From positions 1,054,001 through 1,118,000 of the forward strand of contig CM040102.1 of the NCBI GenBank assembly GCA_022496805.1: a DNA stretch of 64,000 nt, given 5' to 3'. This document shows positions 1 through 64,000 of this stretch, piece after piece. Positions within the stretch are counted from its first letter, which is position 1; each line of letters opens with the position of its first letter. The notes under the pieces are model-generated. The model was not told the origin of the DNA. It did no database searches and saw only the letters and a list, made by a program, of their open reading frames with translations. Both the position numbers and the translations under genes were made by a program. The DNA is from Pohlia nutans. Its lineage: Eukaryota; Streptophyta; Bryopsida; Bryales; Mniaceae.

Positions 1-1
1 G

Positions 2-1309
2 CAAGCCTCCGGGAAGCGAGGCTCGGACCTCTTTGTTGCCACCACCGATGATTGGGCGCGTGCTTTCATGCAGATGACCAACTATAGAACATTTATGTGT
101 GGAGGTCCGTCTGGAACTGGTCCGTCCAAGCACGATCTAAAACTGAAGAGGGCTATGGCATCCCATGATGGCAAGAAGATCGCCGAAGCAATTAACAACA
201 TGCCTGGGGCTGCGGAGGTTTCTACACGAGTTCCACATTTGGAAGGAGAAGAGGTGTTTGGCTCGGCCAAGAGAAAGCTCGACATGCCAGTGGGTTGCGA
301 GGGAGATTCTCATCGCCCTGACAAGGTGAACTTCTCGCATCCACGTGTCCAAACACAATCTGCCGCTGCTCAAATGAACTCGGAGCAATCACCAAGATCT
401 ACTTCCCCGGTTCCATTCACTACTAGGGTGTTGGAGACTGACTGTGACTCCTCAAAATGGCACATTGCAAGGATATCTCACAAGTCCAGAAGGCAGTGTC
501 ACGCAGTACAAGCAGGGAATGGCAACAAGTGCAAGATGGTGATAGCAAAGGGCGGTAAGGCCACAGCTGCCCCAACCTACCGAGGCACTAGGACGGAGTA
601 CAAAGGGACAAAACCTCAAACCGCTGATTTCTAGTTTTGTCCTGACCAAATTGCACGATGTGTCATGGGACCAAAGCGCTTCTTTGTCATAGACCGCCCG
701 GAAATCCCTGATGTTTGGCCCGTCCTCTCTGGTACGAACCTCACGCGTGCCGAGATCCTAGAGCTCCAGGAGGCCGGGTTTCGCCTTGAGTCCACTACAG
801 CCCTTTCGCCTCGAGGCCTGTTTACGACGTCGAAGGTGTTTGAGCCGGTGCTCTGGACTCATCCAAAGCCTTTGCATGCAGACAGAGTCCCGTCTTCTCG
901 AAACGGCAAAAACGTGCGTCAAAACACCAAGGCTCCCACGGAAGCTCACCGGAATCAATGGGAGAGTGCTAGAAACGTGAAGGCAAATATCCTCCGCGTT
1001 AACCTCCTCCCCTACCCCGGGCTTGGTGCCATCATCGTGCTCCAATCCGGGGTAGAGCCCGATGATAATTTGTACAATATCACATTGTGCAATTTTCCGT
1101 CATGTACGTGCCCACATTATGCGAGCATGAATTCTGCAGCTGTTGGGAGGCGTGGCCAGTACGTCAACTGCAAGCACCTCTACTACATCTTTCGATTCTT
1201 TTGCAAGCTGGACTATAAAGTTGACACGTACATCCATGCTCCTACTCTCAGCTTGGATGAGGTCAAAAAGATTCTGCTGGCTGCTGGGATCATCAAGACT
1301 GAGGATTGA
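2..1309 (+). pseudogene. C-terminal part of MULE-like transposase with SWIM zinc finger (El-1), one in-frame stop
   Basis: One frame is open from base 2 to the stop at 1309 except for a TAG at 632-634. Coding character continues across it (FCPDQIARCV follows the stop), so I read a single gene with a nonsense mutation. Near the C-terminus is a CxC...CxH pattern (CTCP, then CKH about 20 residues on), the SWIM zinc finger typical of Mutator-like transposases. The N-terminal half lies outside the window; the matching part of another copy is at 61,595-63,745. The gene points at the TIR ending at 1775, so it sits at the transposase end of its element. The MULE assignment rests on SWIM plus the 9-bp duplications of the family. 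Other RNase H-fold transposases with SWIM are not excluded. Confidence 0.65.
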
Positions 1310-1580
1310 AGAATGAAGACCAATCGGTGTTGAGACGGGGGGACTACTACTAGAATCAATAGCTTCCTACTTTGAATAGTTGATGCCCTATTTCAAAAAA
1401 GCATGTGTATTAGAAAAAAGCAAAAAAGAAAATACTACATATAGATCCACATTATCTCTTAGTTTCCGTTCTTTGTCTCTTTTCAAAAAGCTCACATGAC
1501 GGGGTTCAATTTCACCCTGGTGCACCTATAATTTTCCATTTATTTAGACTAGACCCTAAACATTGTCCTACACTAAGTAC

Positions 1581-1775
1581 TAACCCACGGTTATAGGTCC
1601 AGCGGTCATAGGGTGCCAAAATTACTATTAATAGCAAAAATTCTAAAAATAGTATAAAACTTTCTAAAATTAGAGCCATTTTCTAAATTCAGATGGATCC
1701 TGGGCTCTAGGCTCCCCAAATCCCCGCTCTCCGCTCTTGGGCTCTCCTCCCTAGGCTCGCACGCTAGCGTCGTTG
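1581..1775 (+). repeat. Transposase-side TIR of El-1
   Basis: This segment matches 10,830-11,013 along its length. It has a cggtcatagg box, then AT-rich DNA with ctaaaa runs, then tandem CTCTCCG-type repeats, and ends with GCTCGCACGCTAGC plus GTCGTTG. The last seven bases are identical to the end of El-A at 11,013. A 9-bp target duplication would start at 1776 (cggttgatc), but the partner is outside the window. Bases 1310-1580, between the transposase stop and this repeat, look like ordinary AT-rich 3' flank with nothing recognisable. Confidence 0.6.
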
Positions 1776-2806
1776 CGGTTGATCGCAAACTCAAACTTGC
1801 CTTGTGTGGTTAGACACCCTAAACCTCAACTTTTAATAAAGAGATGCACTTGAAAAGTTTGTTTCTCTGCACACATATGATGCATGGATGTCTTGTCAGT
1901 GTGGACCTTGGAATCACCATGGACCATGGACACCGTGGGCAATCAGGGATTCACCATGGACCATGGACACCGTGGGCAATCAGGGATTCACCATGGACCA
2001 AGGTTGGATGGATATGATGCATGGATGTGTTGTTCTCTTTGAGGGACTCATGTAATAATTCGATGTTCTTTTTTTCCATGTGAACTCTGTTGTATACAAA
2101 CTGCTTAGACTTATACACGTATTGCATGCTTGTAAATTGCCTGCTTGTTTCACAATAGACCTTGGACACTGTGGGCAGTTAGTGATTCAGGCAAAGACCA
2201 TGGACCAAAGACACCGTGGGCAGTTAGTGATTCACCATAGACCTTGGACACTCTGGGCAGTTAGTGATTCAGGGATTCACAATGGACCAAGGACACCGTG
2301 GGTAGTCAGGGATTCACCATGGACCAAGGCTGGATGGATATGATGCATGGACGCGATATCCTCTGTAAGGGACTTAGTTAATACCACGATGTTCTTTTCT
2401 TTCCACACGAACTCTATTGCATACAATCTGCTTCTTATAAATGTTGGACTTGCCCACCCTTTTAATAAAGAGATGCATGTGAAAAGTTTGTTTCTCACCT
2501 GTGTAAATGATGTTTTCGATCAGGATATTCAAATTTACCACAGTAAAAATATCATAAACGACTGCATTTTAATTTTTACTGTGGTAAAAACACAGCTTTC
2601 GACGGGAATTTACCTATGGAATATTCGAATATGTCAGAGAATATTCGAATATGTTAGGTAATATTCAAATATTATGTTATTTTTAGTAAAAAATCTGACA
2701 ATTCTCCGCTCTCCGCTCTCCATTTTCCGCTCTCCGCTCTCCGCTCTCCATTTTCCGCTCTCCGCTCTCCGCTCTCCCATCCACCGCTCGCACGGTAGCC
2801 GCCCTC
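1776..2806 (+). mobile_element. El-2: transposase-side terminal fragment of a related element
   Basis: This 1-kb stretch matches 38,861-39,691 in inverted orientation. It holds tandem copies of a 37-41 bp unit (core ggaccatggacaccgtggg, 1897-2340). A perfect 17-bp inverted repeat (2534-2550 with 2572-2588) is followed by several ATATTCGAATAT palindromes (2620-2672). A tract of CTCCGCT repeats (2700-2780) leads to the terminus GCTCGCACGGTAGC plus seven bases, ending at 2806. It interrupts the transposase coding region at 2807; the expected 9-bp duplication there is tattggctg. At 1776 it is itself cut by El-1. No gene is visible. Confidence 0.55.
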
Positions 2807-3356
2807 TATTGGCTGGAATGCGAGTTCTGGAGGGAGTATTAGATGAAGAGGGAAAGGAGACTAATTTACTTGGATGTTGACATGCACGTGAGGTCGAGCG
2901 AGTTCCTCTATCAGACTCAGAAGTCAAATCAATTAATGGCTCGACAGGCTCCTGCTTGACGTTGCGAAGCTTGAGCATGATGTCAGTCACAGAACGTCCT
3001 TGGTCTGATGATTGATGACTATCGGCATGTGAAAGAGGGAGTTGAACAGTAGAACCATCTGACATGGGTGCAAGGATCTCAGTGGAAGCAGCTACTGTCT
3101 CAGGAGCTAAACCATACGCTCTATATTGCCCTGGATGGAGAAGCCAGTAGAATCCTTCTTTATCACTACACTTGGATCGCAAGACTGCCTCCTTGATGAA
3201 TCCATAGTTGGCTAAGACCTCTTCTTCCAACATGATAGACGACTCACAAAAACCAAAACGAATATGCAACAGATGGGCAGGCACTCTGACTAAACCTTCT
3301 TCACCAATCGGCACCTTCAAAGGGACATCATGACCTGCTGCAAGAATGTTGGCCAT
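2807..3356 (-). pseudogene. N-terminal fragment of MULE-like transposase (El-3)
   Basis: Reading leftward from the ATG at 3356, the protein begins MANILAAGHDVPL. It aligns without gaps over long stretches with the transposase start at 61,595: both share an IRFG..ESS..EE motif, GFY.LLHPGQY.AYGL, and an acidic DLTSESD / ELSSESE stretch. It stops being homologous at 2807, where El-2 begins, so the gene was cut by that insertion. Upstream, El-A sits between this start and gene Y. When El-A is removed, the distance from Y stop to transposase start is about 580 bp, close to the roughly 680 bp of the right-hand copy. This supports El-3 as one split element. Confidence 0.65.
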
Positions 3357-3469
3357 AGAAAGTAGGCAGGTGGACTGATGTGAATCTAATAGAACTAATA
3401 TTTGTAATACATAGATGATATTACGAATGGGGTAGTGAGATGAGAATGAAGCCAAATGCATTGAAGATA

Positions 3470-3560
3470 CGGGGGTGCTAGTATGTGAGCGCAAGAGCGG
3501 AGAGCGGAGAGCGTAGGATTTTTTGAGATTTTTTTCGCGCAGTTAAGAAAAGAACCTATG
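3470..3560 (+). repeat. MTase-side TIR of El-A
   Basis: The end reads CGGGGGTGCTAG then TATGTGAGC, followed by repeats of GAGCGGAGAGCGGAGAGCG, an A/T-rich patch and acctatgaccgtggga. The same layout occurs at 26,450-26,540 (inverted), 44,398 and 40,434. The stop of the methyltransferase-like gene lies 330-610 bp inside in each case. Confidence 0.65.
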
Positions 3561-3863
3561 ACCGTGGGACAAGGATCTATGACCGTGGGCCCATCAGGAA
3601 TAGGGATTCAGGGATTTAGGGACATAAATGTTGTATCCATGCAAACTTAGGTTGAATTTTAGATCAGTGTTTAGGGTTTAGGGGTGAGCTCAGTCGTGAT
3701 GTAGGTGAATGTTGTAGAAAGGGTATATCAATTCGTGAATGCATCAACGACCAGAGAAGACAGTGATGTGAAAATATAATGCTGCTATGAGAACCAAAGT
3801 GAAGTGGACGTTTCAGTCTCACTACCAATCATAAAATAACATAGGAATGCAAAGTACATTACA

Positions 3864-6716
3864 CTACAAGGAGTCATCAGAGGAGTCCTCATGTGTAGAA
3901 GAGGATGTTCTAGAAAAAGAGCTAGAACTATGGGTGCGAGATGACTCCGCAGCCTCTAAGTCCAAGTACTGTGAAACGCCGGTATCAGGTACTCCCTCAG
4001 TCATGTCCACGTCATCCAGGCTATTCTCTGCAAATGCCCTAGCTAGTGGCTCCACGTACACCGGGAGCTCAAATGGTTTCGGAGGACTTGGAAAGAACAT
4101 CCGGGCAGCAAAAAATGGCTTGTGTCGAGGAGGACTCATTCCAATTGAGAAGCTATAACACATATGGATAACATTAGTACATTCAGCTTCCTGAAATGAG
4201 TTCAGAATCAAAGAGCTAGGGAATTTGAATTAAAACAAACTTACTTACTCGTTTTTCTTCTCTTGACCTGCAATGGTACGACCTCCGTATTGTCTGGGTC
4301 CTGAGAACGCTTCGATCCGGAAGGCTGTGGCGATGGTAGGGTAGCCTTCGCACGCGCCAAAGGAGCGATGAGAACATCAAAGATGGCCTTGTCTTCCTCT
4401 AAAGCCACAATGTGGCGATTGACATTCCTGCAAGCATGAATGGAAGCGCCTGGAATACACATACAATGTCTATGAAAACAAGTACTATGAATAGATAGAT
4501 AGAACTTCGTCGATTAAATGTAAAAACTTCAAAGCTAGTAAGGGTTTAGGGATTCACCAGTCATGGCGTGGCAGTCTAGAACAATGTCTCCGGGCTTGGA
4601 ACAAGCCTCAATTAGAACTTGCCAAAAGCCTTTGCTCTTCTCTCGGGGTCCACGCCAGGGCTTGGAGCCGTTCATAGCTTGGTCAATTTTGGTGGTGTAG
4701 TTTTGCAGCCACTCGTCCGAACCAGGGTCCACTCCAAACTCGTTCATGGACGACACCGGATTGAACTCGAAGGAAGAATCTTCCGATCTCACCAGAAGGT
4801 AGGCACCGAATCTTTGCGTCTGTGACATCAGAAGACAATCAAAGGAAGAAACACATAAGGTTTAGGGTTTTATGGAATGATTTATATTGCATGGACATGT
4901 TGAGAGAAAGGCCTAAGCAAAACGTACCGTCAAATCCTTCTTACTCGGATGACACAAGTGCAAGCGATTCATGCAAACCCAGTTTTTCCTCTCCATGAAC
5001 CCATAACTCTTCGCATACCCGAGTACAGAAGACTTCACCACCACGTCGTAAGGGTGGATGACGACCATCGCCCCACCGTCATGAATGTGATGATCTGCGA
5101 AGTCAAATATGGCAGCCAAAGTAGCAGGATCCAACTTGTTCCAACGTGGTATGTCGTGAGAGGGGTCCGATACAGTCGGGACGCGCAGATTCTCCGGGTA
5201 GTCCACCAACAATCGGTCAACGGTGGCTTTTGCATTACGGCGACCCTTAGACACTCGATCCCGATCTCCACGATGCTGCAACAAAATTTAAGATATAGAG
5301 GTGGTTGAGTTAGAGAACACGGGGATGATTTATGCAACGAAATTTAAGTTGACAGGAGAAGAAAGAAATGTTGAAGGGTTTAGGGTACCTTCTCCAAAAA
5401 TGCCACAAGGTCTTTGAAGGCAGGAAGCGGCGGGTTGTCCTCTGGCAAGAGTGATGAGAAGGACAAATTCAGAAAGAACTCATCGTTTGTAGCGTGAGAG
5501 GCTGATGCAACTTCATCAACAACGGGTCCTTGGGTGAGTCGTTCCTGTGTAGACGAGATCACGGGTACTTTCAAAGTTTTGCCAGCGTCCTTTGGTGCCC
5601 GATTGCTTTGAGCCTCATCCACCACCGTCGAGTCGTTTGTGATGCCAACCTTGTTCTTCTCCGCTCGTTTCAATCTTGTCTTCTCATTCTTTGCTTGTTT
5701 CTTCTCGGCCTCTTTAATCCGTTTTGCTTCTTCTTTAGCAAGTCGTTTCTCAGCAGTGGCCGCCATCTGCTCCTTCTTCTTGAGATCTTGAGCCTGTATC
5801 TTTGCAATCGCTTTGGCTTTCGCGGCCTCGTCCATGGACCCGTCGACAGTGTCAAAGAGGATGATTTCCTTTGCATTCTCCGCGTAATCAAAAAGTGCCC
5901 GTTCCACGTCCGGTACGGCGTTGACACCGCACTCCAAGTACCACCCAGTGCTACGGAGATGAGATGATGTCCACATCTTCATCTGATGAGGGCTGAACAT
6001 ACAGGTGTCACTAAAGAGATCACTCCATGTCGCCAAAAAAGGGGGTACAACATCCTTTGTGATAGCCTTTTTCGGTACCAGCTCAAACATGAAGTACCTG
6101 CATAAGAAATGGTAATGATCAAATACATGAAATCAATGAAGTAATTCAAAGTAAATCAAAGTGTTGGAGTTGAAGGATATTTCGTAAACGAACCGGTATA
6201 TGACACAATTGACTAAGGAAGTTGAATCCGCATGTTCGGCGAAGTCGTCGTCCTTTTTGAAGCCGTTTCTCTTGAAGACATCTGGGAAGCCAATGTCCCA
6301 GAGCTTCATTCTCCAAATCTCGAGGTACACGTCAATTTTATCTGCAACCTCGTAATCAATCACAAGCCCATCTTTCTCTGCGATGGTCCTAAACGTGTGG
6401 ATAGCCGCGTCTATGAACTGCGGTGATCAATGTGAAGAGAATTAGCACAAGAAAGATTGAATTTCCAAAATCAACAGGTAGAGGAAGTGCATATAGACTC
6501 ACCGCTGCATACCAGCAAGCCATGTCTAGCCAATTACTCAGTATGTCCTTGGTGGTTTTGGAGCGGAACTTTCTCGCAGCCCGAGTTTGTTCTGAACTGT
6601 TCCACCACATCAACCACTGAACCTTGCTATCCGGGCTTGCGATAGAAGTCCCAATCGCTTGCAGCTTGTCAAGTTCAGAGTCGCAATGGCTTGCAGCTCT
6701 GAGAGAAAACATGAAA
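3864..6716 (-). pseudogene. Methyltransferase-like gene A (5'-truncated, seven visible exons)
   Basis: Exons (approximate, high to low): 6716-6500, 6422-6195, 6098-5377, 5280-4929, 4820-4556, 4451-4248, 4160-3864. Introns show canonical borders such as GTACGT after KKDLT and cag before QRFG. The third exon has a lysine/glutamate-rich coiled-coil-like segment. Exon four carries LLVDYPENLRVP then a hydrophobic strand and DGGAMVVIHPY. Exons five and six carry KPWRGPREKS, GDIVLDCHAMTG, ACRN..RHIVALEED. This order fits a permuted beta-class N4/N6 DNA methyltransferase: motif IV first (DYPE in place of DPPY), then the SAM-binding motif I. The ParB-like exons of copies D and E are missing; the GC-rich array begins instead. 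Visible exons have no stops. Activity is doubtful because the motif IV aromatic is absent. Confidence 0.55.
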
Positions 6717-8400
6717 ACCCGAGGGGCCTTGGGGGGGGGCGTCGCCGACGATGCCCCCCCACGGGCCCCTCGGGATTTCGCGCCATGGCGCCACGGTGTG
6801 ACGCCTTGACGCCGTGGCGTCAAGTTATCTATCAGAAAACTTGAAAACCCGAGGGGCCCCTAAGGGGGCGTCGCCGACAACGCCCCACCCGGGGCCCCTC
6901 GGGTTTTCGCGCGATGGCGCCACGGCTTGACGGCGTGACGCCGTGGCGTCAAGTTTTCTCTCACAAAACTTGAAAACTCGGGGGGCCCCAAGAGGGGCGT
7001 CGTCGGCGACGCCCCGCCTGGGGCCCCCCAGCTTTTCAAATTTTCTTCTCAGAAAACTTTCTCTCTGAAAGTTTGATGAGAGAAATATTGAAAACCAGAG
7101 GAGCCCGGGGGGGGGGGGGCGTCGCCGGCGACACCCCCCCTGGGATCCTCGGGGTTTTTGCGCCATGGCGCCACGGCGTGACGCTGTGACGCCGTGGCGG
7201 CAAGTTTTCGCAGCGAAAACTTCAAAACCCGAGGGGTCCCAAGGGGGGCGTCGCCGGCAACGCCCCCCTGGGACCCCCCGGGTTTTCGCGCCGTGGCGTC
7301 AAGATTTCTCAGCGAAAACTTGAAAACCCGGGGGGTCCCAGGGGGGGCGTCGCCGGCGACCCCCCCCCCTGGGGCCCCTCGGGTTTTCGCGCCATGGCGC
7401 CACGGCGTGACGCCGTGACGCCGTGGCGTCAAGTTTTCGCAGCGAAAACTTCAAAACCCGAGGGGTCCCAGGGGGGGCATCGCCGGCGACGCCCCCCCTG
7501 GGAACCCCCGGGTTTTTGCGCCATGGCGCCTCGGCGTGATGCCGTAACGCTGTAGCGTCATGTTTTCTCAGCGTAAACTTGAAAACCCGGGGGGTCCCAA
7601 GGGGGGCGTCGTCGACGACGCCCCCCCTGGGATCCCCCGGGTTTTCGCGCCATCGTGCCACGGCGTGACGCCGTGGCGTCAAGTTTTCTTAGCGAAAACT
7701 TGAAAACCCGGGGGGTCCCAGGGGGGGCGTCGCCGGCGACGCCCCCTCGAGGGCCCCTCGGGTTTTCACGCCATGGCGCCGTGACGCCGTGGCTTCAAGT
7801 TTTCGCAGCGAAAAGTTCAAAACCCAAGGGGTCCCGGGGGGGGGCGGTCTCCGGCAACGCCCCCCCCGGGGCCCCTCGGCTTATTAATTTTTCTTAGAAA
7901 AAATTGAAGGCCATGACGTTACGGCGTGACACTGGGCTCCAAAACCTGGGGAGCTCCAGGGGCGGCGTTGCCAGCGACGCCCCGTTATGGAAGTCTCACA
8001 AATTTTTGAAAAGGTGCTCTCAAGACCTTTCCAATGGTATATTACACGCCCCAAGCTGACAAAATCTGTGCCCGCAAGATGAAAAACCAATCCTGCAAGT
8101 AGAAAATTAAGATAAATAAAAGGCCACGGCTCCAAAACCCGGGGGGCCCCAGGGGGGGCGTCGCCGGCGACGCCCCCCCTGGGGCCCCCCGGGTTTTCAA
8201 TTCTTTTCTTAGCTTTCTGCTGGCAGGATTGGTTTTTCTTCTTGCGGGCACAATTTTTGTCAGTTTGGGGCGTGTAATATACCATTGGAAAGGTCTTGAG
8301 AGCACCTTTTCAAAAATTTGTGAGAGGCCCCTAGGGGGGCGTCGTTGGCGACGCCCCCCCTAGGGCCCCCTGGGTTTTCAACTTTTTTCTTAGTTTTCTG
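6717..8400. repeat. GC-rich hairpin array, about 13 units of about 122 bp
   Basis: Each unit is itself a long inverted repeat: GAAAACCCG, a G-run, GGGGGCGTCGCC, then the mirror GGCGACGCCCCC, a C-run and CGGGTTTTC. Units are joined by a second palindromic segment built on GGCGCCACGGCGTGACGCCG. Centres fall near 6750, 6870, 6998, 7120, 7250, 7350, 7470, 7610, 7730, 7850, 7970, 8160 and 8340. The array starts exactly where the first visible exon of gene A begins. The same junction recurs in copy B at 24,636. Open frames inside it (proline/arginine-rich) are by-products of composition, not genes. Confidence 0.8.
7987..8335. repeat. Nested palindrome of about 350 bp
   Basis: The arm at 7987-8110 (ctcacaaatttttgaaaagg...) recurs inverted at about 8205-8335 (...ccttttcaaaaatttgtgag), with a complete GC hairpin unit between the arms. 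Further diverged direct copies of the arm follow at about 8385-8500 and 8575-8690. A few arm positions differ, so this is not an assembly mirror. Confidence 0.65.
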
Positions 8401-10829
8401 CTCGCAGGGTTGGTTTTTCTTCTTAAGGGCACAATTTTTGTCAGTTTGGGGCGTGTAGTATACCGTTGGTTACGTGTCAAGAGCACCTTTGAAATGGTAT
8501 ATGAGACCGCACTAGGAGGTTATTGCTGGCTACACCTATCCCAAGGGGTCTTTAGTTAATTAGGTTTTATTTGGATTCGTTGCTCGCAGGAATAGATTTT
8601 TAATTTGCGGATAAAAATTGTTTCAGTTATGGGTGTGCAATATATTGGTGAAAAGGTCTCAAAAACACCTTTCTAATGGTATATGGGAACCCCCTTGGGA
8701 GGGTGGTGATGGAAACGCTTCGCCCAAGGGGTCTATTGGTGACGAGATTTTTTTGCTGAAGAAAGAAGTCTTATATCACTTCGAACCTTGCGCATCGGCC
8801 CTATCAAGAGGAAGTTTAGCTACACCATTGCTTGGGTCTTGAAGAGGACTAGGATTGAGAGAAAGGTAAGCAAAGCTATTTAGTTTACCTTCCTTCCTTA
8901 GAGTATTGGCATACAGGGAAGGATCTCAAGGATGATGCATGGGCAGAGAAGATGAGTCTGGGGTTATTTTATGAATACACCTCGCGAGTGCCAGGCTGAG
9001 AGTTGGGATCAGACTTGGTGGAGGGGTTTTAATACACCAAGGGAATGAAAATAGAGTATACCATGCCAATTCGGGCCACAGTGCAAGGTATACATGTGGA
9101 GATTACAGCTTGGACCATCCAGCAGGCTTTGGGCAAAGAGGGGACAAGGACACATATTGTTCATAAGGCTAGTAAGAACTTGGTCCAGAAGTATATGACC
9201 ATGTTTGGCTTGAGCAAGGCAGACCACAACACTGACAGGACCAGGATCAAGGGCTTTTAGAAGTGTACCAAGAGAGAGGAAGGGTTTTGGTAGAGATCAT
9301 ATGTGTGAAGAAGAATTCCCACTACGCAAGCACTGAGTTGCTCGAGAACATCTATCAGGCAAAGAAGAAGGGGGACAACAACTGGACACCTCTTATTCTG
9401 TCTAGCCTTAGGAGAATGCTCATCCATGTGCATACCAGCCAGACCAGGGTAATCAAGGGAGCAGAGCTGCAGATGCCATGTTGAGGAATTGGTTTCCATA
9501 TGAGTAGATAAGGAGCTAGAGCATGAGAGTTTAGGTGGGGAGCAAGATGGCACCGGGGGGCTGCCGGATGTAACACGAGTACGACCACCAAGAGGACTGA
9601 CACTAGACGTGGCTAATCGAGAAGGCTCCAAGGGGGCGTATGAGACTCAGCTGACCAGACATGAGGGGGACCAAGGGGACTCGGGAACTTGTCTTCATCT
9701 TTGTCAAAATTGACCATTTTTAACCTCGAGTCTTCATCTTCAGCTGGGCCGATGCAGTTGAAGAAGTCGGGGAAGAAAATAATGGAAGTATCACCCGTTG
9801 CACATGTAGAGCCCGGGGGCATTAGGAGAAATCTGTAGTCACAAAGGGGCCTTGGCCTTTGGCACGTGCTGAAAAATTTAGGCCAAACCGTGCACTTTAC
9901 AAGAGGGCACCAATGGTGCCACCGTGGCTGCCAACAGCGCAGTTCCGTGGGTCGCGCCAATCGACGCTGCCGACACTACCGACACTGCCGACACTGCCAA
10001 CACTGCGGCTTCCGATGCTGTCAACGGGCAGCGACTGCACCAATGGGTTTACACAGAACATGGTGCTTGGGCAGCCGGTTCACCTAACACGGGCAAGCTT
10101 AGAGGGCCCCTTTGGGACCCCATTTTTCTCCTAATATATGTTCAAGAGGCTATGGAAGGAGGAAGGAAGACCCAGATACAGAGATAGAATCTCGGAGTCG
10201 CTGGACTCCTAGGAGAAGGAGGAGGTGGAGAGAGGAATCATTGGTACCTCATGAGTAGAACAAACTCCAAAGGGGAAGGAGAAGCGCTAAGTTCGGTATA
10301 CTCGTAGGCAGGTAAGAACAGGGAGAGGCCCATATCAGCTTTCTAGTGAACCGCAGGATTCAGCAGTGTCTTGTCCTCGAGGTGCCCACCATTTAAAGGC
10401 TCTAGTCTTAACGGATCAACAGCAGAAGCGGATCCTAGTGGATCATCAGCGATAGCAAGGCTCGATGGAGCAACAAGAGGAGCAGGTTGTGGAGGCGTGA
10501 GGAGTCGGTTATGGAGTTACCCTCATACTAGGTAGAGGCAAGGACTTCACGGGAGTCAGTAAGGGCTAGTCAGGTGGCTCTGGGGAACACGGTAGAGTCA
10601 TCAAGGAGCTGGATCAGTTGGTCCAACAGTTACAGGTCGTGTTAGTGGACGCTTTGCGGGTGAAGGAGTTACTGGAGCACGAGGACAGGTATGGACCAAG
10701 CTATGGGGAGTTGGTTAGCACCAAAGTGGGTCTGGAGGAGAATATCAAGGAGGTGGGTTTGGAGGAGAATATCAACGTTTTCTAGATTGACTGCAAAATT
10801 TTACATTCTTTGCTGCAAACACACGGTCT
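8401..10829. other. Degenerate interior of El-A, no intact gene
   Basis: Diverged copies of the palindrome arm occupy the first 300 bp. After that come short plus-strand coding-like stretches without a continuous frame: 9045-9260 (IQQALGKEGTRTHI), 9263-9484 (LSSLRRMLIHVHTSQTR) and about 10,600-10,790, a heptad-like stretch (QLVQQLQ, KELLEHEDRY). They look like a decayed gene or captured element; I do not recognise the family. A short (CTGCCGACA)n tract lies at about 9965-10,005. Confidence 0.4.
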
Positions 10830-11013
10830 TAGGTGCAGCGGTCATAGGTCCCATAAAATTACTATGAATAGTAAAAAATTCTATTTTTAGAAATATTTTT
10901 TCTAAAAATAACGGCAAAACTTTAATTTAGCAAGATTGTATGCTCTCTGCTCTCCAAATCACCGCTCTCCGCTCTTACGCTCTCCATTCTACGCTCGCAC
11001 GGTAGCGTCGTTG
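10830..11013 (-). repeat. Transposase-side TIR of El-A
   Basis: It is homologous to 1581-1775: a gcagcggtcatagg box, then AT-rich DNA, then GCTCTCC repeats, ending GCTCGCACGGTAGC plus GTCGTTG. It lies next to the right copy of the 9-bp duplication TTGAAGATA (11,014-11,022). It forms the inverted partner of 3470-3560. Confidence 0.7.
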
Positions 11014-11485
11014 TTGAAGATATATACACACGTACAAGGAAATAGGAATCACAATAATTCAAGGCACCACAAGAATACATGGGTCTATGACGGCGCTTTA
11101 CACTAAAATTGACGCACAAGGTGGCTGTCAAGGGGAAATGAAAATTGCAAGGTGGAAAGACTGACAAGAGCGTTATTAGTGTACAATAAATAATTAGTAC
11201 GCCCTGATTGATTGGCATTGGTATATGCTATTCCAATTGCATTATAGGCTAAGCGCTGATGTTTGTCATCCACGACTAAACAAATAATGTGAAGTGTCAT
11301 TCAAAACATTCATAATACGAAAATGACCTCATTATGACGGTAGTTCACAATCAATCATCTCGGAAGTAGTCTTTATTCCATACATCCATTGTTTTACATA
11401 TATGACTAGATGAAGGCACAATTCGTGCAAATCCACATGAAACGATTATGACATGGATGCATATGATATTCCTCTCCATGACCTA

Positions 11486-11917
11486 TTACTGTTCCAATGC
11501 GTCCCAAAAGGGGGCTTTTGCTTCATCGTCAAAAAAATCTTCTACTGAATCTGCAATCTCTTTTGGGACAATTCTTATGTCATCACACTCAATATTGCAT
11601 GGGTCAGGAAGGCCGAGCATGTTGCAAACTTTATGACACCACATAAAACGCCATACTAAGGGATGCCTTGGCTTGTCATCCCATATTTCGCAAGGAACAT
11701 CGTATTCGTCAAGAATGTCTTTGTCCAGCAGAATGATTGCCATGTCAATCAACCGATTTTCACAGCTCGGAAACTCGGACATCCAAAGCTCAATCGCTCC
11801 TTGGACTGACTCAATAGGGTATGCCATTTGAACCTTGCGGCCATGCATGATGTACTGAGGGAAGTCTTCGACATCACGACGCCACAATGGTCCCAATATC
11901 GCCTCGTCAGAATCCAT
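11486..11917 (-). CDS. Gene Y (El-3), conserved small acidic protein of unknown function
   Basis: The 143-residue frame runs from ATG 11917 and is intact. It closely resembles the product at 60,424-60,912, roughly half the residues being identical by eye. Shared blocks are ELWM.EFP.C, AIILLDKD, PRHPLVWR.MW.H.VC, LPDPCN, IVP.EIA and FFDDE.K.PFW. Many Trp, Cys and His are conserved, but I see no known motif and no membrane segment or signal peptide. A tttgtag acceptor-like site just upstream suggests an earlier non-coding or short exon. In both copies Y is divergent from gene X and precedes the transposase on its strand. Two diverged copies with open frames suggest past selection on the protein. 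Possible roles such as transposition accessory or regulator are guesses. Confidence 0.6.
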   Translation of the reverse strand: MDSDEAILGPLWRRDVEDFPQYIMHGRKVQMAYPIESVQGAIELWMSEFPSCENRLIDMAIILLDKDILDEYDVPCEIWDDKPRHPLVWRFMWCHKVCNMLGLPDPCNIECDDIRIVPKEIADSVEDFFDDEAKAPFWDALEQ

Positions 11918-12615
11918 GGGCGATCCCTGCGCGTATGTCGACTACAAAACAAAGAACTCCAGAGTATAGAGACAACATCAAATGATATGGCTTGAAAATT
12001 GACCATATGGTGTAATGTTATGTAGTCGTTTAGAGGTACGTAAACAAAAATTAGAAAAGGATGCTTCTATCATGTCAGTTGTCATTAGTCACATCGATAT
12101 GGAGAGGGTTAGACGCAGGAATGGCTGCTAGCGTTTAAGAATTGGCGTGCTCAAGAAAATAGTATGATGAGGGATTCGAAACATGTGTCAGGAAACATGT
12201 GATATATAATGGCCATGATGTCTCACATGATCAAAGTAACGGCTCTGACAATGAGATGGGATTCTATTGTGAAGTGAAAGACGGCGCTCACAGACTATAT
12301 TATTGGAAATTACCCATCAAAAGCTAATGCATTTATCATGCCATGGTGTCAACCGAGAATAAAATGAAAGTTGGGCGTGTAGTAATTAATTATATTATAG
12401 ACTCGCCAATTCAAGTGGGAGAGACTTTCGTCACATACCTTTGGATGAAACGTTTGAATTCGTATATAAGAGTACACTACCAAGGCTTGATTAAACACAT
12501 CAAATGTAGTTTCTCCATGTCATGGGTTTTTGTCAATGCTGTTTGGTGCTTGGATATATGCTCTGCTTCTAGTAGTTAAAGTAGCACCCTTGTAGATAAG
12601 CATTCTTTTATACAG
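11918..12615. promoter_or_regulatory. Divergent intergenic region between genes Y and X (El-3)
   Basis: About 700 bp separates the two starts, nearly the same as the 770 bp in the right-hand copy (59,654-60,423). A shared bidirectional promoter is a reasonable inference. I see no clear TATA box or repeated operator that I would mark. Confidence 0.3.
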
Positions 12616-12915
12616 ATGCTTGACAAAAACTGTCATCTTCAGTCTGAAGGGCCTAGTGGAGCAAAGAAGAAAAAGAAAAGGCGTCGATTAATGTTTTCAA
12701 GCAAGCGAACGTTGGAGCGGTCAAAGATGAGACCTCCCAAATTGAAGTCAAACATCAAAGATATAAACGAATGCACGCGCATGAGTATAGACTTTGGTGA
12801 CGACGATGTGGCAGACCTCGCGTGTTCTCAAGATATCATGACATACAGCGATATGATAGAAAATGGGGAATCTCAGCAAGACATCATAAGCGACGATGAT
12901 CATGGATGGCAACAT
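12616..12915 (+). CDS. Gene X (El-3), exon encoding a basic then acidic small protein
   Basis: From ATG 12616 the reading starts with a basic stretch (KKKKKRRR), then RRLMFSSKRTLERSKMR, then IDFGDDDVADLA and an acidic tail. The exon ends at AACAT before GTAAGTG (12,916). Frame continuation to 12,978 would be intronic. The right-hand copy (59,421-59,653) shows the matching SNKRVLDRSRMR and IDFGEEEVTNLA and also ends in GTAAGT. The 3' exons were not found. The basic patch could be a nuclear localisation signal. I do not recognise the family. Confidence 0.5.
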
Positions 12916-13323
12916 GTAAGTGATTTGTTTGAAAACCTTTCTCTACTCAGTGCACTACGCATGTATGGGTCTTTATAGAGAATAAATTACTCTTAAATGT
13001 TTGGATGCAATGACGCAATAAGTATTGCATACATTGTTAGACAACAAAGCGCTATAATTCCAAGTAGCCCCACCATCTCGTTAGAAGGTGCATTAGAATT
13101 GAAGTTACAAAGGGTACGGCTCAAGGATGGACCATGTTCTAGGGATTTTGTGGCCGATTAGGGTTTGGACGCGCCCACATACAAGAGAAGGTCGTGCCCT
13201 GATCCGTGCACCATTTTGAGCTCCCACTTACACGGTCAGTCCCTGCTGCCGTGCATGCTGTTCGACCCTAAACAAGCGCTGGTCGCTCCCGTGCATTCAC
13301 GCACGCAGGGTCGCACGCTTGCG

Positions 13324-13412
13324 CATTCCATTGCTTACACGCTCCATTGCTTACACGCTCCATTGCTTACACGCTCCATTGCTTACACGCTCCATTGCTT
13401 ACACGCTGCATT
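13324..13412 (+). repeat. 16-bp minisatellite
   Basis: About five tandem copies of CTCCATTGCTTACACG follow a short Cys/His-coding-like stretch. Around it (12,979-13,700) no gene is convincing. A short ATG frame at 13,560-13,676, beginning MRRSSRNARSTGDDQ, resembles in character the basic first exon of methyltransferase gene E (MGKRRRAASGARG). It could be the first exon of gene B, but this is weak. Confidence 0.6.
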
Positions 13413-13859
13413 GCCACATCATTTCCTTGCGTCCTCTTTAAGACGCGCTGCTGGTGCTCGTAAGTGGCACTTATAGTGCGTAGACTAATCAATTGTGTGG
13501 GCGATTTGGCACAAGGGAATTTGAGTCTGGACGTTGAGTGTGCGCCGCCAAACAACGAGATGAGACGGTCGTCGCGCAACGCAAGGTCCACTGGCGATGA
13601 CCAAAACCCTGGAGCTCCAGGCAGCGGCACCAGGAATGAGGAGGTGGGTCCGGAATCCTCCACTGTCTTCCATTGAATTCGCCCAATCTCACATTAGGGT
13701 TAGGGACTGTGTCCCAAAATGAACAAAGGTTTTCTTCTTTTGGTCCGTGGTCATCCTATTCCGCGTAATCTCGTAGTAAAAGCTCGCTCTAGTGCCATAC
13801 GGATAACCCTAGCACGTAAGCGCTGGATAGGAAACCCTAGGTCGTTGGTGCTTGACCTC

Positions 13860-16127
13860 GTCATGGATCATGTACTCGCCTTGGCTCGTCACAGTGCTCG
13901 TCATGGTAGTGATCGCAATGCTGTTAGTCCTCGTGCACGTCGATTATACAAAGATTTTTCTCGTCATGATCACACTGAAGCACATAGGGTTAAGCCTCGG
14001 GACCGAGGCACTTCCATAGGTGGCTCTCTTTTCTAGTCATGGCATTCGTCTTGGTTTCATCATGGTTCGGTTTGGTGCTTGCCTTGGTGTTTTGATTCGT
14101 TCTCGTCAGTGATACTTTTGGAGCTCGTGTGTTCACAAGCTCTCGTGCTTGTCATTTGGGTACTCGTCACGGAGCTCGTCGAGCTGCTCGTGCTGCAGCT
14201 CGTATTGGTGCTCGTCTTGGTTCTTTCACGGTTCATCTTGGTGCTGGCGATAGTGCACGCATTGGTGCTCGTCACGGCAGTCTTGCTCCTTGACATCTTG
14301 GTCCTCATCTCAGTGCTCGTTTAGTGCACTAATTATTCATCATGGTGCTTGTTTTGGTAACCATTTCTTCTGGTCTTGGTAATCGTATTGAAACTTGAAA
14401 TCACGGTGTTCGTCATGGTGTTCGTCACGATACTCGTCATGGTGATCTCATGGCTCGTATTAGTGCTCGGTTTGGTGTTCCTCATGGAGCTAGGATGTGC
14501 CCTAGCGCTGGTTCTCGGTATGTTGGTGCTTGTATGGAAACAAGATGTGGTGCTCGTACTGGTGTTTTTCTTGATGCTCGTCATAGCTGTCGTGGTGATA
14601 TACCTTTGTACTCATGGTAGTACGTCTTGGTGCTCGTCGTGTAATCCTTCAGTACTCGACCTTATGATTGGATAGGTGCTCGTAATCATGGAATTCGTCA
14701 TGGTGATCGTCAGAGTGCTCGTCTTGTTGCTCGTGAGCGCCCTAGCGCTGGTGCTCGTCATCATGGTGCTCGTGCGAGCCTTTGCTCTGAGCTTGTCATC
14801 TTGGTGCTTGTCAAAGAGCTCGTCATGGTTTTCGTATTGATGCTCGCAGTGGTGCTCGTCACGGTTTGTGTGTTCGTGGTATTCTTCTCGTCACGGTGCT
14901 TGTCATCCTGGTGCGAGTCAAGGAGCTCGTGGTGGTGGTCGTCGTGGTGCACGTACTGGTGGTTGTTACGATAGTCTTAGTACGCATCATCATGGTACTC
15001 GACTCCGTCCTCGATTTTGTTCTAATCAGTGATCGTCATAGTGCTCGTCACGGCCCTAGCTTTGGTGCTCGTCTTCATGTTGCTAGTCACGATAGTCGTC
15101 TTGGTCTCGTTCTGATGTTAGTACCGTACTGGTACTGGTACTGTTTGGTACTCGTACTGGTGCTCGTCTTGGTGCACTTTATCTTGGTTCCCATCCTAGT
15201 GCTCCTCATCTGCTCTCATGGCTAGTCAAAGTGCTCGATTTGGCATCCGTCAGTGCGCGCCATGGTGATCGAGTTAGTGCTCATCATATTGGAGTTTGTG
15301 TTGGTACTTGTCTTGATACTCGTATTGTTGCTCGCCATTGCTGGACTTAGTTGTCAACATGGTGCTCGTCATGATCATCCCCCAGTACCCTAGGTATAGG
15401 CTCGGTGCCGATGCTCTTCTATCGGCATTACTCTTTGATCAGATCATCATGGATGATGCATGCCCACGTTCTCGTTGGTGCTCGTACTCGCGTTGGATAT
15501 TGTACTCGTACCTGTGTGGGTGCTAATACTGGAATTGGAGATTGTACTCGTCATGGTGCTCGTCACCATGATAATGGTGTTGGCATTCAAAACGTATGCT
15601 CGTCATGGTGCTCGTCTTGATCACCCCCCTGTACCCAGGGTTTAGTCTCGGGACCGATGCCCTTGCATCGGCAGCTCTGCTTGATCTTCGCTGCTGGATG
15701 AATTCGTGATCCTTGGCTTGTTCATCCTCGTGGTAATTATGACAGCAGTGTTGGTCCTCGCACTCGTGCTCGTCATGGTGCTCGTATTCACAAAAGAACT
15801 GGTCGTTGCGGTGGTAGCGATGTCGCACGTTCGCTCGTCACGATCTCTCCCAGCACCCTTGGTTCACCATCGGGCCCGATGCTCTTTCATCGGCAGGGTA
15901 AGTTGATCAAATCATGGGTGCTCTCCGTGTTTTGTAGGCTCCTGATCCTTGCTAAATCGTCCACTTGGTTCTCGTCACGGTAGTGCGCGTGTTGGTACTG
16001 GACATCAAATCCTCGTAGTAGCTGGTGCTTGTGCTATTTTTGGTCCCCTCATCATGATCAACCACAAGTACCCTGGGTATAGCATCGGGCCCGACGCTCT
16101 TCCATCGGCAGGTGTCATTGATCAAAA
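13860..16127 (+). repeat. Degenerate GTGCTCGTCATGGT array of El-3
   Basis: The region is built from imperfect 14-16 bp units around GGTGCTCGTCATGGT, giving long Val/Leu-rich or Arg/His-rich meaningless frames on both strands. It lies 5' of methyltransferase gene B on the gene's strand. The equivalent array of copy D (49,790-51,980) contains the reverse complement, so orientation relative to the gene is the same. The copia element interrupts it at 16,128 and it resumes, weakly, after 21,594. Confidence 0.7.
15408..16108 (+). repeat. 18-nt hairpin modules inside the GCTCGT array
   Basis: Four modules of exactly 18 nt occur at 15,408-15,425, 15,654-15,671, 15,876-15,893 and 16,091-16,108, spaced 215-246 bp. 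A typical one is CCGATGCCCTTGCATCGG, a perfect stem-loop. Each is preceded by a gtaccc(t/a)gggt-like box and most are followed by TTGATC. A degenerate module is at about 14,003. The D array has the same spacing rule with a CCGAGA...TCTCGG stem instead. Confidence 0.6.
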
Positions 16128-16385
16128 TATTGAAGGTAGAGAAGATTGCACAAGGCACACACACAAACACAAGGAATGCGTAGAAAGAGATGATCTTTAC
16201 TCAAAGGCCTTCCACCTTAAGTAGTGTACACTAGGAGGTCACCATGGACAAACCATATGGGATAACTCATCACAAGGACACTCTAGAGATCAGCCCATGC
16301 CTAACCTCTCCTCCCACACACCATTATTTAGCACCCGTACGTCTTTGGCTTCTAGCAATACTACGTTGCATCAATTACCTCAATA
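16128..16385 (-). repeat. Copia 3' LTR (left in this orientation)
   Basis: 258 bp, identical by eye to 21,331-21,588. The polyprotein stop codon falls inside it (16,361-16,363), so the last few residues (IEVIDAT) are LTR-encoded. Confidence 0.93.
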
Positions 16386-19300
16386 CTCCCACTTTGCGTA
16401 GAGCCAAAGCCTCTAAGTCCAAATGCTATTACTAATCGTTGGTGTCGGTCTCTACAAAGACCCTTTGTGAGCACATCCGCCACCATGTGCTCCGTTGGGC
16501 AATACTCCAAATGTATAACTCCCAATTCCAACTTCTCCCGAATGAAGTGGTATTGCACATCAATGTGCTTCGTGCGTGAATGATGTGTAGGGTTCTTTGC
16601 AAGTGAAATGCACCCTTGGTTGTCACACATAATCGTTGTAGCCTCACCTTGTGTGCAACCCACATCCACCATTAGTTGCCTCAACCAAATGGCCTCCTTC
16701 GTGGCATGGCTCGTAGCCATGTACTCGGCCTCCACCGTTGATGTCGCCGTCGTTTGTTGCCGCTTGCTATTCCACGACACCGCTCCCGATCCGACCTTGA
16801 ACATGTAGCCCGTTGTCGATCTTCGATCGCTCGTGTCTCCCGCGTAGTCCGCGTCACAATAGCCGCTCAACACAATGTCTTTGCCTCCAAGACTCAACTT
16901 CACATCGCTTGTGCCCCTCAAATAACGCATGATCCTCTTGACCGTCATCCAATGCATCGAGCCCGGTCTCGCCATGTGTTGACTCACCACGCTAATTGGA
17001 TACGCAAGGTCGGGCCGTGTCGCAATCATCGCATACATCAACGACCCCACCGCTTGCTTGTATGGCACCTCCGCCATCGATTTAGCCTCCATCGCATACT
17101 CCTCCTCCGAAAGCTTGACGAGCTTGGAGTTTGCATCCAATGGTGTTGCCACGGGCTTACAATCCTCCATCCCGAATCTCTTGAGCACGTCCATCACATA
17201 CTTGCCTTGACTCATGGTGATAGTGCGTGTAGCCCTATCACGCACAAACTCAACACCAAGACAAAAGTGCAATTCTCCAAGATCACTCATCTCGTACTCT
17301 CTCTCAAGCATGCCTTTTAATGCATTCATTAAACTCATGAGGCTTGCAAGAATGATCAAATCATCAACATATATGATCACAATCACCACATGTTGCCCCT
17401 CTTGCATGAAGTACAGACTATGATCCGCAATGCTCCTAGTAAACCCGTGTGCAAGCAAGAACGTGTCAATCTTTTGGTACCACGCTCTTGGAGATTGTTT
17501 CAACCCATACAATGATTTTTGCAACTTACAAACAAGGTGCTCATTACCTTGTTGCACAAACCCCTCAGGTTGCACCATGTAGATATCCTCCTCCAAATCG
17601 CCATTCAAAAATGCGGTCTTCACATCCATTTGATGCATCTCCAAGTTCAAGGCCGCTCCAATGGCAAGAATGCATCGAATGGTGGTGAACTTGGCCACGG
17701 GAGCAAATGTCTCGTGAAAGTCCACCCCATGCACTTGCGCGAACCCCTTGGCTACTAATCTTGCCTTGTGACGCACAACAATACCCGAAACATCCCTCTT
17801 TGTCCGAAACACCCATTTGCAACCAATGGGGTTGCGATCCTTTGGAATGGGAGTTAATTGCCACGTACCGTTAGCAATTAGAGAGTCGTACTCCTCTTGC
17901 ATGGCGCGCTCCCACTTGACCGCATCCTCACCTTGCATGGCTTCTCGAATGGTCAATGGACCATCCGATAATGCCACATTCGCATGCTCGTCCTCCACTT
18001 GAGGGAAGATGTGGTTCTTCCACCATTCTCCAGGTGGCTTGCGCGATCTCTCGGGGTACCGCCGCTCGCTTGAAGAAACTTGCTCCTCTTGCGTGCCCTT
18101 TGCGCCATTCTTGGCCTTTGAGCTCGATGGCGCTTCAACAACCTCCGTGTCGCCAGCTTCGTCATCACCGTCATCATCACCTACATCAACAACACTAGGA
18201 GACTTGGAGGGTGTGTCCACCAAAACGTCTCCACTACTCCCACTTGGACCAACCTCCAAAGGAGCCTCCATCGTAGACTCCTCACAAAATGTCACATCAC
18301 GTGACCGAATGATCTTCCTCGTGTCCACCGACATGAGTCTATACGCCTTGGTACCTTCACAATACCCAAGAAACACACATTTCAAGGCCTTAGCCTCGAG
18401 TTTCGTCCTCCGTTCGTCGGGAACCTTCGCATATGCAATGCATCCGAAGATGCGCATGTGTGCAACACATGGTTGCCTCCCACTCCACGCTTGCTCCGGC
18501 GTCATGCCTTCAACCGCGCTTGTTGGACACCGATTGCGTGTGTATACCGCATTCACCACCGCTTCCGCCCAAAGGTCCAACTTCAAGTTTTGAGCGTGCA
18601 ACATGCTCCTCGCCATCTCTACAATGGTGCGATTTGCGCGCTCCGCAACTCCATTTTGTTGAGGCGTGTACGGGGCCGAAGTTTGGCGTGCGATGCCTTC
18701 ATTCTTCAAAAGCTCGTCAAATTTCTTGGACATGTACTCGCCGCCATTGTCCGACCGAAACACCTTGATCTTCAACTCGGATTGGTTCTCCACCAATGTC
18801 TTGAACTCCTTGAACTTCTCAAAGCACTCACTCTTGGCTTTGATAGGGTAGAGCCATATCTTCCTTGAAAAATCATCGATGAAGGTCACAAAGTACTTGC
18901 AACCTCCCATCGATGTGGTCTTCATGGGGCCACACACATCCGAATGCACGATCTCCAAAACTTTTGTGGCCCGTGTCGCCCCTTCACCCGCAAATGGCAA
19001 CCGTTGTTGCTTGCCTTCAATGCAACCTTCACACGAAAATGTAGAAGCATCCACTTTCAATTGATGAAGGTCCATACCGCTTACCATGCCGCGTAGTGTC
19101 TTCACACTCTTGATGTTCAAATGGCCAAGTCGACGATGCCACAACGCCAACTTGTCGTCCTTCAAGTTTGAATGCGCCAACGCCGCCGATTCCTTCGAAT
19201 GCACCTTGGAGAACTTGATGTGGTACAAGCCCTCGTGTTCTTCAATGATGGCCACCTCATCTCGACTCGGTGACAACACATAACACCCCTTATCACTAAA

Positions 19301-20506
19301 CTCAACCCTCAAGTGCTTTGCCACTAATTGCCTCACCGATAGTAAATTTGCCGTTAATTTGAGAACGTGGAGGACATCTTGGATAGTGATTGTCTTCACA
19401 CGACCCCTCACCTCGGTGTCTACAACAATTTGGCCCTTGCCAACGGCCTCAAGCACCGTATCATCTCCCAAAATCACTCTCCTTGGATTAATGAGAGCAT
19501 ACGAATGAAAACAAGTTTTATGTGGTGACATGTGGCTTGTAGCCCCCGAATCAACAATCCAATCACTCGTACTACCATTGCACGATACATTGCTTGCCAT
19601 GTTTGCATACTCATCACCAACCTCAATCCAATCACTCATGCTTGCATCACCCTCGATACCATCACTCATGCTTGCATCACCCTCGATGCCATCGCTCATG
19701 CTTGCCTCATATCTAGCCGTAAATGCGTACTCATCATCGTCACGAGTTTTAGTGTTGTTTGCACTCTCCCCTTTCTCATCCCTCTTGCGTTTGAAGCAAA
19801 ATTTGGCAATGTGGCCCTTCTTACCACAATAGAAGCACACCTTGTCGCTTGAGCTCCCACCGCCTCCATTCTTGGATTGCTTCGCCACGAGTGCCGCTCC
19901 ATCTTCTCGAGACTCGTTCTCCTTTCGCCGCGAAAGCTCGTGCAACAACCGTGAGGTCACATAGTCCAATGTGAGCTCCGTAATAGGTCTTGACTCCATC
20001 GCCACGATGAGGTACTCGTATGATGATGGAAGGCTCTCCAAAAGTGTCATCACGATGTCACCATCCGTAACCGACACGTCGCAACCGTTGAGTTGATCCG
20101 CGAGAGCTTTGACCTTGTTGATGTGCGCCAACATGTCATCTTCTTCACCCATCTTGATGGTGAAGAACTTGCGCCTCAAAAACAAAATGTTGGCCAATGT
20201 TTTCGCTTCGTGAATGTTGCAAAGCTTGGACCATGCTTCCGCGGGTGTCTTGCACGAACGAATGTGCGCAAGTTGCGAATCCGCGAGGTTGAGTGCCAAA
20301 ATGGCAAATGCCTTCTTCTCCCTCCTCGTGTACGCTTGCATGATCCTAGGATCCGTAGAAGAGAAAGGAGGTTCCTCACTACCCTCGACAATCTCCCACA
20401 ACTCCTTCTCGGCCATCACCATCTCCATTTTGAACTTCCACAAGTGGAAATTCACCCCATCGAACTTGTCCACGACCTTGGGACCCTCACCCTCAAAAGA
20501 TGCCAT
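16361..20506 (-). CDS. Ty1/copia Gag-Pol polyprotein, intact
   Basis: About 1,381 residues from the ATG at 20,506 (MASFEGEG). A GTG three codons upstream is in frame but not a likely start. Order: copia-type Gag (about 1-210), a CX2CX4HX4C zinc knuckle (CFYCGKKGHIAKFC, near 223-236), a tandem repeat of about ten residues (DASMSDGIEG, last copy altered), protease (DSGATSH near 318), integrase HHCC zinc domain (H..H...C..C from about 453), integrase core with the DDE triad in HSDVCG, RSDNGGEY and NGVAERANR (about 518, 583, 618), reverse transcriptase with YVDD near 1045, and RNase H with CDADYAGD near 1215 and KHIDVQYHFIRE. Integrase before reverse transcriptase is the copia order. No stop or frameshift is seen. 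There is no env-like gene. Confidence 0.95.
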   Translation of the reverse strand: MASFEGEGPKVVDKFDGVNFHLWKFKMEMVMAEKELWEIVEGSEEPPFSSTDPRIMQAYTRREKKAFAILALNLADSQLAHIRSCKTPAEAWSKLCNIHEAKTLANILFLRRKFFTIKMGEEDDMLAHINKVKALADQLNGCDVSVTDGDIVMTLLESLPSSYEYLIVAMESRPITELTLDYVTSRLLHELSRRKENESREDGAALVAKQSKNGGGGSSSDKVCFYCGKKGHIAKFCFKRKRDEKGESANNTKTRDDDEYAFTARYEASMSDGIEGDASMSDGIEGDASMSDWIEVGDEYANMASNVSCNGSTSDWIVDSGATSHMSPHKTCFHSYALINPRRVILGDDTVLEAVGKGQIVVDTEVRGRVKTITIQDVLHVLKLTANLLSVRQLVAKHLRVEFSDKGCYVLSPSRDEVAIIEEHEGLYHIKFSKVHSKESAALAHSNLKDDKLALWHRRLGHLNIKSVKTLRGMVSGMDLHQLKVDASTFSCEGCIEGKQQRLPFAGEGATRATKVLEIVHSDVCGPMKTTSMGGCKYFVTFIDDFSRKIWLYPIKAKSECFEKFKEFKTLVENQSELKIKVFRSDNGGEYMSKKFDELLKNEGIARQTSAPYTPQQNGVAERANRTIVEMARSMLHAQNLKLDLWAEAVVNAVYTRNRCPTSAVEGMTPEQAWSGRQPCVAHMRIFGCIAYAKVPDERRTKLEAKALKCVFLGYCEGTKAYRLMSVDTRKIIRSRDVTFCEESTMEAPLEVGPSGSSGDVLVDTPSKSPSVVDVGDDDGDDEAGDTEVVEAPSSSKAKNGAKGTQEEQVSSSERRYPERSRKPPGEWWKNHIFPQVEDEHANVALSDGPLTIREAMQGEDAVKWERAMQEEYDSLIANGTWQLTPIPKDRNPIGCKWVFRTKRDVSGIVVRHKARLVAKGFAQVHGVDFHETFAPVAKFTTIRCILAIGAALNLEMHQMDVKTAFLNGDLEEDIYMVQPEGFVQQGNEHLVCKLQKSLYGLKQSPRAWYQKIDTFLLAHGFTRSIADHSLYFMQEGQHVVIVIIYVDDLIILASLMSLMNALKGMLEREYEMSDLGELHFCLGVEFVRDRATRTITMSQGKYVMDVLKRFGMEDCKPVATPLDANSKLVKLSEEEYAMEAKSMAEVPYKQAVGSLMYAMIATRPDLAYPISVVSQHMARPGSMHWMTVKRIMRYLRGTSDVKLSLGGKDIVLSGYCDADYAGDTSDRRSTTGYMFKVGSGAVSWNSKRQQTTATSTVEAEYMATSHATKEAIWLRQLMVDVGCTQGEATTIMCDNQGCISLAKNPTHHSRTKHIDVQYHFIREKLELGVIHLEYCPTEHMVADVLTKGLCRDRHQRLVIAFGLRGFGSTQSGSIEVIDAT
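16386..16395 (-). other. Copia polypurine tract
   Basis: On the minus strand AAAGTGGGAG directly precedes the 3' LTR, the normal place for the plus-strand primer. Confidence 0.7.
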
Positions 20507-21316
20507 GATCCTCACTTACGTATGCCTCCCCACACAAATGAAACTTCAAACTCAAACACACAACTTTGTTTTTGTGATTTTTTTTTTTGCTTTGATATTG
20601 CACCTTTGTGCACCCAATGGGTTTAAAACAACCCCAAACACTAGATCAGCACTTTTGTGCTCCACACACGCCTCCCAACACTCAAATGTGAGAACCCTCA
20701 CCCAAAAATGCAAAGAGGCTCACCAAAACCCCTCAAATCACTCAATGGAGCTCAAAACAACTCCAAATGCTTCAATACGACGCCTTAGTGTCCCCAAACA
20801 CTCAATGCACGTCAATGACACCTTTGTGTCCTTCAAGAGCACTCACTCAATGCACATGAACTCACACAAGTCCCTCAAAACCCCAATCGCATTGAAATTG
20901 CTCAAAACCGCACCTTTGTGCACAAACTAGCTCCAAATGAAAATTTGAGCACCCCAAGAGCATGAAACACATGCAACACCTCAAAGCAAGTGCCTAATCA
21001 CTAGGATCAGATGGTAGACCCTCCACGAGAGCCTTCACACCTCACAAATCACTTGCATTTACTCAAATGCTCACAATTGAACCAAACGAAGTTCCACTCG
21101 CAACGAAGAGATAGAAGAAAGAAAAGAAGGAGATCAAGGGAAGAAATTGACCAAAGAGAGTGCTCCAACATGTAACTTCAGCCCATGCACACCTCCAAGA
21201 AACACCAACGCTTCAACAAGCTCCAAAACCTCCAACAATGCTCCAAAACCGCCCGTTGCGCACCGACCTCAAAATACTTGCACAAATGCAATCTAATACT
21301 CATGAAACACACATGA
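20507..21316 (-). other. Copia 5' untranslated leader
   Basis: About 810 bp between the primer-binding site and Gag ATG. It is rich in short CTCAAA / CACCTTTGTG repeats and has no credible gene. Confidence 0.7.
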
Positions 21317-21330
21317 GTGGGCCCATAACC
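21317..21330 (-). other. Copia primer-binding site, half-tRNA type
   Basis: The minus strand reads GGTTATGGGCCCAC immediately after the 5' LTR. This is complementary to the anticodon arm of plant initiator tRNA-Met (GTGGGCCCATAACC, from general knowledge), not to a tRNA 3' end. Drosophila copia and yeast Ty5 prime this way with a tRNA fragment. Confidence 0.75.
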
Positions 21331-21588
21331 TATTGAAGGTAGAGAAGATTGCACAAGGCACACACACAAACACAAGGAATGCGTAGAAAGAGATGATCTT
21401 TACTCAAAGGCCTTCCACCTTAAGTAGTGTACACTAGGAGGTCACCATGGACAAACCATATGGGATAACTCATCACAAGGACACTCTAGAGATCAGCCCA
21501 TGCCTAACCTCTCCTCCCACACACCATTATTTAGCACCCGTACGTCTTTGGCTTCTAGCAATACTACGTTGCATCAATTACCTCAATA
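21331..21588 (-). repeat. Copia 5' LTR (right in this orientation)
   Basis: 258 bp, identical by eye to the other LTR. It is followed by CAAAA, the right copy of the target duplication. Confidence 0.93.
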
Positions 21589-21593
21589 CAAAA

Positions 21594-22030
21594 TAATTCT
21601 CTACTTTTTGTACGTTACGAGTTGAGGGATCGTCCGAATGCTAACGTATATTGTCCAAACGCGAGTCATCCCTGCCTTGTTCGTCTGCATGATGTTTATG
21701 CTGATCACCGCCCTTCACCGTGGGAAACCCCTTGATACCGATATGCTTTTCTGCACTGTACACTTTGATCATAAAGTGGCCTCTGTAGTAGTTATTGCAC
21801 TAGATAAGCAATTTTATTGCTTGTAAAACTATGGTCTTCATGATAATCAGTTAATTGGCGTTATATTTCAACATATATTGCTCATGGCCCTCGGCGCTAT
21901 CGTGTTTTGAAGGAATTTTATAGGGAGTGATGGCTATCGTTTTTGCCTCGTGATGGTGTTATTACTCGTCTTAGTGCGCGTCATCTTCTCCTTTGTGTTG
22001 GTTCTCGCTTCTCCATCATGGTGTGCAGGG
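21594..22030 (+). repeat. Continuation of the GCTCGT array after the copia insertion
   Basis: Degenerate units (tactcgtcttagtgcgcgtc, ttggttctcgcttctcc) reappear near 21,950-22,010. The first 300 bp are unique-looking with no convincing gene. Confidence 0.4.
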
Positions 22031-24070
22031 ATGTCTATACGGATGTCCCATGAGACATCGCCGCATACATCAACCATGTATCAGGGCGTTTAGGGAGAGA
22101 GGCCCAAGGCGGCACGATAGAGGACGATGCTCACGTCCGCGATGCCATTGATCAAGCACATTTGTAACATTGGATGTCGTCCTCAATAACGTCCCCCGTG
22201 ACTGCTAAACGTATCCCGGAACATAGATCTATGTCTCCACCTGAAACGTCCCCGATGCTGGTACAGACATCACAGACGGTGTCTCTGTAGACGTCCGTCT
22301 GACATCGTCCGCAACATAAGAGATAACGTCCCAGCACTACTCTCTCAGTGCATGTACGGTTTGTCTCAGAGGTCATCCGTGACGTGTGCTCCGTACTTGT
22401 CCCTTGACATCATCCTGTTCATGCTGATGGAGTAGAGGACGTGACAACAATGACGACGGCAACAACATCACATTGATGAGGGCCGCGGTCATACTATGCG
22501 AATACATCAGATTTCCTCCATTTTTTGCTTCCACAGAGACACATCGTCCTCTAACTCATCTGCTTTAGAAGACCTTGCAGAGCCTTTTTTTTTTTATCAC
22601 CCTCACTCAATCTAAGATTAAGGTCGTTCGCATACGCCCTGGATGTCGTCCAACCTTTTCCACAACCTTCGACATTTTTCACCCCTAAGAATATGCACAA
22701 TCCTCAACAGTGACGGGTAGCCGAAACACGCCCTCGCTTCACATACTTTGTTGCAGTTAGTTTCCAATTACAGGTTTACGTTTACTGCATCGTCCTCCTT
22801 GTCGTGACTGTTGCGTACGACATGTTAGCGATGACATCCGCATCGAGTGATCTCGCGTCTCACACATTGATTTCGAGGATGTTGGCATGTTGGTCCCAAC
22901 TTGCATCGCCGCATACAACTGCCATGCATCACTGCATGTTTGACGAGACTTCCATTTCGATATGGAATAGGTGATATTCTCCGTCCACGATGACAGGGCC
23001 ATGTTCGTACGTCAGACGTGAAGACAATAGCCACGACATCAACCGTAACAATTTGACGTCTGACTTTACATAGTTCGATGTCTCCATCTGATACGTCTGC
23101 GACGCGTCTCCAGAAGTCATAAACGCTGTCTCTCCGGATGTTTAGAAAGACATCCGACTCGACATAGGAGACATTGTGTGAGCACGGATGTAATTCTCGG
23201 ACGTACGAGATGTCTGAAAAGTCACCGTGATGGACGAAAGAACATCCTCATGGACATCGGACACGCCATAGGACACAACATACAAGCACCTCTGTCTCAG
23301 TCCATGTACGCAACGTTTCGCCGCTCACAACATAGACGTTTACGGATGTCTAAGATGATGTACGCCATGTTCTTTGAGACGTCATTGGCGACATTGTCTG
23401 TAGTGAATACGTATTTCTGAACACCAATTTCTTAGAAAAATGGAACACTGAGGATGGACTGTGTCCGACATGGGGTTTGAGTTTGCCACGCTGAATCCGT
23501 ACCTGTCACATTCACTGTTGACGACTTCCAAATTATTTTAGTATTTGACCCATGGAAATCCACAACACCGTCGTGCATGGTATGGTTCACCATGCTGGGG
23601 AAATTCAGAGTTCTGAATTACCATGCCTTTTCGTGCACATTTGTGCTAATTCGGCGTTTCATTGAATTAGATGACTTTTGATTCCTTTTCTGTGTGTACT
23701 AAGAAATGTTACAATGTCACATTCACTGCACTACCTTTTAAATTTCTTTATTTATTCATGATAGATTTAAATATGCGTTTGTATACATGATTTAATTCTA
23801 AATTCTTTGAGTATACACACATCAAAACATCAGCCACTACATCGATCGTCACTGTTTCTCGTCTCACTCTACATAGCTGCATGCTTCCGTTTCAGAACAT
23901 CCCAGACGCGGTTGAACTACTATGAAACAATGTATCGGCGGACATACATAAAGACATCACATTTGACATAGGGGACACTGTCCGATAACGGAGTGATGGA
24001 AATTGTTGACGTCAGTGCATGTCTCAAAGATATCCGCGATAGCTGCCAATACATTCTGTGACACAGATGC
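22031..24070 (+). repeat. Degenerate region of diverged GACATC/GATGTCT-rich units
   Basis: Similar stretches recur near 22,210, 23,070 and 23,870: catag.tcgatgtctcc, then gtctctccggatgt, then agacatccg.ctcgacatagg, and tctcag(t/c)gcatgt. This suggests an old higher-order repeat of about 800-860 bp. No gene is supported. Confidence 0.35.
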
Positions 24071-24079
24071 GATGCCATG

Positions 24080-24636
24080 TGACACAGATGCGACGCCCCC
24101 CCTGGGACCCCCCGAGTTTTCAAGATTTGTGAGAGAAAACTTGACGCCACGGCGTCACGGCGTCACGCCGTGGCGCCATGGCGCGAAAACCGAGGGGCCC
24201 CAAGGGGGGCGTCACCGGCGACGCCCCCCCCCCGGACCCCTAGGGTTTTCAAGATTTCTCTCAGAAAACATTCTGAGAGAAAGTTTTCTGAAAAGAAAAC
24301 TTGAAAAGCCGGGGGGCCCCAGGGGGGGCGTCGCCGGCGACGCCCCCCTTGGGGCCCCCCGAGTTTTCAAGTTTTGTGAGAGAAAACTTGACGCCACGGC
24401 GTCACGGCGTCACGCCGTGGCGCCATCGCGCGAAAACCCGAGGGGCCCCAGGGGGGGCGTCGTCGGCGACGCCCCCCCGGGGCCCCTCGGGTTTTCAAGT
24501 TTTCTGATAGAAAACTTGTTGCCACGGTGTCAAGGCGTCACGCCGTGGCGCCATGGCGCGAAAACCCGAGGGGCCCTTGAAAGGGCGTCGTCGTCGACGC
24601 CCCCGCAAGGCCTCTCGGGTTTTCATGTTTTCTCTC
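24080..24636. repeat. GC-rich hairpin array of copy B (about 4.5 units)
   Basis: Same unit as 6717-8400, inverted relative to it, with centres near 24,205, 24,330, 24,460 and 24,587 and a half unit at the left edge. It abuts the first visible exon of gene B exactly as in copy A. Confidence 0.8.
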
Positions 24637-26139
24637 AGAGCTGCAAGCCATTGCGACTGTGCATTTGACAAGCTGCAAGTCATTGCGACTTCTATCGCAA
24701 GCCCAGATAGCAAGGTTCAGTGGTTGATGTGGAAGAACAGTTGTGAACAAACTCAGGCTGCGAGAGAGTTCCGCTCCAAAACCACCAAGGACATACTGAG
24801 TAATTGGCTAGACATGGCTTGCTGGTATGCAGGGGTGTGTCTATATGCACTTCCTCTACATGTTGATTTTGGAAATTCAATCTTTCTTGTGCTAAATCTC
24901 TTAACATTGATCACCGCAGTTCATAGACGCGGCTATCGACACCTTTAGGACCATCGGACGTGGTGGTGAAGTCTTCTGTACTCGGGTATGCGAAGAGTTA
25001 CGGGTTCATGGAGAGGAAAAACTGGGTTTGCATGAATCGCTTGCACTTGTGTCATCCGAGTAAGAAGGATTTGACGGTACGTTTTGCTTAGGCCTTTCTC
25101 TCAACATGTCCATGCAATATAAATCATTCCATAAAACCCTAAACCTTATGTGTTTCTTCCTTTGATTGTCTTCTGATGTCACAGACGCAAAGATTCGGTG
25201 CCTACCTTCTGGTGAGATCGGAGGATTCTTCCTTCGAGTTCAATCCGGTGTCGTCCATGAACGAGTTTGGAGTGGACCCTGGTTCGGACGAGTGGCTGCA
25301 AAACTACACCACCAAAATTGACCAAGCTATGAACGGCTCCAAGCCCTGGCGTGGACCCCGAGAGAAGAGCAAAGGCTTTTGGCAAGTTCTAATTGAGGCT
25401 TGTTCCAAGCCCATAGACATTGTTCTAGACTGCCACGCCATGACTGGTGAATCCCTAAACCCTTACTAGCTTTGAAGTTTTTACATTTAATCGACGAAGT
25501 TCTATCTATCTATTCATAGTACTTGTTTTCATAGACATTGTATGTGTATTCCAGGCGCTTCCATTCATGCTTGCAGGAATGTCAATCGCCACATTGTGGC
25601 TTTAGAGGAAGACAAGGCCATCTTTGATGTTCTCATCGCTCCTTTGGCGCGTGCGAAGGCTACCTACCATCGCCACAGCCTTCCGGATCGAAGCGTTCTC
25701 AGGACCCAGACAATATGGAGGTCGTACCATCGCAGGTCAAGCGAAGAAAAACGAGTAAGTAAGTCTGTTTTAATTCAAATTCCCTAGCTCTTTGATTCTG
25801 AACTCATTTCAGGAAGCTGAATGTACTAATGTTATCCATATGTGTTATAGCTTCTCAATTGGAATGAGTCCTCCTCGACACAAGCCATTTTTTGCTGCCC
25901 GGATGTTCTTTCCAAGTCCTCCGAAACCGTTTGAGCTCCCGGTGTACGTGGAGCCACTAGCTAGGGCATTTGCAGAGAATAGCCTGGATGACGTGGACAT
26001 GACTGAGGGAGTACCTGATACCGGCGTTTCACAGTACTTGGACTTAGAGGCTGCGGAGTCATCTCGCACCCATAGTTCTAGCTCTTTTTCTAGAACATCC
26101 TCTTCTACACATGAGGACTCCTGTGATGACTCCTTATAG
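24637..26139 (+). pseudogene. Methyltransferase-like gene B, internally deleted inverted copy of gene A
   Basis: Exons correspond to gene A with very few differences. An internal deletion removes the equivalent of about 5,046-6,388 of copy A. It fuses the exon starting FIDAAIDTF (24,921) to the middle of the DGGAMVV exon at about 24,955 and shifts the frame, losing motif IV and the coiled-coil exon. A second lesion is loss of one C after ARAKAT (about 25,661), which shifts the last part of the SAM-motif exon. The exons with KPWRGPREKS (25,185-25,447) and ACRN..RHIVALEED (from 25,555) and the last exon (25,852-26,139) remain. It is clearly non-functional. It belongs to El-3, whose gene X lies at 12.6 kb. 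Confidence 0.75.
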
Positions 26140-26449
26140 TGTAATGTACTTTGCATTCCTATGTTATTTTATGATTGGTAGTGAGACTGAAACGTCCACT
26201 TCACTTTGGTTCTCATAGCAGCATTATATTTTCACATCACTGTCTTCTCTGGTCGTTGATGCATTCACGAATTGATATACCCTTTCTACAACATTCACCT
26301 ACATCACGACTGAGCTCACCCCTGAACCCTAAACACTGATCTAAAATTCAACCTAAGTTTGCATGGATACAACATTTATGACCCTAAATCCCTCAATCCC
26401 TATTCCTGATGGTCCCACGGTCATAGATCCTCGTCCCACGGTCATAGGT

Positions 26450-26540
26450 TCTTTTCTTAACTGCGCGAAAAAAATCTCAAAAAATCCTACGCTCTCCGCT
26501 CTCCGCTCTCCGCTCTTGTGCTCACATACTAGCACCCCCG
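26450..26540 (-). repeat. MTase-side TIR of El-3
   Basis: Inverted counterpart of 3470-3560: CCTACGCTCTCCGCTCTCC repeats, then GCTCACATACTAGC, ending ACCCCCG at 26,540. Homology to copy A stops exactly here. The adjacent nine bases cgcggtaaa would be the target duplication; the partner is expected left of the window. Confidence 0.65.
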
Positions 26541-28670
26541 CGCGGTAAAATATCAAGGCACGTGGACTTCCCCCTCAACAATGCCTCGAACAGAGAGTTT
26601 TGAGGCGGGTACTCAAATAGTTCCCCAGACTCCCGAATTGAGGGGCCTTCCAGTCGACGGAACAGCCTTGCCAACGATGATATTGTGGCATTAGAATCTC
26701 CTGGCCAACACTGAGGACAATAATGTGCATAGGCGCCATCCCCGTGCCCATGTGAAACCATACCAGTTACGTTCATAGGAAGTTGGCATAAACCTTGAGT
26801 AGCCTTTGTTGTAACCCGCATCCACGGAAGGGCGGTTTTTGCAGTATCCATCTTGTCATGAATAATGCACAGAATCTCACTGGGATTGCGCTTTGATTCT
26901 TCGCGCCATGCACCATATAGACGACGACAAGATTGTTGGTGAGCAAGGTGCTCCTCCCGTTTCTTCGCGAATTCAACATATTCCGGACTTCCGTTAGGTG
27001 ACTTCAGAATGAATTCTTGAAGCTGGTCACAAGTTGAGCATTTCGCAAAAGAACTTCCAACAGGTTTGATTGCGATATTGCTGAAGAGGTCTTTTCTAAT
27101 CCTACTAATTGTAGACTGGCTCACTGTAGGCAGACCTAATGAAACATTTGTCTGCAATGCTCCGGAACGTCCTATTAGTTGTGAGGCAAAGAAAGCAACG
27201 AACGCAAACGAACAATCTCCAAGTATTACTCGACAAATTATGAGAAACCACCGTAGAGGGAAAAGAGAGTTATATATTGCATGACGTAGGTAGAGTGCAA
27301 CGATACTGTAAGACAGAGAAGTGACTGTCAATACGAGAGTAACATCTATCGGGAGATCTCCCGATGCAACTGATACGCGAAACAATGACTCGTACTTCAT
27401 TGGCGTCGGCCATCTTTCGCTTCCAGTTGTTGCCTGCTGGAAGATATTTCAAAAGGTCCACTCTTCCATGTCCGATTCCTTGCATTTGGTGGGGCATCTG
27501 ATCTGCATTCTCCTCGACAATAGCAGCAATAGTACGTATGACTTGAACTGTTTTAATCCGCGGTCGCTTGTAGCCCTTGTTTCCATGCGCTGTTGAGAGA
27601 ACCCCTTCGTTATATCTTTGGACATAGCTATGAAAAGTCGACTTTGGAACTCCGTGAATAAGATACCACGCAGTCGCGCAAACTTCCAAACCATGCAGCG
27701 TCAAGTACTTCCTCCTACGGTCGCCATCGACTGAATGCATCTGTCCACCCGCAGCAATCCCATATTCCCGCCTTTCCTCAAAGGATTTCGAATAGAATTT
27801 CTGACGCACTATTAGTGTGAGCCCTTGTAGAAATGTCTGACAGCAATGCTTCGAGCAGCACCTCTCGGAGCTAACCTTCCTCACTTCAGCATCCGCTGTC
27901 TTCGTAATGTACTGCGGAAGTTTCTCATACGCTTTCGGTCTCCGCACTATAAACCGGTAAGGTGCCTTCCGTCTGCCTCCAAGGTGCTCTTGCGGATCTA
28001 CATCCCTGGGGATTCGGGAAAAGTGGTCGACTGTTGACCGAAGAGAAGGGCCGTTTGGGAATTTGCATTCAGATATCAACCAACGCTCATTACTCATTAT
28101 GGCATCAGTGTCCCCGACAAAGACATCGAGGATCGTCACTCCAATGTATCCCTCGCCCAATCTTCCGTCTCGAAAATACTCCTCTGGTTCAGAGCAAAAC
28201 ACTCTCCCCGAGGCTAAAACCACACCCACAAGGTCCAGCCGCTGAACTTCCAGTCCAATCCAGGATTCTGGACGAACGTATTCAATATCGTCCATGGAAG
28301 GATCCTGCAACAATGCCATCGCATCACCAGCTGTCCAGAGGACTGTTCGATTCAAAGCATCCCTCAAAACGCTGCAGCCTCTCTGGCAAGGTTCGAGGAA
28401 GAGGTTCTCTGCGTCCGACACGATGCTTGATGGTCGCACAAGAATAAATTCCGCAGAGCTAGGTGGAATGCTAACTCCAAGCCACTGCCCAGAAGGATGA
28501 ACCTCGACAACAGATCCGAATCATACATCTCCGAAATGGGGGGCGACAAGCTTCATAGATTGCCCGGGTCGAAGCTCATCTGAGCGAGCAGTTGATTGCT
28601 GAGAGAAGTCGTAACTGGATGGTCCCATAAACGGCATCTGGGGACCATCACTGTCATTGCCAGAGTCCAT
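26541..28670 (-). pseudogene. Transposase-like gene of a different family, cut by El-3
   Basis: The frame starts at ATG 28670 (MDSGNDSDGPQMPF), passes an in-frame TGA at 28,521-28,523, and continues EVHPSGQWLGVSIPPSS to the donor GTACGAGT at 27,395. The intron 27,152-27,395 joins NE to TNVSLGLP. Visible features are a Cys pair block (CCSKHCCQTF), an ERREYG helix region, a DNA-binding-like helix segment (VPKSTFHSYVQRYNEG), SSFAKCSTCDQL, and a catalytic-looking IHDKMDTAKTALP followed by SHGHGDG. This resembles plant and animal proteins I recall under the DUF7869 label, which I take to be transposon-derived. The family name is tentative. The C-terminus is lost at 26,541, where El-3 inserted. Confidence 0.55.
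27152..27395 (-). other. Intron of the 26.5-28.7 kb transposase-like gene
   Basis: Borders GTACGAGT and GCATTGCAG give an in-frame join and explain why two overlapping frames are seen. It contains a perfect copy of the 18-bp palindrome at 27,348-27,365. Confidence 0.6.
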
Positions 28671-28689
28671 TCTAAGAAGATCCAAATCA

Positions 28690-29095
28690 ATATCGGGAGA
28701 TCTTCCGATGTCCAGCCCGTTCAGGGACCACTCTTGTCCCTAAACCCTGAAAGTGGTCGAAATTCTATAAGATCGAGGGATCTCTCGATGTTAGATATCA
28801 AGCGAGTAGGCGCACTGTTGAACACCTCCATCTTTACAGTCCGAGACTCAGAGTGAGCACTCCAGCCACATATACATCGGGAGATCTCCCGATACCTTAA
28901 GCGGCGTTACAACCCCTGCAGGGACCATGGTTTATGACGCAGCCTATAGATACTGCTCCGAATTGTATAATATCGTGGGATCTCTCGATATGAGATATCC
29001 ACTGCTCAGGCTCAGTGCTGAACTCATCCAACTGTACAATCCCAGAGTCGGGGAGAGCACTCCTGCCGCATAATCATCGGGGGATCTCCCGATAC
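28690..29095. repeat. Two tandem units of about 185-200 bp, each with two 18-bp palindromes
   Basis: ATCGGGAGATCTCCCGAT and close variants lie at 28,692-28,709, 28,772-28,789, 28,876-28,893, 28,972-28,989 and 29,076-29,093, plus 27,348-27,365 in the intron. Variants keep their symmetry (ATCGAGGGATCTCTCGAT). The first is 22 bp upstream of the transposase start codon. Binding sites for the element's own transposase or a regulator are likely (inference). Confidence 0.65.
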
Positions 29096-30230
29096 TCCAG
29101 TCGCCACTCGGGTTAGTTGGGTCCTGATAGCAGCCTCCACCTCGCCACACTGGTCCGTACAGCACAATTACTGTCCGTACTGCACAATCACCCAAAGAAG
29201 ACGTCATCACATACATGCATTACATTCGACCAACATGCAAGACACATTCTGAACTACAAATTCCACTCTAACTTTGCAAATTCTACATAACCCGCGGAGA
29301 ACTGCATGAAGAATTCTACTCGGTGCGACGAAGGAAGTGGCCAGACCGTACAACAGGGGTATAAACCCCGCACTTGGACATCCCGATCAGCACATGTAAC
29401 ATAAATGCGAGATAGAACCTGGGACGTTGCTCATGCGGTCAGACCCAATTGGCAAAAGATCTTCCAAGGATAGACCGAAATACCTGTGCTCCCAGTGATT
29501 GTATTCGACCGCTTTAAACACCTCGTCCGGTGCTTCCTCCGCCTCCTCAAAGCCTGCTCCGCCACCTCAATCCCATGTCCGCCCCCTCAACCCTTCAGAC
29601 CGCCAATGACATGCAATGTTGCAGGAAAGAGCTCTCAAACGCGCTAATGAAACTATGAATTGAGAGGCTACTCTGAATTCATTTGAATGATCCAGAGATG
29701 GTGGTCCAGCAGAGAATTCAAACGGAGAATCCCCGCCAATTCAGAAGGGGGAAACAAGATCGAGCCCTTCAAATTTGAATTCGACTCCAACATACATATC
29801 ATGATGCTGCTGTCCATCTGTACTTTCTAACAGTAGTTTCCATATCATGATGTAGCTCCTTTTGTTCTGTCCCCCCTACTTCTGTAGGAGTTACCATGTC
29901 ATCATGCTGGTCCACTACTGTACCTCCGTCACTCTCTAAGAAGGACCAAGAAGTACGACAAGTCAAAATCTGTTACACCTCTAGCCACTTCAGGGCATGA
30001 TCTATTAGACTCACGTACCACGTAATATAAGACGTATACAATATTTAGTACAATATTTAGTACAACGTATACAATATTTACATATTGAAATTCCATAGGA
30101 AGACTAAATTTGTACTGCATAACAATAACTTCTACCTAATATTCTTCCAATACAAATATATTTATGTTTCCACACTCTTCATGGGAGTACTCCAACTTAA
30201 AATGTGCTATCTTGATTTCGAGCTTCAAAG
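29096..30230. other. No gene recognised
   Basis: Mixed-composition DNA with a short repeat of tactgtccgtactgcacaat at about 29,161-29,190, a Pro/Ser-coding-like CCTCCTC stretch near 29,530-29,590 and AT-rich DNA near 30,020-30,180. It may hold the outer end of the preceding transposon; no boundary is visible. Confidence 0.3.
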
Positions 30231-30305
30231 TTCAAGGTTCAAGTTCAGGGTTCAAGTTTCGGGTTTAGGGTTTAGGGTTTAGGATTTAGGGTTTAGGGTT
30301 CAAGG
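30225..30305 (+). repeat. Short interstitial telomere-like tract
   Basis: Imperfect ttcaagg / ttcaggg units grade into about five TTTAGGG units, one of them mutated (TTTAGGA). It is too short and too internal to be a chromosome end. Confidence 0.7.
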
Positions 30306-30339
30306 TTTACAGCTTATTTGAGCACCAGATATATTTATA

Positions 30340-31810
30340 TGGCAGTATCTAATATAAAACACATGCGTAATATCATTTGGATGATGGTAGTACATCATGA
30401 AAGGCATATTCTATAGTTGTTTGAGCTAGCAATATATTCATATGGCAGTATCTAATATAAAACACATGCGTAATATCATTTGGATGATGGTAGTACATCA
30501 TGAAATGCATATTCTATAGTTGTTTCAGCTAGAGATATATTTATATGGCAATTTATAATATAATTCACATGCGTAATATCATTTGGATGATGGTAGTACA
30601 TCATGAAATGCATATTCTATAGTTGTTTCAGCTAGAGATATATTATATGGCAATTTATAATATAATTCACATGCGTAATATCATTTGGATGATGGTAGTA
30701 CATCATGAAATGCATATTCTATAGTTGTTTCAGCTAGAGATATATTCATATGGCAGTATCTAATATAATTCACATGCGTAATATCATTTGGATGATGGTA
30801 GTACATCGTGAAATGCATATTCTATAGTTGTTTCAGCTAGAGATATATTTATATGGCAGTATCTAATATAAAACACATGCGTTATATCATTTGGATGATG
30901 GTAGTACATCGTGAAGGCATATTCCAGAGTTGTTTTAGATAGAGATATATTTTTATCGTAGTATCTAATACAAATCACAAGCGTAATATCATTTGGATGA
31001 TAGTAGTACATCATGAAAGGCATATTCTATAGTTGTTTGAGCTAGAGATATATTCATATGGGAGTATCTAATATAAAACACATGTGTTATATCATTTGGA
31101 TGATGGTAGTACATCGTGAAAGGCATATTCTATAGTTGTTTCAGCTGGAGATATATTTATATCGTAGTTTATAATATAATTCACATGCGTAATATCATTT
31201 GGATGATGGTAGTACATCATGAAATGCATATTCTATAGTTGTTTCAGCTAGAGATATACTTATATGGCAGTATCTAATATAAAACACAGGCGTTATATCA
31301 TTTGAATGATGGTAGTACATCGTGAAGGCATATTCCAGAGTTGTTTTAGATAGAGATATATTTTTATCGTAGTATCTAATATAAATCACAAGCGTAATAT
31401 CATTAGGATGATAGTAGTACATCATGAAAGGCATATTCTATAGTTGTTTGAGCTAGAGATATATTCATATGGCAGTATCTAATATAAAACACATGCGTTA
31501 TATCATTTGGATGATGGTAGTACATCGTGAAAGGCACATTCTATAGTTGTTTCAGCTGGAGATATATTTATATGGCAGTATCTAATATAAAACACGTGCG
31601 TTATATCATTTGGATGATGGTAGTACATAGTGAAAGGCATATTCCAGAGTTGTTTTAGATAGAGATATATTTTTATCGTAGTATCTAATATAAATCACAT
31701 GCGTAATATCATTTGGATGATAGTAGTACATCATGAAAGGCATATTCTATAGTTGTTTCAGCTGGAGATATATTTATATGGCAGTTTATAATATAATTCA
31801 CATAGAGATA
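30340..31810. repeat. Minisatellite, about 14 copies of a 102-103 bp AT-rich unit
   Basis: Unit core: gcgtaatatcatttggatga then tggtagtacatcatgaaa, gcatattctatagttgtttc and a variable AT segment. Copies differ by a few percent to about 15 percent and fall into subtypes (ttttatcgtag versus tatatggcag). Peptide frames here are repeat by-products. Confidence 0.85.
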
Positions 31811-32067
31811 TATTTACATTCATTTGGTATTGAAACTTGTGTGTAAATGTGAAGTAATTTCATTGTAGAGTTTGACTTATTATTTTTCTAACACATTCGA
31901 TTAACACCGACTTTAGTTTTTTTATTTTCATAAATTCTAAAATAATTTGATTGCAATGACTTGAGCTCACATATGAACCAAATGATTCAGATTCTTTCAT
32001 TAATCATTTATCAGAAGTAATATTCATCATAAGATTCTTTAGTTTTATTCATCATAGGATCTTATAG

Positions 32068-34231
32068 TGTCGTAGCACGTGATACCGGATATTCCCCTAG
32101 AACGCACTTTTTCGTATTAAGAGCGCTCGTGGAGGTGATTTCCGGGTTATCGTTCCGCGGAGATTCTTCGAAGTGGAAAGCTTCCGGAGATGGTCCCGGA
32201 CTAGTGATCTCTCTCTCTTTGTCACCAGCTGAATTCCTCTTTCCTACCAAACCGGGCCTCCTCCCACTGACTGACCCGGTTACAACTAGATCCGGTATCC
32301 TTCCAGGGAGGACTTCTACTAATCTTCCTCTCTCCCGGTCTACCGTTATTATCTGATCCGGTTTCGCTTAACCTTTGTTTCCCCTCAGAGGGTTCTCCAT
32401 TCACATTAGTGGTGCTGGATTGAAAGACACACCCCTCCCTACTGATTCAAATGATGGGAAATTCACTACCTTCCGGTTATCCTAACTCCACTCCTCAATC
32501 TGGGTAATTCCCGTACTGCACTTCAGCTGCAGATTCATCCCAAACCCACAGCCGGTCACTTAAGTGCAACCCGGGTTTCCTCCTTCTAAAGATTACTACA
32601 ACGACTTGATAACCGGGATGGACCCTTATCCGGGGTATCCGGAATTGGTTGGACTCCTAATTAGTTCGTTTTACTCTGATCCTTCCGGCTCTCCTTATCA
32701 CTTGGTCTACCCAGGTACTGGCACCTCAACCGGACTACCCGTCCAGGAGTTCTGAGAGAACCGGAGTACCCCCCTCCTATTCACTCAGCCATTAATCCGG
32801 ATTATACCTTGTAACCGAGCACGAAACAACCCACCTTCAAACAATCTCTGAGTTTTCCCAATACCCAGACTCTTAACTGGATCTACAACAGAACCCCGTT
32901 ACTCTAGCTATTCCGGACTCATCTGTCACATGGTCCACCCAGGTGTTGGCACCTCAACCGGACTACCCGTCCAGGAGTTCGGAGAGGACTGGAGTACCCC
33001 CTCCTATCCTCTCAGCCACTAACCCGGATCACACCTTGCAACCGAGCATGAAACAACTAGATCCACCACAGAATCCTATCAACCCTTCCGGTTGCCAAGG
33101 GACTAATTGGACCACGATCTCAATCAACAACCAAACGCACACACACACACACAAACACTCCGGTCCGTAGAAGAGTATGCCTATGATCATTTACAAAGAG
33201 AAAATGGTACACAAAAAGACCCCAGGAATGAGGAACATCCCTGGATAAAAAGAAAACACAAAGCCGACCAGATCCGGGAAACCCGCAGATCCGGAAAAGC
33301 CGGGGGGCAACCCCACGACTTAGTTCTCTTCCTACACTGCAACTAACATTAGAATCCTAAGAAAACAACTCCCAATCAGAGCCCTACCCTACTGCTCAAA
33401 AAGTCCCGTTCCAAACAGCCGGATCCACAAAGACCGGGCCACTGATTCCGGGCCTCCGATGACTCCGGGCAGATGCGTTTCTCCGGAATCTTGGCCCCGG
33501 CTTCCCTGCATGCCATGGCTGCGGACTCCGGGCGGAATTCTTCACTCCTCCGGACGTAGCGCAGCTCCTTCTCCGGATGCGTCCTTTCTTTCCTCGGTAA
33601 ACCTCGCGCCTCCCGCTCCAGACGCTTCCCTTTCCGCTTCCGTGGTGTTCTTCTAACCTCCCGGAGACCCCGCGATCCTCTTCCTGGCTGCGCACTTCCT
33701 TTCTTCCTCAAACTCCGCCGGAAATGGCGGTGCGCGCTGTCCGGATGCTCGCTTACTCCAAATTCTAACCTTGCGTCGCTATTTCTCACCGGGTGTTCAG
33801 TTTCCCTTACTCCCGGACGCTCAGAATCTGCACAAGACAGTCGCCCGATGCCCTCTACTTCCGGTTCCACACTATCAACTCTACTGCTATCCGGATGCTC
33901 AAAGTTCTGTTGGCGCGGACAACTGAAACTGTAGAGAGTGAATGAACAGTGGGTCGCCCAATTTAGAGCGGCCCACTTCAATGCTCGGACCGTGGCCGGG
34001 TCCATCGGAGACCCGTCTTCACTTATCCGGTCTCCCATCCGGTTTCCCACCGGAATCTGCTGTCGGTCTAGTCCTGTAGTAATCCCTCTAGGCTGCGCAC
34101 GGATGCTACTCTCTATTCAAATAAATAACTGGGCCGTTAAGGCCATTACTTCTCTTATTTATGGTGAAAAGATTACTCCTAGCTGCCCTAGAAACCCTAA
34201 CTAGCCGCTTTTGGGAAAACGAGGTTTGACA
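32068..34231. mobile_element. Probable solo LTR of 2.16 kb
   Basis: The segment begins TGTCGTAGC and ends GAGGTTTGACA (TGTC...GACA) and is flanked by the 5-bp direct repeat TATAG (32,063-32,067 and 34,232-34,236). There is no coding capacity for gag or pol. It is rich in CCGG-containing words. It has an internal direct duplication of about 127 bp (32,703-32,830 and 32,931-33,057). The length would suit a Gypsy-type LTR. Minus-strand frames such as 33,376-34,050 are compositional. A small non-autonomous element with the same ends is the alternative. Confidence 0.6.
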
Positions 34232-35085
34232 TATAGTAATATTCATCATAAGATTTTATAGTAATATATATGTTTGGGGTTTATATTTAATTCAATAGTA
34301 CTTCATAACTAATTTTAATCAAATTCTTTCTATATATAACGTGTTAAAATATTAACTGTCACCATGACCCTTTAGCCCTGGAACGCTGGCAGGGACTCAA
34401 CGAAGAAGACACGACAGAAAGTGCTTTGGGAACCGTTTTTCATCCATTTTGTAGATGAAATTTGTAGTTGCTATCTACGTTGATAGCTTTTAACACTGAA
34501 TTAGGAATTTTTGCACTTGGCCATGTGACAATGCACTTCTTGCCCGTCGAACAGAAATCGACCTGTTTGAAATTTTAGGAGGGTAAAATTTTGGTACTCG
34601 TAGGTTTTACGGGCCGGGAATTTAGAAGTGTTGAAGTAGGACTTTGGAGATTTCAACTTACTCCAATCATGCAAATTTGGTCACACATGCATTTTAAAAT
34701 GTTGTAGTGGTACTTCATTTATTCCAAAACAATGTATTAAGGGGGGTAGTCAAAATGAATACAAAGTTATGAACATTTTCTACCTAAATATCAAGTCATT
34801 CAAATCACCCATACACAATGAACCAAATAATATACGTTGCACTATACTATACGGCTATTGCTGCTACCTAATGCAGCTCATTATACCATGCATCTCATAC
34901 ACCGTACTAAACCTATTAATATGCATCAAGGTCATTCTGCAAACGTTCGTTGTCCATCGCTTCCAATTGAAGTGCAATATACTCTACCAATTGCAGTTTT
35001 GCTTTTGTTGAAATTTTGATCTTCGCCTTCATCAGATCGCCATGCACTGGAAAATTGTTCTCATGTACAAGTCCACCCCTTGTTC

Positions 35086-35391
35086 TTATCGGTGCATTTT
35101 CCCATGAAAATATAGCCGCGTCTTTGATATCCCATTCGTGTCCCTCACCATATAGCTTCGAAACTGGACCTCAGTTGGCTCCCATGCGTCCTTGATGAAA
35201 TGCTTGTGTTGTATGTGTTGTACGAGTGCATACCATTCTCCATATAAAATCTCATGTGGTGTATGAATGTTACCGGTAAACCGGTGAGTGTATTGCCCCC
35301 CGTTAGAAGATGAGGTGTAATATGCAATTTCCAGTCCCTCACATTCTCCAAATGTCTTGCGCTCATAAAGGCCTCTTTCAAAGTGAATCAC
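35086..35391 (-). CDS. Hypothetical 101-residue frame inside the 34.5-36.9 kb element
   Basis: Amino acid composition looks protein-like (YTHRFTGNIHTPHEILYG, HKHFIKDAWEP), with no stops. I do not recognise it. It may be a captured gene fragment. Confidence 0.25.
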   Translation of the reverse strand: MIHFERGLYERKTFGECEGLEIAYYTSSSNGGQYTHRFTGNIHTPHEILYGEWYALVQHIQHKHFIKDAWEPTEVQFRSYMVRDTNGISKTRLYFHGKMHR

Positions 35392-35499
35392 CTCAACAAT
35401 GTCTTAGTGTTAGGCACAATCCCACAATTAGGCATCAGCTGCTAAATTTAGCATATTTAGTTCAATTTTCTCATGAATTGCTTAAATTTTAATCAAAAA

Positions 35500-36310
35500 A
35501 TTTGTTAGGGCCCCTAAAGGTTAGGAGCGCCCAAATTTCATGTTGGGTTCTAAGATTTATAAATAAAAGTTGTTAAATTTAGCAATTTTTTTTCATAATT
35601 TCTCAAATCTAATGTAAATTTGCAAAATTAAAAAGACAAAAAATTTGCTAGAACTCGTAGAGGTTAAAGGAATCCAAATTTCATGTTGGGTTCCGAGATT
35701 TATCATGAAAAGTTTCTAAATTTAGTAAAATTTTGTTATAACTTCTCAAATTTGATGAAGATTTGCCCAACTCAAAAGAAAAAAATTGATAGGACTCTTT
35801 GAGGTTAGGGGCACCTTAATTTCATGTTGGGTTCCCAAATTTAAAGTCACATTTTTCTAAATTTAGAAAATTGTGTTATAAATGGTCAAATTTGGTATAA
35901 TTTTCCGCAATTCAAAAGACAAAAAACTCGTTAGGATCCTTTGAGGTTAAATGTAGTCAAATTTCATGATGGGTTCCAAATGTTAAAGTCTCAAGTTTCT
36001 AAATTTAGAAATTTTTGCCAAAATTGTTCAAATTTGATTTCTAGATTTCCGCAATTTAAAAGAAAAATAATTTGTTAGGGTCTCTAGAGGTCATGGGCAC
36101 CCAGGTTTCTTATTGATTTTCCAAATTTATAGTCATAACATGCTTAATTTAGTATATTTTGCCATAAATGCTCCTATTTGTTGTAGATTTCCGTAATTGC
36201 AAAGACAAAATCCTCATTAGGGCCTTTAGAGGTTTAAGGCCTTCATGTTGAGTTCAGAGATTTAGAGTCATAAATTGTTAAATTTAGCAGATTTTGCCTA
36301 TTGAACATGC
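35500..36310. repeat. AT-rich minisatellite, six copies of about 143 bp
   Basis: Units start near 35,508, 35,652, 35,793, 35,933, 36,077 and 36,220 with (t)aggg.c.ctagaggtta, then caaatttcatgttgggttcc, then an AT-rich tail ending caaaagacaaaaaa. Copies are strongly diverged. Confidence 0.7.
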
Positions 36311-36992
36311 ATTATGGGCCAATTGATCATAAACCCCATTGTAGTAAGATGAAAATTATAGAGTGTGATAATTGTGATACAGAATGTGATAATTTGTTCT
36401 GTTTATGTTTTTCCCATTTATTCTATTAATCTTGAATGAATGTCAATTTTCAATATAATTGAAGGACTTCATGTATTAATTGTGTGCTGATTTGTTTTCT
36501 TTATACAGTTATAGCACTTAAGACTCTCAACCAATGGAAAGAACACGAATGGTGGATTGAGGCCGAAAATGGAGCGGTAGTACAGATTCGGAAATTATGC
36601 TAGGCGGAACCCTTTGGGATAGTATGATAGTGCAATATTTTTTTACTTTGTAGTGCGTGCCTTCATTTATATATGAAATGAAGTGTTTTTTTATTTAATT
36701 TTCTATTGGATAGTAATAAAAAATATTGCACATCATGTTTGATTTTCTTTTAATACATGGCAAATTTGATATGAGTGAATGTCTTGTTGCTCTTTTGAAA
36801 ATGAAAATATATATAATTTTAGGGGAGCAAAATTTCAAAATAGTGCAAATTTTGCACCATTGTGACCATCGGACAATGCACTTGGCCAAGTGCAAAAATT
36901 CCTAATTCAGTGTTTTTTGCATGTACAAGGTCTCAATATTGGATCTCAATTGGCAATTGAATAGTAAGAATGCACCGAGATGTAGTGTGTTA

Positions 36993-37801
36993 TAACCCTT
37001 TAGTGCCTAGCAAGCCAGATTATGGTCACTGCAACGTCGGAAATGAAAATAACAGAGAATCCGTGAAGAATTGGAACTTCAGTTCTGAAGTTCAGATTTG
37101 TGCACATACATTACGTACCTTCCAGAAAAAGAAATTTTCAATTTGGAATTGTACAACTATAAAAATACCTATCAACAGAACGCAAAAATACTGCAAATAC
37201 TTGAAAATATAGTAAATACTTACAAATACAACATATGTATTGTGTAGTATTTTTTGTGTTTGGAAGTTTGTTATCTTGTTTTATTTTTTTGGATTGTGTT
37301 CTCTTCTTCATCTTCCATTAGTGTGTGTAATCCGATCTTGACTAATGTACCCACTCCTGTCTATTTTCAACGTATAAAATTTTGTCCTAAACCGTACATG
37401 GACAAGTCACTTTCACTTATAAATCTCACAATAATTTTGTGTGAGTCTTTTTTTGATATGAAAGATTGCAACGGAGAGGTGCTGACATAGGGCATAGTTG
37501 AACGTCTTTGCTTTTATTTTTGAAAATTTACCTCAAATTCTATTTAACTTTGAAGTCACACACCCCCCAAAATCTCGTTTTTGAGCGTGCATTATACAGT
37601 TCAAATACATACTATAATCTTCCGATCCCACCATCGGATGATTCTCAAATTTTAATAAAATGTGTGCTCTCGAGTTGAGAATAGAATTGTACGGTTACTT
37701 TCTAATTTAACCCATTCTATTTTTGGTAGTCTCAACCACAGTGGAAAAACCCACTGAAATCCAGAGCTGTCTGCTACAGTACCCTAGGCACTAAAGGGTT
37801 A
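36993..37801. mobile_element. MITE-like element with perfect 18-bp TIRs
   Basis: TAACCCTTTAGTGCCTAG (36,993-37,010) is perfectly inverted at 37,784-37,801. The interior is AT-rich without a gene. A target duplication is not clear because the flanks are all T/A. Confidence 0.6.
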
Positions 37802-38851
37802 AATGTTGAGTATCTTTCTACCAAAACTCAATTTCAACCATTAAAATGATGTGTTATGAATTTGAGCATAGGTAGCAATATAAATTTCACAAGATCTCAT
37901 TTCTACTACATTTTGAGTTTTGGAAAAATCTAAGATTTATATTATTTTATGATGGTCGCAAGTTGAATATCCATTACCATGGGATGGTTATTTTTGCTAC
38001 TTTTACGGTCATGGTAAAAACAATTCTACCGGGGTGATCTTCATAATTAGTTACACCCATGCTATTCTAATTCCATGGAAATTCCATGGTAATAGGTCCG
38101 TCCTTTAGGGGTTAGTGCATGACTGCATGCACTCATGCATTGTGGTGCACTTCAAGGTGACTCCATGAAGTACGTGCTAATACTCATATTTTTTTATAAT
38201 GGTACTAGGAGTACCGGATCATCTGAAATTCGGCTCATCATTACCGTGCTTGTTTTCCTGAATTACTTTTCACCACCCTGTTTTTTCCAACGTCCTTTTG
38301 TGAATCTCCCCAGTCTCCCGCAGTCTCTACCCGTCAGTTCACTTGTGCATAACTTTTCTCCCTCATCTTCCATCCTGCATGCGCCCTGATTTTGTCGTTT
38401 TCTTGCCCTCGATGTCCTGCGCGTTTTTGTAATTGTCTGCGTTTCAAAAGTGTGCGCAATTGGTGGGAAGTACCGACGCGGAGTTGTTTCAGTTTCTTCG
38501 TTGGTTTGCTGGAGGTGCTGTACGGCGGCCCAGACTCTTCCATTCTCTTGTAAGTCCAATGCAGTTGTATTTTGCCTTCACGAGCGATGAACAATTCTTG
38601 CATTGAACCCTAAATTCTTGCGGTTTAGGGTTGCAGTTTTGTTTCGTTTCTAGCTTTGTTGCATTATGCTTGAACTCCTTCTGCGCTGCCTGTGCGCATA
38701 ATCAAATTGCTTCTTGCACAACAAGCTTGTCTACACGTACTTGTTTTGATTACCGTGCTTTGTTGCAATATTCTTGCTTTGTAAGTCTAATGCGTGATGC
38801 AGTTAGTAAGTCTAATGCGCGCAATCGCATTGTTAGATTACCCTATTTGTA
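37802..38851. other. No gene recognised
   Basis: AT-rich DNA passing into a C/T-rich stretch (38,260-38,400) and a small plus-strand frame at 38,631-38,927 with no recognisable product. It may be the pre-insertion flank of El-4. Confidence 0.3.
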
Positions 38852-38860
38852 TGTCCTGTG

Positions 38861-40433
38861 GAAGGCAGCTACCGTGCGAGCGGTGGATGGGAGAGCAGAG
38901 AGCGGAGAATTGTCAGTTTTTTACTAAAAATAACATAATATTCGAATATTCTCTAAAAGATTCGAATATTCCACATGTAAATTCCCGTCGAAAACTGTGT
39001 TTTTACTACAGTAAAAATTAAAATGCAGTCGTTTATGATATTTTTACTGTGGTAAATTTAAATATCCTGGTCGAAAACATCATTTACACAGGTGAGAAAC
39101 AAACTTTTCACATGCATCTCTTTATTAAATAGGTGGGAAAGTCCAACATTTATAAGAAGCAGATTGTATGCAATAGAGTTCGTGTAGAAAGAAAAGAACA
39201 TCGTGGTATTAACTAAGTCCCTTACAGAGGATATCGCGTCCATGCTTCATATCCATCCAGCCTTGGTCCATGGTAAATCCCTGACTGCCCACGGTGTCCT
39301 TGGTCCATGGTCTTTGCCTGAATCACTAACTGCCCACAGTGTCCAAGGTCTATGGTGAAACAAGCAGGCAATTTACAAGCATGCAATACGTATATAAGTC
39401 TAAGCAGTTTGTATACAACAGAGTTCACATGGAAAAAAAGAACATCGAAGTATTATATGAGTCCCTCAAAGAGAACAACACATCCATGCATCATATCCAT
39501 CCAACCTTGGTCTATGGTGAATCCCTGATTGCCCACGGTGTCCATGGTCCATGGTGATTCCAAGGTCCACACTGACAAGACATCCATGCATAATATGTGT
39601 GCAAAGAAACAAACTTTTCAAGTGCATCTCTTTATTAAAAGTTGAGGTTTAGGGTGTCCAACCATACAAGGCAAGTTTGAGTTTGCGATCAACCGTATTT
39701 TCTACGTGTCACATTTGCATTCCGGTTGTATGAGTCTATCAGCCTAACGGTCGACATTTTCCCAAGCGAAAAATCCCTACTGAACAGTTTCATCACAGCA
39801 GGATCAGACTTGTGTCCCAGCAAATCCTTGGAATATGTACCAGAAGGAATGTTTTCAACCTTGGAGTATGCATGATTGACGATGCGTGCATCGTCATTGT
39901 AATCTGAATCAAACGCAACCTCTGGTTCATCACACTCAATCAATTTCGCACGTTGTTTCCCACGGTCAACCACGGTAGAGCGCTGCTCGTATTGCCCATC
40001 TATCTCCACTTGAATAGCAGGCTGAAATGGTATTGCATCATCGCAGACACTGGTGATGTCGACGACCTCGTCTTACAAGCTCTCCATGATAACAACAGAC
40101 CCACCATAGACACCACGCCCATCCAACAGGACGACTAAGTATGACAGTCTCCCAAACCGACGTACATGTTTTCTAATCTGTTAAAGGGCTTAGACTATGG
40201 AACTGACATCCAGATGTTTGGCCAGAAAAAGGTTCTAGTTTGACAGAAAGGCCGTCGGCTGGTCTATCATATATTTGGGTTTAGAGTATTGCAAGGCGAC
40301 ATTTTTATATAGAAAGCGCCGCATTACTGCAACATGGGCAAAGGTTCGATGCATACAGCCAAAAGCGGCGGGTTTAGGAATTATGGTAGCCTTTTGAATT
40401 TCAGTTTAAGGTGCACTAAGAATGCTAATCTGA
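38861..40433. mobile_element. El-4: transposase-side terminal fragment, inverted relative of El-2
   Basis: It starts GAAGGCA plus GCTACCGTGCGAGC at 38,861, then GGAGAGC-type repeats, the ATATTCGAATAT palindromes, the 17-bp inverted repeat and the ggaccatgg tandem units. It matches El-2 in reverse order as far as gatcaaccg (about 39,691). Beyond that point El-2 is interrupted by El-1, so 39,691 onward shows the uninterrupted sequence. The fragment ends where El-C begins. Confidence 0.5.
39689..40009 (-). CDS. Hypothetical protein fragment in El-4
   Basis: An open stretch of about 106 residues (GTG at the edge, so the frame extends further or starts in another exon), charged, with IECDEPEVAFDSDYNDD and YSKDLLGHKSDPAVMKLF. 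I found no similarity to the other genes here. It may be a third accessory gene or the 3' part of one. Confidence 0.25.
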   Translation of the reverse strand: MEIDGQYEQRSTVVDRGKQRAKLIECDEPEVAFDSDYNDDARIVNHAYSKVENIPSGTYSKDLLGHKSDPAVMKLFSRDFSLGKMSTVRLIDSYNRNANVTRRKYG

Positions 40434-43400
40434 GGGAAATGCTATTACGTGAGCAGTGAGCAGTGAACATTAAGCAGTGAGCAGTGAGCAGTGAGCAGAG
40501 ATTTTTGGAGAAATTTCGGGCTGTTGGATTTTAAAGGACCTCCTATTTCCGCGGTTTTAGGTGTTATTAGTGAGTATTTGTGAAACATTGATTTAGGGTG
40601 AGTACCTATAGCCGTGGAATGTAGTGTGTATTTTTAGAGTAATTAGTGGAATTTATTAGCTTCAAACAGCAATCGCTCGTTCCTGAAACTAACAAAAATG
40701 CATTCATACTCGTTATAGAATCAAAAAATGATGTGGAAATAAATAAATACTCAAACCGTACAATCAAAGTGAATCCGTATCAGATTCGATAGCACTCACA
40801 TCGACATATGAAAGCACCCGAGGATCATAATGTCGAAGCGGTGTAGAATAGCATGAAGAACCACTAGGGCTAGGACTAGCATTGGCAAATGCAGTTGCCA
40901 ATGCTTCTGCATACACTGGAAGTCCTTGAGGGGAACTATTAGGGCTTACCAAACTCTGCAAGGACTTTCTAAGGTTAAAACGGCTCCGTTGTAGTGGTTT
41001 ATTCTTTGTCAAACTGCAAACATACAAAGTGTAAAAGTATTAGAAAACGTATTCAGAAGAAGATGTACTAACTAGTATTTGCAAGGTGCATTAAATAAAC
41101 ATTGAAACTTACTCACATGGACAGTCAAGGGGCTCGTCAGGAACAGGCTCATCATCGGAATCAGGAAGGTTGATGTGAGCGGTCTTAGGTGGCGCTGTAC
41201 GGGTCTGAGGAGCAATGAGGGGCTTCAAGACCTCAGCAAATAGCTTTGAGTCGCTTTCAAGTGCGACAATGTGACGGTTGCAAGCCCGTGCTGCACGGAT
41301 AGACGCACCAAAACAATAGAGTGAAAAAGGTTTATTAGAAACAAAGGGTTTAAGGTCACATGATATTAATTCTAGAATTCAATGAAGGAGTATGAAATTA
41401 CCTGTGGATGCCGTTAGGTCTGCTACGATACCGTTCTCTGGAGTTAAACCATACACAAACAGTTTCATCAACACCTCTGACTTCTCTTTGGGACCACGCC
41501 ATGGTCTCCCTGTGTCCTTCCTCAACAGCTGTGACTCCACCGTCACAGCGTTTGAAAAGAACGTCATCGCACGCTAGGTCAACCTGCGGAATGGACGGGT
41601 CTTTTACAATAACTAGAGGTGGGGGCTGCCGGGCAGCAGTAGAGGGAACATCACGGGCAAGAAGAACCGCCTTGAACTTCAAAGTCTACAAAAAAACAAT
41701 CAATATTAATACATACGTTGTCATATTACATAACATGTCCTAGAAATTTAATTTGAAGCAAGTTTAAAAAGTTAGAGGAGCTCACATTTTTAAATGGATG
41801 GAGCGGACTCGCTAGATGGAGGTAGTTGATGATTGTCCACTCATCAACTACTTTCAACTTATAGTTTTTAAAATAGGACATTACTTCTTTTTTGACAATG
41901 GGACTGTCGGGGTAAAAAAGGAGAAATGCCCCATCGTCATGGAGATATGCATACGCAAATCCCATGGTCACCTTCAGAAAACCATCAAGACTCTCATTCC
42001 AATTAGGAACCTGCGATGGAGGGTCTGAAACACCGGGGACTCTCAATCCATCTGGATACTCTGCAATAAGTAGATCAACCCCCGGTTTCTCTACAGCCTT
42101 ACCGTCAAAGAATAGCTGTCTAGAGGCACCAACCTGTGTCACAATGAAGAAACATAGAGAATTAAATATTGAAACTTCAATACACAAACTAACAACAATT
42201 GGCAAAGAGGACACCCTATTAAAAAGAAGAAGTATTCACCTTCTTCAAAAACTCCACATTCTGATTGTATTCTGGACAGAATAGACCGGTTTTCTTCTTC
42301 TCATCTGCCATTCGCAAGAAAGAGTCGTTGACAAGAAGGTCAAGAGAAGTGTACTCTGAAACACTAACACCGGGTTTGCTCAACATGGGTGCTCGTTTCG
42401 GGGGAGAAAGGAACACCGTTGGACTAGAAGGGCCTGCATTGGACAACTTCACCCTCTTCATTGCAGGCTCCGCTGCTGTCACAGCTGGGGTCTCTACCGG
42501 TGGAGGTGGACTCTGTGCTGGTGGTGGTGCTGCGGTATAGGCCACAATGGGAGTAGATGGAACTGCAGCCGCTGGTGCAGAGGTCTCTAGAGCATCAGCC
42601 TTGCGTTTTGAACCATGCTTGGATGTCGTGGTTTCCTTTTGAGTCGAAGCAGCTTCCTTCTCAGGGGTTGCTGTGTCCTTCTGTGTACCTGTTCCAATCA
42701 GACTAGGCTCGAGGGAGTTTTGCAGGGCAATGTCAAATGAAGGAGGCTTGGTAAGTGGACAATCTAAGTACCACCCACAGCGGTCCCAGTGCACACTATC
42801 CCACTGCTTCAGAAGCCCTTCTGTGAGCATGAACTCATCACTTTCCTTATCAAGATAGTTCACGAATAATGGAGGGGACCTAGACATGGCCTTTGCCGGA
42901 AACAAAATATACTTAAAGTATCGGTACAAGACACGGTGCAATGCAGGTTTGAATAGATATTTCTTGTCAACCGTATTGTTCTTGTGGATGCCTTTATCAA
43001 CAGCAAATTCTCTGTAGAAAGCAGTGTCCCAGAGTGAAATTCGCATTTCCTCAATGTAATCATAGATGGTGGGTATTGGGTCTCTACCGTCTGGGTGGTA
43101 ATCGATGGTGACCTTTTGATCTCGAACAATGCACTCGAAAATGACCCCAGCTTCTATGGTCAACTGCAAAAAATTTAACATTTGAAAAAGATGTAATGAA
43201 ATGATGACAATGTGATATAAGAATCCAATGTCAAATTGTGGGAGCACTGATAGAAAACATGAAGAACTTGGTAGACAAAACTTGGAATGTACCTGGGACC
43301 ACCAAGTAGCCTTGTGAAGCCAGATCAAGAAGGTGTCATCACTAAAGTTAGATTTAGGAAACCTGAGTTGCACTCGGAGTTTTGCAAGCTGATTCCATCG

Positions 43401-44397
43401 TTCAAGCCAAAGAACCTTCATGATAGGATCCATAACGCTGGTGCCAAGCATCCAAAGCTTCTCAAGCTTCATCTCTGGTTCTTCATCATGAGACTCATAG
43501 TGATACTTCACTTCCTCAAGAAAAGGTATGGTGTTGCTGGAATCAGCAACAGGCAGCATCTTCTTCAACTCACCCTTGTAATGAACTTTGGTTTTCTTCA
43601 CAGCCCTGTGCACAAGTTCCTCAAGTCTCTTAGCAGTCCAATCTTCTGGATTAGGATATCTCTCATAAAATCTCCTCTGAGCAACGGCGGCTGCTTCTCC
43701 AATCTCTTGCTGCAACAGGAAGACAACAATTAAACAGACATTAGGAAAGAACTAATTGCCAACATTATAGACAAACTTCAGCAGTTAAGTGACGGTTATA
43801 CCTGATTGAGAAGAGCACTGAGAGAATCAACAGTCAACGAAAACCACGTCTGGCCCTTGTGACCCTTCTTTTTATTCTCAGAGAGTCGAAGGTCCTCAGG
43901 TGGCACCAATGATTTAAAATATGAGAGAGGTTGGGCACCTATGGTTCGAACTCGATAGAGTTTATGGACAAGGTTGGAAGTCACATGAGACTTTTCATTT
44001 CTCTTGTTAAATCAAATACATTTAAATTAGTGTACTTATGAAATGATACACCAAAATTGCATGATAACAAATATGTTACAAAGTTGAAATCGTACCAATT
44101 GACTTCATGTAGAGCAGTGAGCATCGTGGGAATATCTCCTTTCACCTCCAGGATGATGCTATCAACTGAATAATGCCATCCAAGATCATTTGCATGGTCC
44201 TGATCTATGATTGGCATCCACGCTTGGATTCTATGGTTACCATCCCAGACATCGAACATTTTCCCACAGAAAACACTGAAGATGGGATCAGCAACAAGCA
44301 TGGATTCGAACTCATCGTTGACAGTGACCCAATGATCACTCCAAGATGATCTAACCTCTGGTGTCACGAGTTTGGTCTTACCGTTGTTGTCCTCAGA
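40434..44397 (-). mobile_element. El-C: MTase-side part of an element, cut by El-D
   Basis: It begins GGGAAAT plus GCTATTACGTGAGC, then repeats of GTGAGCA, then ggacctcctatttccgcgg, a diverged form of the acctatgaccgtgg box. Gene C fills the rest. At 44,398 the El-D terminus interrupts the coding sequence. Neither flanking duplication could be paired inside the window. Confidence 0.55.
40764..44397 (-). pseudogene. Methyltransferase-like gene C (divergent, 5'-truncated, frameshifted)
   Basis: Exons (approximate): 44,397-44,070 with MFDVWDGNHRIQAW, the DGNHR core of a ParB-like fold; 43,995-43,800; 43,712-43,290; 43,165-42,240; 42,135-41,787 with LLIAEYPDGLRVP...DDGAFLLFYPD; 41,680-41,400; about 41,320-41,110 with SIRAARACNRHIVALESD; and 41,015-40,764. 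Two exon pairs that are split in copies D and E (and one of them in A) are fused here, so intron content differs. In the exon at 41.4-41.7 kb the frame changes between DDVLFKR and GRPWRGPKEKSE, a frameshift. Motif IV reads EYPD and motif I reads VADLTASTG, both weaker than in the other copies. The N-terminus is removed by El-D. Confidence 0.5.
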
Positions 44398-45009
44398 CGG
44401 GCGTGCTAGCATGTGAGCCTGGGAGCGTGAGCCCGGGAGCCTGTGAGCCTGAGAGCCCACAGAATTTTTCAGTTTTTTTCAGTTTGGTGGACCTATGACC
44501 GTGGGCTTTGGGATTTAGGCATTTTTTTCCATCGGTTTAGGGTGTTTAGGGATAACTTGTGTGCGGTTTTAGACAAATTGTATGTCAAAAAAATTAGTTA
44601 GGCAAAATTGATGAATGTGTGAAATGTAGTGATAATGAAAATGCATGTAACATTCTAATGTGGAGGCAATCAATTTTATAAAGAAGTTCAATGTGTTAGA
44701 ATTTTTCAAAAAGTAAGGGTTTAGGGTGATTTGATGTGTGTGAGTTTAGTGTTTAGGGGTTTAGGGTTTAAAGACCAAAATGTGTGTAGTTTTAGATTAT
44801 GTTTTCGATTCTCAAAGTTTGTTTCAAGAAACCCAATGTACAAGAATTTAGGGTAGTTCATAGAATTGAATAAGAGTGAAACCATTCAAATATGATGATG
44901 GACAACAAATGCAAATAAAGTGGTAGTGGCCCTTTTAGTCTCACTACAATCCAATAAAAACATCTGTGTCAAATAACACATAATAGTCACAAAACTCAAG
45001 AGTATAGAG

Positions 45010-48000
45010 CTATGGCGAAGCCTCAAATGAAGCCGTGGGACTAGAAGATCCGGACATAGACACCTCTATGTCACTACAATCACTACCGGATGCCTCACCA
45101 TCAGACTCAACTGCCTCCTGATCAACAAACTCTAAAACACGAGCAAAAACAAACACGGGACGAGGACTACGATCAGAAATACACTGCTCTGCAAACTGTT
45201 TTGCATTTCCTTCTGCATAAGAGGGTAGTGTGAAGGGTTTAGGGGGACTAGGAAAAAACTCCGGATTAGAGAAGAAAGGTTGGTGAATTGGAGCACTTAG
45301 TCCGCCGCATCTGAAAGCAATAAAAACCATAGTATTAGAAATATTGAAAAATTAACCACGAGAAAAGAACTACAAATCATAATGCAAAGCAATTACATAA
45401 ACCGACTTACTTACTGAATCGAGATTTCTTCACAATCGGCTCCGCTACAATGTCCTCATCGTCCATGTCATCCAAGCCAATAACAACCCTCGGTTGGCGA
45501 GGCATACGTGTCACAGTGGGTCGAATGAGAGGAGCAAGGACCGCATCAAATATAGCCTTGTCCTCCTCTAGCGCTGCGATGTGGCGGTCCACATTGCGGC
45601 AAGCGTGGATAGAGGCGCCTGGAAAAACAATCACAAAGTAGACAAATGTAAACAAACTACAAGGACAAAACTTGAAAGATAGTAGACAATCGTACACAAA
45701 ATAAATGAGAGATAGTAAACAGATGTAATCAATGTACAATGACAAAAATTCAAACATATCATTTAGAATGAGATAGAATTACTAACCAGTCGCGGTAGTG
45801 CAATCCAACACCACGTCGCCTGGGAAAGAACATGTCTCGATCAGCATCTGCATGAACAAGGTAGATTTCTCTCGCGGTCCTCGCCATGGCACCTCCCCGT
45901 TCAACAACTGGTCATCCTTACCCATGTAGTTCTGGAGGATGTCGTCACGTGCAACATCTACTCCGTTACGAAGAAGCGCAGGGACTGGTTGGAATACAAA
46001 AGATGATGGTTCCCAAGTACCCCTGACCCTGATCGCCAAACAAATGCCAAAGCGATTAGTCTGCAAAAGAAAAACACTTACATTAGTTTAGGAAAACATA
46101 TATAAAGTACTTCAAAGAAAATCAATGTCAACATTAGCTTTATAAACAAACTCACCGACAACAACGGATTCGTAGCGGATGTCAGGTGAAGACGGTTCAT
46201 TCCCCACCAGTCCTTCTTCACCTCGAATCCATAGCTCTTGCAGTAACCAAAGATCTTCGATTTTGTAGGTGATCAAAAAGGGTAAATAATAATAAGAGCA
46301 CCATCATCCTGCAGGTGTTGATCTGCAAAATCGAAAACTGGTTGCAAGAATTCTCGAGGTTCGTGGTTCCAATTGGGAACGGTGGAGGCAGGATTGGATA
46401 CGCCTGGGACTGGCAGACCCTCAGGCATATCCACGATTATGAGGTCCACTAATCCCCTGGAATTCAAGGAACCTTTATGCGCCCGGGACTTGTCATTCTT
46501 GTGCTAGAAGACAAAGAATACAATCAATGAAGTTAGTTACAAAAGCAGAGTTTTGGATTTAAACGCATTGATTGATTTAGGCATTAACACATTCCAAACA
46601 AAACTTGAACAATTAAAATACAGACATAGCACTCAACAGTCGTAGTTTCAAAAGCACAATTGAGGATTTAAACACTTTGATTGAATTATACAGGAACACA
46701 TTTCAAATCATACAGGAACAAATTATACACAAACATAGTAATCAATGAATTTACTTGCAAGAGCTCATATTATTAATTACATTGATTGTAGAAAACATTT
46801 GAAATCAAAATTGCACAAACTAAAAAAAAAAAAACTTACTTTCTTCATAAATGTCTTCAAGTCGTCATAAACCAGGGGCAATGGACCAGTTCCAGCTCCA
46901 AGAATCTGGCCCAATGATGTGTTCACTATGAACTCATCATTGGTAAAGTCCTCCACTCGTCCAAGGTCAACCACCACTGGCCCCTAAGAGAGAAAATCAT
47001 AGGGAGAATCACGCTTAGTACCTCGGGTAGGAGTCGATTGTAACTAAGATCCACCGTCCACCGTAGAAGAGGCGCCTGCAGCTTCCTTCTCGTTCTTTGC
47101 AGGTTCAACGGTCTTCTTCTTCCCCTTCTCCTTTTCTGCTGTCTTCTCTGCCGCCTTCTCAATCCTTTCCTTCTCCCTTAAGGCGGCCTTCTCAGCAGCG
47201 TCCTTCACCTTCTGTGCCTTTTTACGATCGGACTCCTCCTGTTTCTTCACCGCCTTCTCTCTGGCTTCGTCATCCTCTACATTTGCAAGCTCAATGATGT
47301 CTTCAGTTGCAATTGCAGCGGCCTCCCGATTTCGCTTGAGCTCCATTTCTTGAATTGGTGTGAAAGATGTGCTGCAATCCAGGTACCAAGCGCCAGAGTT
47401 CAAATGCGCAGTAGTCCACGTACGCAGCTGAGCCGGCGATAACATACAAGCGTTTGAAGACCGGTCCAACCAAGTGTTGAGGAAGACATGGAGATCTTCT
47501 TTAGTGATGGCCTTCTTGGGAAGAAGCTCGAACTTGAAATATCTATAACATTTCAATGTTAGTTCAATATACAAAGAACAATCATACATTGACTTGATAT
47601 GAGTATCATGAAATACAATTCACATTGCATTAAACAACTCCGTGTCAATTGATAACACTCATTCAATTGGATATCAAATTCATGTTGATACTCAATAGAC
47701 AACTCAATAACAAGTTTCAAAGTTCACTTCATAAATTAGAAACATAAAAAAACAATGTAGAAACTGTTTCGAGCACACCTGAAGATTACACGTTTCACAG
47801 CAAGGTCAGAGCCCTTGAATGAAGAGAAATCCTCAGATTTCTTGAAATGATCATGGCCCTTGAAGTAGGAAAGAAATGCATGATCCCAAAGACGAATTCT
47901 CCACTCTTCAATGAACGCACTCAATGATAGTGGCTCAAGGGGAGAGTCCATGGAAATTTTAAGATTATCTGCACGAACCATATCTTCAAACGACTGTACT

Positions 48001-49690
48001 GCCTTCTCCTCAATCTGTAATGTGAAGTATAGTCATCAATCTTGATTAATTAAAATTTTAAAAGGATGATATCAAATAAAAGAAGAAATTCAACATCTTT
48101 ATGAACAAGATTCAAAGCACGAACAATCAAATAGAAGTAGTGAAACATACCCCAGCCCACCAACATGCCTTCACAAGAAAATTTCCCAACTTCTCTTCAT
48201 TTGTAGGTCTAGGTGGAAATCGAACTGCTTCGCGGGTTGCCACGGAAGAATTGAAAAAATTTATCCATTTTACTTTGTGAACGGATGCTACATTCGATGT
48301 TGCGATGAGTTGGAGCTTCTCCAATGTTAGTTTTGGTGTAGAGTTCATCGTCCAATGTCTTTCAATCTACAATGGTATCGTGATATTAATTAGAATTCTA
48401 CTAAGGATTGCAAATCATGTAGTTCAAAAAAATGTAGATGAATGCGTACCTCCATGAGAAACTCATCTCCTAATGCAGGGTTTGCAACTGCAGCCATTTT
48501 GCCCAATTTCATCATCATTTTGGCCGTCTTTTCCTTAATTGCGGCATGCATAGCGGCCGCAATACTTCCAGCAGAGATATCATCAAGATGGGTCTGCTCA
48601 CGATGCAGTCGAGCTGCAACATCTGCCGCAACAGCAATCTCGTGCTATCCATCCAAAACCAAATGCAACATAATTAGAACCATTTATTTCATCAGTGTAA
48701 ATGGAATGTGCATGAACAAACTAAGAACGTACCCGAAACATGAATGCGGTGAACACTTCAAGTGTCAATGAATACCATGGGCGCCTTCCACTCACCATCT
48801 GGCACTTTAAAATCTCAATGGGAGAGAGGAGTTCATTGTACATCTCTAAAGGCATAACCCCATATTTTTTGCCTCTGTACAAGGTGTGAACCAAGCTGGT
48901 CTTTACGTGAGAGTCCTCGGTGTGTCTAAATACAGAGTAAAACAATTCATTAGAATAATTAATCATCAATTCGTAGTTAAAAAATGTTAATGATTCAACA
49001 AGAAATAAATAGGTATTTTATGAGACTCACTTGTTGATGTCATGCATCACTTGCATGACTACACCAATCCGCCCTTTGGTATCAAGAATAATAGCATCAA
49101 CGTGATAGTGCCACGATGGCTCATTTGCATGCAGCCTCTCAATATGGTTCATCCATGCCACACGACCGTGGTTTCCATCACACACGAAAAACATCTTATT
49201 AATAAACTGCTCCATCCCAGGGAAACCACGGAGATACTTGTTGAACTTTTCATTTTCCTCATCCCACAACCGTCCCCACTTTGCTTTGCCCTCCTGTGTG
49301 ACCTCTTGAACCTCACCTTGCTCATTAGTAACAGATACATAAAAAACCGCTGTGCCATCTCGATAACCATGAACAAACTCCTCCTCGAGTTTGATCAAAT
49401 CACATGCAAGGGTAGGCCTCACCATTGGCATACTCACCATCCTACACAATGGGATGTGATGGCGCGAAATGCTAACCGGTTCGAGTCGAAGGTTGGCGAT
49501 AGTAGCAACTGCATTCAACTTCTGCCTACTCCTTATGACATCTTCACTCGTCCCCAGCAATGCTTCATCATCGTCAACCTCATCCGCATCGTTATCCAAA
49601 GTGTCCTCTTCTCCGCTACCCAAGGAAGGTTGAGGACCAGGATCGTCCTCCATCGGACCTTGCTCAGGAGTTTGCAATATCACCTCCTTC
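45010..49690 (-). pseudogene. ParB-like / methyltransferase-like gene D, with nonsense codons
   Basis: The first visible exon (49,690-49,033) has an acidic start, then HHIPLCRMVSMPMVRPTL, an EEEFVHGYRDG strand and FFVCDGNHGRVAWMNHI followed by VDAIILD. This fits a ParB/Srx-type domain by its DGNHR-like signature. Later exons: about 48,930-48,730, 48,650-48,450, 48,360-48,150, 48,015-47,780, 47,540-46,985, 46,965-46,850, 46,500-46,150, 46,060-45,785, 45,620-45,410 and 45,312-45,010. They hold a helical middle, a Lys/Glu-rich coiled-coil, LIIVDMPEGLPVP (motif IV, DMPE), DDGALIIIYP, PWRGPREKS and GDVVLDCTTATG / ACRNVDRHIAALEED (motifs X/I). In-frame stops: TAG at 47,044-47,046, a TAG at about 46,985, and TGA at 46,273-46,275. 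It is broken but shows the full domain plan. Confidence 0.55.
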
Positions 49691-49789
49691 AAAATCAGTA
49701 AACATGCACACTTATTAGACCTTATACTAGAGCCATAGAACGGTTTCAATTAATAGCAAAAATCGAATGAAATAAAAGCACAAGCATAT

Positions 49790-51980
49790 CAATGAGAGCA
49801 ACAATTACACGGACTAGGCAGAAGCACTATGATAGTCACGAGTATTAGCATCACAAGCACGAGCACGGGGGCCAAAGCTAGCATGATGAGTGCCACAGCT
49901 AAGAGTGACATTGCCATGATGTCGACCATATCTACCAAGGAGCAGCGCCAAGAACAGTAGAAATGCTTCAAGGGTTAGAATGACGAATGCCTAGGACACA
50001 AGCGTCACGACCACGACAAAAGAGCATCCAAGTAAAGAGAGTAATACGAGTCCATGCAGAATGAGCGCCACTAGCACGATAAGTCAATCAGATCAAGCGC
50101 CAACATCGCAAGTCCCTGCAGCACGAGTTCGAGGATCCAAACGTGACCCAGGATTACAAGAGCAGCACTCCAATAAAGACCACGTGTGCCAGCGCCAGCA
50201 TCACCATGTAGATCAAACCGAATCCTTCAATCTTGATTATCGGTCCCGAGACCTATTTCTCGGCCATGCGGCTTGATCACTCTGTTCACGGGCTCTACGC
50301 CATGACGGGCCAGCGCCAAGAGCATAGAGGCTAATGCCACGAGGGCCTGCTTCACAGAAGCAGCGCCACGAGTATAAGGGCCAGCGCCACAAGAGGCAGC
50401 GCCACGAGTACAAAAGCCAGCGCCACGAGTACAAAAGCCAACGCCACAATCACGACGGCCAGGATTTTGATCAACAGAAAACCATGAAGTTTGGCAATCG
50501 GTCCCGAGACGTATCTCTCGGCTATACTCCTTGATCACCTCATTTGAGGACTCTGCGCCATGACGGGCCTACGCAACGAGCAATAGGGCTGGCGCCACGA
50601 GGGGCAGCGCCACGAGTAAGAATGCAGCATCACGAGTTAGAATGCAGCACCACGAGATAGAATGCAGCACCACATGTTAGAATGCAGCACCAGGAGTTAG
50701 AATGCAGCACCACGAGTACACAAGCGAGCGCCACGAGAGCCAACGCCATGAGTACAAAACCAGCTCCAGAAAAATCCAGCGCCACGAGTACACAAGCAAG
50801 CGCCACGAGAAGAAACGCCACGAGGGCGAACACCACGAGTACGAAACTAGCGCCACAAGTACGAAACCAGCTGCAGAAGAATCCAGCGCCACGAGTACAC
50901 AAGCGAGCGCCATGAGAGCCAACTCCACGAGTACTAAACCAGCTCCAGAAGAGTACTAATCCAGCCCCACGAGTATACAAGCCAGCGCCACGAGGGCGAA
51001 CACCACCAGTATGAAACTAGCGCCACCAGTACGAAACCAGCGCCACGAGTACAAAAACGAGCGCGGCGAGTACAAGGGCCAGTGCCACAAGAATGAAATC
51101 CAACGCCATATAGGCCAGTGCCACGGGTACAAAAGGCAACGCCCCGACCACGACGGCCAGGATCTAGATCAAACCCCAACCATCAAGCTTGGCAATCGGT
51201 CCCGAGACCTATCCCTCGGAATGCCTCCTTGATCACCAAGACGAGTTTCAGCTCAATCTCTTAAACACGAGCTTACCACCATCAGTACAAGCTCTAGAGA
51301 GGATTATCATGAGAAAACAATGCCAAATCATCATCGTCTAATGGAAAATGCACAAATAGTTGGAACACTGCCAAATCCTAGCAAAACGAGTGTCAATGCG
51401 CTATTTAATGATCTAAGTCTGTTGGGCAACTTTGGCCATCGGTGCCGAGACCCTTTCCTCGGAGCTAGAGGTTGATTACAGAACCTAGCACCCACTCTTA
51501 CGACGAATATTGAAGTTGACAAACAACATGACTGCCACAAGCAAGACCAGTTAGACGCCAATGGCGGGACAAGCTGCTCCACTACGAACATGGCCACCAT
51601 GGCAAAAAGCGAGATCAAACCTACCTAGAGTTATGGCTGTCGGTCCCGAGACCTATCCATCGGAGATACACAATGATCCCGAGCTTAAGCATTTTTGACA
51701 CGCTATCACAAGTATTATTAAGAATTACCAAATCAAGACTACATTTCTAGGACGGTCGGAGCCAGCGTCACGAGCACAAATATCTAAACGAGGACCAACA
51801 TCGACAAGAAGTGCAACATAATGTAGATCAGATGGTACCCAAGGATTTTGGCTCTCAGTCCCGAGTCCTAACTCTCGGAGAATATCCTTGATCACTTAAA
51901 TCATGGGCTTACAGCCAAGGACCAGCGCCTCGAGCACACGAATCGCTACGACGGCCAGCGTTACGAGAGGGCCAGTATCA
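49790..51980 (-). repeat. Degenerate GTACTCGTGGCGCTG array upstream of gene D, with 18-nt hairpins
   Basis: Reverse-complement counterpart of the array at 13,860-16,127. Hairpin modules of 18 nt occur at 50,246-50,263, 50,504-50,521, 51,202-51,219, 51,445-51,462, 51,646-51,663 and 51,861-51,878, for example CCGAGACGTATCTCTCGG. The 14-mer GTCTCGGGACCGAT is shared with the El-3 array, on the gene strand in both. By analogy with E, the array would lie in the large 5' intron of gene D. Peptide frames here are by-products. Confidence 0.65.
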
Positions 51981-52121
51981 TCTCAACTACCTCCAGAATG
52001 GCCTCTGCACGGTAGAATACGTGGTCTTCATTTTTCTGCACAAACAAAAATGAAAATGAGATCAAAGTGATCAAGAAATCATCAAACAAAACTGTATCAA
52101 TTGGAATGATTGAATTCAAAC

Positions 52122-55100
52122 TTACTTATTGAATCGAGATTTCTTCAACACTCGAACGACCGCTGATGGAATAGCGTCTGGATCCTCAGTTGCAGATGAT
52201 GATGCAACGACTGGCGCGGGTTCGGGTTTAGGGACACGTCGCATAGAAAAAAGCAGTCCATCATACAGCTCTTGGTCGTCTTCCAGTGCCACAATGCGGC
52301 ATGCCAACAACAATGCACCTAAAACAAGGCATAGATCAAAAAAACATATAAAAATTAGCCCGAGTAAGTGAAAGAGAAATTGAAACAAATAGAAAGCAAA
52401 AACAAAAAATAGAAGAAATAAAACCCAAGTAATACCGAGAAAGCATGTTAGAAATGTAAACCTGTCATAGCGGTGCAATCCAAGACAACATCGTTGGGGC
52501 GAGAAGAAGCCTCAATCAGCATCTGTAAGAACCGGCTATCCTTCTCACAAGGACCTCGCCAAGGCTTGATTCCATTCATTTTTTGTGAACTCTTGGTGGT
52601 GAAATTCTGTAACATGTCATCATATCCCACATCTAATCCCATAGCCTCAAGCGCTGGAATAGATCGAAATGCAAACCGTGCAGGAGCACCCTCGGGCAAC
52701 ACACAAACCAAGAGGTAAATGCCAAAACGCTGAGTCTGCAACATATAGAACCAAAAGAGTTAGCTAATAGTAATAGCAAAATAATAATGAATTTTTAAAT
52801 ACTAGGTAGTGCACGAGAGTTTACCGTCTTCAGATGGTTGACTGGTGATGCCAAATGGAGTCGATTCATGCAAGTCCAATCCTTGTACAACGTAAAATCC
52901 GTTGCATTACCGTAACCAAGTATGTTAGCCTTTGTTGATTGCCTATATGGATGCACAATGATGATAGCGCCATCATCAACCAAGTAATTGTCTGCAAAAT
53001 CAAAAATGGGATCAAGCCAATCGTCCTCTGCTGCATTCCATGGTGGAATCTGTCCCGGCGGATCCGAGATGGTGGGAACAGGCAGGTTCTCGGGCATGTC
53101 CACAAGAATTAAATCTACACATGGATCCTTGCACGAATGCCCTTTGAATACTTGTGGGCGGTCCGCTTTGTGCTACAAGAAACAAAACATGCACATGTAA
53201 GTAAATTAAAACTGCTAGACAAGCTTCAACAAAATAAATTGAAGTATAAAGAGTCGAAGAAGTATGTCAAACCGCATACCTCATCCAAAAACCTCTGAAG
53301 CTCTTCAAACATCTTTGGAACAGGGTCATCTTCATCCTGTGGAAGAGCAGCTGCAAGTGATGTGTTGAGTACCAACTCGTCGATGTCCTGGTCCTCTCCT
53401 AAGTCCACCACATCACGAATTTGGCCACAAAAGGCCTTGTCTTGCGATTATCATAGCTCCAAGTACCCAGAATCCCTCTTGGTACCCCGCTGCTCCTGGC
53501 TCTGGTGCTGAGATTCTGCATCAACAATACTAGAAGAAGAAGGCTTTGGGACTTCTTGTACCTTTGGATTCTTCTTTTTCTCTTCCTTTTTGGCAATCTT
53601 CTCTGCTTGTTTCTCAATCTTGGCTTGCTCCCGGGCGGCCACCTTCTCTTCATGTTGAGTAATCTTCAACGCCTTCTTCTTGTCTTCAGCCTCAACCTTA
53701 GCAATAAGTTTACGCCGCGCCTCCTCATCAAGCTTCTCCAATTCACCAACCAACAGGGCAGGTGTATCGGCAGTCTCGGCTGAGGATTTGAGATCCTTTT
53801 CCTCTGCATGTACATAACCCAACCCACAGTCCAAATACCAGCCAACCCCCTTGAGATGTGTGCTGGTCCACGTCTTCAACTGTTGTGGTGAGAACATGCA
53901 ATACTCAGAAGAAGGATCCATCCAACTCTCAAAGAACACGGGAAGATCTGTCTTGGCAATTGCCTTCTTCTCCAGTAACTCATGCTTGAAATACCTGTAG
54001 CCATACAATACTGAGCAATTAGTATTATCATTTGATGCAATATTATGTGTAACTTTACAAAAGTAACGGTTTACCTTAAAACCAAGTTAGACAAAAAGCA
54101 AAAATACCTGTAGACTACACGTTTGACCACGAGATCAGAACCCTTGAAGTCCTTGAAGGCAATTGATTTCTTGAAGGCTTCAGCCCCCTTGAAAACATTA
54201 ACAAATGCCTTGTCCCAAATCTTCACTCGCCAATACTCTATGAATTGGGAAAGTGTCCTGGGCTCTGCTGGGACATCCATGTTCAAAGGAACATTGTCTT
54301 TGTGGACAATAGTTTCAAACAACTCCACGGCGCAGTCCTCAATCTACAGAAAATATAGTTATGAAATTGAAACAATAAAATTACAAAGTATGATAGTAGA
54401 GACAGAATGTAAACAAACTAAATCAATATTGATAGAGAAACTCACCCCTCCCCACCAGGCGGCCTTCAGAATAAAGGAATTGAGGTCCACAGCATTAACT
54501 GGCCTCAAAGGAAAACGAACTGCCTCTCGTGTGTGCACAGAGGAGTTCCACCACTTCAGCCATCGGAGCTTGTGGTGAGGAGGACCAACTGTTGTAGCAA
54601 TGATCTGAAGCTTGTCCAAAGTGAGCTCCAACTGCGAGGCATTCATAGTCCAATGCCTCTCAATCTGAAAAAAGAAGTGAAAATCAAACCGTGAGCAACA
54701 GAAATACAAGCAACTTTAAGTAAAAATGAAAGAAATGAATTGATGTATACCTCTTGTAGAAACTCTGGACCGTGCGCTGGATTCGCCACAGCTATCATCT
54801 TCCCTAACTTAACAATCAGTTTTGAAGTCCTTTCCTTGATGTCCATCTTCATAGCAGCCGCAATGCCTTCCCGAGTCACATCTTCTGGTTTGGTCTCTTC
54901 ACGATAAACAAGCACAGCTAAGTCACCAGCAGCAGCAATGTCTTGCTGAAACAAGGTCCCAAAGAAAAGGATATTAGAGGTACAGATTTTAATACTAAAA
55001 TGCACACATTCACGAGAACAAAAAATGCAGTAGAGGAGTGAAAGCAGAAATATTACCCTAAACATGAGAGAAGTAAAAACGTCCTGTTGTAAATTTGTCC

Positions 55101-58100
55101 ATCCTCTCTTCACGGAATTACGACATCTTTCCATTTCCTCGGGGCTCAGTAGCTCTGAGAAATAACTGAGCGGCATTGACCCAAACTTCCGAACCTGATA
55201 GAGCTGATGAACAAGATTTGTCTTGACGTGGGAATACTCTGTTTGCCTAAAGGTCATGAACCACATCAATCATAATTAGAAGACGTATATAATCAAAATC
55301 TAGTAAACTTTGAAATTTGAAAGAAAGGATTATTGAAGGAAAACGTTTACTCACTTGTTTATGTCATTCATGACGGTCATGAGAACACCAAGTTGACCCT
55401 TGGTATCCAAGATGATTGTGTCCACGGAGTAATGCCAAGATGGAACGTCATTGTAGAGTCTAGTAATATGGTTCATCCAAGCTATACGACGGTGATTTCC
55501 ATCGCATATGAAGAACATATTCCCTTTCAAGAAACGTAATGAATCCTAAGAATCAAGATATTGATCAAATTTCTCGCTCTCAGAGTGCCAAATTGGTCCC
55601 CAATCACTACGGTCTTTGGATGACACGTGCTCCCCTTCACCTTGCTCGTTTGTTAGGGAGACATAAAAAACACAAGCACCTTCACGATAGCCATGGACGA
55701 ATTCCTGCTCAAGCTTGACAAGACCACTTTGCAGAGTGGGCCTTACCATCGGCATGACAACAAGCCTGCACAAAGGAATGTTGTGGCGAGAAATATTATG
55801 CGGTTGCAAACGTAGGGATGCAAGTGCTGCAACGGTGTTGATCTTCTGTGATCGCCGAATGTCATCCTCATTCAAACCATCCACAATGGCGATGATTGGA
55901 GATTCTTCCTCCTCATCATCATCCTCAACTTCAATCAGGGGTTGAGGGGTCTCAACAATCTCGTTTGCAGTATCATACTCCAGCTGAGGAACCTATAAAA
56001 GAGGAATTGAGAAGAACATGAATAAAGAGCCAAAAATCTAGATGGACGACTGAACCTGTGTCTTCCTTACATGAGACACAAGATCCTTTTGACAAGGTGT
56101 GGGAAATTTGCACTCCCCACAGGACTTAAACATGTGACGTGACGAGCCATCAGAGACCCTCGAGACAAGACATTGGCCCCAACGCAAAACCCTGGCCCCA
56201 TAGATGTGGAGAATTTTGAGAATAGTTTTGTGAATAGTTCGAGAATTTTGCCCTACCATCTCACACCCCAGCTCGTCACGTGACGAGTACTAATTGTGAA
56301 CCCTGGCCCTCGGAGATAGACCTCGGCCAAGACGCCTCACCCACGCCCCAGCACGCTCGAGAATTTCGCCCTCCCCAACTCACCCCAGCTCGTACGTGAC
56401 GAGTACACATTGTGAAACCTGGCCCTGGGATATAGGCCTCGGCCACAACGCCTCACCCACGACCCCAGCGAGTTCGAGAATTTTACCCTCCCCACTCACA
56501 CCCAAGCTCGTACGTGACGAGTACTAATTGTGATCCTTGGACCCTGGAATATAGGCCTCGGCCACGACGCCTCACCCACATCCCAGCAAGTTCGAGAATT
56601 TTCCCCTCCACACTCACCTTGTACTCGTCACGTGACGAGTACACATTGTGAACCCTGGCCCTGGGATATAGGCCTCGGCCACGACGCCTCACCCACGCCC
56701 CCAGCGAGTTCGAGAATTTTCCCCTCACCACTCACCCCTGCTCGTCGGGTGACGAGTACTAATTGTCATCCTTGGACCCTGGGATATAGGCCTCGGCCAC
56801 GACGCCTCACCCATGCCCCAGCGAGTTCGAGAATTTTATCCTCCCCACTCACATAGTACTCGTCACGTGACGAGTACTCATTGTGATTCTTGGACCCTGG
56901 GATATAGGCCTCGGCCACGACGCCTCACCCACGCCCCAGCAAGTTCGAGAATTTTGCCCTCCCAACTCACACCCCAAATCGTACATAACGAGTACTCATT
57001 GTGATTCTTGGACCCTGGGATATAGGCCTTGGCCACGACGCCTCACCCATAACCCAGCGAGTTCGAGAATTTTGCCCTCCCCACTCACATAGTACTCGTC
57101 ACATGATGAGTACTCATTGTGATTCTTGGACCCTGGGATGTAGGCCTCGGCCACGACGCCTCACCCACGCCCCAGCAAGTTCGAGAATTTCGCCCTCCCC
57201 TCTCACACCCCAGCTCGTACATGACGAGTACTCATTGTGATTCTTGGACCCTGGGATATAGGCCTCGGCCACGACGCCTCACCCACGCCCAGCAAGTTCG
57301 AGAATTTCGCCCTCCCCACTCACACCTCTGCTCGTACATGACGAGTACTCATTGTGATTCTTGGACCCTGGGATATTGGCCTCGGCCACGACGCCTCACC
57401 CACGCCCCAGCAAGTTCGAGAATTTCGCCCTCCCCTCTCACACCCCAAATCGTACATGACGAGTACTCATTGTGATTCTTGGACCCTAGGATATAGGCCT
57501 CGGCCACGACGCCTCACCCACGCCCCAGCAAGTTTGAGAATTTCGCCCTCCCTAACTCATCCCAACTCGTACATGACGAGTACTCATTGTGATTCTTGGA
57601 CACAGGGATATAGGCCTCGGCCACAACGCCTCACCCACGCCCCAGCAAGTTCGAGAATTTCGCCCTCCCTAACTCACCCTAGCTCGTACGTGACGAGTAC
57701 ACATTGTGAAACCTGGACCGTGGGATATAGGCCTCGGCCGCGACGCCTCACCCACGCCCCAGCAAGTTCGAGAATTTTGCCCTCCCCTCTCACACCCCAA
57801 TCGTACATGTAGAGTACTCATTGTGATTCTTGGACCCTGGGATATAGGCCTCGGCCACGACGCCTCACCCACGCCCCAGCAAGTTTGAGAATTTCGCCCT
57901 CCCTAACTCACCCTAGCTCGTACGTGACGAGTACACATTGTGAAACCTGGACCGTGGGATATAGGCCTCGGCCGCGACGCCTCACCCACGCCCCAGCAAG
58001 TTCGAGAATTTCGCCCTCCCCTCTCACACCCCAAATTGTACATGACGAATACTCATTGTGATTCTTGGACCCTGGGATATAGGCCTCGGCCACGACGCCT

Positions 58101-58808
58101 CACCCACGCCCCAGCAAGTTCGAGAATTTTACCCTCCCCACTCACACCCTAGCTCGTACGTGACAAGTACACATTGTGATTCTTGGACCCTGGGATATAG
58201 GCCTCGGCCACGACGCCTCACCCACGCCCCAGCAAGTTCGAGAATTTCGCCCTCCCTAACTCATCCCAGCTCGTACATGACGAGTACTCATTGTGATTCT
58301 TGGACCCTGGGATATAGGCTTCGGCCACAACGCCTCACCCACGCCCCAACGAGTTTGAGATTTTTGCCCTCTCCAACTCACCCCAGATCATCACGTGACG
58401 AGTACTGATGACCATGACATGACAATGACTAAGAATACCGTCATGACCATGACTTAGACCATGACATGTCAAAGGACCATGACCATGACGCTTTAACTTA
58501 ATTCTAAGGTTTTGGGCTATTGGAGGGTCTTACATTTTCTGGAGGCTGTGAATTTGGATCTTCACGTTGCGATCCAGAGGTGGCTCCGCCATCTTGTGCT
58601 TCCATCTGCGATAGCTCGTCGATCCTCGAATTCGACCCCTAAACATTCAAAATATAGTTTGGTTAAACGATCGCGTTTAAACTACTAGAGCATTGTAAGC
58701 ACTGATTGAGATCTTAGACCTAGGCACTCAAGTTACGTGGCGCATTCGATTGATGTCAGGTGGATCTGGACCCCTCGCTCCTGAGGCTGCTCTTCTCCTC
58801 TTCCCCAT
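52122..58808 (-). pseudogene. ParB-like / methyltransferase-like gene E, most complete 5' end
   Basis: Exon 1 (58,808-58,737) encodes MGKRRRAASGARG..., exon 2 (58,638-58,534) GSNSRIDELSQMEAQ..., exon 3 (55,992-55,354) an acidic region and the ParB-like domain; all three join in phase 0. Exon 3 has HNIPLCRLVVMPMVRPTL and FFICDGNHRRIAWMNHI, with a TAG at 55,546-55,548 between them. Further exons: about 55,260-55,055, 54,945-54,750, 54,665-54,446, 54,345-54,108, 53,993-53,415, 53,411-53,280, 53,173-52,823, 52,738-52,462 and 52,320-52,122. Key motifs are LILVDMPENLPVP (motif IV, DMPE), DDGAIIIVHPY, KPWRGPCEKD, NDVVLDCTAMTG and ACRIVALEDD. Tandem TGA TAA stops lie at about 53,448-53,453. The usual last exon and the TIR are missing. 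The basic N-terminus suggests nuclear location. Confidence 0.55.
56280..58400. repeat. Minisatellite of about 18 copies of 118 bp inside intron 2 of gene E
   Basis: Unit: gtgattcttggaccctggga, tataggcctcggccacgacg, cctcacccacgccccagcaa, gttcgagaattttgccctcc, then a variable spacer and a palindromic joint such as GTACTCGTCACGTGACGAGT. The array fills most of the intron 55,993-58,533. The repeated 118-residue-style frames are artefacts. It is followed by an ATGACC-rich stretch (58,405-58,490). Confidence 0.85.
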
Positions 58809-58959
58809 AATAGTCTAGAGTGGCCATCCACAAGATCCATTATTAAACACAATTTATCAAACTTCATTAAAACGAATCATCAATACTGTAAAGTACGGCA
58901 ATCAGGGTATCGTGAACCTATACCAACAGCTCCTGATCGAGCTGAAGTTTCGTGCTGTC

Positions 58960-59190
58960 AAAGATATGCGCTGAATCGAGGCAGTACGAGGGCCGCTCGA
59001 GGTAGTACGCAAGGCCGCTCGAGGCAGTACGAGGGTGTGCAAGGAAGGACGAGGAGGCGCAAGGCCGTACGAGGGTGCGCGGAGGCAGGACGAGGGTGCG
59101 CAGAGGCAGCACGTGGGTGCGCAAGGCCGGACGAGGGTGCGCAATGGCAGGACGATGGTGCACACAGGCAGCTCGTGGGTTAGGGGCGCA
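58960..59190. repeat. Short degenerate GC-rich tandem repeat
   Basis: Units of about 20-26 bp around gcgcaaggccgtacgagggt repeat about nine times between genes E and X. It could be part of the shared 5' or 3' flank; no gene. Confidence 0.6.
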
Positions 59191-59420
59191 GTCGCACGAT
59201 TTGGCTGGCCCTCTTCCGAGGTCGCTGGTTGACCAACCCTAACCCGTAGACTCCACGTCCAGTTATATTACAGTTATATTATAATTCAAATAATATTACA
59301 ACGCAATCTTCACAAATTAATTTTACTACTATGCAATAATGTTCAAATTAAGACGTTTCGTGATTCGTTAAACAACCAACGCGTGGATCATAAGAAATGC
59401 ATCAAGAGACATTGACTTAC

Positions 59421-59653
59421 AATTGGTTGTGTAGTCTTGTTTCCTTGTAGTCTGGAGTTGTCTTCACAAGTACCCTGAACTGCTACTTCTGGTGTAGGCA
59501 ATTCTGGCAGACTCGCTAAATTCGTCACTTCTTCTTCTCCAAAATCAATCTTCACGGCCAAGCTATTGTGCACTCCTGTCAATCGTGTCATCTGCTTAGA
59601 CACTCTCATCCTAGAACGATCCAAAACGCGCTTATTTGAATAGAGTAGACGCC
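59421..59653 (-). CDS. Gene X (right-hand copy), one visible exon
   Basis: Exon between an AG acceptor (59,654-59,655) and a GTAAGT donor just below 59,421. It encodes RLLYSNKRVLDRSRMR, then KIDFGEEEVTNLASLPELPTPE and a polar tail. It aligns with 12,616-12,915 (FSSKRTLERSKMR, SIDFGDDDVADLA), whose exon also ends in GTAAGT. The first and last exons were not located. It lies between gene E and the divergent gene Y. No known domain is recognised; the basic patch followed by an acidic segment would suit a small nuclear or DNA-associated protein (inference). Confidence 0.45.
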
Positions 59654-60423
59654 CTCATTTCTTTCTCTTCCTCGGCGCACTCACGTACTCTAAGTCCTTA
59701 GAACTGCTCGTCTCCAGCATCTGCCTAGTCGGTCGTCCACCATAGCAGTCCTCTGTTTCAGTTCACTAACTCTATCTGAACGCTAGCATACCTCATTTCC
59801 AAGGAGCACCAAACATGAGTCATAGTGGACAAACAACAGAGTTTCTATCAGAAATCCAACACTCGTTCACCTGATATCTAATCTCAATGACCTAGACATG
59901 GCGTTTAGCATATGCAGATGCCTGTTACACAATGATTCCCAGGATTTCTATATTCTCACTCACCCGTCATCGCGGGCAGTTTTTGACGCTATCATTAGTG
60001 TGACTCTATTCATTCTCTACAAGATCTTAACTCCACCGTCCATATCTTTGCTTTACACTCACCATTCAGCAAACGTGCAGTGGTTGAAATTTAGATATAT
60101 GTATGAGGTGTGAGCCTTTATCAATTGCGGGCGCTTGCTATAGACTGTAATATGTCGGCCTCACTGTTTATGAAATTTCCGACTTTGGTATTGCTATAAT
60201 CTGTAGTCTATACCCAAGTCTAGTATACTATGGCACCAAATATATCTCAGATCTCAGTCATGATCATTGATTTCGACGCATACAGTGAGAATGAAGTCCG
60301 ATTCAACGGAAGTATATCTGCATGTCCCAATTCATACATCATATCTTCTACACTCATTTTGATTGCCATCATCACTACTGTTCACGCTCTGAAATATCTC
60401 GCCACCATAACTCATCATCAGTG
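59654..60423. promoter_or_regulatory. Divergent region between X and Y (right-hand copy)
   Basis: 770 bp between two oppositely directed genes, paralleling 11,918-12,615. It may include an upstream X exon and 5' leaders. A shared promoter is inferred from arrangement only. Confidence 0.3.
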
Positions 60424-60912
60424 ATGGATGCTTCGGATGATCGCGAAGTCGACGAAGTGATTGACTTGGAAACCATTGACTGGTTGTGGTCGCGAAGCGA
60501 AGAAGATTACCGCATAGTGTCGAGGAATGGACGTTTGGTGCAGATGAGAAATGCCATCAACAGCTTGGAGGGTGCCGTGGAATTGTGGATGGGCGAATTC
60601 CCAAACTGTCAAGACTATGGCATTGACCTCGCCATCATCTTGCTAGACAAAGATCGACTTCGATTCTACCCAGTCCCGTGTGGAATTTGGGACTCCCTCC
60701 CTCGACATCCTCTTGTCTGGAGGCTCATGTGGTCTCATTATGTTTGTAAACTGTTGAGACTCCCCGATCCTTGCAATCTCGAAAGCGAGGGTGTTCCAAT
60801 TGTGCCAGAGGAGATTGCAACTGCCGTCCAAGACTTCTTTGACGATGAACCCAAGCCTCCGTTCTGGGGTTCTGTTCCAAACACCATGGCCATCTATTTC
60901 TCCGCTCATTGA
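60424..60912 (+). CDS. Gene Y (right-hand copy), conserved small protein of unknown function
   Basis: 162 residues from ATG 60424, intact. It begins acidic (MDASDDREVDEVIDLE), then WLWSRSEEDY, ELWMGEFPNC, LAIILLDKD, PRHPLVWRLMWSHYVC, LPDPCN, VPEEIATAVQDFFDDEPKPPFW. It aligns over nearly its full length with 11,486-11,917. The conserved tryptophans and the HPLVWR.MW.H block suggest a folded domain. I cannot place it in a family. It stands 680 bp upstream of the transposase on the same strand. An alternative longer frame from 60,322 lacks similarity to the other copy, so the 60,424 start is preferred. Confidence 0.65.
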   Translation: MDASDDREVDEVIDLETIDWLWSRSEEDYRIVSRNGRLVQMRNAINSLEGAVELWMGEFPNCQDYGIDLAIILLDKDRLRFYPVPCGIWDSLPRHPLVWRLMWSHYVCKLLRLPDPCNLESEGVPIVPEEIATAVQDFFDDEPKPPFWGSVPNTMAIYFSAH

Positions 60913-61594
60913 GTATATTTTCGAGCTACTTCAATAGAAGGTTCAGCTTAGTTTCTTATGATTGTAGTCAAAATATCTTTGTACTTAGCATGAACTGTTA
61001 TATATATAAAATAATTAGAATTAACATACAGTTCATATTCTTTATTCGATTATCAATATGATACCGTGTGTCCTAGAAAGTTTGCCTATAGTTCATATGG
61101 ATCATTCGTACAATAAGCTGAACTTTCACAAGTACTGTGTTCTCATAGTATAATCAAAGCTCAACGACAACTTCTTCACGTAAATACTATATCACATTTT
61201 TCTGTATGACCAAGCCAACTCTGAATGAGAATCTTCCCACTCTCATTACATCCACTCATTAACTTTGAACTGCGAGCTGATGCATGTGGCAGACTACATT
61301 TTCTCTCTATTATAATTAGCTTGCGCCGTATATCACTCTGACATTGTTTAGATTAATCAATCGCCTAAGGTGAAAGTGATGTCCGTTGCAAGGCGGCTCC
61401 AATCTTAGACCTATCTCACTGTCTACATTTTAATTTCTACCGTGACTCTGAATATAGTGACTCCATCGGAAACGACACCTAGTTATATTCTCAACCCAAA
61501 TTTAATGCCCCTCACAATCCATCTTCTCGTGTCTTCTTTGCTGAATTATTTCTCTTTCTTAACCAACTAGTATCTCTCTAGGCCGATCGTTTCT
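60913..61594. other. AT-rich spacer between Y and the transposase
   Basis: No gene seen; it probably contains the Y 3' end and the transposase promoter. Confidence 0.3.
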
Positions 61595-63745
61595 ATGGCC
61601 AGCATTTCCGTATGAGGTGATGAGGTCCCACTAGTTCTACCCGTAGGTGAGACTGGCTTTGTCAAAGTCACCTCTAAACTTCTCTACATTAGGTTCGGTC
61701 TAGCCGAAAGCTCTATGATGGTCGATGAAGAGATCCTTGAGAAGTATGGAATAGTGAAAGAGGGCATTTTACAGTCTAGATGCGAAGATGACGAGGGTTT
61801 CTACGAGCTCCTCCATCCGGGTCAGTACAAAGCATACGGTCTTACCCCGCAGCAACTGGCTGCATCTACTAAAATTTTAGCCCCTGCCTCAGATACTTCC
61901 ACTGTAGAGTTGCCTCACGCACGTCGTGATAGGAGGCAATTTGCAGATCCAACTCGTTCCGTTGCAGATATTATGGTCAATCTTCGTAATCCGAAACGCG
62001 AGAGTCTAGACCCCATCATTGAGTTGTCCAGTGAATCTGAGGGGGAAACACCATCACGACCCTCGCAACTTCCAAACTTGAATGATCCAGCTCCTTTTGT
62101 TGCGAGTCAAGCTACTGTCCGCACCCCCGCTAATAGTCCATCTTCTTCCTCATTCTCCCTCCCTCCTCTATATCCTAGTAGTTCACAAGATTGCCCTAGT
62201 GTTATGCAATGTTTACGGAAGCTGTCTAGTGTTCCTGGCTCTCGTAATGAACTTGCTCAAATAGATTTTGATCGCATCGAATATCATAAGGTGCAGTTCC
62301 TTCCCTCGCAGTTTGACGGGGATGTGGTCTTTGAGCTACCACCGGTTTCTGGGCGTGTACACTCTTCCGGAGCCCGGAGCATGGAGGAAATGGACAAGCG
62401 TTATGATGGCCACACATGGTGCCGCACCACGATGTCCAACATCCACAACCCCTTCGGTTTGAAGTTCAGGAGGTCGGCGTGCGTAGGACACTTGCATTGC
62501 GACAACGAGGATTGTGACTATCTTGCTAGAACGTATAAAAAGAATGAGACAGAGTGGACTGGTACAACTTACTTCCCGTTCGATATTCGTCAAAGCCCTC
62601 CTCCAGAATCTTCCATTGCATGTAGAGTCTGCAAGAAAGCCCCTTCTTGTCGTGACTCTTGCACGGCGCGCGTGTATTACGTGCTCAATGTGAACGACAA
62701 GTCTCGTGCATGTATCCATTTGGGCTTCCATCGACATCCCGTCGCTGATGGACCGTGCAGAGATTCCATGGAGACCATCACCGGCTTGATTGCATCGGAG
62801 GTGGCGAAGACTCCCACCGCCAAAAACTCGGCCATCACTCTTGCAGCTAGCAAGGAGTTCCTCGAGACGTTTCTTGTCCACAGTGGGCCAGGCCCAAAAG
62901 AGATGCTCGAAGGACAGGAACTGGACAAGGTGATGGACAAGTTCCGCATGCTCAGCTCTTCCAACGTTCGAAACATGATCGCCACTTTTCGCGCTCAAGG
63001 CAAAGGCAAAGGCGAGATTGATCAAATTCTAGAGATGAAGCGGCATGCGAAGATCGAGTTCATACAGGACAGTGTCTTCCCGGGACAAGGCCAGGAAAAG
63101 GTATATATCTTCAAAATGATCGTGCATGGCCCCGGGAGTGGCGTCGACCTCGTGAGAAGAATGCAACCTGGAGGTGACCTCCAAAATTGCTTCGTTATGT
63201 TTGATCACGTGAAGAGAGTGAAGCCGTGGACCACCATTGCTTGCCATGTTTATGACTCTACCTACTGCAAGGTGATGACCATCGCTGTCTGCGATATGCA
63301 AACGGAAGGCACTGAGGGACAACTTATATTTTGGCGTTGCCTGAACAAAGTCATGGACAACAATGGCGTACCAAATCCAAACTTCAAAGGTTTCATGTGC
63401 GACAGCGCACAAGCAAACTTCAATGCAGTTCGCATTGTCTATAGCTCGGGCAATCCTGCCGTGCCTATGGTAGACCGTGAAAGGACTTGTCTATTCCACT
63501 GGGCAACGAGCATGCACAAACACACTGAGAAGCTGATCGCCAAGAACTTCCAGAATCAGCACATCAGGCTTTGCAAACAATATAAAGATGCCCAAACAAT
63601 GGACGAAGCTGACAGGATGTACCTTGAGTTGAGAGCGTGGTGGTACTCGTCCAGTGCTGCTTGAGAGGATGCGATTCGCGAGCTTGAAGACTGGCTGGCC
63701 TTTTGGCATTTTCGCTACCGTCAATGGGGCGGTTTCATGGAAACG
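61595..63745 (+). pseudogene. MULE-like transposase, N-terminal and catalytic part (El-E), two in-frame stops
   Basis: Homology to 2,807-3,356 sets the start at ATG 61595 (MASISV, matching MANILAA); a TGA at 61,613-61,615 follows. Later, TGA at 63,662-63,664 is followed in the same frame by EDAIRELEDW and FRYRQWG, so it is also a nonsense mutation. Two Cys/His clusters lie at about residues 295-308 (C..HLHCDNEDC) and 342-356 (CRVCKKAPSCRDSC). An RNase H-like core follows: MFDHVKR near 535, GFMCDSAQANFNAVRI near 599, CLFHWA near 631. This fits a DDE transposase of Mutator type; the SWIM end is beyond the window (compare 2-1309). The frame ends at a GTAAAA donor at 63,746. Other DDE families with similar cores are possible. 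Confidence 0.6.
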
Positions 63746-64000
63746 GTAAAATATCAAAAGCCCCCTTTCATTTCACGTGGATGTTGAGAATATGTTGTAG
63801 TCCCTCGATGTCGATGGCCCTTCCCCCGTAATTGCCTGCATGTTGACGGGGTCAAGTATTGACCCCTCGGGCCCGACGGTTGCTTGGACACCTACCACTG
63901 TAAATAAATTTAGAGGAACAAAGGGCACTTAGAAAATAGCCGTCGGCCACGACGGCTATTTTTCTTAAATATATATATATTTTTTTTTTTCTCAAATCAG
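63746..64000 (+). other. Probable intron of the transposase gene, running to the window edge
   Basis: It starts GTAAAATATC in phase and the window ends with a T-run and CTCAAATCAG, a good acceptor. A perfect 13-bp stem (63,933-63,945 with 63,950-63,962, loop GCCA) lies inside. Confidence 0.5.

Follow-up and report, generated by a model that had tools for sequence, protein, structure and literature searches.

The genes described here make up one mobile unit. It belongs to an abundant family of Mutator-like (MULE-like) DNA transposons, whose three genes are a ParB-methyltransferase-like gene (ParB-MTase), a small gene Y and a transposase. Our preferred reading of this three-gene unit, to which we assign a probability of about 60%, is that the ParB-MTase protein acts as a sequence-specific DNA-binding regulator of its own element, comparable to VANC, and that its MTase domain is a non-catalytic module. 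An earlier note on this DNA had proposed a new class of element; we would rather describe a divergent clade of Mutator-like elements that carries a new accessory gene.

Architecture, ends and genome-wide linkage

The ParB-MTase gene points leftward, towards the left end of the element, and is followed by a variable tandem-repeat array, then by gene Y and the two-exon transposase, both of which face the right end. Four copies, c11b, c7a, c7b and p1, were read whole and measured 14.4-16.2 kb, with greater lengths where the array is long. Similar imperfect TIRs, typically CGGGAATGCTAGSRTGTGAGCC at the left and CAACGACGCTASCGTGCGAGCC at the right, were present in nine of the ten copies tested at both ends; a search at both ends of the tenth, p6, found none. 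Two TIRs together with a perfect target duplication of 9-10 bp were found in eight of the ten (by inspection, 9 bp in five copies and 10 bp in c11b, p2 and p4), and these eight, whose duplications are distinct, were spread over five contigs.

Linkage was scored in the 698-Mb genome for 65 copies picked by transposase similarity. A divergent upstream ParB exon lay within 40 kb of the transposase in 47 of them, versus a mean of 1.0 and a maximum of 5 in the shuffled control, and gene Y was found upstream on the same strand in 53. Both genes were linked in 38 copies and neither in three; among the places scored, 18 copies lacked a ParB, and another arrangement was seen in 13 ParB-transposase pairs within 40 kb. 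The same order was kept by two lineages whose ParB exons share about 60% identity; p4 and p7 are near the type at 49 kb in the window, i.e. the whole 64-kb stretch analysed. The proposal in the earlier note of one mobile unit, as opposed to chance neighbours, was thus borne out, both by linkage elsewhere in the genome and by clusters bracketed by TIRs. Chance neighbourhood or a local segmental duplication, with no transposon involved, would suit the nested and truncated copies of the window only; it is refuted by the TIRs with distinct duplications on five contigs and by the linkage counts, and we give it practically no credence.

Stop codons were common among family copies, and none of the four read whole had all genes intact. 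The MTase gene of c7b is open and its transposase exon 2 is frameshifted; c11b and c7a encode an intact two-exon transposase of 1176 aa, yet carry one stop apiece in the MTase gene; p1 is interrupted by four stops in the MTase gene and by two more in exon 1 of the transposase.

Family copies in the window

The copy at 52-64 kb comprises the following features.

52126-56019, minus strand: ParB-MTase-like gene, exons 1-9 of 10, mapped from the c7b model; pseudogene
55355-56019, minus strand: exon 1, ParB/sulfiredoxin-fold domain (the X of the earlier note), from exon mapping and fold matches of a model of the c11b exon
53280-55246, minus strand: exons 2-6, middle region, lysine/glutamate-rich toward its end, from exon mapping and sequence
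52126-53172, minus strand: exons 7-9, MTase-like domain of the beta class (N6-adenine type), with DMPE as motif IV and DCTAMTG as motif I
56236-58409, no strand: 117-bp minisatellite array of about 18 units between the divergent genes
60424-60894, plus strand: gene Y, small protein of 157 aa, stop codon shared with c11a, c11b and c7b
61595-63745, plus strand: transposase exon 1, putative zinc-type region and putative DDE-type domain, extent from comparison with c11a; has stops

The order originally described at 52.1-64 kb, with the MTase-like gene and X leftward and Y and the transposase rightward, was recovered. This copy is nevertheless a decayed family member, truncated and pseudogenised. 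Its homology to complete copies ends at about 51997 and about 64123; at the truncation near 51997, 0.88 kb is lost on the left, as well as almost the whole of exon 10. It has no TIRs of its own, and stops interrupt its MTase gene. The transposase open frame (61616-63661, plus strand; start placed at 61595 from intact copies) is bounded by stops, one after codon 7 and one at 63662, within exon 1; in intact copies, exon 2 with the SWIM motif lies further on.

Other family members are nested and truncated within the window.

1-1774, plus strand: further copy, transposase exon 2 and right TIR (1755-1774)
2808-3335, minus strand: transposase fragment of El-3
3470-11013, plus strand: El-A, a shorter element with a ParB-MTase-like remnant, both TIRs and a 9-bp duplication
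11495-11887, minus strand: gene Y homologue of El-3
24957-26540, plus strand: 3' part of the El-3 ParB-MTase gene and MTase-side TIR (26520-26540)
41112-44397, minus strand: third ParB-MTase-like gene copy, split by the insertion at 44398
44398-44418, plus strand: left (MTase-side) TIR of a neighbouring, more diverged copy, with GTCCTCAGA as its target flank (44389-44397)
45013-49749, minus strand: ParB-MTase-like gene belonging to this neighbouring copy; its ParB exon has an aa identity of about 60%

Exact TIR cores were located at 1755(-), 2786(-), 3477(+), 10993(-), 26520(-), 38868(+) and 44405(+), and an eighth with one mismatch at 40441, where 0.31 matches were expected. The TIR types claimed to be shared were found; the one at 44398 belongs to the neighbouring diverged copy and not to that at 52-64 kb. 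The inverse arrangement reported for El-3 was seen again in its three pieces, as was the El-A duplication, a perfect TTGAAGATA at 3461-3469 and 11014-11022; no transposase match was found within El-A. The Y piece and exon 1 of the copy at 1-1774 lie immediately left of the window. The neighbouring diverged copy is inserted in the third copy, and beyond the window a near-identical paralogue has the same GTCCTCAGA site and no TIR.

Transposase and gene Y

Two structure models were made, each of a single-exon stretch with database relatives, and the modelled transposase has a fold like that of the ISCth4 transposase. A SWIM motif (CxC-x19-CxH), as the earlier note had it, was read by eye at the transposase end in exon 2, a region with no Pfam match. 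For the transposase in 55 relatives Pfam gave nothing beyond noise, the hits to Transposase_mut in 2 of the 55 having an E of 0.034, and profile searches of solved structures and of PHROGs gave no match above noise. Gene Y had no match in Pfam or PHROGs; its dN/dS reached 1.89, in one very close pair.

The ParB-MTase-like protein

In c7b the gene consists of 10 exons with GT-AG introns that splice in frame into a protein of 1109 aa. Of the two accessory proteins proposed besides the transposase and the MTase, Y stands, and X was rejected as a separate gene since splicing joins it, as exon 1, in frame with the MTase exons. This exon holds the ParB N-domain fold (ParB/Srx superfamily, fold matches of the c11b exon model), with the consensus CDGNHRRQAW. 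A Pfam scan of the protein returned PF01555 alone (E 7.7e-6, 26.4 bits, 0.3 under the cut-off) and neither DUF1985 nor DUF287, the VANC-type domains. The MTase domain showed profile similarity to DpnA (2.8e-7) and CcrM (4e-5), and in PHROGs to seven families, six of methyltransferases and one whose function is unknown. Judged on sequence, it descends from beta-class adenine MTases.

The SAM-motif region and the beta-class motif order are kept (motif I DCTAxTG, then A.R..RHIVALE.D). The catalytic motif IV, (D/N/S)PP(Y/F/W), is replaced in alignment A3: all six sequences covering the position have D[MY]PE or EYPD there, without the aromatic residue. Because DPPY is replaced in this way, the domain is probably no standard methylase, i.e. 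not a normal amino-methyltransferase, and the name 'ParB-methyltransferase-like', justified by the ParB fold and the PF01555 similarity, must keep its '-like'. Purifying selection was found across the gene, with a dN/dS of 0.10-0.16 (6 pairs) for the MTase domain. This low ratio, together with the retained SAM region and motif order, would be expected of an active if unusual amino-methyltransferase, whose 6mA or 4mC might mark the element as non-silenced or for the transposase; precedents exist in retrotransposon cytosine MTases (PMC5890265) and in a bdelloid N4C MTase (PMC8885841). We consider such activity unlikely in view of the altered motif IV, as the bdelloid enzyme is abolished when its catalytic Ser and Tyr are changed to Ala (PMC8885841).

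An exon-by-exon PF01555 search of the genome, in which 150 of 230 candidates were scored, found no N6_N4_Mtase exon at E 0.001; since the elements' own exons were missed too, this speaks only against a canonical host gene. The ParB exon had no match in a phage collection, and viral contigs scanned with the ParB and transposase alignments gave pattern matches and no relative. Capture of host genes by MULEs is known, and the many copies with stops would be consistent with Pack-MULE-like capture, the ParB-MTase gene being passenger cargo without a role. Such an origin appears very improbable, since order and orientation stay the same in 47 of 65 copies and in two lineages and the gene is under purifying selection; within its limit, the genome search speaks against it too.

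Divergence and recombination between copies

Identity between copies was 96-98% in transposase exon 1 and 77-90% in the ParB-MTase gene. One transposase type was paired with ParB-MTase genes differing by dS 0.33-1.04: the two halves recombine, and tight co-adaptation with the transposase is therefore unlikely. The array type tracked the ParB type across copies, which can be plain linkage because array and ParB gene adjoin. ParB proteins form DNA clamps and bridge DNA, and the constant pairing with the transposase would agree with a ParB-MTase protein that acts in transposition, bridging ends or helping to choose targets, and not in silencing; the recombination between the halves makes this partnership rather doubtful.

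Proposed function

In the self-regulator reading, the transposase would bind the TIRs via its zinc domain, and would cut and paste with an IS256/Mutator-type active site (DDE). Less surely, the ParB-MTase protein would regulate the element that encodes it by binding specific DNA sequences. Most likely it would load on the array or the terminal repeats and there block silencing or control transposase expression, in the manner of VANC in VANDAL elements; its MTase domain would probably serve as a SAM- or DNA-binding module. By analogy, the identity gradient and the array type following the ParB type may correspond to the pattern of VANC anti-silencing factors. It is possible, though we hold it only tentatively, that a bacterial-type partition clamp of ParB fold, joined to a catalytically altered MTase domain, was recruited by the transposon as a sequence-specific anti-silencing factor that loads on its hypervariable satellite array, protein and array types co-changing by recombination between families that share one transposase; it would then be a second, independent VANC-like system.

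Few transposons with DNA-modification or anti-silencing genes are known. The abundant plant MULE-like family described here, in which a ParB-MTase fusion has become fixed, is a new type of such carrier, and its many natural variants could be used to test by what means transposons avoid silencing. Should the MTase domain prove to be an inactivated or retuned enzyme that is under strong selection, a bacterial modification enzyme would have become a eukaryotic regulator.

Likeness to known systems

MULEs such as MuDR have TIRs, target duplications of the 9-bp class, a DDE domain, a SWIM motif and a zinc region. The family shares with them the TIRs and duplications and a C-terminal SWIM motif, and its transposase has a putative DDE domain of IS256/Mutator fold and a probable zinc DNA-binding region; its extra gene beside the transposase recalls mudrB of MuDR. 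Unlike MULEs, it has no Pfam MULE match, its accessory is a ParB-MTase fusion, and the element, at 14-16 kb or more, contains an internal satellite array.

Arabidopsis VANDAL21/Hiun, placed in the MuDR group by PMC12730594, is described in PMC5735166 as a three-gene element (VANA, VANB, VANC), VANDALs having a conserved transposase, a diverging accessory gene and fast-changing non-coding tandem repeats. The present family resembles it in its three genes, steady transposase, diverging accessory gene and variable tandem repeats. However, VANC has DUF1985/DUF287 where the accessory here has ParB and MTase, and an anti-silencing role is here proposed by analogy.

Mobile elements with a DNA-methyltransferase gene include SymbioLINE-Dnmt, SymbioDIRS-Dnmt3 and charophyte retrotransposons, whose cytosine MTases methylate de novo (PMC5890265); those enzymes are active and of C5-cytosine type, whereas the present domain is of amino-MTase type with an altered catalytic motif and lies in a DNA transposon. 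Eukaryotic carriers of a DNA-modification enzyme relative are also known from fungi, as DNA transposons with a TET/JBP dioxygenase (PMC12730594, in whose main text the word Mutator is absent); they differ in enzyme and in host. By profile and fold, the ancestry of the two domains lies with bacterial beta-class adenine MTases (DpnA, CcrM, MboIIA) and with ParB/Noc/sulfiredoxin-fold proteins, from which the intron-rich fusion in a plant transposon, with its non-DPPY motif IV, is set apart. N4CMT of bdelloid rotifers is likewise a eukaryotic PF01555-type MTase with introns; it is, however, a host gene with an SPPY motif and demonstrated activity (PMC8885841).

Palindromes in the array

Palindromes with arms of at least 7 were found in three of nine central regions examined (the window copy W, c19a and c11a), and were absent from c19b (same 117-bp array type), c11b, c7a, c7b, p1 and the neighbouring copy; parS-like sites were thus rejected as a conserved feature. 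In the window array, they are perfect, 22-24 bp long and built on the core TCACGTGA, and we take them to resemble bacterial parS. CACGTG is also the plant G-box.

Linkage of the genes and ends of the element

The genome surveyed comprised 697.8 Mb in 332 contigs, with the window at C18:1054001-1118000. The ParB exon was placed by two queries with 150 places taken per list (275 distinct places), gene Y was placed at 150 sites out of 593 candidates, and 65 transposase copies were scored out of 2865 first-look candidates. A divergent, upstream ParB exon was found within 40 kb of 47 of these 65 copies, against a mean of 1.0 copies and a maximum of 5 in 1000 random placements, in which the highest observed coordinate stood in for the length of each contig. 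Pairs of ParB and transposase within 40 kb were divergent with ParB upstream in 50 cases and otherwise arranged in 13. Y lay upstream of 53/65 transposase copies; 38 had both Y and ParB and three had neither, while a divergent ParB stood beside 111 of the 150 Y copies. Linkage of these genes, which the earlier note had proposed, thus extends beyond the window locus. For the 18 transposase copies with no paired ParB, the gene may have been lost or may sit at a place left unscored.

Stretches of 30 kb were fetched around six of the 65 copies (c11a, c11b, c19a, c19b, c7a and c7b). All six had Y within about 1.3 kb upstream of the transposase. The entire ParB-MTase gene occupied the equivalent divergent position in c11b, c7a and c7b; the ParB exon was also divergent in c19a, 19.9 kb upstream of the transposase, and lay 22.6 and 30.1 kb upstream in c11a and c19b, respectively, beyond long arrays. 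Comparison between copies revealed a sharp loss of homology at both element ends, which in c11b and c7b coincided with TIRs and flanking duplications (TTGTGGAATG and GCCAAACTG). Both TIRs were present in c7a, yet its flanking sequences did not match each other. A list of 12 pairs within 40 kb included eight divergent ones with ParB upstream and four arranged otherwise. One of the eight joined the window transposase to the ParB of the neighbouring, more diverged copy (45013-49749); the other seven were further pairs and were read at their predicted ends. Six of the seven carried a TIR at either end and a stretch of 9-11 bp that matched perfectly (9-10 bp without the element's first base), and in the seventh (C3:10.43) a TIR was not found in the stretches taken at these ends. 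A complete element of 16,244 bp, C10:19066584-19082827, was flanked by the duplication GTATGACCA. Clusters bounded by TIRs and duplications in c11b, c7b and these six pairs uphold the claim of one mobile unit, and we put the probability that the element is mobile and MULE-like, with the ParB-MTase gene as a fixed component, at about 97%.

Gene models and selection

The transposase gene had two exons and a GT-AG intron, and encoded 1176 aa without stops in c11a, c11b, c7a and c19a (four of six copies); c19b had a stop at 1059 aa and c7b a frameshift in exon 2. The ParB-MTase gene had ten exons, the c7b version being stop-free over 1109 aa. All nine introns were GT-AG in c7b, c7a, the window copy and the further pair p1, as were eight of nine in c11b. 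The supposed separate accessory gene X turned out to be exon 1 of this gene. Ratios of dN/dS were 0.09-0.25 for the ParB-MTase gene (six pairs), 0.10-0.63 for transposase exon 1 (seven pairs) and 0.32-1.89 for Y (seven pairs), with values above 1 confined to two pairs, one of them very close and the other short. The aligned model of the window ParB-MTase gene contained six stops and 17 gap codons, four of the stops lying in a spuriously aligned part beyond the truncation. This gene (52126-56019) was a mosaic relative to c7b, with 95% identity in exons 7-8 and 72-77% in exons 1-5, a hint of conversion between families of elements.

Separate histories of the two halves

Among five loci (the window copy W, c11b, c7a, c7b and p1; 10 pairs), transposase exon 1 was 96.0-98.1% identical and the ParB-MTase gene, introns included, 76.7-89.5%. 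Synonymous distances were 0.33-1.04 for the ParB-MTase gene (six pairs); for transposase exon 1, relative to c11a, they were 0.01-0.10 in six copies and 0.31 in the copy left of the window. Since copies were picked by transposase similarity, what this contrast shows is a single transposase type combined with many types of ParB-MTase.

The window copy had the following array:

56236-58409: minisatellite, 117-bp unit, containing perfect palindromes of 22-24 bp, core TCACGTGA

Arrays of the 117-bp type ranged from about 2 to more than 16 kb. W, c19a, c11a and c19b had this 117-bp array in common, with ParB exons 97.6-99.2% identical; it was absent from the central regions of c7a, c7b, c11b, p1 and the neighbouring copy. 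Identity of the ParB exon to this group was 87.0-87.6% in c7a, 73.0-75.8% in c7b, c11b and p1, and 58.6-59.6% in the neighbouring copy. The central region matched the group over 0-15% in c7a, c7b, p1 and the neighbouring copy, and over 46-49% in c11b, the matching part adjoining Y. Array type thus tracks ParB exon type: array and ParB-MTase gene move together and recombine relative to the Y-transposase half. Co-adaptation might explain this co-segregation, but plain linkage would account for it equally well, because array and gene adjoin.

In VANDAL elements, as described in PMC5735166, the anti-silencing protein VANC and its tandem-repeat targets evolve fast and the transposase is conserved; here the ParB-MTase gene differs more between copies than the transposase does, and the array type follows the ParB type. 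On the basis of this likeness, we tentatively propose that the ParB-MTase protein could regulate the element that carries it in a sequence-specific way, most likely by anti-silencing. Active methylation appears unlikely.

Relatives and precedents

The protein database search gave 54 relatives of the transposase (query residues 300-1170), six of the MTase domain and 222 of the ParB exon (120 of the 222 listed); for ParB and the transposase, relatives were not found on viral contigs. A comparable element was not found among the listed papers on ParB, adenine methylation, MULEs and moss, a coverage outside which most subscription papers and Repbase fall, and novelty is not proven. The closest precedents were PMC5890265, PMC12730594, PMC5735166 and PMC8885841.

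Other copies and elements in the window

Six-frame reading and self-comparison recovered, at the positions named previously, several copies or fragments of the ParB-MTase gene, two copies of Y and fragments of the transposase. TIR cores occurred at seven exact sites, or eight with one mismatch permitted (0.31 expected). Further features were:

1776-2800 and 38868-39695: short element of about 1 kb, inverted pair, 89-91% identity in two stretches
16364-20515: copia element, 1384 aa in a single open frame, flanked at 16128 and 21331 by two identical repeats of 259 bp
26525-28520, and locus L028: reading frames, matched weakly by DUF7869 (E 2.8e-5, below the cut-off)
41112-44397, and window-frame 65.0-68.15 kb (locus L009): third ParB-MTase gene, near-identical copies, 97.6% over 2.25 kb and 92.6% over 1.8 kb

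The short element, one side of which ends in the TIR core GCTACCGTGCGAGC, is probably a non-autonomous derivative of the ParB-MTase element family. A TIR breaks one copy of the third ParB-MTase gene, the target site being unbroken in the other. The identical repeats of the copia element make a recent insertion probable. The frames with the weak DUF7869 match possibly belong to another transposon family; they recurred on C18, C19 and C7, each time 30 kb or less from a transposase copy.
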